A program made the translations under genes and the position numbers. A stretch of 64,000 nt of DNA, from assembly GCA_037447655.1 (NCBI GenBank), contig JBBHKE010002970.1:1-64000 (forward strand), given 5' to 3'. This DNA comes from Zygnema cylindricum. Lineage: Eukaryota > Streptophyta > Zygnematophyceae > Zygnematales > Zygnemataceae. Positions 1-64,000 of this stretch are shown one piece after another. How positions within the stretch are numbered: position 1 is the stretch's first letter; each line of letters begins with the position of its first letter. Under the pieces are notes generated by a model. That model did not search any database. It saw only the letters and a program-made list of their open reading frames with translations, and was not told the DNA's origin.

Positions 1-535
1 AGAGCAAAGGAATAAATAGCGTAAAAAAAAAATTAGTGTTATTAACACTAATCGGGATTTTTATTTATTTTTTTAATATATATATATACTAATTAATCCC
101 TAACTGTAATTTGGGTTGTCCTGAATAATAATTACCCGCCCTTTCGATATCTATAGTAGTATGTGTATTCGTACAAAATCTGACAATTCGTACGCCGTCG
201 CCCTGTTCACACGTCGACGGACGAATACATGAGAACGTGATTTTTGTCGACGATTTTGCGTCTCTTTCTTCCAGTGCACATTCACATGTGTGCGCAATAA
301 TGTTAAGTGTCTTTTTATGCCTTTGTAACTCACAAAGTACCATCTCGTACGGAGATACCCTGTCCGTATGCCATGCTATTTCCATCGCAGTGTACTTCCA
401 TTATAAGCGCTAATTGGAAAAAAAACCCTAATTAGAATAATGGAAAAAATAGAATTATGGATTGTATTTCAGGTTTTTTTTTTTTGAAAAAGGGCACCGA
501 ATTAGCGTTATTTACTCTAATAGCGATAGCGGTGT
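1..535. mobile_element. Long TA-type MITE, cut by the window edge
   Basis: The right end reads CTAATAGCGATAGCGGTGTA, the inverted terminal motif shared by all TA-flanked MITEs in this window. The interior (about 145-260) matches the interior of the complete copy at 19142-19703: a stretch of GTACAAAATCTGACAA followed by CGTACG-rich sequence and a GAACGTGAT motif. The left terminus is not visible, either outside the window or decayed. It has no coding capacity, so it is non-autonomous. Confidence 0.5.
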
Positions 536-894
536 ACCGTACAGTACTGTACGAAACTGTACTTTACTATATTTAATTGTGTACTGTACTGTATTGTTTA
601 CGGAATAACAGAATTGTCGTACTATAAAAACGTGGCCAGCGAAAATCTAAAGCGTCCAAACGAGCGTAAACGGTACGGATGTCCACTATCGTACGGCATA
701 ATTCCCGTGATTTGGCAGTGAGTACAGTACTGTGCAGTACTGTACTTTTTGAAGAAACCTAAAAGGACGGAATTTCATGTTTTGGTGAAAGTCTACGTGC
801 ATGAAAAAATCCAGATATGCTGTTTTATCCGATGATGTGATGCGCAGCCAAATCTTGACAGTTGTGACAGGATTCTATGAACCTTACAGTAAAG
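536..894. other. Non-coding stretch, GTAC-rich
   Basis: No convincing reading frame. The stretch is dense in GTAC, including several overlapping CAGTACTGTAC palindromes near 540-600 and 720-750. I see no gene. Confidence 0.5.
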
Positions 895-1098
895 TACACC
901 GTGTATTATTAGGGTTAATGTTCTTTTTGCCACTTAAAACCTCTTTTATCCGTACACACTTGTCCAATTTTATATCTGACGGTTGCAAATGAAAGGTAAT
1001 AGTCTCAGCTTCCGATTAGCTGTATTTAACTGAAAATCGGACAAGTGTGTACGGAGAAAATATTATTTTAGTGGCAAAAAAATAATAAATTGTACTGT
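895..1098. mobile_element. Foldback TA-type MITE, copy a (decayed)
   Basis: It begins TACACCGTG and shows the family's two internal inverted arms, CCGTACACACTTGTCC and its complement near 1040, plus GCCACTTAAAAC and its complement near 1070. The right terminal repeat is eroded. Same family as 2399-2616, 6954-7174, 17957-18177 and 20382-20596. Confidence 0.7.
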
Positions 1099-2398
1099 TC
1101 AGTTTTATATCGTACTGAATGAATAATATAACACGATTATCTCGATAAGCTCTGGAGCGAGCCAGAAATGACGAAAACACGTGGACGGTGGCGCTCCATT
1201 TGTCCTCTCAATGGCTTTTCCGCCTTCACGGTATTAGAATGGATCAGGATTAGACCTAATTACTGCTGTGGCATATGTTGCAGTTCCCCTCGTAATAATT
1301 TCCAGACTTCAGTAAGCGCGCTGTCCTGTAAAGCGTTAATGTAAGTTACAGTTATATTCCCATGCTGTACTGTACTGTATTTCTCGCACTTTTTAGGGTT
1401 TTTTTGTACGGCTTGTAGCTTTCGCTGGAGGTTCTTTGTCAGGATTCTTCGGAATTCTTCCAGCTATCGTCATCTTCTGTGAAACTGTCACGTAACTCCT
1501 CGCAGGGTAAAGGTCATTCGGCAGAAGCGTGGCTTTAGGGTAGTAATTTAATATGCCGTATGTCTGCCACCTGTAACAAAACGACAAAACAGATGTCAGC
1601 ATGGCAAGCGTTTCCTCAAAGGAATCGACATCGCTAGAAAATTCACTTCAAGTGGCCTAAGGACCAGAGAAGAATATAACAATACTGACGAATTGACGCC
1701 GACAGCCGAAACGTATTGATTGGCGGAAAAAATATCATTCATATTTCTGGATGGCTGTCCAGCTTACGTAGCGAAGGAACGTCGTTTTGTCCCTCTCAAC
1801 GCCCGGCATGTGACGTCACATGCGCAGACGTCCAATTTATGACCAAGACTTCAGAGGAAAGGTATCGCTATTAGGTGTTTCACTTTTTCCTTATTGAAAA
1901 GGGCTCCGTTTCGCCTGTCGTATGTGATAGTGATACCCGAGGAGAGAATCGAGTCTCCATTCGAACACTTTTTTAGCAAATGAGACGCGGCCACGTGTGT
2001 ACGCTTAGTTGTCAACTCGAGGCAATTTTCAAAAGTTTTAGAAATGTGTACGCGAAAATTTATACACGTGGCTGAAGCTAATAAAATGTTGGAAATTGCT
2101 CTAACGGAGGGATGGTTTTTCTTCTCCGTTTGCCTTTATTGCATACGACAGACTTAATGGGAGAGCCACAGTTATCATAGAAAATTACCCCCATGACATG
2201 ATTACATACGACGACATGGTAACAAAAGGATTTCTGTTACAACTGGGTGTGTGATAACTGATAAGTTCCACTACCGACGCTCTTTCGGGAAGCTGTCCAC
2301 GTTTCATTTTAAAAATCCGTACAATAGGTCGTCCTTTTCCCGACGTACTCACACATGCTTAAAGTTTACATCCCGACAGTGTAAACAAAAGGCTATAG
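1099..2398. other. Intergenic, no gene seen
   Basis: 1.3 kb with only short frames on both strands, without codon or domain character. It is scattered with GTAC words. Nothing else recognised. Confidence 0.4.
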
Positions 2399-2616
2399 TA
2401 CACCGTGAATCGTTACTAGTGTTAATATTTTTTCGTCTCGTAAAACATTTTGTCTCCGTACACACTGCCCGATTGTGGAGCTGACGGTTGCGATTGAAAG
2501 GTAAGACTCGCAGCTTCCGATTGGCGGTTTCAAATTGAAAATTGGACTAGTGTGTACGGAGGAAATATGTATTAAGTGGTGAAATACTTATTTAACCCTA
2601 ATAGCGATACAAGGTA
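2399..2616. mobile_element. Foldback TA-type MITE, copy b
   Basis: Left end TACACCGTGAATCGTTACTA; right end is the imperfect complement TAATAGCGATACAAGGTA. The two halves are inverted copies of each other (CGTACACACT...AGTGTGTACGGAG), so the whole element can form one long hairpin. It is flanked by TA on both sides. Confidence 0.8.
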
Positions 2617-3159
2617 GGCTGCCGGTTGTCGCATTCCAGAATATGTACGGTATAAAAATGTGACATCCACGGTATCCAACAATGGAATCCAGTTTCTTGT
2701 TTATGTTCGTTAATTCTCATCGAGAATCCAGATTCCTGTTATTTTCCCTCCTCCCGAGGCGCGTAATTTGACGTGTGATGCTAAGGTACAAAAAGCTGTC
2801 GACACCTTTGGCTTGCCAGGACCTTATCAGACCACGGTACAGTACGGCGGTAGTCCTTCTATTAGCTTTAAAGGGCCGGCGTTTTTGGTCCCCAAGTCCT
2901 AAGAGTAAACTTTAGGGCAAATGAAAAGCGCATGCGTGTTTTTAATACGTCATCCTGTACAAAAGAGTACAATTTACAAACACATTGTTACAAATTTGGT
3001 ACCGTTGCGTCGGGATTTGACGGTCAATCCATTGAAGAGCTTTGACTTGCGAAATATTGCAATAAGGGTAACCTTCCATCAGGCGAAAAGTGGGGTTGTT
3101 TACTGGAGAAAGTACCGTTCCGTACTAGGCCGTACTGTTTGTTTTTTTTTTTTTTTAAG
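2617..3159. other. Intergenic, no gene seen
   Basis: No supported gene. A short motif at 3066-3106 (GGTAACCTTCCATCAGGCGA followed by an AAAGTG and GTTTACTG stretch) recurs in altered form at 4088-4130, so this is probably old dispersed repeat. Confidence 0.35.
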
Positions 3160-3276
3160 ATGTTTATTAAAAACTCGTTGAGTTTCTCCAGACTTCTTGG
3201 AGAGAACTACCACCGTCCGATTTTCAATTTTCGACGCAAACGCTTCTTGTTTCCAGTACGTAGCTAGTCTCCTCCA
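3160..3276 (-). pseudogene. Possible plant transposase (Transposase_24 / En-Spm-like) remnant
   Basis: Within a longer open frame on the - strand (3100-3480), about 39 residues read SWRRLATYWKQEAF, then SKIENRT, then a Ser-Lys-Lys-Ser-Gly stretch. The spacing W..L..YW....F...(E)N+.....S..G is the recurring motif of the plant Ptta/En-Spm transposase-associated domain. The rest of the frame is unrecognised and there is no sign of the catalytic domain. The call rests on a motif remembered from the family, so it is tentative; a chance open frame is possible. Confidence 0.3.
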
Positions 3277-6200
3277 ACTGTCCTCGGGAGGAGAGTTTGT
3301 GATTACTGGACGCGTGTTTTGGTCCACTTGTAAAGTCAGAGTCGATCCACGACAGACGTGAAGTAATAAACTTACATGTGGCAATTGGAGTGTACCGTGT
3401 GACATACAAGCCAGCCTGTTCAACGACAAAAAAATCTTGGTTGTATGGTCGACGACAAAAAAAGCTTGGTTGTAAGACATCCTATGACGTCTCCTTCATA
3501 AATGTGCGATACAGCGATTCACGTACAAATGGTACATCCTTGGACATTTGTACAAACTTTAATTTTGCAACGGTTTTCGTGGCCGTTGATACCACAACAA
3601 CCGTAAGAACGTTCAAATTGTACATTAGCGTGACGCTATTAGATATTTTAATCGGCGTCCACCCGTACACAGACGCAGCTGCGATTTTGTCCTTTTGGAA
3701 ATGATGATTATTCCTGGGCGGCTCAAAAGGTCCTACGTAGTACCAATCGCAATCTAACACCTCATTCACTGGCACGACCTGATGGAAGGGTGCTACAAAT
3801 TTTACTCCCAGTAAACGTGTTCGTACGATTACTGGGAACGCCTGATGGAAGGTTACCCTAAACCGGTTAGACTTTTGCCGCGCTTTTGAACGTTGATCGT
3901 CATAAAAAATAAACATTCCACACGGCTGACCACACTGCTTTTACGTAACAAAACTGCGACGACCACATGTAATAATAAAGTGTTTTCGCAAGCCCATTTT
4001 TTCACCAAATTAGTGGACAAAAGCTATGTGTCACTTCAAAGTGAGAACATTTTGTTGGCTTTTAACTTATCTTCAAAACTGAAACCTAAGGGTAACCCTC
4101 GATCTGGCGAAAAGTGAGATTGTTTACTGAAATCCACGAGTTTTCCTACAAGTATAATATGTATATATGTATATATCTAAATAGATGTATATATATATAC
4201 ATTATAAAACATGTTATTGTACAAGATTTTCTAAACTTTGAGGTGAAAACTTTGACTAACGATTTTCTTCTTTTTCATATCCGCGACGCAATCCCTCTTT
4301 CTATCCGGTTTGTGGGTGGTGTACAGTTGGTACACCTAAAAAAGGAAGATATGATCCACGACGGACGAGCGATGGCAACCCTACAATCGGCATAGGCCAA
4401 TTGCCTTTGGGCTGGCTAGATTCAAATCCAACGAAACCGACGATAAAACATTTACCACAAGATATCCTCGATGCTCTTTTTGCCATCCATTAACCTTTGT
4501 GGAAGGGACTATGCAAAGGCACAAACAATTAATGGCATGTTAGCCATTATGTTATATTTCGACGTTGTGATCTTTTTTATGTTAAGGAATAGTCCAACGT
4601 GCGTACAAATTTGTTGTGTGGCACCAAAGTCTATAATCTAATTGTTGAATTTCCCCTTGTTCTCGTTGCTTTTACTATATTTCAGCATACTTTGATGGAA
4701 GGAAGAGTGGGCGAAGGCGAGAATACAAAATCGGGAAAAAATGGCGAAACTTTTTGGAATCAGTGACGTTGAAGTTGTCGCAATTGAGCATCACGTAAAA
4801 ATGTCACAAACCTTTGACATCTACAATGTCAAGAAAACTAGACGTTTACAATCGCCGCTATTTTGTAAACTTCACCAATTTTAGCGTTTTGTAGTCATGT
4901 ACAATTGTCAAAAATTGTACCCTCGTCTGCATCCATCACAGTTTAAAGTAATGGTATTTTTACCGAACATCGGAACACTCTCAAAAGTAGTGGTGTGTAT
5001 CGATGTCCCCTTGCCAATATTCGATATGTACCTAATTTTGGGAACACGATATTCGACACATTGAGAATATCAATATCGTGATATTTAAGCGATGTATTAG
5101 CTGATAACTCGATATATTTATATCGCGATGTATCAAAGTGGCGTAAATTCATTTTTTTTCAAAAGTACCCTCCCCCCTTCCCCTCCCCCCCCCTCTTGGC
5201 GCGCACTCTGTGGGGGTATAATTCGGTGATTCACCGTACGATTTTCGTACGATTCGACGTGCTATGTACTGTACTAAAGCTGTAGGGACACCCACTTTTT
5301 ACCATATATATTGCAATAGTTTTTGTTTTTCTCGGAGCGATATATCGATCCCTTTGACAGATCAATATTCGATTTATCGAATATCATTTTTTTTGCGATA
5401 AATTCTTACCCGATACACAACACTTTTGAAAAGTACCGTGGAGAATATTCATTGAAAAACCACGTAACAAGACTAAGTTTCGGTTACATGGGAACATACC
5501 CTTAGACTGTGTGACCATGTCTTCTTAGGCACCATAAATTGAGTTAATTATACAAACTTTTCTTCACATGTTTACTCTAATAATTTCTTCACACTAATAG
5601 TGATTCTCGGTGTACTGAAATATGTTGTCAAAAGTCCGTTATGATATGCAGCTCTAAATAAACTGCAACTGCACGGTTAAATATAGGACAAAATACATAA
5701 CAAAATACGGTATATGCACTGAACAATACTTAGAACGAATCGCTTTCAATCGTAGAGTTGACGCACGGCCGTTTAAAATTGATAGTTAACGGCCGGTAAC
5801 CAAGTATGCATTCCTGCGGCAGTTTCTCACCAATTTGTCAACTCCGGCATCAGGCCGTGGACCCCTCTACCGACAGCTGGCATGCATACCTGTCTCCACG
5901 TGCAGCACTGCTCAACATCAATCTGACTGGATGTTCAACAATTTGCCTGCCACGGATGATTTTGTAGATTTTGGCTCTAACAGTAATAGGTTTGCTTTGG
6001 ACACGTGGCAGAAATTGAAGGAGCGATACTTAACCATGTGGTCTGGCAGCCAAGGATCTTGATGAGCTGTATGGCCTTGCAGCGTACGGATATTTGTTTT
6101 GAAAGCGTACGGATATTTGTTTTGAATCGGTCGCTTTTGACGAGCTGGAAAAAGGTTACGGGAACTTCCGGAAACGCCGGGAGATTCGCGGTTTCATATC

Positions 6201-6953
6201 CGACAAATCTGCATTAATGGTCGAAAGAAACTGCAAATTTTTGAAATGCAGAAAAAATTCAGCGAATCCAATTGTCGCTTTTTACCTCGAAATAACCGTC
6301 AAGTTGTCACGTGACTCCTGCATCCCATTGGCTGATAAAAAAATCGTAATTTTAAGGGTTTTAGATGTATTGTATTCAAGAGCAAAATTTCATTTTTAAG
6401 GTTTTTTAGGGTGTGTATAGTTAGGGTTTGTATTTGTTAAGGTACGGTGAATGTTTTTCTTTTAACAGATTCTCCAGCTTCTGATTTATTTTCAACTTTG
6501 ACCAGAGTCTGCATCGCCACGTCATCACAACTGACAATCCGCAATGCCGTACGGTACAAAGTGTACTTTTTTGGCTAAGAAATATGTACCGTAAAGTACT
6601 TCAGTACAGAATATTTTTTTTACGCCAGAGCATATTATATTTCTTATTTAGGTACAGGACGGACCTAATCAACTTTTCGAATTCCTGGAGTAATCCATTT
6701 GTCGGTGGAAACTGGTACAAAATATGTCGTTTTCTGGGCGGCAGGCTGACGTCCATTTCGACATTTTCAAAAGTACACGTAAAACACAATGACCATCCTC
6801 ATCATTCTTTCATGACCGCAAAATAAAACAAAACAAATCAAAACATCCAATAAAAATGAAAATTCGTTGAAACAATTTAACAGATGGCAAACGTACAACA
6901 GCCGAAAGCCCAGAAAATCGGCCTTCTCTGTATATACCGCAAATACTAAATAG
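3277..6953. other. Intergenic, repeat debris
   Basis: No gene supported. Visible structures: an open but unrecognised frame at 3482-3916 (-); an AT-rich stretch at 4140-4205; a possible decayed inverted-repeat element at 4993-5421 with TGTATCG at one end and CGATACA at the other, rich in CGATAT palindromes; and a block at 5467-5505 (ACTAAGTTTCGGTTACATG) that recurs at 8036-8060. Confidence 0.35.
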
Positions 6954-7174
6954 TACACCGTGAATCGCTATTAGTGTTAATGTTTTTTTCGCCACATATA
7001 ACATTTTCTCTCCGTACACACTTGTCGGATTGTAGATGTGGAGGCTGCAATTGAAAGCCTAGATTCTCGGCTTCCGATTGGTGGTCTCAAATTGAAAATA
7101 GGACAAGTGAGTACGGATAAAAGATGCTTTAAGTGGCGAAAAAATTATTAACCCTAATAGCGATACAAGGTGTA
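6954..7174. mobile_element. Foldback TA-type MITE, copy c
   Basis: Starts TACACCGTGAATCGCTATTA and ends TAGCGATACAAGGTGTA. The inner arms CTCCGTACACACTTGTC and GGACAAGTGAGTACGG are complementary. The element is 221 bp with TA at each end and no coding capacity. Confidence 0.85.
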
Positions 7175-9525
7175 CTATAAAATCATATTTCAATAAAAAG
7201 CTAATAACATTTTTTTATGGCCTTTCATATTGCGAAGTATCTGAAATTATTTTCTTACTGATAGTAAGGGTACTTTCGCATGTGCTAAAGTTACAGTTAT
7301 TTTTTGTCGTTTTGCTTCATAACTTATAAAAAAACGGGAAATTCCGCAACCGTACCAAAAAATTGAAATTATCACCGTATAAGTTGCGTTACCTTGAAAC
7401 TCTATACATACAGTAGGTTGTCGTCTAGCGCGATGCAATTTTTCGTCTATCGCATTTCGACCCACTTTCGCATCCTTCCAGCACATGTTCAAACTTTACA
7501 TCAAATCACCTCGCAAGGTGATTGTAAATATAGTCCAATAAGATGAGCGAATAGGCAGATGTTGTCGCACGTGTCAGAAGATTTTTCAATTTTTTTGCGC
7601 GGAAAAAACCCCACTGCACGTTTCCAGCCTGTGCGTACTGTTTTCCGTGCGCCGATTTCTGTACAGGGGCCCTCTCTCAAACACACGTGACTCCACACAT
7701 ACGACGTAGGAAAAACATTGGGCACCTGTCGGCAAGTGGGAAGACGAAAAACGAAACAACATTTTTGTGCGACACCGAAAGGTATTTTAGGGTTTTGACA
7801 CGTCGACAATGTGGCGTACGGACATTACCAGGTCGCAAAACTGTACGGCGTGTGGAGAGACTCCTCAAATTGAAGCCGAGTGGAAGTTTCACCTCATTTT
7901 GTGTACCACTTTATCTGTCACACTATTTCGTACACGTCTACGTAAGTCACTTTTTTAAGTAACAAGTTATTTGTGTTGACATCCGAATGATCTGAAAGTT
8001 GTACGGAGAATCTTCGCTAAAAAACAAAGTAGCAAGACTAAGTTTCGGTTACATGCGAAAGTACCCTAAGGGTTAAATTCCATCAAGGTAAAAAAATTGT
8101 CCCTGACGAAATTACAAAAAGTACGAAAATGTACTATACCATACTATATCTCCATGATGTATATAATCAAATATTTTTAAACTTTTAAAAATTTTGCAGA
8201 TGTTGACCAAAAAATTATTGAACAAACAAAGTAATGACACGTGTCTAATTACAAGAATTTTTTTTGTTTAATATAATCTTCGTTCTTAGGGATCTCGTTT
8301 CACGCCATGTCAACATTTTAGTTGGCCGGAAATAAGATTGATACAATGCGATTCTCAATCTCTGTAATCTAACAAATCTCTATGTTATACTTTCGATTGG
8401 TTGTAAAAAAAAATAAAGATGGCACTATTTAAACACCATGGAATTTACAAAATTAAAAACTGAATGAAAATCAACTGTGGGATAGGCCCAGTTTTTACAG
8501 GATCATTACCAACATCTCTATCTTCACCCACATTCTAAAAAGACACTCAAACTGCAAATAAAATTTGAAAATAAGGTGCACCTACAATGACCTTTGATAA
8601 AATATTTGCTGTGGTTAAGATTCCGTACTACTTTGAAGGAGGTCCTGAAGAAAGTCAGACTTTGAAATGTGACGGTTATGAAACGTAGTACAACGTGACG
8701 ATTTGTACAACCTGCCCGATTAGAAACAACAAAACAACAACAATGGTAGGCGTCTTGATTTTTGTGAAATTGCAGATGTTTGGGGTTTGGTGACATTGTG
8801 ACGTCACACTTACTTGGGACAACGCCGATGTCACTAATTCAATAAATTTCCACCATGGTTTCTTGATTTAGTTTTTTCTACTTTTCTCACTCAACTTGCC
8901 ATTAAAAAAAACCTCAAATTTGTCAAAATAATTTTTTTAAAAGATATTTCATTTTGTACCAATATTGTCGTGTCTCATTCTAAAAAATGTGAGATGAAAG
9001 CGATGGTGTGAAAGGGAGAGGGGAGAGGCGACGACGACGCAAAATTTTGCAAAGGACCCAATGAATGAAAGTGGAGGTCCGAGACCCTTGCAATTTTGTT
9101 TACGTACATGCGCGTGACGGGCACTGAGAAAAATAGCGAGGACTCTCCCTCGTCCTAAATTTTTCCCACTCTTGTGGCGCGTGCGTGGGTCGTTTTTCAT
9201 TCGCTGTTTGGGCGGTACTTGAACTAAAATCACCCCCTCGAGGTGATTTTGGATGAAGTTTTTTTTTGGGCTGGATTCTCTTGCTTGGGGGTCGAAAGGG
9301 GAAAAACGCCAAAATGCGTTCACATGACGACAAACATGCCGTACATCCAAAGTATGAATTGACGTTCACTCTACTTTGGTAAAAATGATTTTGTCGTATG
9401 GCTAAAGTTTTTGTCAAAGTTCCCTGAATTTTAGGGCAAAAAGACATAGAAAAGTAGATACTTTCAAACATGGGGACGTACCCTAAAGCTCTTTAGCATT
9501 GTCGTAGGACAAATTGTGCCGCCCT
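7175..9525. other. Intergenic, no gene seen
   Basis: About 2.3 kb. Several open frames of 70-130 codons on both strands overlap one another around 7500-7960 and 8950-9470, but none has recognisable domains or splice-bounded structure. A dispersed repeat shared with 5409-5510 lies at 7985-8070. Confidence 0.35.
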
Positions 9526-9592
9526 CTTCCGTACACACACCCTATTCCGTACATACGCCCGATTCCGTACATACACCCGATTCCGTACATTG
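9526..9592 (+). repeat. Short tandem repeat, 17-19 bp unit
   Basis: Three to four imperfect units of the form ATTCCGTACATACACCCG in a row, differing by one or two bases. No function visible. Confidence 0.75.
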
Positions 9593-9767
9593 TGACATAA
9601 TGTTCCGCCGATCACCGACGCAGTAAATGACTTTCGGCTCCACCGACATTTGTCCGTACATACGGTCTTTTGGCACCATTTCCGTACACTCCCTGTTGAC
9701 GACTTGACGACATCTCGAAAAATTGTCCGTTTCGAGCCAACGGCCTACTGCCCTACTGGCCTCGTGC

Positions 9768-10038
9768 CACGTGTCACTCTCTAGGACTCTTTTCACTCTC
9801 CACGTGGCACTCTCTTTCAGCCAGTATCTCTCCATATCTGGGTGTTGTTGCCACGTGGCATTTTTTCCTCCCCACTTATTGTTTTTTTACCAGAGTATTT
9901 TTGGTTGGTGTTTTCCTCCACGTGGCCGTTTGTTGTCCTTCCACGTGGCACTATTCTGCCACGTGTCAGCAAGATCGTATTCCTCTCTCGGCCCCTCCCT
10001 TTCTATCTCCTTCTCTCCCTCTCTTTTTCATTCTCTCA

Positions 10039-10077
<39 letters not shown>

Positions 10078-10231
10078 TCGCTCTCTCTCACACACCCTTT
10101 CCCCTCTCTCTTCTCTCTTTCCACCTCCTCTAATTGTTTTTTTGCCAAGTGGCATCTTCTCATATGTACACGTGGCAATATTTTTTGGCAGTATCTGCCA
10201 GTAAACGACAATTCATGGCTGCTGCCACGTG
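9768..10231. promoter_or_regulatory. Cluster of eight CACGTG (G-box) palindromes upstream of the DUF620 gene
   Basis: CACGTG occurs at 9768, 9801, 9852, 9919, 9942, 9960, 10169 and 10226, several times as the longer palindrome GCCACGTGGC. This is the core bound by plant bZIP, bHLH and PIF-type factors. The cluster lies 0.4-0.9 kb upstream of the first ATG of the DUF620 frame on the same strand, so a promoter role is plausible. Two more CACGTG sites lie inside exon 1 (11106 and 11138). The alternative is an expanded repeat with no regulatory role. Confidence 0.45.
10012..10098. repeat. CT microsatellite
   Basis: CT-rich tract with an uninterrupted (CT)n core around 10041-10072, between two groups of G-boxes. 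Confidence 0.9.
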
Positions 10232-10295
10232 GCAATCAGCCAATGGGGCTGCTTTTCTTTTCCGAAACAACAAAAAGGATATAAACATCTTTTAA

Positions 10296-10400
10296 GAAAT
10301 AAGAGAGAAAGAGAGAGAGAGAGAAAGAGAGAAAGAGAGAAAGAGAGAGCGAGAGAGAGAAAGAGAGAGAGAGAGAGGGGGAGAGAGAGAGAGAGAAAAA
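10296..10400. repeat. GA microsatellite
   Basis: Interrupted (GA)n tract on the + strand, complementary to the CT tract at 10012-10098. Confidence 0.9.
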
Positions 10401-10665
10401 GTAGGGATCCTTACAAATCGTACGTCAATATATAAAGTTAACAATTTTGAAAAAAATAAAACAGTTAATACAAACAAGTAAATAATTTAAAAGTAATTAA
10501 AGAAAATGAATTAAAAAGCAAACAATTTTGTAAATTAACTAAAGTTATCAACTGAAAAAATTAAAAGTGTGTAACTAGAAACCTAACGCAAAACCAAAAA
10601 AAAAACTGATTGAGTAAAATAAATAAAACTAAATAAATTAAAAGTTAAAAGGAACTATTGTTCCG

Positions 10666-11277
10666 ATGTCACGTCTCGTTTGTCTTCACGCGGGTCCCAC
10701 TTTGTCTCCCTCTCGAGACGATTTCCAAACCCCCTTTTACCAACATTCCTCTCCCTCTCCTCCCTCCTCTCCTCCTTCCTCTCTTCCTCATCCCTCTCAC
10801 CTCCCTCATTCCTCTTTCCCTCCCCCCCCTCTCGCTCTCCCTCCCAAAAACTCGAAACCTTCCGAAAAACCTTCTCCCTCTCCCTCTCCCTCTCCCTCTC
10901 CCTCTTCCCCTCCCTCTCCTCCGCCCCTTCTCCCTCCCTTCCCCCCTTCACACAAAATGGCCTCCCTCTCCCACCCTCCCTCCGTACCCCTCCCTCCTAT
11001 GTCCTTTTCGTCCGTTTGTCTCCACTTTTTACCCCTTTTTTCGGACTTTTCCCCCGGGGGTCTTAACGCGGTTTTCGAGGAATCTAAGAGCCAACCGGAG
11101 ACCTCCACGTGGTACCCGGGCGTGTTCCAATGGTTGACACGTGGCAAAATAAATGAAGAGGATATCGTCAAAAGGGCCGAGAATCGTCTTCTTTTGACGC
11201 TTCTTGGGACGCCTTTGGCTGCCCAAACGACGCACTTTCGAGTTTCGCCGGAATCCACGTCGGAAGTTTGTATTCCG
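10666..11277 (+). CDS. DUF620 gene, exon 1
   Basis: Ends CCG|GTGAGT in phase 0. The conserved part is roughly 11050-11277 (GLNAVFEE, WYPGVFQWLTRG, RLLLTLLGTPL). Upstream of 10957 the frame is a CCCTCC/CTCTCC tract giving Ser/Pro repeats, more likely 5' UTR or low-complexity leader. Candidate starts are ATG 10666, 10957 and 10999. Confidence 0.7.
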
Positions 11278-14200
11278 GTGAGTGAGAAAAAAAGGGGGTG
11301 AAGGGAAGGGTTTTTGTATTTGGGTATGAGGGTTTTGTGGTGAATAGTTTTGTATTTGGGTGAAGGGTTTTGTATTTGGGTAAAATTTGGGTAAAATGTG
11401 GGTAAAATATGGGTAACATGGGTACAATGTGGGTGAAAAGGGGAGGGAAAATGGGTAAGGATATGAGTGCAAAAGGTTATTGGGTAAAAGGTTTGTATTT
11501 GGGTATAATACGTGTGAAATGTGGGCATAATGTGGGTATAATGTGGGTAAATTAAGGGTAAAAAAGGAGAGAGTGGGTGAAGAAAGAAACGGGTGGAAAT
11601 GGGACAAAAATGGGTAGGAATAGGATGAAAATAGATAAGTGGGCCAAAATGGGATGAATTGGGCAAACACAGGGAAATGGGCAAAAAAATGAGTAAAATG
11701 GGCAAACATGGGTTGTCCATTGGGGAATTTGGGTTAATGTGGGTAATTTAGAAAAATATGGGTCAAGACAAGGGTAAATATAGGTGTTGTACAAATACAT
11801 ATACACACTCCCTATAATTAGTGTGGACAATTGCTTCCCTTAAGTACCGATTAGTAACATTTTGAGATGTTCAACATAATGTAGTGTGGATCAGTGTATT
11901 TACCAAAGACAAAATATGTTTGACGATATAAAATTCAAATAATCCCCTTCTTTTTGGTGGAAATGAGGTGGTGGTCTAGAACTACTTTTCCATCCATTAC
12001 TTTTTCCTCTATCCACACTAATTACGGTGACGATTGTAGTTGCTTACAAGCATCTTCAATCGTTTTTTTATTAAAACCTAGTTTTACAAACACATGGCAA
12101 ATATAAACTGGCAAAACCGATTGCGTGAAAACTAAACTTGGAAATAATTTGACGACAGAAAGTTGGAAATGTGTTTGTGAAATATAAACTTACAGCTTAG
12201 TTTTGCAACATGCCCTAAATTGAAGCTCACAAAAATATTTCTAAACAAGTTTTTATCAAGCTTTGTTAAAGCTACATCATGTATCGTTTATATCGTTTTT
12301 AGAGTTAATAACACTATATCGGTGCCCCTAACCTAAAATCGTATCGTTAATAGTGATTGTTAACGGTCCAAAACCGACCATTCGAGACTGAATTAGAGTT
12401 GATAACATCAATATAGACCCCGCGCTAATAATTTCTTTACACCAATAATGAGTCACAGTGTTGTACAAATGTTTTGAAAATTTCCATTGGGCGATAATTT
12501 GCTGTTGTCATCGTGTTTTTCCAAGAAAGTGAAAGTTTGACATAAAATGTTTATAAAATGTTTCCAATAAAGTCAGTAAAAAATTATACTTTGTTTTTGT
12601 CTTTTAGCGTCAAATTTAGAAATGATCAAATTCGGAAGATAAATAAGATATGTCGATAGTAATTTATGTATGAAAAGGTCAACAACAATTTGCTAAGCAA
12701 AATTTTGACCAGCATGTCATTTTTGACTATTTACAGGCAATTAGTCAATGATTCATAAACAAATTATAAACGGTTTATTTTACCTTTTATAAAAATTCAT
12801 TTGTTATTGCATGTTGGACAATGGAAATTGTTTTTTGTAAATTTAATTGCTACTAATTTTCACAAAAACAAATCTAACATAAAAATTATTGGAAAAAAAA
12901 CTGATAAAAATATCTACGATTTTAACTCGAAATTAACAAACCAACATCAGTATATTCTCCCCACTTTTAACCCTCTTTTTTCCCTTTCCTCCCCTTCCCT
13001 CCCCTTCCTCATACCCCATTTAAACCCCATTTAACCCCATTAAACCGTTATTGAAGCTGCATTTCAACCCCATTTAAATTCCATCGAAACCCTGTATAAA
13101 CCTTACGCTTATCCCCACTCATACCCACTCATACTCACTTATACCCACTTATACCCATTTATACCCAATTATTTTTACAGGAAAAGGCCCTCGCCCTCCA
13201 AGTGGTGAAGCAGTTCCTCTCCTCCTCCTCCCTCGGAGCCTCCACCTCCTCCGAAACCGTCGGCCGATCGCGGTGGGTTTCCGGGAAACTTACCATGTGG
13301 CCCTCGGAAGTCAAGATCAGAAAAAACAAAGTTTTTTCTTGTCCGTTTCCGACAACGGAGAACGTTCCGTTTCAGTTTTCCGTGGTGCAAGTCCACCCGA
13401 ATAACTGGGCCACGGAGATGAGGATGGGGGAGGAGAGAGTGGGGGCGGGGTGTGACGGAATGTCACTGTGGAGGAGTTCGAGTTGGGAGGGGAGTTGGAG
13501 GGAGAGAGGGATGTTGAGACCGTTGAGGAGATTGTTGCAGGTAAGGGAGGGAGGGAGGGAGGGAGGGATGGATGAGAAAGTGTTACAGGTGGGGGAGGGA
13601 GGGACGGAAGGAGAGAGGAGGGGAGTTGGAGAGAGAGGGATGTTGAGACCGTTGCGGAGAGTGTTGCAGGTAAGGGAGGGAGGGAGGGAAGGTTTTGTCT
13701 ATTTTTTGTCATTAATTTTTTTTTTGTCGTTTTGTGCAGGGCTTGGACCCCCGAGCCATCGCCCGAGCCTTCTCGACAGCTGTCTTCGTCTGCGAACAGG
13801 AGGTGGACGGAGAGGAGTGCAACGTCATCAAAGTCAACGCCAGTCAAAGCAAGATGGCGGAGATGACGAAGCTCATGAGCGGGGGGGAGAGAGAGGGGGA
13901 GGGAGGGGGGGGACTGGAGGTAGTGGTCCACGAAATGGAGGGATCGTTTAGTGTACAAACGGGGTATTTATTGAGGTTAAGAGACCGTCACGTCGTAAAA
14001 CGGAAGGTGAGTAAGGGGAGGAAGAGGGGGAGGAGGGGGGAGGGGGAGACGGAAAGGGGTGGTTTTCCATTGTGGGGGTTTTATCAGGAGTGGGAGTAGG
14101 AAAGAGGAGGTAGTTGTGGTAACAATGGTGGTTGTGGCTTAAGGAGGAGGCGATGGGACATTTTTTTTCACATCTGTTTTTTTGGGTCATTCTCTCTCTC

Positions 14201-14287
14201 TCTTTCTCTCTCTCCTTGTCATTCTCTCTGTCTTTCTCTCTCTCTGTCACTCTTTCTGTCTGTCTCTCTTTCTCCCTCTCTGGGCTC

Positions 14288-14322
<35 letters not shown>

Positions 14323-14345
14323 GTCTCTCTCTCTCCCTCTCTGGG

Positions 14346-14439
<94 letters not shown>

Positions 14440-15029
14440 GGTGATTTTTTGTTTAGTAATAACATTATTGTTTTTGTTTTGGTGTGCTCGTTCCTTTTCC
14501 TTTTTGTTTTTCTTCCCAACCACATTGACTGGTTATCGTTGTTTGTTTTTCTTCTAAAATTAAAATATTATTGATTTAAATCCTCATTTTTTCATTTTTT
14601 TTTTCTCGGCGAATCAAAGAGGTCTCTCTTCAGAAATGTCATTTCCCCTTTTCTTTCAAAAACTAATTAATGTTTTCTTTTTTTTCGGCGAATCAGAGAG
14701 CTCGAGGCCGCGCCACCTTTTGGGAATATTCGACTGATTCACGACTTTCCGATTATCGAAACTCTGGCGGTTTTTCAATCGCCCATTCTGGACACACGGC
14801 TCTCTCTCTCGTAAAATTTGAAGAATCGATGAAAGGACATTTGGTGAAAATAAAAGTCGAGGAGATTTGGACGATCGAAAACGTAATCCATGACCCAAAA
14901 AAAATGGCGGGTATGAAATTTAATCCTCCGAGTGTTTTGAAAGAATGGAAAAGCGAACAAACGTGGCCGGCGATGAGAAGGTCGATGAATTTGCCGGCGA
15001 GACCGCTCATGAAGCAAATGTCCATTTAG
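10666..15029 (+). CDS. DUF620 family protein, four exons
   Basis: Exons: 10666-11277, 13181-13540, 13740-14006 and 14697-15029. All introns are GT-AG and phase 0. The joined protein follows the land-plant DUF620 layout in order: an N-terminal GLNAVFEE (plants: GLDTVLE), ENRLLLTLLGTPL (LLLGVVGAPL), ALQVVKQFL (A-x-YIVKQY), MLRPLRRLLQ then GLDPRAIARAFS (PRPLRRFLQGLDP), DGEECNVIKV, SVQTGYLLRL, FWEYSTDSRLSDYR, IAHSGHTALSLVKF and EEIWTIENV. The biochemical role of the family is not established; some databases label it lipase-like without catalytic evidence, and I see no lipase motif. The start is uncertain. The frame is open from 10666, but the first 97 residues are Ser/Pro-rich translations of a CT tract, so ATG 10957 or 10999 may be the real start. 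Confidence 0.85.
10740..10930 (+). repeat. Pyrimidine (CCCTCC/TCTCCC) low-complexity tract
   Basis: Almost pure C/T on the + strand. It lies either in the 5' UTR or in the first codons of the DUF620 gene. Confidence 0.8.
11310..11780 (+). repeat. G-rich minisatellite (GGGTA / GGGTAAAAT units) at the start of intron 1
   Basis: About 470 bp of imperfect 9-12-bp units such as TTGGGTAAAATG and ATGTGGGTA begin 33 bp after the exon-1 donor. The strand bias is complete: G on the sense strand. Complementary units occur at the other end of the same intron. Confidence 0.85.
11781..12954. other. Middle of DUF620 intron 1
   Basis: AT-rich, non-coding. A degenerate TA-type MITE is possible around 12290-12460 (GTTAATAACACT and CGTTAATAGTGATTG motifs). 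Nothing else recognised. Confidence 0.4.
12955..13172 (+). repeat. C-rich minisatellite (TACCCAC / AACCCCATT units) at the end of intron 1
   Basis: Imperfect units ATACCCACTT and AACCCCATTTAA run up to 8 bp before the exon-2 acceptor. They are the complement of the GGGTA units at 11310-11780, giving the two intron ends pairing potential. Confidence 0.85.
13181..13540 (+). CDS. DUF620 gene, exon 2
   Basis: Acceptor TTTTTACAG|GAAAAG, phase 0; donor TTGCAG|GTAAGG. Encodes 120 residues with ALQVVKQFLSSSS, the RWVSGKLTMWPSEVK strand and the MLRPLRRLLQ signature that joins directly to GLDP of exon 3. A second, nearly identical donor lies 129 nt downstream (13669) with the frame open between, so a 43-residue longer form is possible. 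Confidence 0.85.
13489..13687 (+). repeat. Tandem duplication of the exon-2 end and its splice donor
   Basis: 13489-13565 and 13619-13687 carry the same block: GGGGAGTTGGAG, GAGAGAGGGATGTTGAGACC, GTTGCAGGTAAGG, then GGGA repeats. Each copy ends in a full donor in the same phase. Confidence 0.9.
13740..14006 (+). CDS. DUF620 gene, exon 3
   Basis: Acceptor TTTGTGCAG|GGC, donor CGGAAG|GTGAGT, phase 0 on both sides; 89 residues. Contains GLDPRAIARAFSTAVFVC, DGEECNVIKV and the SFSVQTGYLLRL strand typical of the family. A Gly/Glu-rich insert (GGEREGEGGGG) sits between the conserved blocks and comes from a GA-rich low-complexity expansion. Confidence 0.9.
14190..14437 (+). repeat. CT microsatellite in intron 3
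   Basis: A 250-bp CT tract with a long pure (CT)n core at 14351-14436. It is complementary to the GA/GGA-rich sequence right after the exon-3 donor (14010-14060). Confidence 0.95.
14607..14706 (+). repeat. Duplicated acceptor region before exon 4
   Basis: TTTTTTCTCGGCGAATCA at 14600-14620 is repeated as TTTTTTTTCGGCGAATCA at 14678-14695. The second copy is the splice acceptor of exon 4; the first could act as a decoy. Confidence 0.7.
14697..15029 (+). CDS. DUF620 gene, exon 4 and stop
   Basis: Acceptor GAATCAG|AGA, phase 0; TAG at 15027-15029; 110 residues. Carries TFWEYSTDSRLSDYR, IAHSGHTALSLVKFEE and KVEEIWTIENV, matching the C-terminal DUF620 blocks. The plant ending (a DCFLPPADL-like motif) is replaced by FNPPSVLKEWK and a basic tail RPLMKQMSI. 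Confidence 0.9.
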   Translation, partial: RARGRATFWEYSTDSRLSDYRNSGGFSIAHSGHTALSLVKFEESMKGHLVKIKVEEIWTIENVIHDPKKMAGMKFNPPSVLKEWKSEQTWPAMRRSMNLPARPLMKQMSI

Positions 15030-15265
15030 GAGAGAGAGAAGGAGAGGGAGAGGGAGGCAAGTAAGAGGCGAAAGGAATGGGGACGGGAAAACAGGTGGAC
15101 GATAAATATGCGGTCGAGACCGCTGATGAAACTAATGTCGATTTAGTAGAAAGGGAGATAGAGAGGGAGGGAGAGGGAGAGGGGTGAGGAAAGGGGAGAG
15201 GAAACATGGGGCGGGGTATAAATATGCGGTTGAGACAGCTTATGAAACGATTGCCGGTTTAAGGG
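14990..15265 (+). repeat. Three tandem copies of the DUF620 3' coding end
   Basis: The last coding block (GAGACCGCTCATGAAGCAAA through ATTTAG, ending 15029) recurs with changes at about 15114-15147 and 15230-15262, each followed by GAGAGGGAG-rich spacer. Each copy still encodes R-L/P-x-LMK-x followed by a stop or near-stop. A weaker fourth copy may lie near 15410-15440. Confidence 0.75.
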
Positions 15266-16651
15266 AGGGCGAGGAGAGGAATGAAGAAGGAGATGAAGGA
15301 AGGGGGACGTGGAGAAGGAGATGAGATGGAAGAATGAAGGAAGGGAGGAAAAGGAAAGAAGAAAGGTAAAAAGATTGGGAAAAAAGTGGAGGCAAAAATG
15401 AGGGGGTGGATAAATATATGAAACAATGCCGATTCGAGAACAAAAAAAAAGGAAAGCGAAGGAAGGGAAAAGAGGGAAAGAGAAGGAGAAGTAAAAGGAG
15501 GGTGAGGGAGGAGAGGAGGAGGAGAAATGACACGAGAAAAGGAGCGAAGGCGCGAAAAGGGAGAGAAGTGGGGAAGGAGTGAAGAAAGGAGAAATGTGAA
15601 GGAGAGGAAAAAAGCAGGAGACGTTGAGGGTTTGATGATGAAGAATGTTTTTTTTTTTGGCTAATGGAATGCGTTGAATTAATTAAAATGGGAAGAAAAG
15701 TGTAATCTACTAATTTCGATGAGAAATGGAAAACTTTTTTTCTGTTGAATGGAATAAGTTTCACTTTTTAGACGAGAGACGAGAAACAAATTTATTCGTG
15801 CAAAACTGAGATTTTGAGCTCGGTTTAATTTTAAAATTCGGTCGTTTTCAAATTCAGTGTTTTTTTTTTTTTTTTTTCTTTTTTAAGTTGAGATAAAGAG
15901 TCAGACGACTTGGAAAATAATCAAAATGTACGAATAGCAACATTTTTAGGTTCGAAAAATATTTGAAGACAAAAATCTCAAAAAAGTTTTGAGTTTATCC
16001 TTCTTCGAATATTTGGGACTTCATTAACTATTATTTAATGAGTTAAAACGCTTTTTTTTGTTTTTCTTGTCCCAAACCCCTTCCCTCCCTCCCTCCCTCC
16101 CTCCCTTTGTCCCTCCCTCCCTCTCTCACTTTTGTTTTTCCGCCCCCCTTCCTTTTTTTGGGCGCACTTGTAGTCTACTTGTTTTACGTTAGTTTCGGGC
16201 AGTCAGAAAAGTAAATCTTTTCTATTTTTTTTATAGCGGTCTAGTGTTTGCTTGTTACAAAAGGTTTTATCAGTTTTTTTTTTTTTTTTTTTTTTAAGAT
16301 TCGATAGTTTTCTTTGAACAGAAAGCTTTTCTGGTGTTAAATAATCAAGAATAGTTTTTTTTTTTTTGTCGCGATTTTCAAATTGACTTTTGGATGTTTC
16401 ACTTTTTGATTTTAATGTAAAGACAATTTTTTTTTGAGCGCTTTTACTCGATAAGAAAAATAAAATGTAGGAGAATATAACTGTTTTGGAAACAAAGGAA
16501 AAAATATGTTTTGAAAAATACAATTGTTTTGGAAAGCTTATTTGTTACACCTTGTGTGTTAACGTCTACTTTGCCACTTAGAAAGTCTTAAAACGTTTTA
16601 TTCATGTGTTTATATTCATATGTTCATCATCTATGGATCATGCGTCAGAAG
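15266..16651. other. Purine-rich then T-rich intergenic sequence
   Basis: 15266-15620 is GA-rich low-complexity sequence continuing the gene's 3' repeats. 15640-16560 has poly-T runs and a CCCT microsatellite at 16079-16126. No gene seen. Confidence 0.5.
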
Positions 16652-16708
16652 TACACCGTGTATCGCTCTTAGTGTTAAGTGTTAACATTGATAGGGATAC
16701 ACGGTGTG
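16652..16708. mobile_element. Minimal TA-type MITE (termini only)
   Basis: A 57-bp near-perfect palindrome, TACACCGTGTATCGC...GATACACGGTGT. It consists of little more than the two terminal inverted repeats of the family, so probably an internally deleted copy. Confidence 0.7.
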
Positions 16709-17661
16709 CGTTAGAGTCTTGCAAAATTGACCCCGACAACAAATAAATCCAAGAGGTGCTCCTCCAGGTGGCAGATGAAAGACTCATGATATCATCAACA
16801 ATTGAGCTAATCACCTAATGAAGGTGAAAGTTAAGGCGACAAAAGTGTGAAATCAGAAGTGAAAACCCCATTATAGAGCATGCATATAAGTCTATATGGA
16901 GGTTCGTCGAACAATAACAAGTTTAGAAACCTCACGTTCTGAAATTATGAGAAATATATCATGATGCAAAAAGTTCTTAAATGGTTGTGCATGTGGAATG
17001 TGAACTTGTCAATGTTCAAAGAAAGAAACAGAGCAGTGACCTTTTTCCCAACTACAGAGAAGGATGAACGCACACCTCTCAATAATTTAAAGTCATTAGT
17101 TCATGTTTAGGTCTTAAAAACAGCTAAAACGTCAAAAAATCCTTTTTTATTTCCTCAAGATTTCACAAACTTAGAATGCAGAATGCCAAAATTCCACATC
17201 CTTAATGGTTTCCAGCTATTATCTTATTGTTTTAGGTGTGAAACTCTTCTCCCTATTTTTTAAATTCATATGGTACTAACGTACTCACAACACTAATTTA
17301 CATATAATACAAAAAAAAGTTTGAAATAGCACTAACCGGCACTCTCAACAGTCACGTGTTTTGACAAACCCTAAATAGTATGAGTCAAACTATAGTACTG
17401 TACTGATATTTCAATTTAAGTCCGAGTGAACAGTGGTAGTACTTTCTGTACGACTTAGAACCCGTACAAGAACCCGTACAGTACTTTTCAACCACATAAT
17501 AAGCTAAATCATTTTGTGTGTACAGGTGTCATACTTCCATTTCTCACATATCTGACTACTACACCATTACTTTTTGCAGATATTTTCATAATTCCCACCA
17601 ACTATATGTCTGTTCATCTTCAGTTTTTTTCTTCTTTTACGGTATACTCTTCTTATTTGCT
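16709..17661. other. Intergenic, between the two convergent genes
   Basis: No gene seen. GTAC-rich patches lie at 17385-17490. The polycystin 3' UTR should start just below 17662 on the - strand; no clear AATAAA was picked out. Confidence 0.4.
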
Positions 17662-17826
17662 CTAATCAGTTAAATTCCGTAGTACATCCTGAAAACTTTC
17701 CAGTAATTTGCGGTTCCCTTCGTCAATATACTCCCTTTGTTTGGCACTCTCTTCTTGAATCATCATCCGTACTCTTGCGAGCTGCTCAGCATCTTTGCGA
17801 GCAATTGTTTCCTTTTTGGATGGCGT
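17662..17826 (-). CDS. Polycystin exon 19 (C-terminus, stop)
   Basis: Acceptor TTTTCTAACAG|ACG, phase 0; 54 residues then TAG at 17664-17662. Highly charged heptad-like sequence (KKETIARKDAEQLARVRMM, then a KQREYIDEGNRKLLES stretch), a probable coiled coil as used for polycystin oligomerisation. Confidence 0.85.
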   Translation of the reverse strand, partial: TPSKKETIARKDAEQLARVRMMIQEESAKQREYIDEGNRKLLESFQDVLRNLTD

Positions 17827-20800
17827 CTGTTAGAAAACACATTAGCACACAACTTAGTTGAGCATGTAATGAGATTTTTTGACTTCCACAATTTTTTGAG
17901 TTTCTATTTTTTTTGAAGTCGCATGCACGTTAGCAAATAGGTTAACATTCTCCTACTATACCGTGAATCACTATTAGCGTCAATGTTTTTTTTGCCACTT
18001 AAAACATCTTTTCTCCGTACACACTTATTGGATTTTCAATTTGAGATCGCCAATCGGAAGCTGAGAATGTTACCTTTCAATCGCAGCCGTCAGATCCACA
18101 ATCCGACAAGTGTGTACGGAGAAAAGATGTTTTAAGTGGCGAAAAAAACATTGACGGTAATAGCGATTCGCGGTGTAGAGTAAACTCACCTTGGCGGGTC
18201 TTCCAATGTAATTGAAGACATTATCGGCAAATCCCTCGGGATTTATCGCCGGTGCGTTACCCTGCAACCATCAAACTTATGTATGTAAAGTGAAAACACC
18301 ACATTGATAGATTTCCAGAGTGATAGATTTCCGTGAAATCCGGGATCGGGAGGTAGATTTCCGTGAATTCCGGGATTTTCGGGATTTTTTTCAACACCAG
18401 TGATCTATTTCCGTGAAATCCGGGAATCGGCAGATACACCGCGCATCGTTATTAGTGTCAAAGCTTAAATAGTGTGTAAGTAAATATACCGTCATTGACG
18501 CTAATTAAGAATTTGAAAATTAAAAAAAAAAAGGTTTATTCTAATTTCAGTGTTAACGCTAATTTGGAACAGCAAAAATGGAAAATTTTCTGTACGATTA
18601 TATACATTATTATATATATCCGTACAAAATATAAAAAATCGTACACCGTAGTGAAATTTAAATATCCGTACATGTCAGACTTATTTACATGTCAGACCAA
18701 TCCCGTTTTTTTAGCGCACGTTCCCACGGAATGTCATCCTACGCCGTGTCAGTTCGCTAAAAAATTTCGTCCGGCGGCGTGCGCTGTACTTTGATCTTAC
18801 GTCAGATTCGGACGTTCGTACAGGAGTGTGCACGACGCACACACATACACATACAGTGCCTACGTTGCGCGAGTTTTGTGCAAAGTTTTGTGCGCCTACC
18901 AAAGGCCTACCATAAAAAAGCCTACTTTTGAACTATGATGTTAAGTGAAAACACCAGAGTGATAGATTTCCGTGAAATCCGGGATCGGGAGGTAGATTTC
19001 CGTGAATTCCGGGATTTCCGAGATTTTTTCAACACCAGTGATCTATTTCCGTGAAATCCGGGAATCGGCAGATACCATACTACGGAACATTGAGTCGGCC
19101 GGGATTCGAACCTGGGACTTTTCCCTTCAAGTAAAACGCACTACACCGCCAATCGCTATTAGCGTAGAAGTTTCTTTAGCGTATAAGAATAATTACAGTG
19201 GTGTACGGTAATTAAGAATTTGAAAATTTTGAAAAAAAACATACATTCTAATTGTTTTATAATTTTAATTTGGGTCTTTGAAAAAAAGAAATGTCGGTCG
19301 CAAACCTGCTTACACTAATATAAGTACTTGTACAAAATCTGACAAATCGTACACAAATCGTACGTTCACACAGTCGAAACGTGGTTGTAGGACGAATATG
19401 TGCGAACGTGATATTTGACAACCCGATTTTATCCCCTTTTTAGAGAGCATATTCTCATGCGTCAGCGGTTACTAAAACTCATTAACTATACTTTTTCACT
19501 TAAAAAGGTACAATTTTGTACGATCTGACACGTACCGTACACCACACTATTTAAACGACAACGTACTTTCCTTTTGTACGGTACTTGGAAAATAACCCTA
19601 AATGGCGTACAGAAACAAATAGAATAAGCTCGCTATTTGAGAATAATAAAAAAAAAAGCGGGACGGAATTAGCGTACACACGCTAATAGCGATTGGCGGT
19701 GCACCACTGTACCACCAGTTCGATGTAAATCCTAGCGGGTCCGTACCAATTTATTACAAGCGGCTTCGAGAATGAATATTACCATATTCTACCCCGTATT
19801 GAACCGGCATCCACGTGCCTATCCAACACAAAGAGCTACAAACATAATGCCTCACTATGAGTTATCCACATGACAGTAGTAAATGCCGTTGAAGGTTAGG
19901 ATGATACCAAATCTTGAGTAAATTATGTTATTCCCAAAACATCTTAATCCCGTCCAAAACTAACTCCCACATCCATTGAGAGAAATGAAAAGTGAATGTA
20001 ACGAAACGAAGTGGGTATCAAAGAGTCGATAGGAAGGGGGTTCAATGTTCATAACAGTCTTCCTATTTCAACACTTTCAACCGTGAACCTTCATTTGGAT
20101 TTTAACTGATTGGAAGTTGGTGCCACTAGAAAAAAACAATCTAAAAAACAAATCTCTTGTTTCATGTTGCATTAAAGAATCGAATCATCTTAGGGGGAAA
20201 GAGATGTGGAGTTGATACTATCTAGCCACATTATTCAAGTGTTGGTTTACCAAACAGGACCAAAGCGGCGTTGGACACCAAATGTGAGTATGAGGTTAGT
20301 TATGCCGCCACAATTTTCTGGTAATTAGATAATTTAGGGGCTCAAAAATCGTGGGCTCGTTGTTTATGAATCAGTTGCAACTACATCGTGAATCGCTATT
20401 AGTGTTAATAATTTTTTCGCCACTTAAAACAAGTTTTCTCCGTACACAATTGTCGGATTTTCAGTTTGAAACCGCCACTCAGAAGTTGAGAATGCTACCT
20501 TTCAATCGCGATCGTCAGATTCGAAATCCGATAAGTGTGTAAAAAATGTTTTTAGTGGCGAAAAAAACATTAACACTAATAGCGATTCACGGTGTACCAT
20601 TTCACTATCGCTTAAATACAAAGTATTGGGTTCAAATGGTTTCTTAATTTAAGTGGGTCATAAAGTTGGTACTCCGTAAATATTTATTTCATGAATGTCA
20701 CAGGAAATAAGAAAAAATATTAAACCTGTTTCAAAAGGTATAATGAAGGTTACACACTGACATTGACATTGGCATATGGCAGAGAAATACCTCCTGTCGT

Positions 20801-23800
20801 CGTATTACCCTTTTAACAAGATCCAATATCTCCTCCTTTGTGATATTCCATTCTTGTTCACATCGCTCATTTTTTGCACTCTCAGCTACTTCACGGAGGT
20901 GGTCATACACGCCTGCCTGCTAAACACAAAAAATGCCTTTGTAATTAATTTTCCGTCTCTGAATTGCTTTAATAAATGGGAAAGGCATCCGATCCAAAAT
21001 CTCCACTCTGCAATAAAAATAGATTGAACCCATCACAGTTTCAAAAGCATGGAAAAAGGAAATCCTTGCATGAAACGACCAAGTGCCTTAGGAAAGAAAA
21101 AAAAAAGGAGACCTAACGGTTTTATAAAAGACAGCAAAATAAAACTTGAGAGAAATATTCTTCGGCTCTCTTCCTTAATGAAGTTTTCTTACATTGCTAC
21201 ATAAGTTCGGGAAAACATTTATGATCGTCCCAAAAATCCGACGTGAGTTTTTTTCCACCTGTCCTCAACACATGCCAAAAAAAAAAAAAAAAAAAAAAAC
21301 CTTACAAAACAAATATTAGGCTCGACTGATAATGAAAGACATAGACAACGAAGGCATGCCATTACAAGTTATCTATTTCTGAGTAATTGAATTGGAGAAT
21401 TCTGAAGAGCTAGAAATTGAAATAATTGAAAGAATTGGGATTTTTGATTGGAAGGATTGGGATACAATATTTTCAAGTACTACCAGCCTGTCTACTTGAT
21501 ATCTGTCGCCGCAATATTGTACACAGACAATTCCTTCCTAAAATAAAATCTAGGAACATCATTTTGGCGAATCCTGCTCTACAAATTCTCGGGGCACAAT
21601 AACTTCAGATCATTTCTAGGGTCATGCATGACTGCTTTCAATCATTGAGCGATTCCTGACCATCCATTTTATAATGTTATGGCCATAAAGGGCTTCCGCC
21701 CATCAAGCCACTTTTGGGTTCATTTCAAGGTCGTCTTTGAGATGAACCCATTTTGGGCCAATGGGATGACCGGTTTGAAATTTTTGCCCGTTCACAACTC
21801 GCCTCTGAATTTTAAGGTGCTCGTTGTCTATGAACTTTAGGATATTGACTTTGTTTTTTTGTGTAGGTCTCAAAAATGTGCATGTAAATTACGCTGAGAT
21901 GTGATGCTCTTATTGAAGGAGAGGCCATGGAAGGCCCAAACAAGGAAGAAATAAAGAAATAGGAGAGACCAAAGAATAGAGAGAAGGTCAAAAGGAGCAA
22001 AAGACAAGTAAAAAAGAGACAAACAAGGAAGCCAAATAGAGAGTTTTCTCGTTAAGTTTTTGTCTTAGCTAAGAATAATTTTACAATTGAGACAAAAAGT
22101 CTTTTTGTGGGAAAACACATGCAAGAAGGGAATTGAGAAACTATGCGGTCTCGAGGTAGAACTAATTCTAGGTGTGAATAGTCAAAGTAGAGCTAACTAC
22201 AGTGAAAAATTTCAAGACAAGAAAGGATTTCTGCAGTTTCCAAGGTGAGTACACAAATCTCACAAAAGTACATAACGCAAAATAGAGTTCTCAACTTAGA
22301 ATTTAGCGTTCAAGACTTTAAAGGAATAAGTAGATGTTAATTTAGCCATCGGCTTCAATAAGAGCTTCAGTAGTGCTTTTCAATTCGAGTAGTTCTTTGA
22401 GATAGAAGTTACCGAATGTTGTTGATTTATTAATTGCCTACAATAATTGTTCAGCGGAAAGGACTTACAAATTTGGGGGTTGCAGGTGGCGGTGGTCGTG
22501 AACCCAGACTGGGGTCTAAAGATTTCAATTCTGCCATTAGGGCTGCGTGTGACTTAGATGTTCCTCTTATCACTCGATAACTATTTAGGAGCATATTGCC
22601 TATCTCCGTGGAGGTTTTTTGTGAGTCATCGAATCCATCCTGCAAAATTGATAACAACACATTTAATATTGCAAAGAAAAAACAAGGATCCCCTTGTGCG
22701 CTAAAAAACCCTAAAAAACCATAAAAACCCATCTAACTACCTTAGTTACAACAACATTTTTGGAAGGGTTTGAGAATGAAAGCAAGAATATACCTTTATA
22801 TTTGTGTAGGCATCCACAACGATAGCAATGAGTAAGTTAAGTCCGAGTAAATAAACTATAAATATGAAGCTCCAATAAAAGAGTGTTGCTGCAACGAGTT
22901 CCCAAGCATTCAGTTGCATGAGATAGCTGTTAAACGAGTTGTCGCCTATGAGGAGGTTGAGCATTGCATTCATGGACATTGGGATGCTGCGAAACTGCGC
23001 GGCCATGATTAAACCACAACAAGAAAACGAGCGTATTGTTAGTAAGGCTCCCGTAGATATGTGCACGCTCATTTGATTGCTTCTTATGTTCGACTCGACA
23101 ATATTTATTCAAAGAATAAAATTCCTAAATTTCTTAACCTTTTATGTGTCGTCCTGCATATGTCAGCTCTTTTGTACACTATTACGGTTTATTCTCTCAA
23201 GAATGACCATTCTTATGGTCCTTAGTTTTCATGGCAACATAATTCTCCAATATTCTCTAGCTGCAACACTCCAGGTTTGTTGCGACAAGTCTCGACAATC
23301 GGAATCATAATTTTTAGATTTGATTTTGGCCTGTCTTCCTCAGGCCTTTTAGATTGAGGGTACCACTGAAGCGACATTAGACAGTACCATACGCATTTCT
23401 TCATTCTCAGGTTCACAGAACAAACATTTCACTTGCCTCGCTAAATGTCCGTCCCAATAAAATGTGTCCGTACAGTGAGTAACACAAGAATATGATGAAA
23501 AACAAAATGAAGAAGTGAACGAGGTCGGATGCTGCCTCCGCTATTGTACGTGTAATGATTCCCATTCTCGATTGAAAGTGCATCATTTTCAAAACGCGAA
23601 AGATCATACATAAGATACTGCAGTAAACATTCAAAGCACAATTGGAAAGAAGAGGTCACATGTTTGCTTTTCGTAAGATATTGAACACATAAAATAAGCG
23701 TGGTAAATATCGCAAAAATGGCCAACAATTTATTACCCAAAAGTGAGAAATTTTAACTATATATTTGAAGAAAACGAGATAATATCAGAAGACAATGTAG

Positions 23801-26800
23801 CATCATTTTCAACAAATTACCCAACTAATGTTCATAACCTTCACGTTTTGCAAAAGTCTGGGAAATAAAGACTTACTTTGTCGCTTGGAAAGCAAAATAT
23901 GTCTTACGGGCGTGTATTAAATTGTCAACGTGAGAAAACACATTTACCGCCTGAGAAATTTGTGTTTCATTTTTTGGGAGCAACTCAAAAAACTTCCCAG
24001 GACTTAGGTCGTATATAATGTAGCGTATGGATGGAGAAAAACGGTTTGAATCTACATATATCTGGATCCTGCATCCATTTTAAAGGATTTGTAAGTGCTT
24101 ATGTTTACAAGAGCTACAATAATGATTGACGAATAAGAACATATGTACATTCACAAATGAGCCTTTGTATCAAGAAGCTAATTGTCCACTTTCGATTGAT
24201 CGTGAAGTTGTAAGCCTCAACTCTATTTGACCATGGGAAATAATTTGACATGGTTGATTTGTTTTTTGTCACAGATACACTATTGACTTGTAAACAACTC
24301 AACAACACTGTTTTTTAACGGTTTAGATACATTGCAAAAAGCGGTGCAATGACTGGGTTTGTGTCAATATGTCTGTTTCATTTTTTGTAAGTCCCTTCAT
24401 TATGTAAGATTTTTCGTGCGTAAAACCTAGTACCATGCCTCTTGTCTAGCGAAGGTTGTGTTTGGATGAAAAGTGCCCTTGTAGGCTTAAGCGTGTTGAT
24501 CTCCTAGTTTGTGTTAGATTCATTGTTGAATCAAACAAAGTGACGCTTCAGGAACCGCAATGTATATCGCGTTCGGCGTACGGAGCGCTCGACTTTGATT
24601 CGCGTCTATGTATTGGTATGGAGATATTTGGTGCGAGTACTTCGAACCGGTGGATTTGTGACGGTTTGAGTTGGACGTCACTCCTATATCTGGATGGCGT
24701 TTGAAGCATTCGGCTTCGATTCGTGAGTACACGTTTTGTGTGCGTTTTTGTCCTTTTGAAGTAAAGAGGTTTGGCGGCGAAACGTACGACTTCGTTTTGC
24801 GTCAATATTTGTTGAGTCACCGAACGAAATGTAAAAATGAGTACTGACGAACTGAAGCCGAAGGCTTCAAACGCCATCCAGATATCAGAGGTCGCAATCG
24901 GGTACCCGAAATCCATACCCGACCGTTACCCGACCGGTTGCTTCGGATCCGGAACGGATTCGGGTGCCAAATTTTGGGGGCCGGTCAGATTCAGGCGGGT
25001 GATTCACAAAAAAAATTACAGAAAGGTCGGGTAACCAAAAAACGAAAAAAAATGAATGTTTTGTACTATCCATACTATCCAATATTATTGTACTTTCTAC
25101 TCTTGGTATCGTGGAAGGTATGAGGGAGATGTACCATTAATTTTGTACATATTCGGGTACGGGCGGGTATGGGTAGTCGCAAGAAATCGAGTTTTGGTTA
25201 ACTTTTTTTTTCGTAAACGAGTATCGGGTAACGGTTAACAATTTAGGAGGGTGACATAACCCCGTCGGGTATCGGGTGTTCAGATTTTGAAAAAAAAAAT
25301 GCCGGTTTGGAGTATCTAAAATTTAGACTTTTGCGACCTCTTCCAGATATACAAGTGACGTCCAACTCAAACCGTCACAAATCCACCGGTGCGAAATAAT
25401 CGCACCAAATATCTCCATACCTAGACGTGAATCGAAGTCGGGCGCTCCGTACGTGAACGCTATATACATTGCGGTTCACTAAAGCGTCACTTCTCGCGAT
25501 TAAACAATGAATCTAACAACCCCCCTCTCATTGGCAGAATCGCTAAAACTCCAAAAATCAACACTCCACGCGATTTAGTCCTCTTTGACGGTTCTCACTA
25601 AAACGTAACAGTTTGTGTTAGGTGTTAGCCTGTCTGAGTAGTGGGGAAAGTCAAGTGTGGCAATTATGATTAGTGAGTAATCAATATGTGAAGTAGAATT
25701 ATGTGAGGTGAGAAAGACCATTGTAAAAGCAAGAGCACAGAGAAAAAGATCACTTAAATAAATTCATATTTCGCCGACACTTATGTAATCGTGAATGTTT
25801 TATGTGAGTGATTATATGCTTCCCGATATGAGTTTCTAATTGCTGCACACTCTGTGTTGTGTTAACGATGAGACCCAAAATCAACTATATCGAGTAATTG
25901 GAAGATTTCAAAGACCAAGCACGGCCCGGTTTAGATTTAGAAATTAGAGATGAGCGACAATAGATAAACCACAAAGGTAGATTTCATGACCGTAGATAAT
26001 TCCCAAAGGTAGATGTCAAACTTAGAGTGTGTAGAGAAAAAAGTAGTCACATGTATAAACTTAGTCAGAATGAACTCCAACAGTAAGCTCTATTAAAAGT
26101 GGTAGGGAAAATACAAATGTAAACACTGGACATTTGTCCCTATCAAGAAGCATATCCATCAGTTAGTTGTAGAAACAACTTTTTGGCACGGCGACCTTGA
26201 GAAGGACAAATATACAAAAGTTTTAGAGGGGATGATGGCAACACGAGGCATGGTGTGACGGCACAAAAATCCCTGTAGGGTTTGAAAAAAGCAACGAGGA
26301 CTTGGTCCTTGAGAATGCGTAAAGCTTAGACAACTTTTAGCTTTGGGAGAACTGGTCAAATTTTGGAGTATGTGGGAAAGGTGAAGAGAAAAATTAAAAT
26401 ATCTTCCTCGTGTATGTGGACGAGTTGGTTCTGGTGGTTGAGAGTTTGGATGAAATTTGTGTTTTGAAAACATATGTTGGTATCCTTTTTAATGTGACGG
26501 ATATGGGTGAAGCGAGGTATACTTTGGGTATTAGCATGATTTGTGATGGTTTGGAGAACATTAAGTTGAGCCTGAACAATATTGTAAATAGTTAGTATAG
26601 TTGGTCAGTTAGCCTGGTTTTGTATAATTGCCAGAAACCACTTTCCACTCCTTTAGACCCGAAATTGCAAAGCTGAAAATTTGAGAACCATCATATTTGA
26701 GAACAAGGAGCCAGTGGACTTGTATACAAGGAGGGAACTTGTTGCCTCAAGTATGAGAGAGTTGGCACCATTTCTATATTTGTTGAAAATTAATCTTAAA

Positions 26801-29800
26801 AAAAAACCGCCAACAAATATTGTCAATGTTGGATTGGCACGTGAATGCCAGTTCAATACGTGGTGTAATGTGGTACGCCTCGAGGCCGCCCGAAATAAAT
26901 GGGTACGGACCCGCCAGCTCTACATCAAGCTGGTGGCACAGTGGTTAGTGCGTTGACAGCTTAAGTCAAAGGTCCCATATTCGAGCCTTGGCCGGCTCAA
27001 ATTTCCTTAGTATGGGACATGTCGAATCCCAGATTTCTAGGAAATCTAACATGGTATCGGAGCCAGGGGGATTGCATACGGATTGACCGGCCTTCCCGTG
27101 AGGGGGGTGTTGGATTGGCAAGTGAATGGCACTTCAATACGGGGTGTAATGTGGTACGCCCACACTCGAAGCCGCCCGAAATAAATGGGCAGGGACCCGC
27201 CAGGCTCCACGTCAAGCTCAACCTGGTGGCACAACATCAAGCTCAAGCTGGTGGTGGCACAACATCAAGCTCAAGCTGGTGGCACAGTGCCAGTGGTTAG
27301 TGCATTGACAGCTTAAGTCAAAGGTCCTAGGTTGGAGCCCTGGGCGGCTCAAATTTTCCTAGCATGGGACATGCCAAATCCCGGATTTAAAGGAAATCTA
27401 CCCCAAAGCAAATTCATTAGGAGGCCGTGAAATTAATCTTCTGGTTATATTGGACTAGTGTTCCCATCTTGTGGACCGTTGGAGTTTTAGAGGTATTGTG
27501 GTGCAGGTTGGGGTGGAGACTTTAATTTAAGAAAGTCTACATCTCGTTACGGTTTTTTTTTCTTTGGAGTAGCAGTTTAATGAAATTGTCAAATCCACCC
27601 AACGGTGGCGTTAAGTTCCACGGAGGCCGAGTACAGGGTGGGATGTCATGTTGCAAAGGCTTTAGTTTGGGTGAAAGAGATGTTAAGAGAATTGTGGACT
27701 ATGGTTAGGTTTACGAAAATTCCTTACGTTGTACGAGTTTTATGGCCTTGGTTAAGAATTTTGTGTTTCAAAAGCATATGAAACACATCCGTATTCAGTG
27801 GCACTTAGTGAAAGATTTAGTGGTTGATAAAGTGATAGGTTTTCGTTATGTATTTCCGGTAGGGGAAACCACAAACTTTTGCTAAATCTACTATGCATGA
27901 TGCGTTTGTGATAGAACGACAAAAGGTAGGTTTAAAGTGACATGGTGCTAATATTCCCACAATGATAGCCTATTCCCACCGGAAAAAAATCACTTCTGCA
28001 ACAGACGGGCGTTCGAATAATGTACGGCCTTCCGAGCACCGACTTTGTTGTTCTCGGAAGTATAGAACTTCCTCATAATATTTGAGGATATTGAAGTTGG
28101 GTTAAGGTTGCGTCTTTCTTTGAAACAGGCCAACGGTAAACCCAAAAGCTGACGAAGCAAAAACAACATCCGAACGGCTATTTCATTGTTTCGCGTATTA
28201 GTAAGTTTGAAAAACTGCAGGTCTGTTTTCGCGCCTATGTTTGATGACGTCGAAGCATGTGACGTGTCACAATACACCTTCAATCGGAGGTATGTGCTAA
28301 AATTTTGGTGTGAACAAGACCCATTTTCCGATGAGTTCTGGGAAAATCATAGGAATGGGCAAAAAGTTACAAATGCTCCGGTGGGAATAGGCTATGAGAG
28401 AGGGAATGTTAAGATACATTGTCCAAATTGTGTTGGTTACATTGTTGAATAGCGTGAAGTGACGTTTCAACTAAACGAAATGTGTGTATAATATATAGCG
28501 TTCGCGTACAAAAGCGCTCTACATCGATGCGCGTCTACATGTGTATTGGTACGGAGGTGTTTCGTGCGTGTACTTCGCACGGGTGGATTAGCGACGCTAT
28601 GTTCCCAACGTCTATTTATTGCATCGATTCGCAAGTAAACAATTTGTGTCCGTTTGTAGCTTTGTACTTTTGTAATATTGGCGCCTTACGATTTCGTTTC
28701 TCGCCTATATTTGTATATTTGTCTGTACGTTTAGATTTTCGTGCGACACGTGGGAAAAAAAATCTTTTGAGTTTTCTTTTGAGTGAAAAGCGCCTTTGCT
28801 TGCTCTCCGCGTCGTCCTGTTTTTCTCACGAGGCCGCCACCTATGTTGTTAGATAGGCATGCACGACAATTGTGTGTGGGAGCTACTTAATTGCGGAGAG
28901 AGAAGTTTACAAAGTTATCTTTGTCTTATCTTTGGATCAATCTAGTTGTAGATGTGTGGATCCCACGTTTATGCTTAGTGACCAATTTGGAAGAGTGATG
29001 GAGATCATTCGTGATCAATTTGAAGAGAGATGAATGATAGATCGATACAATAATCAGAGTACACAAAGATAAGCGGAAGCAATAACAAAATATCACATAA
29101 GAGCGAGCATTCCACGGAAGCGAATGTATTCCATGGTAGTTTTTTTTCACAAAAAGATACTTCTCTCTCTCTCTACGCTTCAATATATAAGTTATTCAAA
29201 CGTAGCGTAAGTAAGACATACCAAACGAAACCGTACATAAAGTGAGCACTAAAGGCCTACCAATGAATTTGAGTCTACACTCGAAACAACAAAGTACCAA
29301 AGTAATATTCAAACGTATTCACTTGACTTAGAACGTCACCAAACAAAATCTACGCGAGAACAAGAATCAACAACGTAACTATGACGCCAACCAAAACACA
29401 ATCAAACTAAAAACCAAACTAGACAGCCGCGCGTCAGTCTCCCAACGCCGGATTACATATTTGACCCTAATAATGAAGATCCTTTGTGATCAATTGAGAG
29501 AGAGATGAAGATCCTTTGTCATCAATTCAAAGGTGTTCAAGATCCTTCGTGATCCATTCGGGGGAATAAAGGTGTCGAGGATTGTTATTGTTCCAGAGTG
29601 ATTGTTTAGAGAATATAGAGGAGATGAGTGTGTGGTGATGTAAAAGAAGCTTCCATCAAAACATATATAGTCCCTTTTGGCCAATTGTCATTTTTGAGAA
29701 TGCTTCCGCTGTGTAATGTCTTTTTGGTGGATACATAATTTTGTAGTGATTTATTTTATCGATCCTAACAAGTTAGTGTATGGGTTTGGTGGATGTCAGT

Positions 29801-32800
29801 ATGTGCGTTTCTTCTTTTGTACGTTTGTCCGATATGTAATCTATTTCGAATGTAGAATCTAGTGAACATACCTTCGGTCCAACGTACGTTGTTTTCTGGT
29901 GATTCATGTTCGTCCCTTAGTTTGTGTTAAGTGTTAATCTGTCCTTTGTGAGTAGTGGAGAACGCCAATGTGGTAGTTATATCTTGTATAAAAAGGTAGT
30001 GAGTAATCAGTCTGTGAATTATAATTGTTTTCCTTGTGAGGAAGAACTCTGTAATTGTGAGAGTAAGGAGAAGACGTCTGTTCAATATAGTGATATTTGG
30101 CTGATCCTTTTTTTATGGTGAATGTTTCATGTGAGTGATTAGATGCTTCCTCGTTTGAGTTTGTATGGTTGTGCACTCTATGAAGTGTAAGTTGTCTTAT
30201 CATCAATACCAAAAAAAAAAACAAAAAGTCAAGGTACAAAGACTGGTCTCTCATAAAATAATAACAAATCCTTTTGCATGAGCAATTGTTATTCACCAGA
30301 TTTTTCCATGTCTGACGAATGAAATGAAAAAAAACGAAAGAAACTGGAGTTGGATCTTTGCACAATTTGCAGTAGATGTTGGAACTTTGTACATAAACCC
30401 AGTTTTTTTAAAAAAGGCAAGATTTATGGTAAGGATTAGTGCGAATTTGAGAGTATGGATGCACAACATACCAGGTGATGATTCCATATACCATCAAAGA
30501 GAGGGAGAATATATCGAGCCAGTTCCACCCGTTGACAAAATAGCGCCATGAGTCGCCTTTGCTACAAAATTCTATAGATTGTTTAATCTCCAAAATGATT
30601 GCAATAGCCACAAATAACAATATGGTAAATTCCAAAACGAGCCGTATATAATCGTTTGTTCGAGCATACATTTGTAGTCTGAAAGGTTGTATTTTTGAAG
30701 TGATGGCTATCTTGCCACCATTTTGGAATGTCAATTTCACTTTTGTGAGTGTGAAAGTTTGTTTGTAGGCTGCAAGGGACATACAGACACCAAATTTAAT
30801 GTTACTTCTAGCTTTGTGGCCAAACAACTATGTGGTCAAACATACAAAGACTGTATATTGGTCTCGATTTCCGATCAAACACCCTTTGTACAAGAGTATA
30901 GAGTTAGAATAAGGGTCCACAAGGGTCATGAACTGTCTTCTTTTTTCATTTTCGAAAATCACCTTTAACAATTGTTTAAAATAGTGATACATACAAGGGC
31001 TTTTTTTTTCATCTCCTAATTGTAGCGTACAGATTCGGGTCACGGTAGACCTACTTGTATATGTAAGGAGTTTAAAATCAGTACGCCGTGTCAGGGAATC
31101 GAAGAAGACGCCATCCGCCATATACCGAAGTAATTTTGCAGCAGCATCATGATCCAAATTGATGTCGATAACGTATTTGTAAATATTTTCTCCCTGAAAC
31201 AAAAAAAAAAAAAAAAAAAAATAGCAAAATGGCTTCAAATAAATGTCAACAGTGGCATATTTGGAGACCAGAAAACATTTTCTTGATGTGCCTTCGGATT
31301 CAAGGAAGCCCTACTTTCATGAACTAAAAGAATTCTAGTTTAATAGAAAAATAAACATGATGTTTCACAAATGGTTTTTGGTCGAGACCTGACTACAGAA
31401 ATGAATGGAGTAAATAATTGTCAAACCAACGCAAACTTACGGAGTTATGAAACCGTGAAGAAGAATTCAGTTATCGGATTTTTTTTAGCATTCCCTTAAA
31501 TTACAAATTTCAAAATTAAAAAAAGAAAAGGTAAAATAAATAAAAGATACGTCCGACATATCAAGGTCAATTAGACACGAAAAATCTATTTCGTAGAAAG
31601 GAAATACATGCTACCAATGACGAAAGCAAAATCCTTTATGGCAATCAAAGCTACTTCCTTGTTAAGACTAGAGAGATCTCTGAAACACTAAAAAACAATA
31701 GAACCTACATTTATCTCGACTGGTTTGAAGCCATATGGGACCCCATCTCTGTTAAAAGATTCAAGAATATGCGAGTTATTTGTCTCATTTTTCCATTTTT
31801 TATTTTGTTCCTCAGCATACGTGCTGTTGTACAAAACGGAATTTGGTAGAAACGGAGGAGCAAAGCCCCATGGGGCCGTTGAATTGGGGTTGGGATAACG
31901 TGGACACATGTCCACGGAAAAATCTTGAAACCTGCATATTAGAAGACCAGCAAGATGTAACCAAAACAGCAATATCAGACGTAGTCACGTGCGGCTTGCA
32001 GATGAGAGTTAATTGGTCGCCTTTCAAGTTGTTTTCTTGACTCTGATAAGATTTTAACACCTCATATAATTAATGATGGGATCCTTCATAAACACAAAAC
32101 ACACACAGCCTCAGAAGCGGAAGCATAAATCACTCACACATAAACATTCACCACAGAAAGTTTTTCTTTAAAATACACATATAAGCCAAAGCTTTTCTCC
32201 ACACTCTCACTCTTACAATGTTTTCCTTACTACATTTAGAATTATTCACAGACCTAAAAATCTACCGCATCAATTACTAAATATGGAAATATACATCAGA
32301 ATCTAACAGGACGTTCTCCACTACCATAAGGGACAGACTTCCACCGAAACTTATAGAAGACCGACACTCTTCTGCACATCAGGACATACTTTCATCCAAA
32401 AAAACGTGCGTTGGACTGGAAGCACTGTCCACTTAAGTAGCAAAACACACAAGTATATAGAACATACATATAGAACTAGATGCAGCAAATCAAACTTCAC
32501 AGAGTGACGCGAACACGGTCCATACGCTGATTTGCACAATGTACCCTAACATTCCTCCTCTCATTGTGGGAGTACATACTGAATAGGAAAAAACTGTGGG
32601 TTCTATATTTTTGTTGGTCGTCTCTTCACAAGGTGTCAAAGATTATACATTTTGTGAATTTATATTATCTTTCCAATTTTCCGTTTTATCCGAAAAAACA
32701 CTAGGTTATTGATTAAATGAAATTCTAGATATGTAGAGAGCATTTGAGAACTTACCTCCCTGTCTTACAGAAGCCCCTATCTGTAGCTCTTATCTGCGTT

Positions 32801-35800
32801 ATCAACAAACCAATAAGCACCCTGCCCAAGTCCAACATAGCTACATTCAGTCATTATATCAACAGAATGCATTTAAAAAAAAGATAAATAAGAAAAAAAA
32901 CCATGAAACATTTTGACTAATCCATCCACAACATACAAATTAAAAGATGATGCAGCCATAGTATTATGGCGGTGTATCAATTAATTTTCTACACCCACCC
33001 ACCCTTTTAACTTTTGTTGTGTATATTCATGCACATATATGTTTATGAATTTACATACACGTAATTGTATACAAACACATATATGTAAATATATAACTAT
33101 ATATATTAATACGTATATATACACATGTATTGTTGTACAGGATATTTTTTCCTTTGACATTGTCATTCACTAGAAGCTTAAATAATCAGCTGTTCAATTA
33201 TTTATAAAAAGAGAAAACGCATAATTTGTTGAACAACCACAATTATTTGATGTTTATACAAATCGAGGATATGATTTTAGGCCAGCTGAAGATTCAAGAT
33301 TATGCCAAGTGACAGGTACACAAAAAAAACTTTTAATGATAATTCATACTGACAGTATTGCATGAAATAAATTTACCCTCAATTTGAGTGAATGAGTAAA
33401 GTTGTTTGCAAAAAAAATTGTGGACGTGAAATATTTTGTCCCCAAAAATGTTGTGGCACGTGTTACAACTGGGGAACTGGTTTTTAAGGTGTCACCTGGT
33501 CAAAAGATATGATTTTTCTTTTCCAAATTTAAATGTATACCTTCGTACGGCTGTATTAAGTCGTTTGTCCTATGTTAAGCCTTGTCGTATTCCAGCAATT
33601 TCAATGTTTTAAACATTTTTGCCAAATAGCAAATTAATCTTCCCTCTGTTTTCACCGCTGGTGAGAGTTCTCCTCCCCATTTTCTCTCCTCCACTGCTGT
33701 GGTATGTTTGTTGTCTTTTGAGCTGCTTTTCATTCTCCTCTCCACCGTATTTTTATTTCCTGTACTGTGTTTTGTGATCTCGTTCCTATTTTACAGACTT
33801 AGTTCGTCTTTTTTGCCTTGGTTGAAAAGAAGAAAAATTTTGCTTATGCAACCGCTCGTCATAACGTCGTGGCTACCTATGTTCTTGGTGCTCCTTATGT
33901 CTCCCTAGATCCTCTCGATAACACTGGTTTGGTGACTTTCCACAGTTCAGTCTGTGAGAGCTTCCCTAACGTCGTCGGTGTCAGAATCATCTTTGTTATT
34001 TCTTGTCATGGCATCTACATCTAATTTCTTTGGCTCAGGATTGTCACCTCTAAAAGAGAAAAAGAAAAAGAGGAAGAGTTTGTTGTTGACTTTTTTGGGC
34101 TATTTCTTACATCTTGTGATGCAAATCCGTTTTTGCTTCCCATGCTTCAGGCTTCCGGTTTGCCCTGTTTCTTTTTTTCCAGACTTTTCACGGAAAAAGG
34201 TTTGGTTAATTTTGATTCATCCGGGATTTTCGATTCCTCACTGGAATCTGCATCTGAAGGTGGTGAGGTGGTGATTGTGGCTGTCCTTGATTTGACGGAG
34301 TCAGGCCTTGTTGGTCGTTCGTTGACCTAACTTATTTCTTCTCTCTTGCCTTGATTTCGTTCTTCTATCATTACTATGTTCGCCAATGTTGACATTTATT
34401 GATGATCTATTGCCTGTTTTTCTTGGGTCTTCTAGGAATTGTGCTGAATGTCATCCTTATATGAGCCATGGAGCTGATTTTTCTCTCCTTCAACCGTAAA
34501 TTTATTGTGTACACACCTCAATTCAAGTTATCACTCTCTCCAACGTTCGTCACTTCGGATGGACTCCTCAACTTACGGACCGTAGTTTGGCCTCCTGGTA
34601 AGTCTCTATCTCCGAAATATGTAAGGAACGCCTTTTTACTTTCGAAATTTGTCAAGAACATATTTTTGCTTCTGGTAGGATTTTTTGTGAATTCGTCTTT
34701 ATCAGCTATTGGACTCTGATTCGTTTGGGGTTGCTCTTGTCAACATTGTAGTTTGAAGCACCAGTTGAATTTGGCTATTATATGCTTGATGTGTTGACGT
34801 ACGTAAAACGTGCTGATCAGTACCCGGAATTGTGGTAAAATCCACGATAAAACCTATATAATATTGGACCCACCAGCGTAACATCTGAGCTGGTGGTACA
34901 GTGGTTAGTACATTCACAGCTACAGTGAAAGGTCCCAGGTTCAAATCCTGGCCGGCTCATCAATCCCTTTATTGGGATCATCCATTCTGACCGGCTACCT
35001 CTCAAGGGGGGGTGTTGACGTACGTAAAACGTGCTGATCGATACCCGGAATTGTGGTAAAATCCACGATAAAACCTTTATAATATTGGACCCACCAGCGT
35101 AACATCTGAGCTGGTACATTCACAGCTACAGTGAAAGGTCCCAGGTTCAAATCCTTGCCGGCTCATCAATCCCTTTACTGGGATCATCCATTCTATCCCC
35201 AGATTCTAGGAATCTTAACGCACACCACGGGTATATCCAACTCTTCTCCTTCTTAGGAGTGTTGTTGTGTCGTCATTCTTTAATTCCTTTCATTCTCCTT
35301 GTTTACTTTCAATTGCAATTGTGGAGCTTTCAAAATTCGTTTCACGATGTGACTAGCTGGCTTTGTTAGACTCGAGTTCGAAAATCGCCTCAACAACCTC
35401 ATTCCATTCTCGCGTTTTCGAATCCTTTTACTCCAACTCGGTATTGGGTGGGAAATCTGAATCGTCGTTGAGAAATGTATGCTTTAGTCTCCGCTGTTAG
35501 GTTCATTGTGAAACGACGTCTTAGTTTTGTTGAGCGCCGTACTATAATCTATGTAGTTTGCGTGTGGCTTTGTTTGGCGTGGTGTGTTTAGTTTAGCTGA
35601 AATATAGTTTGGTGTGGTTTTAGAGCGTGGTACTTTAGTAATTTATTTTTGTACGGCGGTCTTATGTTTTCATGGAGTACCGCGTACAGTATGTAGTTTC
35701 GCAGGTACTCTATTTTAATTGGTTCGCACGCGTACCTTTGTACAACGTGCGATAGAGTAGTACCTTGTTTGGTTGGAGCTGGAGTATTTAGGACTTAGTC

Positions 35801-38800
35801 GTTTTCGAACAAGATTATCATTTGTAAGAGGGGAAAAATTCAGGTGAAATATATTCGCCTTTTGCTGGAGTGTTTTTTTCTTGCAGTCTTTTGCTTCCGC
35901 ACTTCATTCAGCCTTTCTTCTACTATTTTGTGGCTCTTTCTTACCAAGTGGTATCGGAGCTAGTGTGCTCATTTAAGTGATCTCAAGGTGGCAAGTCTTG
36001 TTGCCATGGGGGGAAAGAAGAAGAAGTCTACAACAACACCTTCTCATATTGCGGCTCCTAATCCGGATCCACCGGATCTGCCGGATCTAGCCGATTCATC
36101 TCCAGATCAGAGTGAGTGTCAAAGACTTCATCTTTGCAAGAGAGGATATTGAAGTGGCTTCTCCCTCCAACCCACTTCCAAAAGAAGAAGAGAAACAAAT
36201 TTGACCGAAGATCGCCTCAACGAGTTATTTGATGGCTTTCTCACTCTTGTAGATCAATGGATCTCGGATGCAAATCGAAAAGGGAAATTCAAGGTGGAGG
36301 AGGATCTGATCTTGGTTTCTATGGAGGTGGCTTCGGATGGAGGGGTCGAGAATGATGATGCTTTGAGGGAGATTCTCGCAAGGGGAAGTTTGTGATCGAG
36401 AACGACTCGGATCCAAAATATGAATCCGATGATGAGTTACCGATCCCTTTGATGCTGGGGAAGATCGTCCTTTTCAACGGATCTAACTATCAAATTTGGA
36501 AGAAATACATCAAAGCTCAACATATCATCTGTCACCTTTGGAAGATCGTGAATGGGGAGGAGAAAATGCCGATTGACGATCCGAAGGCTCGCCTCTTTTG
36601 GAAGAAGAAAAATCATGCCGCCATCACCGGCCTCATGCAATCGTGTACCGCTTCGGTGCATGATCATTTTCTTACCCGAGATACGGCGCATGAGTGTTGG
36701 AAAGCGCTCGAAGGTCAATTTGAGAAGGGACTCCAAAATAAGGGACAATATGCTTACACAAACTTTATTCAATTTAAAATAAAGTCTAACGAATCGATCG
36801 ATGATGCTATCAAGCGATATAATATTATTGTGGAGCAACTCTCGAATAACGGCTGGATTATCATCGAGGAGGATAAAGTGATCGGTCTCATCAATGCTTT
36901 ACCCGATAATCTTACGTACCTCAAAGAGATTCTTTGGGAGCAAACGAATCCGAGTTATGAATTTATTTTGAACTATCTTAAGACCACCGAGAGAAATCGC
37001 GGAGGTCTTCCTAAAGTTTCGGCCTCGGGTGGATCTTTGAACGAATCCTCCCACGAACCCGCGGATCTAAATTATCTCCGTGGAAGAAGAGGGGGGAGGG
37101 GAAGAGGAAGTGGATTTAGGGCAAGGGGGAGAAGCATCAAAAGGAGGGAAAACTTTCCCGGTCAACCTCCTTTCGAAGACCAGCCTATTTTACATGCTTT
37201 CGATGCAACAAGGCCGGTCATATGTCCTCCTCATGCCCGGATAACGAGAAGCAATGTCATTATTGCGGGAAATGGGGACACATTAGTCCCCTATGCTAAG
37301 CAAAAGCCGACGACAGCGGCAGCCGCGGCGGCAGCAGTGGCAGATTTGGTGGACGTGGCGGTGGCTGATTTGGTGGAGGGGGGTGCGGTGGACGTGGTGG
37401 TCCATTCGGCGGCCATGGCCACTTCGTTGGTGAGCGTGAGATTGAAGAGAGGGATGAAGGACCACTGATTACTTTTTCCCTCCTAAGTGTGACAGACGCA
37501 TATACGTCAACCGAAACACAAAGCGACAAGGAGTGGATTGTTGACTCTGGCGCTTCGCATCACGTATGTACGGACGACACACTTTTCGACGAAATGCGCG
37601 CCTTAACTGTATCGAAAAGAATTACGGTCGCAAGTGGTCAGATTAATTCCGTCGATACAGTTGGTACCATACGACTTGATATCCAAATGGATCTAGGCGA
37701 ATCTTCGAGATCCAACTTTTGAACGTACTTTATATTTCGGGTAGTCTGCGTGCCACAGATTAGCGAGCTAGCGCAAGCGTGTACGCTTTGGGAGATTCAA
37801 GATTGTCAAATCTGATGGATTTACGATTGCCGAAGGAGAAGTATCTGACGCATTTCAGAGTCGTCTTTTATGGAGGAGACTAAGATCCAAACGTAACGAT
37901 GAAGGCATAATTGGTCAGATCGCCGAAATCAAGGGAGGTCTGACTTTATTGCACCATCGCATGTGTCATACGTCAAAACAAAATCTGAAGCGTATGATAA
38001 AAGCGGGTTGCACGCGCGGCTTAGATCTGACGTCAGGTGAAAAAGTCAACGGCTGTACCGATTGCAGTCAAGGTCCTCAAATGTGATAACTGCATCCTAT
38101 CAAAGACTCTGACTTTCAGTCAACTCATCCACTTTGAAAAAGTACACGTGGATCTATGTGTTGACGTTAAACCTGAGAGTTTAGGAGGAAATAAATATAT
38201 AATGGTAATTGTGGATGATTATTCAAGGTTCACATGGGTATACCTTCTTAAAAATAAATTTGACGCATTTGCAAAATTTGAGGAGTAGCATGTCATGGCC
38301 GAACGAGAATGTGAAAGAAAATTAAAGGCGGTTCAATCACATAATGGCAGAGAATTTAAGGCGTTTGGTTCTTATTGTAAGAAATGGGGGATTAAGCAAG
38401 AGTTTACGGTATCTCACTCATCAAAATCGAACGGCATCGCCGAACGCAAAAATATAACTCTCCAAGAAATGGTTCGCGTGATAATTCACGGATCGGGACG
38501 AAAAGAGTATTTGTGGGAAGATGCGATCTTAACGGCTAATTATATTTGCAATCGCCGACTTACCTCTATTTCGGGCGATAAGACTCTTTATGAACTTTGG
38601 AACGGTTGAAAGCCCGCATTACACCATTTACAAATTTGGGGATGAGTGCGACGGTGTACATCAAATCGGTGAAGCGACGAGGTAAATTTTCTTCTCGTAG
38701 TTGGTCGGGAATATTTGTCGGGTATTGCTCCAAAGAGAGCTTATACTGTATTTATGATACGATTCGTCATGTAATTGAAGAGAGTCGTAATGTGAATTTC

Positions 38801-41800
38801 CATGAGGATCTTAAATTTGCTATTTCTCGTTCCGAAGATCTCTCTACTAATCATAATTTTCTTGAAGTCAATGAATCTCTCTCTTTTCCTCATCTAGATG
38901 ATTCAATTCCTAACCAAGCTCATTCCTATATATATCCATAATAACATACTAAGAATTAATTAATCGTAAGCGTACACCTGAAAGTCAAGCAATCGTAAGC
39001 GTACACTTGTCTGCATAAACGACAAATAAAGACACACAAATTAAACTGTCTAAACCCTAAATGATCACGTAAATAAAACCTGTCATATTCAACACTAATT
39101 TATTAATACGCAAAAGACAAAACATTGTTGCTCCAAATATTTACACCGACGCGTCCGCAAAATACGCGTCATAAACGACAACTTGCTTAGTCACTCGTAG
39201 ATAAATCCACGTAGTGAACCGACATCGCATATGTACGGTCCACCTAATAATACGTCATTAAAGATAATGAGATCCCTTGAAAATATCGGCGGACGCCATC
39301 CGCCTTCCACGTGTACCACGAATCACTTGTCAAACAATCCGGGACGTCCAAAAATAAATATCGTGTGATTGACGCGATTTCGCGTCACCACTACATAAAA
39401 AATCTCGGCGGCCTATATCCGCCGTCCGTCGCTCTTAATCGGCACCCTTGATGTCGCGCCGCGTGGTCATGAAAATCCACTTGTCGAAATCTCGTCAAAC
39501 CATCCAAATTAGTCCGTACCGTTACTACGTACTTCGCCATAAATGCCGCTGACCAAATAAAAGTACAACTGTCCAAAATTGATACGCCGTACCGGCGGCG
39601 TCCTTTTCATTAATGTGTCTGTCGCATTATATTTCGTACGACCAACGTACATTTTCAAACACTTCGAATATTTCAATGTCGGATCGCTTCGCGATCCGCC
39701 GTCCATTTCTATTACGCATTCCGCGCCACTTAATTTGTCATTTACGTCACTTTAAATTCATCCGTACAATTACCCCCCAAATCCACAAATCTATTCGAAC
39801 CTCCACACTACATCGCGTAAATGCGCACGCACGCGAACACGCGCACGCACGAAACGCTCCGTACGCACGAAACTAAGTTTTCAAAAACAACAAAGTGCAG
39901 GTATACAAAAAAAACTTTTAATGATAATTCATACTGACAGTATTGCATGAAATAAATTTACCCTCAGTTTGAGTGAATGAGTAAAGTTGTTTGCAAAAAA
40001 AATTGTGGACGTGAAATATTTTGTCCCCGAAAATGTTGTGGCACGTGTTACAAATGGGGAACTGGTTTTTAAGGTGTCACCTGGTCAAAAGATATGATTT
40101 TTCTTTTCCAAATATAAATGTATAACTTCGAACGGCTGTATTAAGTCGTTGTCCTATGTTAAGCCTTGTCGTATTCCAGCAATTTCAATGTTTTAAACAT
40201 TTTTGCCAATATAGCAAATTAATCTTCCTCAATCAAATTTGTACGATCTGATGGAGTTACGATCGGTGAGGGAGAACTGTCTGACGCATTCCATAGTAGT
40301 CTTTTATGGAAGCGTCCAAAGTCGAAACGTCATGATGACGGCATCATTGGACAGATCGCCGAAATCAAGGGAGATCTGACACTTACGCACCATCGAATGT
40401 GCCATAAGTCACAGCAAAATCTGAAACGTATGATTAAAACCGGTTGCACGCGCGGCTTAGATTTGACGTGAGGAGAGAAAGCCAACGGCTGTGACGGCTG
40501 TAGTCAAAGGCGTCAAATCCGCAAACCCCATCCCACTAAAGACACAATTTTCCGGTCAACTCATCCACTTGAAAAAGTACACGTGGATCTTTGTGGTGAC
40601 GTCAAACCTGAAAGTTTCAGGGGGGAATAAATATATAATGGTTATTGTCGACGACTACTCAAGGTTTACTTGGGTATACTTACTTAAACATAAATCCGAC
40701 GCATCCACTATATTTGAGGAGTGGCATGTAATGGCCGAGCGACAATGGGAGCGAAAGTTAAAGGCGGTTCGATCTGATAACGGCGGGGAGTTTAAGGCAT
40801 TTGATTCCTTATTATAAGAAACGGGGGATTAAGCAAGAGTTTACGCATCCTACTCACCGGAATCGAACGGCATCGCCGAGAGCAAAAATGTAACTCTTCA
40901 AGAAATGGTGCGCTCGATGATTCACAGATCGGGAAGAAAGGAGTTTTTATGGGGAGATGCAATTTTAACCCCGAATTACATTTGTAATCGTCGACTTACT
41001 TCTATTTCGGGCGATAAGACTCCTCACGAACTTTGGTATGGTCGAAAACCCACATTATATTATTTGCGAATTTGGGGATGTCGTGCGACGGTGTACATCG
41101 AATCGGTAAAACGACGAGGTAAATTTTATTCTCATAGTTGGTCGGGAATTTTTGTTGGATATAGCTCCAAGGGGAGTTTATACCGAGTTTATGATCCGAT
41201 CCGTCATGTAATTGAAGAGAGTCATAATGTCAATTTTCATGAGGATCTCAAAGTTGCTATTCCTCGTTCCGAAAAAATCCTCTTCTAATCATGATTTTCT
41301 TGAAGTGAATGAATCTGTCTCTTTTCCTCACCTCGATGAGTCGGATTCCGAAAATGAGGCGGATCGGGTCGTCAATATTAAGAGGGGGAAAGCTAATTCC
41401 GAAATTCATCCGGAATTAATTAATTTTGACGAGATCCGAAGTGGAAAATCTCGAATGTCTTCGGACATTCATCGATCTAAAAGCTCTAAATCTCCGAGTG
41501 TTTCTTTCTACGAGGAAGAACCCGAAATTGAAAAATCCGCAAATGAAAAAGAAAATTAAATTCCATTGAGAAGGAGTCAACGTGAGACAAGGGGGAAGAA
41601 ACCGGATCGGTTGTCATTTGATCGCAAATGGGGAAATGTCAAAAATTCCAACTACTTTATTTCGGCCGCCTCGGAGGAGGCGTTTATTTTGTAGCAATCA
41701 TTGATCAAGAATATGCCCGGCGATCCCCAATCTTACGCCGAGGCACGGTGTTCTATGGATTGGGAGGAGAAATGGAAACAGGCGTGGGAGAGAGAATTGA

Positions 41801-44800
41801 AATCAATCATCAATAATAAAACTTATGAGGAGGTGAGTCTTCCGGAGGGAAAGAAGGCAATTGATGCTAAATGGATATTTAAAACAAAATTGGTGCTACG
41901 GGGGAGATAATAAAATATAAGGCTAGATTGGTTTGTAAAGGTTTTCAACAAGTAGAGGGGGTTGATTACTCGGAAATTTATGCACCGGTTGTTAAGTTTG
42001 ATTCTTTGAGAATGTTAATTGCTATTGCGGCCGCGGGGAATAAACATATACATCAAATGGATGTAGAAACGACCTTTTTGAATGGAGAGTTAGAAGAGGA
42101 GGTTTATATGAAGGTGCCTGAGGGAGTGCCGTAAAAGGGAGGAAGAGTATGGCGCTTGAGAAAATCCTTATACGGATTAAAACAGGCGTCCAGGACATGG
42201 TACCTTCGTCTTCATAAGGTACTTACTAATTATGGTTTTGTTCGTACAATTTCGGATTCCGTAGTTTACGTGAAAGGAGAGGGAAAGGACCAAATTATTT
42301 TTTTTGTGTATTTACGATGACTTTCCAATGATTAGTGATATGTTGTCTGTTATTAATAAGTTAAAAGAGTACCTTAGCATTCATTTTAAAGTAGCAGATC
42401 TTAGAGAAAGTGCATTTTTGGGATAAAAGTCATACGGTCCAGCAAGAATGTAATTAAATTAAGGCAAGCTCAGTACTGTAGAGAGGTCTTGACCAGATTT
42501 GATATGATTGGAGTGAAATATGTCTCAACGCCATTAGATCCAAAAGTATAGTACAGAAGGTACGAAGAGGAAGAAAATGTGTCAGTACCATACCATGAAG
42601 TGGTTGGTAGCTTAATGTATTTGAGCGTAGGTACACGTCCGGATATTGCGGCGGCAGTCTGTGTCGTTAGTCGTTAGTGTAATGCTCCAAAAAAGAATCA
42701 TTGGGAGGCAGTAAAACAAATACTTCCATATTTGGTTGGTACAATCGATTTCGGCTTGGTATATACTTCCAAACGAGACTCTTTGCAGTGTATCGGTTAC
42801 TGCGACGCAGATTGGAGAAGAGATTGAGGAGAAGATTTCGACAGTGGAAAATCCACATCAGGATACGCTTTCATTTTGGACGACGCGACGGTTTCTTGGA
42901 GTTCGCGGCCTCAACCTACGGTTGCGCTAAGTTCCACGGAGTTCGAATACATGGCAGCGTGTAATATTGCAAAGGCTTCTGTATGGATCAAGGAGATGCT
43001 CGGTGAGCTGGGTGTTTTGATAGGCTGTCTGCAGATTTTCACTAACACCATGAGCTCGATGGCGCTTGTGAAAAATCTGGTCTTTCACAAGCGGACAAAA
43101 CAAATCCGGATCTAGTGGCACTTTGTATGAGATTTGGTTGCAGGGAAGGAAATTGAGTTTTTAAATCACTAGATTTAGGGGGTATTTTCTACGTCTGAAT
43201 AGATTAAGCAAAAGCGCTGGTAGTGTGCCTCCACTTTCTGTCTCCAGCCCCCATACTTGTTGTAGTCACTGAAGGTGAGAGAGAGTTGTGGAGCCATGGC
43301 TAGTCACACTTAACAAAATGGTTGAGTCCGGCAGGACTCGAACCTTCGACCGGCAGTGCGAGGCATAGCCGTCAGCTCTAACCGGTCTGTCGTAGAAGTT
43401 AGTTAGAGTATATAGGGTTTGATTGTTATTTAAACATTGCTAAGGAACCTCTATCTGATTAACGAAATTAGAGATAACAAGCATAGAGACTAGTTGTAAT
43501 ATAGTGCGAACAAAAACCTGCATGAAAAAAATGTACCGAACATTGGATTTAACGGCTAATATTAAAAGCCGGTCTAGATCCGATGGCATGCACCATCGCC
43601 GAGATCCGTGAATGGCCGCTTTGGCGGTTTTCGGGCGTGACATGACCCGGCGCCATGTGGCACGATAAAATTGGGAAGCGAGAATCTCGGAGGGCATGAG
43701 AACAAGTCTGGAGGAGACAGACATCCACTCCATGGCCTTGTCGTACACAGGCCGTATAGAAAGGACATCGGCCATAGTACCTTTCTGTACTATACAGTTC
43801 TCTGATTGGTTCGTACATCAGTAGATAGGGGTTGTGAGAGGGGTTTAGGACTTAGAGGATTGAGGAGGTAGCCGCCTCTCTCCCAATGAGTTCATATATG
43901 GTGGCATCCTTGCCACTTGCTAACTAATCGCCTGGTTGGGCATTTTCACTGATTCTTTTTGTTGTGGGCTCAGGGGAGTCTAGACTGGGGTGCAGTCACA
44001 TTTTCTATTTGCCTGCTTGGGTAGCGGTGGTCTTAGTTGAAGAAAGGGTTAGTCAAAAACTATCTAGAGGCTTCCTGAATTCTGTAGTCCAATGGGTGAC
44101 ATAGAATTACACTTTGTCTACCTCTTATGACCTTGTCACTTGTGTGACTAAGCCCTTCTTAGAATTCTCTCCACAAAATATTGTGTGTCTTATCTTCGAG
44201 CCTTGATCTCCCACCACATTTTGATCTCTTGTTGACTTCATTGTCTTGAAAGCATTTGCAATAAGTGCTCTATTTTGCATTGAAGACGCGATTCTCAGAT
44301 TCTTTTTCTCAAAGGCCATTCTAGCTCAACAAGCCTATGATAAGCTTCTGATACAAGCGCTATAGCCGCCCTCCTCGACCTTCTCATTACCATTTCATTT
44401 TTCCTTTTTTTATGCCCCTTCATTCTCCCTTTCGGAACAGTCACTGTCATTGAAATTGGAGCTCGGTTCCTCCTTGGTTTGCTTCTCCTCTTGCCTTCAT
44501 TTCTTTTTGTTTTATTCAAAAAAAACGCAGTTAGTGTTCAAGCATGTCGTTTATAACGTTATCAAATTCGGCACCAGTGCCACCTACCTTATCCTTTCCA
44601 AAAGGGATGGGAGTAATTCCTTAGAAGTTAGGGACGAATCTTTCTTCACGAAAGTTGAGGTATTTTTCACTAAGCTCCTCGGACGGTACTCTGGAGGAGA
44701 TGGGCTTTTTGGAGGAGATGGGCTTTTTTAAGGCTCTTGTAAGCCTCGAGGCGGCGAATGACGAGAACATGTTTTGCTTCTTCCTCCCTATCGCTTTCAT

Positions 44801-47800
44801 TTAGGAGAAATAATGCTAACCTAGAGCAAATCTTGCTCCGATGCTAAATGGAACGGATTGTACCTAAAAAATGCACACAAAAAGCATTCACAAAATCACA
44901 AAAGACAATCACTCCGCTATCACCACAAAACTCGTCTTCGCTCAGTAGAAATGTATTATGCCAAAGTTTTCTCTCACTCACTCTCATGAATACGAAAACT
45001 AGGCGCTAACACTAACTTTGTTTACAAAAGAACACGACATGGGAAACGTGCTCCACTTACACTAAACAACCGAAGCAAACCAAACCAACAAAAACAGTAC
45101 AAATACATGAGGACCCAACCTCAAAAACACATATATATACATTAGAACACCACCGAACCAAAGTAGTGCTCTAGATCGAAAGCACTGTACCACATAATAC
45201 AATCAAAACAATAACAAACGAACAAGAGTGAGTCAAATACCTAAGACATTTTATAGAATAGCACAATGTACTCCAACAATACACTACACCAACATTAGAT
45301 ACTTATTTCAAACATTTATCATTACTTCATATGAAACGATTGTTTTGTTCATACTAAGAAGAGAAAATTGTCTATTGAAGTCACTAGCACAAACGTAAAA
45401 AAAAACTGAGAGCATCATCAATAACTCAATTGTACAAATCAAAAAGTAGCGCACCTGCTTTGAAGACCAACTCTACGAGTGAGAGTTGAATCTCTTGATA
45501 AAGTAAGGTCTGCTTCAAGATCTTTTGATAAGTTATAGGTTGTGAGAACAAAGGGAACTTCGAGGTCAACACCAATGGCTCCCCCCAAACAGCAAGCTGC
45601 AGTTTCAAAAAGAGGAAACGGTAGGTAAAGTTCAAGATTAAAAATAAAACTAGACATGATTAGGGAAAAAGCATCAAAGGCAAGTATATGAACTTATGTC
45701 GTACACGCGAATCCTCCTCAACAAACAATTACACCAATTGAATTAACTTCTCCGTTGACATTATGACATACGACTTTGTAGCAGACATGCTTTTCATTTC
45801 AAAGGAGAAACGCCCTAAGTTAACTATTCACGACAAAGGCGGCGACCAAAGTAGGGTGACAAGAGGATTTTGATGCTATGACTGCATAACAAAAATTTAG
45901 AGTTAACCCTTACTTGACCGACGATGAGAGTTAAATAAAATTAGGGTGGCGTCGGGTAGGGCGAGGTGTACATTGGGTACTGGCTCAATGTATGTAAGAT
46001 CTTACATATTGGTACGATCAGCCATAGGATTCATACTGTTGGGCAGAGGTCGCAAAAGTAAAATAATTTCATACCCGAAACCGACCGTTTTTTTTTTTTC
46101 AAAATCTGAGTAATCGACGCCCCACCGAGTTGTGTCACGATCTAAAATTGTTAACCGTTAACCGACCGTCGTTTACGAAAAAAAAAATTAACCGAATCTT
46201 GATTTTTCGCGACTAACCGTGCCCGCCTGTAACCGAAAAAGTACAAAATTAATCAATGTACGACGGAATAAGCCAATAATTACGATTTGTCGCGTTCCCT
46301 AAGATTTGCGAAATGAATAATGTTACTACCGTGTCAGATTTGCGGCGCTTTGTCGCGTTCCCTAAGATTTGCGAAATGAATAGTTTACTACTGTGTCAGA
46401 TTTGCGACGCTTTGTCGCGTTCCCTAAGATTTTCGAAATGAATAGTGTACTACTGTGTCAGATTTGCGACGCTTTGTTGCGTTCCCTTTGATTTGCGAAA
46501 TAAATAGCTTGCTACAGTACCGTGTCAGATTCGCGACGCTAATCATGATGTCACGTACTTCCACGATGCCAAAGAGTACAAAGTACAAGAATGTTGGATT
46601 ATAGGGACAGTACAAAATTTTCATTTTTTTTGGTTTTTTGGTTTACCGACCGTAACTGACCGTTTGTTTTTTCTTGGTGAATCAACCGACCGTAACCGCC
46701 CGACCCCCAAAATTTGGCAACCGAATCCGTTCCGGATTTGGCGCGGGCGGTCGGTTAACGGTCGGTCACGGTTTCGGTTGACCGTTTGCGACCTCTGCTG
46801 TTGGGATATCGTTGAATCGCCAATTTAACGCGAAGTGACGTTTGAATAAAACTTAAAGTGCTACGTCATCGCACGAAATGTGCGATGTCGTTTCGCGACA
46901 CTATTTGCGGCGTCCGCGAACAAGTCAAACTATTTCGTTTCGCGTGACTTTTACTTTTGGACAGGTGTTCACGTTTTGTGTACCATGTACTTTATTTTGT
47001 GCGCAGGTGTTTGATTTTGCGTACGGTTGTTTTCGTGAGGCGACACGTGTTTTTTTACTTTTGGAGTTTTTCATTTCGAAGGAAGAAAGCGTGTGCGCCT
47101 TCCCTCGTGGAAATTTCACTACAGTGTGCGACAGTTAGGTAGGGACAGAGTTTGTCGCTATGCTAAGTCTTGCTTATCTTACATTGTTGTCTGTTAGTGA
47201 AGAGTAGCGAGTATATATGTTAATGCAGAGTAGCGAGTATATAGGCAGCAGTGTACAGATGCAGAGTATCTATCTTACAAGATTAATCTTGGAGAAGAGA
47301 TTATTTAAAGAAGAGAGAGAAGAGAGATGATGTAAAGAGGCTTTGGCCAAGAACACTTATAAATCTTTTTGGCTGAATATTCCTCTTATATTTTATGAGC
47401 TTCCGCTGTGATTATTTTTTGCATTCTGTGAATGGAATTTAGAGAGCACTATTTTTAGATCCTACACATACTACATGCACAATCCTACCTATGATTGACC
47501 ATATAATTAAGTAAAACATCGAAGGATTGCTTATCTTTTTATATATCGACCTTATCAATAAGTGTTGATTACTTGATTGACCTTGACAATCTATATCATC
47601 GTCGTTGCTGGATATGCGCGGTGTAATAGATATGCACATATTAAAATCTAGAAAAAACTTAAAAAATTTCGTTGTGGACACTTTTTGAAAAGAACCATAC
47701 GAATTTGAACTCTTTCAAGACACCCATTGCGTCCCGACGGGTGTTCACCCAACCTCGTCAATTATTGTTCCCCTAGTGACGACCTCTAGCACCCTCTCCA

Positions 47801-50800
47801 AAAAGTGACCTTACCCGTGGAGACAATGTCAACGGGTGAGAAGCATGGATAGATTTGACAAGGCTAGCCACTTGGCATTACATTGGTTGTCTATTTTTAT
47901 TAACAGAGATGGTTATTTATAGGCTAACCAAACTGCATTTGTAAGGCGTACTTTTGCTGTGTGAGAAAAACATTTTTTCAACTGCTAACACTTAACCAAC
48001 AGTCACAACTGACAACTGGCAAAAAATTGTAAAAACCACTGTATGAAATGTACATACTAAAAAACGAAGTTTTGCCTCATTCAAATTTTAAATAATCTAT
48101 GTTGGTGGGATGCCACGTTGGTCCTTTGTTTACGTAGTTCTCACTTATTGGTGGCCTCTTCATGAGTGTTTTTGAATGGTAAATTACCGACAATTGGTAT
48201 GTAGACAACTTTTGATTAAGGCTGGGAGGACACCCATCAAGACCCATTGGATGCTCTAAAAGTGTTCAATTTAGAACATTTTTTTTTTAGATTTGTCCAA
48301 CTCTACATATTAGTTTAAGAAAGTTATCCCTTAAACCACATAAAGGTCAACGTCTTTGTAATAATTTAACAGAAAGAAAAAAAACGTAGATTGGTCTCTA
48401 TTGTGATGGGATGACTACAAAATCAAAGGCATAAACTAAATCACCAGAGGAAGCTTAAAAAAACCATTGTAGTCACAAAACACACATTAAAACGTAAATT
48501 TTGGCAATTATCAACATATTGAGTAAATTCTTTTCTTTCAAAGCCAACTAACTTCTCATCCACTTAGACTTCTTATTAAGGTAAGCTTTAGTCTCCTCGT
48601 AACCAACTCCCTCCTTGACTCTTTGGGTGGCTCCTCTTTATTGGAGGTCCATTCGTCAAATGTGGTTAAATGCCCCCTCTCATTCTTTCGTGCTCATTGC
48701 TTACGTGGTCTTCTCTCTCACCGAATTTGACATTCTTCATGATCATGGCGAGCCTGGTCTCTTGTGTTGCTTTTTTTTCTTCTATTGTTGTGGTCGTATA
48801 AATATGCTTTGCTTCTGAATACTTAAATGTGGGATTTGTCAGGTATATTTTATGCCATTTCTCAGAAGGGTGTAGTGTTATGTAACGCTCGGGTGGGGCA
48901 TCTTTCGCAGATAAATACTTGTGTTAATGACCTCTCCCTTGATATCGAGGTTTGTTCTGTGGACCACCATCTTTTGACGTCACCCTGCGTCATCTTGACG
49001 AAAGTGTGACTCATCCTCTTGGCCACACTGTTCTGCTGAGTGTGTATGGTGCGGATAGCTGGTGCTAATCCCTTTGGTTGTAAGGTAACTCTTAAGTTTG
49101 GAAATTTAGTATTTTTTCAATGTCACTTTTGAGGCAGGTAATTGAAACCCCTTGCTTATTTTCTTTTGCTAATTTGAATGTCTCGAATCTTAAACGCTTT
49201 GAGTTTATAGAAACCTTGATATTTTGGAAGACTCCGCTTTTCAAACGTAGAAGGAAAGTCTGAGTCACCCTTGTGTAATCGTCGATAAATGTGAAAATGT
49301 ATCTCTTGTTGTTGCACAAGGTGATCCTCATTGGTCCCCACACGTGCGAACGCATCAATTCAAATGTACAGCTTGCCCTTTTCCCTCTCATTTGGTGAAA
49401 TGAGAGAGTGCGATTTTCCCATGTCACATCCATGACATATTCCTAGTGAGTCTTTCACCTGTGTGAGTCCTATTTCATGCATCATTTTATGCACCAGATT
49501 TCCTTTGATGATCCTTCGAGTTCCATCATTGTGTTAGTGTTCAAGTTTTTGGTGCCACAAAAATTTGAATGTTTGTTGGCTAGTGTGCTTCATCCTCGAT
49601 GATTTTGAGTTATTTGGTTGCAGTTGAAGATGGCCCATTTCCGACTTGTTTTGTGTGTTTACGTAGGGAAGGCTCTCTTCCTTTCGATTTTAGATACTTG
49701 CGTTTGCTGACAATGCCAAAGACCTAGGCTTAGGCTTTCGGCTGCATTTCAATCGAGGTGCGTTCCGCGATCCTTTTGCTATTTGCAACAGTGAGTCCTT
49801 CCCTCATGAGTTTTACCATTCCATCTTGTTGCTACATAAGTATTAAACAGTTGTTCTCTTCTTGAGGGACAGACTAGAGTTTTGTTTTAAAATTTGGGAC
49901 ATAGAGAACTTTCTTGATCATTCGTGATGCGAGTTTCCCTTCATCGTTTACGTTAGTCTCTATGTCTTTGGTTTTCTTGGTGGTTGAGGAATCACTGTCA
50001 CCCATATGAATTCAAAATTGAATACTTTCTATGAAATTCGTGAACTGCTCACGTTTAACACACGTGTTCAAACACCCAAGTTTCTAGTATCTAGTTGTTA
50101 GAGCTGACCTCGAGAGAGGACGCCATCATTGTTTGTGAATTCACAATTTCCTTCTTTGTCCCTTTTTCTTTCTAGACCTTCGTTTCGTCTACCTTCCCAT
50201 GCTCTTGTCATAGGAGGATTTGTATTTGATTGTGAGTTTGTAATGACTTGGTCCGCGTGCTTCCATTGCAACGACTCCCAATCCCCTTTTAAAAAAGAAA
50301 CCCCCCCCCTTTTTTTTTCCACCTTTAGAAATCTTTAGCATCGAGCCTTGGTCTCACGAGCACCACTCGCTCCCCCCCTTAGGTGGCAAAACTGATAACT
50401 TAGGATGAGGAACTCACACTTTAAAAAAAAATCACACTAGCAACCCACAAAATTCTTGAACGGAGAAGTTGAGGTAAACGACAAACATTTGTAAAATGAA
50501 CCATACATAAACAGAAACCCGGAACGTTTTTTCTGGTTTGGCGTCATTTAAATGAGTGTCATGCCTTCATAGAAATATCAAAATTGGAAATTTCTGATTG
50601 CTTTAGATGTCTAATCTCAAGAGTGCCCGTGGAATACAAAAACGACCAAATCGAAGCATAATTGACTAGTCTAGGTCTAAAACTTTGGAGCGCATAACTT
50701 TGGATCCAAAAATTAAAAAATATAATCTTTTGACGTTTTACGAGATGATGCCACTTCCTTAGAGAAAATCGGATGGATAATGGATATGATTTTTTTTTCC

Positions 50801-53800
50801 CGTTTAGATCTGGCTCTTAAGTACATGTGGACGTAAAGAAAATATTTTTACGCTTTTTGTATGGACTAACAGAGATCTTCAAGTAAACGCTCCAAAATTT
50901 TGGTCCATATCGAATATCAGGAGAGATACAGGTCTAGTGTTAAAAAATGGTGCGAGCAGGGTCCCCAATGGGTGAAATACCGGAGCTCTCAAATTTTAAT
51001 AAATATTATCGTTGTGCCAAGATTTTGACTTAAATAGACCTAAAACTTGTTTCCTACTTATTTACATAATTTCGCGGTCGAAGAGAGGCTTGGCCTCCTT
51101 CAATATGCTTATTTAGAATTTAATAGTAAAAGCAACCTTTCAAATGTGGTCGGCGATTATAGGTTGAAAGGTGTCCCTTATTACGACAAACAATTTTTCT
51201 TTTACTATTTTTCCATTGAACATAACTTATCTGCATGAATTCGACAACCTCATAATGTAGATGATAATAAACGCTGACAAAACTCACCCATGACTTGTCC
51301 TCCACTCACCTCCATCATTCCCATGTGTTTGATTGGTTGGGCATGGACATGAAGAGATTCCGCTTTCATCAAAGGGGCATCCACAGTCTCCTCCGTCGGA
51401 AGAACACTTGTTATTGTTACACTCCTCATCGCACCTCCCATTGCTCAACATTCTAAGCGTACAATCATCGGAGCAGGTGTAATCAAGAAACTCGTCAAGC
51501 GGCGATGTCTCTGCATAGAAACAGTCTCATCACACATTTTTTATGCCATCAATTTGGCAGTTTCATCACGCACATGTATGTCATCAATTTTGTCTCTTTC
51601 TCTCTCTCTCCCTCTCAAGCATGCTTGCGGAATGAAGGTAAACTGAACGATATGAAACACGTGTTTTTTCAGAGGTATTACAATTATCCAGTAACATTCA
51701 ACCAACAACAAGGAGTCCATCAGGTATAATAGCAAGAGCAGGTTTGGTGGTCACTGATTTCACCGCTGTTGGGAAGAAAATTGATGTAACCCTTGTTTGT
51801 GTCTCCGCTTCCCAAAGATGTATACTCAAAAGTTTCATTCTCATAATAGCTTATCGCTTCTTCATTAAACCAGAAGCTGAATGAAAATGTTCCTGCGGGC
51901 GATGAAGGATACTCTGCAAGACGAATGCAAATTTTTGGGGCTATGTCGCATCAGGTGGAAATTGAGTTGTTGACATGATGGACCTATATTCTACTTAAGA
52001 AAAAAGCAGATTGGTCAGATAGACCAAAAGTTAATAAATTTGACTACGCAACTGTTGAATGTATTGCCAGGACTGCAGACAGCTTACCAAGTGCACATGC
52101 TGGTGTCATTAAATTTACTGGAGTACATGTTGTTGTGCGGGAAAGAACATTCCGTTCACCACCCATTGAGTCATACCAATAGGATGCAGTGTTACCAAAT
52201 TTCGGATTTGTCGAGCTACCACTCCTTTCTGCATAGAATGTTAGAACATGAACTATGTTAATGGTTTGACATATCCCAAAAACAAACACGACCATTTAGT
52301 TAGTTTTACGAGCAGTTTGTTGTGCATGCGAATGATCTATGGGACATGGGAACTTCAAACTATTTTATAAGTCCATCAATGAACCAAACAAGAAAACTGG
52401 CCATGTCCCATACGCAGATATAACCATTTACTTGTTCTTCATAGATTTAGGAGTAGTTTGTCAGGGTTCCTTGACATGCGCACATGAGTGAAATATGCTG
52501 CAAGTACTTCAAAACATTAAATCTTGTAACTAACCAAAGAAGAAAACAGGCTGTCTAGAATATGGAAGAAATCAGCAATATTGTAACTCTAGAGACTTCT
52601 CATTTATCCTTGAAAGCCAAGTACAACAGGAAATCAAGATCTTGGTCGTACGGCATTTATTCGTAGAGCCATTTGTTATGCACTGTTAAACAATCTATGC
52701 TTGAAATGGGTTTCTAAATGATTGGTATGCTACATCTTGCAAGACAATTTAATTTTTAGTTACATGGTACAAAAGGGAACAAAGATGTAACCACTTATAC
52801 AGGTTTTCAATCGGACAGTTTTGCACAGGTGGAATACCACAAAGTTAAGCATATCCTGTCAGGTACTCTAGCCTTAATACTGATGTAAATGGAGTTGAGC
52901 TTTAACCTGATAGCGAGTGAGGGTTATCGTCTGTCCAAACCCATGTGACAACATCGTTCACTGTTACATTTGTATTGAGCTGGGTCCCAGTTGCCCAAGG
53001 AAGGATACTTGCAGCTGGACAAAAAAACAGTAAAGATAAATGGATATCACAATTCGGGCCAGTACTAATCACAAGTTGGGTGTAAGATTTAGCTAAATGC
53101 CACTGTTCATATATGGTTGTCCTGAGCAGATATATCACCTATATTCCTAGACAGTTTTTATGTTTGTTTGACGTTTCACTAGTTCACATGCTTCAAAAAT
53201 ATGACATATTGTTTTGTGTTTAAGTTTGACACTTCAGACAAAGTTTTTTCAAGAGAAACAACTGCGCTTGAAATTTTTTTCCAACAGCCCTGTTTGGACA
53301 CGGTTTATTTAAACCGGACGTTTATTTTAGTGGGTTACATGGACTGCTATGTTCCTTTGAGATCCCGAAGTTCCCAAGCTCACCAGTTTTACAACTTCGG
53401 TAATATGGATTTGTGTTGAGGACGCCTGGAGCATTTAACTTATGAAAATGGGTGTAGAGATCCTCTTTCAAGGTAGATGAAAACCCAACGACAGAGCCTA
53501 TGGCTGAGACTAGAATATCAAATAATCGATCTGTTGCATCTTGGCCCACAGTTATACTGTAAAAAGACAAACGATTACGCCATCACGCAAGGATTTAATG
53601 CCAACATTAGCGGTTTGTTGTACTTTTTCACACAACCTCATATGGAATAGATGCATAGCAAGGCAGACCGAGAGCTACACAAAGATTAAAGAAATTGAAA
53701 GTGGCCACCGGCTTGTTTTTCTGGATACACATAAGGTTGCCACATGTTACAAGGAGGAGTGCGAGGAAGTTCAAGCAACAGTCGTTAGGCATGCATTGTT

Positions 53801-56071
53801 TTTAGGGAAGACCAACAAAAGATGTGAATGGATAGTGGACACCGAAGCCATTAGTTTTTTTTTTTTTTTTTAACTCTCACTGTTGGTTAGCTTTTACAGT
53901 ATTTGTACGTACTTTTGGTTTTCTAATTCTAGCCTTTAATGGTAGTGAACAATTTTCCTCTTCAATCAAGTTTTGTACTTTGATGGTTTAACCATCGCGT
54001 TTTTCATAATAAAGTCTTTCTTTTCTTTCATTAGTACAGTGTCCGTAGTTTTACGTACTTTTTAGGGTCATTGACTTTAGGGTTTTTCGGGTACATTTCG
54101 TATATTCCCGTATATATTAGCACAACTGCGCTACATTTACGTAGTGTCCGTGCATTTCCGTACTTTTTCGGATTATTTTACCTATTTAAGAAAAAAATTA
54201 GGATTTTTGGGTTATATTCCCGTACGTTCCCTTACATTTTAGTACAACTGCCGTAGTTTTTCCGTACTTTTAGGGTTTTTAGGGTACACTTTCTGTATAG
54301 TTTCGTACATTTCGGTAAATTTCCGTACTTTTTCAGATTTATTTTGGACTTTTTAAGGCCACATTTTCCGTTCATTTCAGTACATGTCGTAAATTTTCGT
54401 ACAAAACTGTACGATATTTAAGAAAATTATGAAATCTACGAATAAATATTGAAATCCGTATGAAATCTACGAATACTACGTAGTTTTCGCAAGAAAGTCG
54501 AAATCCGTAAGAATTGGACAACTATGCTACAAAGGCTATCGGCAACATTGTTCAGCTGATATTAATCCTAGTACTAGCTTTGGATCGATTGAGGTGTAGA
54601 GATGTAGATCCTTTGTGATCAATTACGAGAGAGGTGAAGATCCTTTGTGGTCAATTCAGAGGTGTTGAGGATCCTTAGTAACCCATTTGGATAATAGAGG
54701 TTCGCGTGTGATCACTATTGAGTGATCATTTAAGAGTGCAGAGAAAAGAGGGGAGAAGAATTGATGTAAAAGAGGCTTCAGCCAAAACATATAAATTCCC
54801 TTTTGGCCGATTGTCCCTTTTTATGAACGCTTTCGCTGCGTAATATTTTTTTGGTGAATATTTATTTGTGGAGAGTAATTTTTTATCGCTCCAACAATTT
54901 TGACCGTTTTTGCTCAATACTATAATGTGCTCAGTAAATAATTAAGAAGGTTAACACAAGACAATAACCCACTTCACATGCTTTTGGTATATAATCCACA
55001 GCCAGTCAGTCAAGTTGTTGTACTCCACTGGACCTCCAAGATAGACCGCCAAAAACAACATCATCATGCTTCCATTGTGATTTCGACTAAAGGAGTTGGT
55101 GAGGCATGAGTCGATTGAGTATGTAGAATATGCCCTCAGAACAGCAACTTTCATTCGATTAAGTCTCTCAATGTCATTTCCTCCTAACATCATCCATGTG
55201 GCTGATGGAGGAAAGCCTGCAAAACATGCACAGTTATAAGCATTGAAGCATGAGTAGTCCGCAGCACACATCTCTAAACAGTCCATATTGACAAAAAATA
55301 TCAGAAATTATATAGGGTCACTACACAATCAAAGTGCGCAGAAACGCACTAAAAACGAGCGGAACCTTATAAAACAAGACGTTCACTCACATCACATTCA
55401 CCATAACACATGCATTCGACCAATATCAATATATTTGGCGAATGTGTTTTCCTTTATAATGCCCTTTCTTCACTCTCACTTACTAAATCTGCAATGTAAA
55501 ATATAAAGGATTTAAAAAATCTAATATATCACACACGGCTCAATAGCCACCATGACTTTCTCTCAACACCACCAACTCTCCCTTTTGACACAAACACCAA
55601 ACGAGAAGACAAGTTCGCGCGACAACACAAATTCGCTAAGCAAACATATGTGTTGGATACGTGACGTGGTACCAAGTTTCATGTACGAAACAACATCTAT
55701 AATACTAACCGAAACATAGTTGGCACGAAATCCATACATGGACTGATTCGGCATGTCCCATACTGGGAAAAATTGAGCCATTCGGGCGACTTCGAGTGTG
55801 CCCATACCAGATTACACCCCGTGTTGAACCGGCATCCACGTGCCAATCCAACAATATCATCTATCAACAACTTCTATCCAAAGTGTAGTTACTTTCATTT
55901 CTTAAAATTTGTGCATAAATATTTCAAAAGAATAAATAATGCCAATCATATCGTACCTGAATAAGAAGGCTGTTTGTATGTGTTGGAGAATGACCATGGA
56001 GAATAACCACACAGATATGAAATAACAAAAATAAACCCAAACAAGCAAATTGTGGTTAGAAAGTAATACAT
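17662..56071 (-). CDS. Polycystin-2-like cation channel with LNR ectodomain, 19 exons
   Basis: Exons on the - strand, 5' to 3': 56071-55957, 55216-55024, 53556-53384, 53014-52907, 52228-52088, 51913-51764, 51510-51310, 45596-45455, 32821-32756, 31931-31709, 31193-30995, 30769-30472, 24068-23877, 23617-23437, 22994-22794, 22639-22469, 20919-20791, 18261-18190, 17826-17662. The total is 3,120 nt (1,039 residues) and every junction phase agrees. Layout: N-terminal hydrophobic helix (about 4-22), ectodomain with cupredoxin-like strand (about 175-196) and Notch/LNR repeat (about 306-336), polycystin/TOP domain (about 410-610), S2 (611-632), S3 (652-670), S4 (725-744) leading to RVLKMMHFQSRMG, S5 (765-788), pore with LLIGDNSF (about 808-815), S6 (827-857), then a charged C-terminus. 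TRP-family polycystins are Ca2+-permeable channels of cilia/flagella and endomembranes. No EF-hand is visible. Exon 1-3 and 8 choices are least certain. Confidence 0.85.
17957..18177. mobile_element. Foldback TA-type MITE, copy d, in polycystin intron 18
   Basis: Left end TATACCGTGAATCACTATTA, right end TAATAGCGATTCGCGGTGTA, with long complementary arms. It makes up 221 of the 363 nt of this intron and ends 12 bp from the exon-18 donor. Confidence 0.9.
18190..18261 (-). CDS. Polycystin exon 18
   Basis: Acceptor GGTTGCAG|GGT, donor GCCAAG|GTGAGT, phase 0 on both sides; 24 residues, GNAPAINPEGF to NYIGRPAK. Cytosolic linker between the two charged helices. Confidence 0.85.
18292..18436. repeat. 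Direct repeat, copy 1 (with 18942-19077)
   Basis: About 140 bp containing TAGATTTCCGTGAAATCC and GGATCGGGAGGTAGATTTCC shared nearly identically with 18942-19077. Its end corresponds to the 3' end of a minus-strand TRIM LTR, and a TA-type MITE terminus (TACACCGCGCATCG) abuts it at 18435. Confidence 0.8.
18437..18941. other. Truncated long TA-type MITE plus unknown sequence
   Basis: The left terminus at 18435 and the following TTAAGAATTTGAAAAT block match the left part of the complete element at 19142-19703. The expected right terminus is not found before the next repeat copy starts. Lies in polycystin intron 17. Confidence 0.5.
18942..19077. repeat. Direct repeat, copy 2
   Basis: Second copy of the 140-bp block at 18292. 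Here it continues uninterrupted into the tRNA-like part of a minus-strand TRIM LTR (GAGTCGGCCGGGATTCGAAC at about 19091). Confidence 0.8.
19045..19860 (-). mobile_element. Solo TRIM LTR split by a MITE insertion
   Basis: Minus-strand TRIM LTR pieces at about 19045-19141 and 19704-19860. The left piece holds the B-box side of the tRNA-like segment; the right piece holds the acceptor/A-box side (CCACTGTACCACC) and the LTR start (complement of TGTTGGAT...GCACGTGG). Rejoining across the MITE restores the order seen in other copies. Confidence 0.75.
19142..19703. mobile_element. Complete long TA-type MITE (562 bp) inside a TRIM LTR
   Basis: Termini TACACCGCCAATCGCTATTA and TAATAGCGATTGGCGGTGCA are inverted repeats of over 20 bp. 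The interior matches 1-535. The flanking host sequence is a TRIM LTR, so the empty site is known and the insertion point is a TA (right flank now CA), consistent with a Tc1/mariner-type target. Confidence 0.85.
20382..20596. mobile_element. Foldback TA-type MITE, copy e, in polycystin intron 17
   Basis: TACATCGTGAATCGCTATTA at the left and TAATAGCGATTCACGGTGTA at the right, with CTCCGTACACAATTGTCGG and its complement inside. No coding capacity. Confidence 0.9.
20791..20919 (-). CDS. Polycystin exon 17
   Basis: Acceptor TGTGTTTAG|CAGGCAGGC, donor CAGGAG|GTATTT, phase 0; 43 residues (YDHLREVAESAKNERCEQ, then ITKEEILDLVKRVIRRQE). Charged amphipathic helices of the cytosolic tail. The acceptor is a NAGNAG (TAGCAG), so one Gln could be included or skipped. 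Confidence 0.85.
20920..22468. other. Polycystin intron 16
   Basis: 1.55 kb, AT-rich, with a poly-A run at 21278-21299. No element termini or reading frame recognised. Confidence 0.5.
22469..22639 (-). CDS. Polycystin exon 16
   Basis: Acceptor TTTTGCAG|GAT, donor AAATTT|GTAAGTCC, phase 0; 57 residues directly after S6. Ends in a short proline run (RPPPPATP). Post-S6 cytosolic region; no EF-hand loop is visible. Confidence 0.9.
22794..22994 (-). CDS. Polycystin exon 15: pore and S6
   Basis: Acceptor CGCGCAG|TTT, donor ATAAAG|GTATAT, phase 0; 67 residues. FRSIPMSMNAMLNLLIGDNS is the pore helix and filter (human PKD2 has ILGD at this place), followed by S6, FYWSFIFIVYLLGLNLLIAI, and the VDAY motif that ends S6 in polycystins. 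Confidence 0.95.
23437..23617 (-). CDS. Polycystin exon 14: S4-S5 linker and S5
   Basis: Acceptor TTTACTGCAG|TAT. The donor is GAG|GCAAGT, a GC-AG intron, chosen because it is in phase and joins RTFSE to FRSIP exactly as the family requires. Contains RVLKMMHFQSRMGIITRT and S5, FFILFFIIFLCYSLYGHILL. Confidence 0.9.
23877..24068 (-). CDS. Polycystin exon 13: S3-S4 loop and S4 start
   Basis: Acceptor GGATGCAG|GAT, donor ACAAA|GTAAGT; 192 nt with a split codon at each end. Contains YIIYDLSPGKFFELL and NLIHARKTYFAFQAT, which reads into S4 (NILCMIF) of exon 14. Too short and too interrupted to show as a long open frame, but phase and family alignment fit on both sides. Confidence 0.85.
24487..24880 (+). 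mobile_element. LTR-X copy 1, one arm of an inverted pair
   Basis: GTGACGCTTCAGGAACCGCA to TGACGGTTTGAGTTGGACGT (24541-24697) is repeated in inverted orientation at 25351-25500, and in direct orientation, more diverged, at 28440-28620. The inner part 24698-24720 also pairs with 24850-24877. The inverted pair can form a hairpin with arms of about 180 bp. Confidence 0.7.
24886..25342. mobile_element. hAT-type non-autonomous element, 457 bp
   Basis: Terminal inverted repeats CAGAGGTCGCAA and TTGCGACCTCT. The flanking 8-bp direct duplication CCAGATAT (24878-24885 and 25343-25350) is perfect. An 8-bp duplication with a CAGAGG terminus is the hAT pattern. The interior is GGGTA/GACCGG-rich and non-coding. 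Same family as 46044-46797. Confidence 0.9.
25343..25540 (-). mobile_element. LTR-X copy, inverted arm
   Basis: Reverse complement of 24541-24697 with about 10% differences, broken from its inner part by the hAT insertion at 24886-25342. Confidence 0.75.
25600..25880 (+). repeat. LTR-Y segment, copy 1
   Basis: Matches 29912-30210 over most of its length: AGTTTGTGTTA-GTGTTA start, GAGTAGTGG, GTGAGTAATCA, and GTGAGTGATTA-ATGCTTCC. In both places it lies downstream of an LTR-X copy. X and Y may therefore be the two halves of one long LTR with different insertions between them, bracketing the copia body at 26155-27870. Confidence 0.6.
26927..26998 (+). other. tRNA-like cloverleaf in TRIM LTR (copy T1)
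   Basis: 72 nt: acceptor arms AAGCTGG/CCGGCTC, D arm GCAC/GTGC, anticodon stem TTGAC/GTCAA with loop AGCTTAA, B box TTCGAGCC. The T stem is partly mispaired. U33 is replaced by G, so a working tRNA is unlikely; an internal Pol III promoter remains possible. Confidence 0.75.
27273..27350 (+). other. tRNA-like cloverleaf in TRIM LTR2 (copy T2)
   Basis: Same segment as T1 with a 6-nt duplication in the D arm (CAGTGCCAGTGG). Anticodon stem TTGAC/GTCAA intact. Confidence 0.65.
28408..28900 (+). mobile_element. LTR-X copy 2
   Basis: Starts TGTTAAGATACATTGTCC and continues with AGTGACGTTTCAACTAAACG and GCGCGTCTACATGTGTATTG, matching 24505-24640. The start resembles those of the minus-strand LTRs at 32551 and 45277 (TGTTRGGGTACATTGTG-like). 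Probably the 3' LTR of copia remnant C. Confidence 0.6.
28920..29190 (-). repeat. LTR-like segment, minus orientation
   Basis: Contains GATCATTCGTGATCAATT and, in reverse, the AGCGGAAGC motif found in other LTRs here (32115, 47403 complement). Ends near a short CT run at 29163-29174. Boundaries not defined. Confidence 0.4.
29474..29769 (+). mobile_element. LTR-D copy 1
   Basis: Shares with 54590-54897 the blocks GATCCTTTGTGATCAATT, GATGTAAAAGA-GCTTC, CCAAAACATATA, CCCTTTTGGCC and GCTTCCGCTGTGTAAT. Probable solo LTR or TRIM; no coding. Confidence 0.65.
29912..30210 (+). repeat. LTR-Y segment, copy 2
   Basis: Second copy of 25600-25880. Ends about 260 bp below polycystin exon 12, inside intron 12. 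Confidence 0.6.
30472..30769 (-). CDS. Polycystin exon 12: end of TOP domain, S2, S3
   Basis: Acceptor CCCTTGCAG|CCT, donor CACCTG|GTATGT. 298 nt, split codons at both ends. YKQTFTLTKVKLTFQNGG is the last strand region of the polycystin domain; S2 is YIRLVLEFTILLFVAIAIIL; FVNGWNWLDIFSLSLMVYG is the conserved W-N-x-x-D start of S3. Confidence 0.95.
30995..31193 (-). CDS. Polycystin exon 11: TOP domain core
   Basis: Acceptor TTGTTTCAG|GGA, donor CCCTT|GTATGT. 66 codons plus one nt. ADGVFFDSLTRRTDFKLLTY is the family's hallmark (F-x-D-x-x-TR followed by a strand and the YN-like turn, here YTS). Confidence 0.93.
31709..31931 (-). CDS. Polycystin exon 10: TOP domain N-terminal half
   Basis: Acceptor ATATGCAG|GTT, donor ATAAAT|GTAGGT. 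223 nt. Contains DMCPRYP, WGFAPPFLPNSVLYNSTY and GVPYGFKPVEIN, matching the luminal part of algal polycystin domains. Several N-x-S/T sites fit an extracellular location. Confidence 0.88.
32060..32551 (-). mobile_element. Solo LTR, minus strand (LTR-E copy 1)
   Basis: On the - strand it starts TGTTAGGGTACATTGTGC at 32551, immediately preceded by a purine tract (GAGAGGAGGAA), as a 3' LTR would be. A related start lies at 45277. The far boundary is approximate. Confidence 0.55.
32756..32821 (-). CDS. Polycystin exon 9 (22 residues)
   Basis: Acceptor CTTGGGCAG|GGT, donor GGGAG|GTAAGT. 66 nt coding VLIGLLITQIRATDRGFC and KTG, the short motif (N/S-RV-x-x-G-x-LL-x-Q-x-R) that opens the polycystin domain in algal relatives. 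Found by phase: it needs one leading and two trailing nucleotides, and it has them. Confidence 0.85.
33313..33643. repeat. 331-bp repeat, copy 1
   Basis: Nearly identical to 39896-40229 (CTTTTAATGATAATTCATAC ... AGCAAATTAATCTTCC). It has no obvious terminal inverted repeats or TG/CA ends. Confidence 0.9.
34887..34958 (+). other. tRNA-like cloverleaf in TRIM-B LTR1 (best-preserved copy)
   Basis: 72 nt fold as: acceptor GAGCTGG/CCGGCTC (7 bp with one G-U), D stem GTAC/GTAC, anticodon stem TTCAC/GTGAA with 7-nt loop AGCTACA, variable AGGTC, T stem CCAGG/CCTGG with loop TTCAAAT. A box TGGTACAGTGG and B box GGTTCAAATCC match Pol III consensus. Positions 34-36 would read CTA; base 33 is G instead of U. 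Confidence 0.85.
35108..35164 (+). other. tRNA-like segment in TRIM-B LTR2, D arm deleted
   Basis: Same as 34887-34958 but missing 15 nt that include the A box. Anticodon and T arms are intact apart from one change (CCTTG). Confidence 0.75.
35495..35946 (+). mobile_element. 5' LTR of copia element A
   Basis: Starts TGTTAGGTTCATTGTG and ends CTTTCTTACCA (TG...CA). Two bases later the primer site TGGTATCGGAGC starts at 35949. No matching 3' LTR was found downstream, so the element is incomplete. Confidence 0.7.
36006..37306 (+). pseudogene. copia A gag (UBN2-type) with frameshift before zinc knuckles
   Basis: A start ATG at 36006 (MGGKKKKSTTTPSH) is followed by stops. The main gag frame (36392 onward) carries NGSNYQIWKKYIKA, AHECWKALEGQFEKG and DDAIKRYNIIVEQLSNNG, the UBN2 gag domain of copia elements. 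Near 37180 the frame shifts, and two intact CCHC zinc knuckles (CFRCNKAGHMSSSC and CHYCGKWGHISPLC) are in the neighbouring frame. Confidence 0.85.
37489..37722 (+). pseudogene. copia A protease
   Basis: EWIVDSGASHHVC holds the D-S-G-A active-site motif of the retropepsin, followed by a glycine-rich strand. Frame broken downstream. Confidence 0.85.
37795..38941 (+). pseudogene. copia A integrase, broken
   Basis: HHRMCHTSKQNLKRM (H-H of the zinc domain), KCDNCILSK (C-C), VHVDLCVDV, YIMVIVDDYSRFTWVYLL (catalytic D-D region), SNGIAERKN (catalytic E) and FVGYCSKE in three frames with a stop at 38286. Sequence stops matching copia after about 38941. The downstream partner is probably copia B. Confidence 0.88.
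38942..39895. other. Unknown insertion between copia A and the 331-bp repeat
   Basis: About 950 bp, GC-richer than its surroundings, with CGCG/CGTAC words (for example GCGATTTCGCG near 39374) and a CGCACGCACGCGAACACGCG run at about 39820-39850. No coding capacity recognised. Confidence 0.4.
39896..40229. repeat. 331-bp repeat, copy 2, fused to copia pol
   Basis: About 98% like 33313-33643. At 40230 it passes without a gap into copia B sequence (TTGTACGATCTGATGGAGTT) that corresponds to 37803 in copia A, so the junction is a recombination or truncation point. Confidence 0.9.
40230..43190 (+). pseudogene. copia B: integrase, reverse transcriptase and RNase H, many stops
   Basis: Integrase 40386-41288 (HHRMCHKSQQNLKRM, IMVIVDDYSRFTWVYLL, DNGGEFKAF, SGIFVGYSSKGSLYRVYD). 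RT 41701-42420 (KAIDAKWIFKTKL, CKGFQQVEGVDYSEIYAPVV, QMDVETTFLNGELEEEVYMK, SLYGLKQASRTWYLRL; the YVDD box is broken by a frameshift). RNase H 42590-43130 (GSLMYLSVGTRPDIAAAV, PTVALSSTEFEYMA). At least six frameshifts or stops. Same family as copia A. Confidence 0.9.
43281..43400 (-). repeat. tRNA-derived fragment after copia B
   Basis: On the - strand GGTTAGAGCTGACGGC then GGTTCGAGTCCTGCCGGAC resemble an A box and a B box of a tRNA, but stems pair poorly and no complete cloverleaf is found. It may belong to a SINE or to another LTR with a tRNA-like insert. Confidence 0.4.
43401..44849. other. Intron 8 remainder, no gene seen
   Basis: Overlapping open frames at 43440-43818 and 44125-44731 have no recognisable domain and no family support. 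Possibly LTR or gag debris. Confidence 0.35.
44850..45277 (-). mobile_element. LTR-like, minus strand (LTR-E copy 2)
   Basis: On the - strand starts TGTTGGAGTACATTGTGC at 45277, resembling 32551. Inner blocks (GCACTTTGG, GAGAGAAAACTTTGGC) are comparable. Boundaries approximate. Confidence 0.5.
45455..45596 (-). CDS. Polycystin exon 8
   Basis: Acceptor GAAACTGCAG|CTT, donor AGCAG|GTGCGC. 142 nt, phase-compatible with exon 7 (one nt left) and exon 9 (one nt needed). Encodes CCLGGAIGVDLEVPFVLTTY and LEADLTLSRDSTLTRRVG. Phase is the main support; the sequence itself is not a known domain. Confidence 0.65.
46044..46797. mobile_element. hAT-type non-autonomous element, 754 bp
   Basis: Ends CAGAGGTCGCAAA and TTTGCGACCTCTG are perfect inverted repeats. 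The flanking 8-bp duplication CTGTTGGG (46036-46043 and 46798-46805) is perfect. The interior shares the TTAACCGTTAACCGACCG and GAACGGATTCGG-type blocks with 24886-25342 in inverted orientation. No transposase. Confidence 0.93.
46287..46540 (+). repeat. Four tandem 62-65-bp units inside the hAT element
   Basis: Each unit reads TTGTCGCGTTCCCTAAGATT, GCGAAATGAATAG, ACTGTGTCAGATTTGCGACG with small changes; the fourth is the most diverged. Absent from the shorter relative at 24886. Confidence 0.9.
46806..47170 (+). mobile_element. LTR-X related segment, copy 3
   Basis: ATCGTTGAATCGCC, GCGAAGTGACGTTTGAATAA and the later GAAAGCGTGTGCGCCT correspond in order to blocks at 28445-28470 and 28785-28805. 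The hAT element inserted at its left edge. Confidence 0.55.
47286..47460 (+). repeat. LTR-D fragment (3' part)
   Basis: GATGTAAAGAGGCTTTGGCC, TTTTTGGCTGAA, GAGCTTCCGCTGTGATTA and GAGAGCACTATTTTTAGATC match the second half of 29474-29769 and 54590-54897. Confidence 0.55.
47461..49091. other. Polycystin intron 7, part without features
   Basis: No gene supported. Open frames at 48615-49009 (+) are short and unrecognised. Confidence 0.35.
49092..50060 (-). pseudogene. Ty1/copia remnant D (pre-integrase and integrase), minus strand
   Basis: From 50060 downwards on the - strand: VLYVPNFKTKL (the VLYVPxLxxNLLS motif after the protease), GNLVHKMMHEIGL, CHGCDMGKSH (integrase zinc C-C), ELMRSHVWGPM, YIFTFIDDYTRVTQTFLLRLKS (first catalytic Asp region). 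Stops at several places. Lies in intron 7, same strand as the gene. Confidence 0.8.
50061..51309. other. Polycystin intron 7, part next to exon 7
   Basis: No gene seen. A homopolymer CCCCCCCC/TTTTTTTT run is at 50302-50320. Confidence 0.4.
51310..51510 (-). CDS. Polycystin exon 7: Notch/LNR repeat
   Basis: Acceptor TTCTATGCAG|AGA, donor GATGGAG|GTGAGT. 66 codons. CSDDC, LSNGRCDEECNN and CSSDGGDC give the six-cysteine Lin-12/Notch repeat pattern with the Ca2+-ligand Asn/Asp residues (N of CNN, D of DGGDC). A second Cys-rich stretch (CGCPFDESGISSCPCP) follows. Confidence 0.9.
51764..51913 (-). CDS. Polycystin exon 6
   Basis: Acceptor GTCTTGCAG|AGT, donor AGCG|GTGAAA. 49 codons, YPSSPAGTFSFSFWFNEE to GYINFLPNS. 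Beta-rich ectodomain sequence with one N-glycosylation site (NET). No family recognised. Confidence 0.75.
52088..52228 (-). CDS. Polycystin exon 5
   Basis: Acceptor TCTATGCAG|AAA, donor CACTTG|GTAAGC. 46 codons (FGNTASYWYDSMGGERNVLS, CTPVNLMTPAC). Ectodomain, probably continuing the cupredoxin-like module begun in exon 4, though the usual copper Cys/His/Met pattern is not seen. Confidence 0.75.
52907..53014 (-). CDS. Polycystin exon 4: cupredoxin-like strand
   Basis: Acceptor TTTGTCCAG|CTG, donor TATCAG|GTTAAA. 35 codons. NVTVNDVVTWVWTDDNPHSL matches the V-x-V-G-D-x-V-x-W-x-W-x-D-D-x-P-H pattern of plastocyanin-like domains; the His would be the first copper ligand. The remaining ligands are not evident downstream, so copper binding is doubtful. 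Confidence 0.8.
53384..53556 (-). CDS. Polycystin exon 3
   Basis: Acceptor TTTTTACAG|TAT, donor AAACTG|GTGAGC. 57 codons (ITVGQDATDRLFDILVSAIG, LYTHFHKLNAPG, NPYYRSC). Reads like the second half of an SEA-like extracellular module, but I cannot assign it. Confidence 0.75.
53880..54500. repeat. Degenerate repeat rich in CCGTACTTTT and TTTAGGGTTTTT
   Basis: Loosely repeated units of roughly 60-140 bp built from TTCCGTACTTTT, TTTAGGGTTTTTCGGGTAC and CCCGTACATT words, in intron 2. TTTAGGG is the plant telomere unit, but here never in pure arrays. Confidence 0.5.
54590..54897 (+). mobile_element. LTR-D copy 3
   Basis: See 29474-29769: same order of blocks, including CCCTTTTGGCCGATTGTCCC. Lies in polycystin intron 2. 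Confidence 0.65.
55024..55216 (-). CDS. Polycystin exon 2
   Basis: Acceptor TGTTTTGCAG|GCT. The donor is placed at GTGGA|GTACAA because it is the one in phase with exon 3; the splice signal itself is mediocre and other GTs exist nearby. 63 codons (SATWMMLGGNDIERLNRM, VAVLRAYSTYSIDSC, NHNGSMMMLFLAVYLGG). Ectodomain, perhaps an SEA-like alpha/beta module. Confidence 0.65.
55330..55560 (-). repeat. LTR-like segment, minus orientation
   Basis: Shares the order GTTCACTCACATCACATTCACC, CCTTTATAATGCCC, TTCACTCTCACTTACT (in + orientation) loosely with 32130-32220. In polycystin intron 1, antisense boundaries unclear. Confidence 0.35.
55735..55855 (-). mobile_element. Solo TRIM LTR fragment
   Basis: GATTCGGCATGTCCCATACT, GGGAAAAATTGAGCCATTCG and ACCGGCATCCACGTGCCAAT match the two ends of the TRIM-A LTR on the - strand, with the tRNA-like middle deleted. 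Confidence 0.7.
55957..56071 (-). CDS. Polycystin exon 1: start and signal-anchor helix
   Basis: ATG at 56071-56069 is the first in-frame Met after an upstream in-frame TAG. MYYFLTTICLFGFIFVISYL is a hydrophobic helix, followed by CGYSPWSFSNTYKQPSYS. Donor TTCAG|GTACGA, phase 1, fits exon 2. Since S2-S6 are counted downstream, this helix must stay uncleaved as S1 if the usual six-helix topology holds. Confidence 0.7.
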
Positions 56072-56394
56072 GAAGTAAAAAATGGAGGGAACAAAGCATG
56101 AAAAGTTTGGCTAGCCCATGATCTACATGAAAGATAATAATTGTAAAGGCAATAAGTTTTCAACAGTAAAGAAAACGGAATATTTTAAAAGAAAGGGAAA
56201 AAAACGGCGAACAAAAGAAAATATATTTGATGATAAGTGATTATCATGTATGTGCGAGCTAGAAAGGATATCCATTTTCATGCAAGCACAAAATTATCAC
56301 TTTAATGTCATCAATCCTTCCACATTACAGTCAGTCACCATAACATCCACTTAAGAAACATGAAGTACAATTGTCTAAACTTCATTCAAGCATG

Positions 56395-56397
<3 letters not shown>

Positions 56398-56446
<49 letters not shown>
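56398..56446. repeat. (TA)24 microsatellite
   Basis: Uninterrupted TA dinucleotide run about 330 bp upstream of the polycystin start codon. Confidence 0.97.
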
Positions 56447-56451
<5 letters not shown>

Positions 56452-56679
56452 CAAAAGAAAAAGAGGTGAAACAAAGATAAAATGTTATATTTTCTGCCCA
56501 TCATGCCTTTACCTTCTACATTAAAATACTTCACACATGGGATTTTTTTACAATGAATTTAATAAAATATGTTAAAATAATGTAAAAATTGTCTAATGTA
56601 GCAATTAGTGACTTTTTATGAGTGCATAGATTTGTCTTTTTCCCCTACCCTCGTTCAAAATATTTTGCACATAACTTCA

Positions 56680-56880
56680 ATGTTAAAATTCCACAAATTT
56701 CGGTATTGGGCATGCACCACACTTGGGAAAAGTGAGCCGGCATGGGCTTGAACCTGAGACCTTTCCATGTAGGTGTGAATGCGCTAACAACTGTGCCACC
56801 AGCCCGATAATGTCTTCTAGCGGGTCCATGCTCATTTTTTTGAGTCATTTCGAGTGTGGGTGTTAGGCAACTTAATTTAT
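56680..56880 (-). mobile_element. Solo TRIM LTR upstream of the polycystin gene
   Basis: Same orientation as the gene, 0.6 kb upstream of its ATG. Carries a full-length tRNA-like segment at 56734-56805. Confidence 0.75.
56734..56805 (-). other. tRNA-like cloverleaf in solo TRIM LTR (copy T8)
   Basis: 72 nt on the - strand: GGGCTGG/CCGGCTC acceptor, GCAC/GCGC D stem, T-arm loop TTCAAGC. The anticodon stem is partly mismatched. Confidence 0.75.
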
Positions 56881-57159
56881 GTATTTATAGTCAAGGGTGC
56901 CACAAGGTGAAAAGGAAGAAGTGAGCCCCAATAGAAGCACAATTGTTCCTTCGGAATGTTCTAAACAAAGTTGCAATCTCCTTCTATGTTCTACAAAGGA
57001 ATCCTAATAAGAATGTACAAAACAGTTGATGAAATAAAAATAATGCTTCCAAAATTGCCATGAGTGATATGTGAGAGGTTCGTCGCGTCACGTCACGTCA
57101 CATACATTCGAGTCGATAACGTTTGTCGATATTGATGAATTGCCAAAGATCGCATAAAC

Positions 57160-57235
57160 CAACAGTGAGCGGACCACATTACACCCCGATATTGAACAAC
57201 AACCTCGTGCCAATTCAACATTCACACTAAGAATT
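57160..57235 (-). mobile_element. TRIM LTR 5' end fragment
   Basis: GGACCACATTACACCCCGAT and CGTGCCAATTCAACA are the complement of the TRIM LTR start. Confidence 0.6.
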
Positions 57236-58245
57236 GTGGTGACGTTGACTTCTAGAATCTTGTAGACGCTCAAAACAAATTGCAAAAATGTGATTTTTTC
57301 CATATCCGGTAGCTCATACAAAGGCGCACACGACAAATGATTTTTTGTGAAAAGCATATTTTTTACAACAGATTTAGGGCTGATAACATAAAATTTTGGA
57401 ATGACCTTTCACGTTGACGGAGGGCGACCTCCGTAACCACACACATAAAAGGGTATCAAAAATTGAATCCAATCCATAGGCCGATTTTTGCTATCCCTTG
57501 GAGTCGCACTTTTAGATACTCCTCGAGTTCAATGCAATATATCTTTTTTACCATGTTGACCCATATTCACCATATATCTTGCTTCTTCTTCTATTTCAAA
57601 AACAACTTTCTCGAATCATCTTTAACCTCTCTTTGGTCATATACGTGTCGTCATCGTGAGTGCGTGGAATGCTTGACGCAAACTCACCATTAAGCTTCTG
57701 AATCCTTGAAAAGGTCGATATTTACGAATGTACCATCCTCAAATCATGCAGGACTGTGCGTAGCTTTGATGGCACCGATTTGACACTCGTTATGTCGTTA
57801 TTTGACTGCTACAGAATATTGTGTGAATCAATGGATCGACTGAAGTCGAGTGAAGTATGTTTGTCTCCTTTAATTCGTTAATCTATACATCGATTCGTTT
57901 CGTGCAATATAGATGCTATTTTTTTTAGTCAGATATAGTTTAGTGCATCGTAGTACTTTGCATGTGTTTTTCATCTTGTTTCATTTTGTTATTGAGAAAA
58001 GCGCGTCTATGCTTTCTTGTGTGTCGTCCTCTTCAACAATGAACAAGTAGTGGTCCAGTCATGGTTTAAATCTGTTTTCTTTCAGTAAGTGGAGTAAGTG
58101 GAGGATCATATTAAATCAGGAGTTTGTTATTTACGCGTTAGAAAGTAAGGACAGTATATAAGGGGCAAAAGATCAATCTAACATACACGTATTGGATTGA
58201 GTTTCTTGTGGTTGTGGTGATGCTTGGAGTGAAATGTGTTAATTT
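57236..58245. other. Intergenic, no gene seen
   Basis: No supported gene. 57880-58060 resembles parts of the LTR-X family (GAAAAGCGCGTCTATGCTTT versus GAAAAGCGCCTTTGCTTGCT at 28788). Confidence 0.4.
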
Positions 58246-58808
58246 CCTAGAAATCTGAGATTCGGCATGTCCTATACTAGGGAAAATTGAGCCGGCCAGG
58301 GCTCAATCTGGGACCTTTCACTTCAGTTGCAAACGCACTACCACCAGCTCGATGTAGAGCCTGGCGGGTCCGTACCCATTTATTACGGGCGGCTACAAGT
58401 ATGCATCATCCATATTCTACCCCGTATTGAACCAGCATTCACGTGCCAATCCAACACACCCCCCTCACGGGGAGGCCGATCAATCCATCCACAATCCCGC
58501 TGGCTTTGATACCATGTTAGATTTCCACGAAATCCAAGATTCGGCATGTCCCAATCTAGGAAAAAATGAGCCGGCCAGGGCTCGAACCTGGGACCTTTCA
58601 CATTAGTAACACTACCACTATGCCAGATACTGGGACCTTTCACTTTAGTAACACTACCACTGTGGTTCACTTTAGTAACACTACCACTGTGCCTGTAGCT
58701 CAATGTAGAGCCTCAATGTAGAGCCTCGCATTTATTACGGGCTGCTACGACTATGGATATTCCATATTCTACCCCGTATTGAAGTGGCATTCATGTGCCA
58801 ATCCAAAA
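58246..58808 (-). mobile_element. TRIM-A copy 2, minus strand, complete
   Basis: Read on the - strand: LTR about 58808-58521, primer site complement at 58506-58520 (ATGGTATCAAAGCCAGCGGG on that strand), internal part of about 45 bp ending in the purine tract CGTGAGGGGGGTG, second LTR 58462-58246 starting TGTTGGATTGGCACGTGAAT. Tandem duplications of a TTAGTAACACTACCACT unit sit inside the first LTR's tRNA-like region. Confidence 0.88.
58289..58350 (-). other. tRNA-like segment in TRIM-A copy 2
   Basis: Acceptor GAGCTGG/CCGGCTC intact; part of the D loop deleted (62 nt). The T arm retains GGTCCCAG and GAGCCCTGG. Confidence 0.65.
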
Positions 58809-58879
58809 AAATGTTTTTGCTTCTTTTGTGAAGAATATGTGTACCAATCCTCATGCTCCAGTTCGTGAGCGATTGTGTG

Positions 58880-59015
58880 AGGTAGAGTGTGCTGAATTAG
58901 TAAGAGGCCTCCACTCAATATCGGGGTGCAATGAGGTCCGCCCACACTCGAAATGACTCAAAGTAAATGAGTGCACACCCGCTACACTTAATATGAGGGC
59001 TGGTGGCGATGTAGT
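58880..59015 (+). mobile_element. TRIM LTR fragment
   Basis: CTCAATATCGGGGTGCAATG, CGCCCACACTCGAAATGACT and GGGCTGGTGGCGATGTAGTT follow the order of a TRIM LTR 5' half on the + strand; the tRNA-like part is cut off at the direct repeat starting 59018. Confidence 0.6.
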
Positions 59016-59017
59016 TG

Positions 59018-59552
59018 AAAACCAGAGTGGACCATTTCGAGTAACCAAGTGAAGACTTGGGACGACGGACGTCCAATCCAGCAAAGGAAACTCACGTCCA
59101 ATCTTAGATTTGTCACGGAGTGCAAAGATTAAAAATAATAGGAGAGGGAGAGGAATTCACATGTAAACAAGATAGGTGGAGGCTTTTAGAAATCCATTAA
59201 AGAAAGTAGGAAGAATATATAATGTAAATCTGTACAGTTTTGTCCCTATCAATAAAGCATTGTCTTGAACTTGCCTCTCTGTAAATGATGATCTACGTTT
59301 GCAAAAACAACCTACTTAACTCTAACACCAAAAAAAGAATCTAAGTGGCAATCCAATGACAAAACGCCACGTGCCTAATCTGACAAACTACAATAATGGG
59401 CCTACAATAATGCACTTGCAGAGGCGCTGACACACATGCCCACCCAAAATAATGTACCCTAAATATCGTGGGTCAAAGTACGTAGGATTCGATTTCGCAT
59501 GAGACCAAAATCGGCTAAGTACTAAATTGGAATAATTGTCCAGAGTCGCACT
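59018..59552 (+). repeat. Long direct repeat A1 (possible LTR)
   Basis: Matches 62882-63465 throughout: TGAAAACC start, GACGTCCAATCCAGC, CCTATCAATAAAGC (polyadenylation-like AATAAA), GAGGCGCTGACACACAT, end GAGTCGCA. TG...CA ends and the poly-A motif suggest LTRs, but no primer site follows A1. Confidence 0.8.
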
Positions 59553-59862
59553 AAAAACAACACTCCCACTCGATTCTGCGCCGATTTATTCGTAGCTTTG
59601 ACCGGGACCATGGTTGACCGCAAACCTTCCTTGAAATGCGATGAAGTATTCAACGATCAAATCCCAACGACACGTGATAGAATCGTTGCCATACGTTCAA
59701 AAAGCAGATTTGTACTTTGACGTAACTTCCATAAATATAAGTTTCGCTGTCAATTTTGATCCGTACAAGACCGTTTGAAACTAGATGTGGCAATGCGTAA
59801 ATGCCACGATAGCGTGCAGAACCATTTCAAACAACAAATGCACCTGCAAAAATTTGATTCAT

Positions 59863-61960
59863 CAAAACTAAATCGAGAGCCGTAAAAGGGAAAACACCAT
59901 ATGAAGTGTGGACCGGAAGAAAGCCTAATGTTAGTCACTTTCGGGTTTTTGGGAGCAAATGTTTTTTTTTGGATAATCTTCCCATTTCTAAGGTTAGTCC
60001 GATATTTGTTCCTGGGAATTTTATGTGATATGATGATGAGTCCTTAGGCTATAGAGTATACAATACGGATAGAAAAACTCTTCAAGTTGCTAGGAATATT
60101 CAGGTTAAGAGAGTCAATCGGTGGATATTTTTGGCATGACAGATTTTGAGAAAAATGCCAAAATCCAAGAATATGTAATTTTTGAAAGTATCATTTTTAC
60201 CTCTTCCACTTTTTGGTGGCGGAACATCTCCTATTCCTACTCTGGACACTCCGACTGCTCTTTCCGGTTGCTCCGCTTAACCAGGATACTCGACCTCCTC
60301 CACCTCCTCCTCCTCCTCCTCGGCGGCCACGTCCGGAACCAGCAGTTCTAGCCTCAGATATTCCAGAGGGAAGAATGCAAAGCAGCAGGCTGCGAGGTGA
60401 ACCTGTGGAGCATACTCTATTTTTTGCCAACACAATAGAAACGGCCACCATACAATAAAACCGGCCACCATACAAGAGGCTTTTTCAGCTTCGGAAAAAG
60501 ATCAATGGATCTTCGCGGCGATCGATGAAATACGATCGATAATGGAGGCTCACACTTGGGAGCTTGTGGAACTTCCGCCGGACCGAAAGGCAATCGGCTG
60601 TAAGTGGGTCTTCAAAGTTAAGTTGAATCTGGATAATTCCATTGAAAGATATAAGGCTAGGCTTGTTGCAAAAGGCTATAATCAGAATGAGGGAATTGAC
60701 TATGAAGAGACTTTCTCTCCGGTTGTCCGGTTTCCAACTTTTAGAATTTTGTTGTCTTTAGTGGCCATTGAGGATATGGAATTACATCAAATAGATGTTA
60801 AGAAAGCTTTCTTGCATGGAGATTTAGAGGAAGTGGTCTATATGAAGCAGCCTGAAATGTATGCATAGACCGGAAAAGAAAATCTGCTCTGTAACCAGTT
60901 GAATTCCTTGTACGGTCTAAAGCAAGCTCCCCGTGGAATCTGAAACTAGATGAGTTTCACACCGGTCTTGGCTTTGTACAGATTAGTCCAGATCACTCAG
61001 TCGACGTTATAGAAGGGGAAGATGGGATTATTTACATTGTGGTGTATGTAGATAATTTGCTGTTGCTAAGTAAGTCATTGAATGAGATTAATAAAATAAA
61101 GGCAACCTTGAATTCAAGATTCGAGATGAAGGATTTAGGGGAGGCAAAGTTTATTCTTGGAATTCAAGTAGAAAGGGATAGACATAGGAGATTAATCTAT
61201 CTAATGCAGCGCGAAGCAATAAGAAGTGTGCTTGAAAAATTCGGCATGGCAGAGGCAAAAAGAAATGCCACTCCGATGAAATGATGGAGACCGATAGAGG
61301 AGTCATTTTTGACGACACCTTGGAGTCAGGGGAGGCAGATTTTATGGCCACCATTCCATACCGGCAGATTGTCGGCAGCCTAATCTACTTCATGAACTGC
61401 ACGAGGCCGAACATTGCGGCAACAATTGGTGTTTTGAGCCGGAGTTTGCAAAATCCAAGGAAAATACATTGGGAGGCATCAAAGAGGGTTCTTCGATACC
61501 TTGTAGTGACACGGAATCTTCGACTTGCTCTCGGTGGAGACGAAGTAGAAATTCAGACTTGAGCGATGCTAGTTACGGAGACATGTCAAGCCGCCGTTCC
61601 ACCACCAGATTTATTTTGAAGATTGGAAGTGGAACATGCTGCTGGAGCACCAAGCTTCAGAAGGTGACAACTCAATCTACAATGCAGGTTGAATATATGG
61701 CGGCAAGCTCAACTGTCAAGGATTTACTGTGGGTAAAGACTCTCTTTCAAGAACTTCATTTCATACAATCCGGACCTCAAATAGTATGGTGTGATAACTA
61801 GGCAACTATTGCGATTGCATCTAACTTGAGTCATCACTTCAAAAGCAAGCACATTGATATCAAGTTGCATTTTGTGAGAGAAGGGGATAAACATAATTTT
61901 GAAACTCAGTTACCTGCGGGATGAGATGATGGCAGCCGATACGATGACTAGGGCTTTACC
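59863..61960 (+). pseudogene. Ty1/copia remnant F: integrase end, RT, RNase H
   Basis: KGKTPYEVWTGRKPNVSHFRVFGSK and LGYRVYNTDRKTLQVARNIQV (integrase C-terminal part, 59863-60120). KAIGCKWVFKVKL, ARLVAKGYNQNEGIDY, QIDVKKAFLHGDLEE (RT, 60540-60870). VYVDNLLLLSKSL (YVDD box changed to YVDN, 61039). GSLIYFMNCTRPNIAATIGVL, then VTTQSTMQVEYMAASS (RNase H, 61360-61800). A Pro/Gly codon run (CCTCCT repeats) at 60290-60330 interrupts the linker. Several stops. Confidence 0.88.
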
Positions 61961-62032
61961 GGCATCTAAATTGAAGTTTTGTAGAGAGGAATGTGGAATT
62001 AGTGGCTGAGAGAGTCTAAAGGTTTAGGGGAG

Positions 62033-62690
62033 TGTTGTTTTGGAAACCTTTAGTCCTCTCTAAATCTCGTGTGTGAGAAAGTGATTCCGGACTTAGTCGT
62101 TTTGTGTACAGGCTGAATTGTCGTAGAAAGGTTTTTAGTGTGGTATGTAAGTCGAAAGGGAGTACACGGATTTGGTACACTCCAAGCAGACGTGTCGATC
62201 CGTGAGGAAGTCAAGATTGTTTGTTTTGGACGATGAAGTACAATTTCATTTGGGGACCGGGTTTACACGTGGAGGTTTATCTTCTGTGATGAAAGGATGC
62301 GCCGCCGTCATTTTTTGGAAGAGGGATATTGATTGCGCCGTCATTTAAGCGGGCGAACTTTGACCGCGTACTGTTTCATTTTAGCGGCTGTTAGTTTTAG
62401 GTTTGTTGTAAATATTTGTGTACGGTTGACGACAGGGTTTTGTTTTGATAAGGTTAAGTGTACAGGTCGACCACGATAATAGTGGTACGATGTAGATCAG
62501 CTGTATGTTCACTTGTATATGTAGGACTTATAATATTTTGGAGTTAGGAATTCCTTGTATGCAAAACTGCGAAGCATTTTTTGGGTGACTTTGAATTTCA
62601 AGATCATTGTGATCTTTTGGCAGAATCTTGTGAAATTATGCATGTGGTTTTTTTGTTGTATAATCTACATTATGGCAAATTTTCAGATCT
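62033..62690 (+). mobile_element. Probable LTR after copia F
   Basis: Directly after the RNase H end and a purine-rich GGTTTAGGGGAG tract the sequence starts TGTTGTTTTGG. Downstream is a gag-like start codon (62779). The end near TTTTCA (62684) is a guess; no second copy is present to define it. Confidence 0.5.
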
Positions 62691-62778
62691 AGGGTGAGTC
62701 TAGTTTGCTTGGGGCTTCATTGTGAAGTTGGTCTTTTGTGGGGTTTTTGTGAGAGTTTCTTCTGTGTATTGATTATTA

Positions 62779-62832
62779 TGGCAACTGCCGGTGCTTCTTC
62801 TTCATCCGGGGCACCAATTGCCTCAGGAAAAC
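62779..62832 (+). pseudogene. copia-type gag start, truncated
   Basis: ATGGCAACTGCCGGTGCTTC encodes MATAGASSSSGAPIASGKHH, a typical Ala/Ser-rich gag start. It breaks into the direct repeat A2 after about 18 codons. Confidence 0.45.
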
Positions 62833-62881
62833 ACCACAGACGTCCAATCCAGCAAAGAAAACTCATGTCCAATCTCAGATT

Positions 62882-63465
62882 TGAAAACCGGAGTCGGCCA
62901 TTTCGGGTATTGAGTGAAGAATTTGGACCCCGGACGTCCAATCCAGCAAAGGAAACTCACGTCCAATCACGTCCAATCTCAGATTTGTCACGAAGTGCAG
63001 AGATTAAAAATGATAGGAGTGGGAGAGGCATTCACATGTAAACAAGATAGGTGGAGGCTTTTAGAAATCCATTAAAGAAAGTAAGAAGAATACAGAATGT
63101 AAATCCGGACAGTTTTGTCCCTATCAATAAAGCCTTGTCTCGATCTTGCCTCTCTGTGAATGATGATCTACGTTTGCAAAAGCAAACTATCTAACTCTAC
63201 TTAACTCTAACAGCAAGAAAAGAATCTAAGTGGCAGTCCAATGACAAATCGCCACGTGCTTAATCTGGCAACCTGCTTACAATAATGCAATAATGCACCT
63301 ACAATAATGCACCTGCGCCTACAATAACAGAGGCGCTGACACACATACCCACCCAAAACAGTGTACCCTAAATATCGCGGGTCAAAGTAGGTACAATTCG
63401 ATTCTGCGTGAGGCCAAAATTGGCTAAGTACTGAATCGAAATATTTGCCGAGAGTCGCAGAAAAC
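62882..63465 (+). repeat. Long direct repeat A2
   Basis: Second copy of 59018-59552, with extra short tandem duplications (CACGTCCAATC at 62961-62980; AATAATGCAC units at 63283-63320). The two copies bracket copia remnant F. Confidence 0.8.
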
Positions 63466-63474
63466 CAACAGTAG

Positions 63475-63812
63475 TTAGCAAAAGGTCCCAGGTTCGAGCA
63501 GCTTGACCGGCTAAATTTTCCCAAGTGTGGGACATGCCAAATCCTAGATTTTGCGGGACTGTAACATGGTATCAGGGCCAACGTGATTGTGGATGTATTG
63601 ATCGGCCTCCACTTTAAGCGGGGTTGTTGAATTGGAAAGAGGTTGTCATTCAATATCAGGGTACTGGAAATGACTCAAAATAAAATACTACCGACCCGCA
63701 AAACATGAAATGCGGGTTGGTGACTAAGTGGTTAGCGTGTTCGGAGTCTTAGCCGGCTCAGTTTTTCCAAGAGTGGGATTTGCTAAATCCTAGATTCTAT
63801 CAAATTTTAACT
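63475..63812 (+). mobile_element. TRIM-A copy 3, eroded
   Basis: Partial LTR (63475-63562) with B-box side CCCAGGTTCGAGC, primer site TGGTATCAGGGCC at 63564, short internal part ending AAGCGGGGT, second LTR from about 63627 (TGTTGAATTGGAAAG) with a damaged tRNA-like part (GGTTGGTGACTAAGTGGTTA to TAGCCGGCTC). Confidence 0.75.
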
Positions 63813-64000
63813 GAGTGATGGGAAGGAAGAAGAAAAATATTCCTTCCCCATCAGCAGGTCATCGGACTCCATCGGAGCCTAGCCACTTCTAATGAACCTG
63901 TCGCACAAGACAAGTTAAAGGGAAACATGCTTGCCTAAGAGATTTTGTGTGTGAATTGGTACAACACTTTGAGGAGGAAATTCAATCCGTAAAGAAAGAG
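63813..64000 (+). other. End of window; possible gag start
   Basis: ATGGGAAGGAAGAAGAAAAA at 63818 encodes MGRKKKNIPSPSAGH, which resembles the gag start of copia A (MGGKKKK). Too short to judge. Confidence 0.3.

Follow-up and report, generated by a model that had tools for sequence, protein, structure and literature searches.

Helenus-type TRIMs of Zygnema cylindricum share between LTR families a tRNA-like module whose cloverleaf fold appears to be selected

The TRIMs found in the window (the whole stretch of 64,000 nucleotides analysed, positions 1 to 64,000 of contig JBBHKE010002970.1 in Zygnema cylindricum assembly GCA_037447655.1) are of the Helenus type, a kind known since 2024, with Helenus-1_SMo compared by description only. 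On the basis of sequence comparison, it is considered fairly probable that these elements are moved in trans and driven by Pol III from a tRNA-like segment in their LTRs, that the fold of this segment probably also acts as RNA, and that the segment has been exchanged as a module between LTR families by template switching.

The element at 26827-27402 was read from the sequence as a TRIM of 576 bp with two LTRs, an interior of 56 bp, a PBS and a purine tract, which is the miniature LTR element that the initial annotation had described. The 5' LTR (26827..27051, +) is that of an f1-type copy and runs from TGTTGG to CTAACA; it is followed by a PBS of the initiator tRNA-Met type (27052..27067, +; TGGTATCGGAGCC, one mismatch to the pattern searched), for which initiator tRNA-Met is presumably the primer. 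The purine tract GAGGGGGG (27100..27107, +) stands directly before the 3' LTR (27108..about 27402, +). LTRs of the TG...CA type had been claimed, and this holds for the 5' LTR and fails at the 3' end of the copy, where CA is missing. Likewise, a cloverleaf had been assigned to each LTR: the 5' LTR contains one of 73 nt (26927..26999, +; Rfam tRNA, 35.3 bits; second in the window in a cloverleaf scan), while the segment of the 3' LTR (27279..27351, +; from sequence reading and cloverleaf score) is disturbed by extra bases in the D arm and out of tRNA spacing, with a tandem duplication upstream of the D arm and TTTT close behind. Mutations were found in the T stem and B box of the 5' LTR, the LTR pair is 83-84% identical over its aligned parts, and a search for a target duplication around the copy found none. 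This is an old copy of a TRIM, putatively non-coding.

The same plan had been reported at 34.8, 58.2 and 63.5 kb and in solo LTRs at 19.0 and 56.7 kb, and all of these proved real. The f2-type TRIM at 34790..35221 (+), of which the 5' LTR end and PBS are missing, combines other LTR flanks with the same kind of module, and the cloverleaf of its 5' LTR (34887..34959, +; Rfam 54.2 bits) was called tRNA-Pyl CTA by ARAGORN. The f1-type TRIM at 58237..58808 (-; target duplication CATTT) has rearranged or shortened tRNA-like segments. The TRIM at 63.5 kb starts at 58.9 kb and is of type f1b: its left part (58890..59015, +) breaks off within the D arm, where a Copia element has inserted (59016-63470; target duplication GTAGT), and its right part (63471..63812, +) comprises the remainder of the 5' LTR, the PBS (63567-63579) and the 3' LTR, with the target duplication GAGTG seen by eye. 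An f1b solo LTR (56682..57220, -) holds a solo-LTR-like insert and a tRNA-like segment at 56733-56805 scoring 20.7 bits, below the Rfam cut-off of 29; an f1 solo LTR (19035..19828, -) carries in its D loop a MITE-like insert measuring about 560 bp; and an f1 LTR remnant (55737..55853, -) has lost its tRNA-like segment. Two of the three nested insertions in window TRIM LTRs (the Copia at 59016-63470 and the MITE-like insert at 19.14-19.71 kb) lie in the D loop or A box, and the third, near 56.89-57.16 kb, lies upstream of the tRNA-like segment; the insertions in the D loop or A box could reflect targeting to Pol III sites or chance.

When every position of the window was scored on both strands for tRNA pairs and conserved bases, the three highest scores fell at 34887 (+), 26927 (+) and 56805 (-), all of them in TRIM LTRs. 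Counted by eye, an unbroken cloverleaf is present in 3 of the 11 window LTRs, and in two others a foreign transposon interrupts the D arm. An Rfam scan of the whole window at the gathering score (29 bits for tRNA) returned the 34.8 kb copy only, and a scan of 801 bases at E<=1 returned no match at 26.9 kb; shorter stretches gave 35.3 bits (26927-26999, from a scan of 111 bases) and 20.7 bits, and the misses at 26.9 kb in the longer scans are probably due to speed filters. Fold energies of five single window copies gave z values of -1.99 (34887), -0.44 (26927, no better than shuffles), -0.81, 0.83 and 0.78.

The assembly (352.8 Mb, 2689 contigs) was searched with the 26827-27402 element and with the f2 element, which gave at least 84 matches (40 scored of 872 candidates) and at least 77 matches (40 scored of 777 candidates), respectively. 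Better-kept copies measure about 515 bp in the f1-type and about 512 bp in the f2-type (overall about 510-515 bp), with LTRs of about 222-230 bp and interiors of 56-66 bp (64-66 bp in the f2-type). In f1-type loci with coordinates that allow the check, the tRNA-like segment starts about 105-107 bases into the LTR, and across both families its start lies about 97-106 bases from that of the LTR. ARAGORN called a tRNA gene in all 20 f1-type loci, and 20 Rfam tRNA matches of 37-57 bits were obtained in nine of the ten f1-type loci scanned, the tenth, L023, giving no Rfam tRNA match. Exact 5-bp duplications adjoin the TG and CA ends in 11 of the 20 f1-type loci, three of which are arrays, and occur at 8 distinct places among 30 f2-type loci, several of these loci being the same place. 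LTR pairs identical in 229 of 229 columns were found in two of the 20 f1-type loci. Judging by the identical LTR pairs of the f1-type and by exact target duplications, some genome copies are young. The three f1-type arrays have 3 to 5 LTRs and a single duplication enclosing the entire array; LTR and interior alternate head to tail, with one 5-bp target duplication bounding the whole, at L025, L026, L027, L072 and L086, L072 being an f2-type array with 4 LTRs. Four subfamilies, the borders of which are our own assignment, were distinguished: S1 (e.g. L017) and S2 (e.g. L026) with f1-type flanks, and f2 (e.g. L061 and window position 34887) and f2S (e.g. L073) with f2-type flanks.

The initial annotation knew of no well-described family like this one; Helenus, which has the same plan, was described in 2024 (Kojima 2024, PMC10886601, in the text covered). 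As in the Helenus elements of plants and fungi described there, the present elements are short, putatively non-coding TRIMs with two LTRs (576 bp here, about 515 bp in the f1-type and about 512 bp in the f2-type), carry a tRNA-derived sequence with A and B boxes in each LTR (whole in the 5' LTR only in the 26827-27402 copy), have a PBS and a polypurine tract between the LTRs, and are flanked by 5-bp target duplications (11 of 20 f1-type loci; 8 distinct f2-type places among 30 loci). Tandem arrays are shared with Helenus LTR-11_DR, and some rust Helenus families were called tRNA-Sup-CTA (PMC10886601, same text), a CTA call being found here as well (34887, tRNA-Pyl). The only plant Helenus described in that text, Helenus-1_SMo from Selaginella, has an LTR of 120 bp and an interior of 85 bp, compared with 222-230 bp and 56-66 bp here. 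According to its introduction, predicted secondary structures of Helenus gave no support for tRNA function (PMC10886601). The elements were also proposed to be the tRNA counterpart of Cassandra, and they are indeed TRIMs carrying a tRNA-like segment in their LTRs. In the covered text of PMC7215508, Cassandra likewise has a Pol III-type promoter in its LTRs, the PBS TGGTATCAGAGC and long tandem arrays, and in that of PMC10853983 its 5S promoter boxes are conserved amid variable surroundings; Cassandra LTRs, however, hold 5S rRNA sequence, whereas those of the TRIMs here are tRNA-like, and Rfam gathering scans of the window and ten loci returned tRNA only and no 5S rRNA. Three features were not found in the described Helenus, as judged within the open-licence literature: compensatory evolution of the cloverleaf, a fixed TTTT and module exchange. 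The covered text of PMC10886601 contains no account of compensatory evolution of the cloverleaf, nor the word itself, and no terminator behind the segment (the sole mention of a terminator concerns Cassandra), and it does not describe the module passing from one LTR type to another.

For the analysis of the segment, a set of 46 distinct segments with intact register was taken from the window and 50 loci, 52 of the 264 motif anchors (including repeated matches to one place) being left out. At position 33, 42 of these have G, three have A, one has C and none has T, and the tRNA-like segment, with U33 in 0 of 46, is not a decoding tRNA. That it is a working tRNA gene spread by a transposon is thus hardly credible: Rfam scores reach 56.9 bits and ARAGORN calls in f1-type loci name Glu, Gln and others, as such a gene would lead one to expect, but T33 is missing throughout and subfamilies disagree in their apparent anticodon (CTC, CTG, CTA). 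In a comparison with 18 distinct tRNA gene calls (30 loci; initiator tRNA outside the comparison), at most 52 columns were identical in alignments of 77-79 columns, which is not diagnostic of an origin from a known tRNA gene.

Sequence relationships between the subfamilies indicate that the tRNA-like module is exchanged between LTR families. Segments of S2 and f2S are identical at 69 of 72 bases, while their upstream and downstream flanks agree in 45% and 51% of columns, which looks near chance if chance is set at the level of the S1/f2 shuffles; S1 and f2 flanks, compared by a slightly different measure, agree in 47% and 51% against 43-44% when shuffled. S1 and S2 segments, although set in flanks of one type, agree at just 65 of 73 positions. 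Furthermore, a mosaic at L071:1331-2050 is composed of part of an S1 LTR, an f2 interior, an f2 LTR, an S1 interior and an S1 LTR, with one switch at or beside the LTR/PBS junction. It is the near-identical module in LTRs with near-chance flanks, together with a mosaic joining both families, that points to exchange, and template switching between co-packaged RNAs would be its most likely and simplest source.

A tRNA-like part far more alike between LTR families than its flanks would also be expected if a SINE had inserted separately into different LTRs, and insertion of a SINE, with SINE2 as the source of the segments, has been proposed for the origin of Helenus (PMC10886601, text covered). 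A and B boxes derived from tRNA are common to the tRNA-headed SINE2 elements and to the TRIMs here, which differ from SINE2 in having LTRs, a PBS and a purine tract. Separate insertion is nevertheless very unlikely here, since the segment occupies a similar LTR position in both families, neither a tail nor a flanking repeat was seen by eye around it, the upstream block GGACCC[AG]CCAG is shared, and the L071 mosaic demonstrates exchange. Independent insertions at different positions, which would have contradicted the initial annotation, were thus not seen, and the 5-bp duplications lie at the outer LTR ends and not around a tRNA-headed unit without LTRs. A single ancient SINE insertion may be the origin of the segment.

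The block GGACCC[AG]CCAG (26907-26917 and the same place elsewhere) occupies bases about -21 to -11 relative to the segment start in LTR families with otherwise unrelated-looking flanks, and can pair with the acceptor strand and variable loop. The alternative fold of upstream block and segment was matched in 68, 30, 16, 14, 1, 9 and 367 of 400 mononucleotide shuffles in seven cases.

The stems of the consensus, on which the proposed cloverleaf depended, pair and covary. Paired stem cells amount to 94.7% in the 46 segments against a shuffle mean of 90.5, a value reached by none of 500 shuffles, the rows having been chosen by A-box, T-arm and 3' acceptor motifs, which raises pairing there and not in the anticodon stem. 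Stem cells changed on both sides number 48 against a shuffle mean of 18 (reached by 0 of 500). Pairs with a double change number 4 in the 46-row set, not above the shuffles (mean 4.0; 342 of 500), and exceeded the shuffles in a set of 10 rows (10 of 500). Between S1 and f2, the six stem differences form three compensated pairs (11-24, 27-43 and 29-41) and none is broken, a result equalled by random placement of six changes in 70 of 200000 trials. For S1 and S2, where two pairs are compensated and a third goes from A-U to G-U, the figure is 196 of 200000, and for S2 and f2, where one pair is compensated and another goes from G-U to A-U, it is 2224 of 200000. The A-U to G-U change between subfamilies is at pair 30-40. 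The cloverleaf is the minimum-energy fold in three of four subfamily representatives and within 0.2 kcal/mol of it in the fourth, and the acceptor stem is intact in the representatives. Stem differences between subfamilies thus keep pairing, whereas among one-sided changes confined to individual copies 49 of 82 destroyed the pair, and for this reason the RNA fold, and not the promoter boxes alone, looks to be under selection, with few independent stem events.

The A and B boxes are all that a Pol III promoter needs, and the anticodon stem lies outside that promoter. The cloverleaf might accordingly have been kept merely through its two boxes while the remainder drifts, a reading to which the small number of independent stem events lends itself. 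We regard it as unlikely, since the acceptor stem is intact in the subfamily representatives and two of the three compensated pairs fall in the anticodon stem, which is no part of the promoter and was not used in choosing the rows, so that a purely promoter role appears insufficient. A fold kept in the non-promoter anticodon arm suggests that the cloverleaf probably acts as RNA too; export of an uncapped transcript from the nucleus, packaging and the pairing of two RNAs are conceivable roles. In its strongest form, which we put forward tentatively as a possibility, the tRNA-shaped RNA itself would be needed: the cloverleaf would form the R region and serve as an RNA signal, be it for export, for packaging or, by way of the AGCU loop, for dimer formation (AGCT at positions 32-35 is kept in 41 of 46 segments), would be passed as a module between otherwise unrelated LTRs by template switching, and would have its pairs kept by compensatory change.

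Pol III transcription of the TRIMs is likely, judging from their promoter and terminator motifs. Both types, f1 and f2, have largely kept their A and B boxes. Of 47 f1-type LTRs examined, 41 could be anchored, and every one of these 41 has TTTT after a single base beyond the segment; a run of at least four T is found in seven of nine f1-type trailers in the window, the 5' LTR of the 26827-27402 copy having TTT only. Inside three window elements, TTTT is depleted no more than composition predicts. Unless Pol III reads through it readily, this f1-type TTTT would be expected to cut many transcripts short at about 80 nt. Pol III would bind at the A and B boxes and begin transcription close to the segment's first base; in the f1-type, a stop at the first TTTT would give a short tRNA-like RNA, and read-through to the TTTT of the 3' LTR would give the full-length RNA envisaged in the initial annotation, with the tRNA-like segment as the terminal repeat R. 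Such a read-through RNA would resemble the Cassandra transcript, which according to the covered text of PMC10886601 runs from the 5S sequence of one LTR into that of the other; the same text states Pol III transcription of Helenus as not validated. Mobilization in trans would be by the proteins of LTR elements, probably Copia. RNase P or Z, by cutting the tRNA-like RNA, could harm replication of the element.

The f2-type lacks TTTT behind the segment and has CCCTTTATTGG there in most copies printed, and it may end, or even start, transcripts differently from the f1-type. Most f2-type copies printed have TATATAA(AA) about 30 bases upstream of the segment, as in the TATA box TATATAA at -32 to -26 of the window copy (34855-34861), the exceptions being L076 (TATATTAA) and the 3' LTR of the window f2 element (TTTATAA); the f1-type has an AT-rich stretch at the corresponding place, with AATAAA in some copies. 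Transcription could therefore be by Pol II from a TATA about 30 bp upstream, the segment forming the 5' end of a capped RNA as a structure only or as a relic, and the upstream motifs of both types and the missing TTTT of the f2-type are in its favour. We consider this doubtful, because Pol II has no need for the A and B boxes conserved in both types nor for the f1-type TTTT, and an upstream TATA-like motif is also in use in plant tRNA genes.

The elements bear on a point left open when Helenus was proposed from consensus sequences, namely the role of the tRNA part beyond the promoter (PMC10886601, text covered). Since the present genome has young f1 copies, and since the module also occurs in a second LTR family, stem changes of source lineages can be set against those of single copies, and this role is thereby open to ordinary experiment. 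Caution is needed in annotation, as tRNA finders label these LTRs Glu, Gln or Pyl tRNA genes.

Some neighbouring features of the window were also recorded. An exon-like ORF (30408-30827, -) weakly resembles an ion channel (Ion_trans at 21.1 bits, the cut-off being 25) and matched four polycystin-2 chains in PDB with E values of 0.25-0.55. At 43344-43290 (-), a B-box-like GGTTCGAGTC occurs about 40 bp upstream of the ATG of an apparent Copia gag start. In the stretch 35949-37468, a PBS-like TGGTATCGGAGCT stands upstream of a Copia gag (36359-37468), its primer type being the same as that of the TRIMs.
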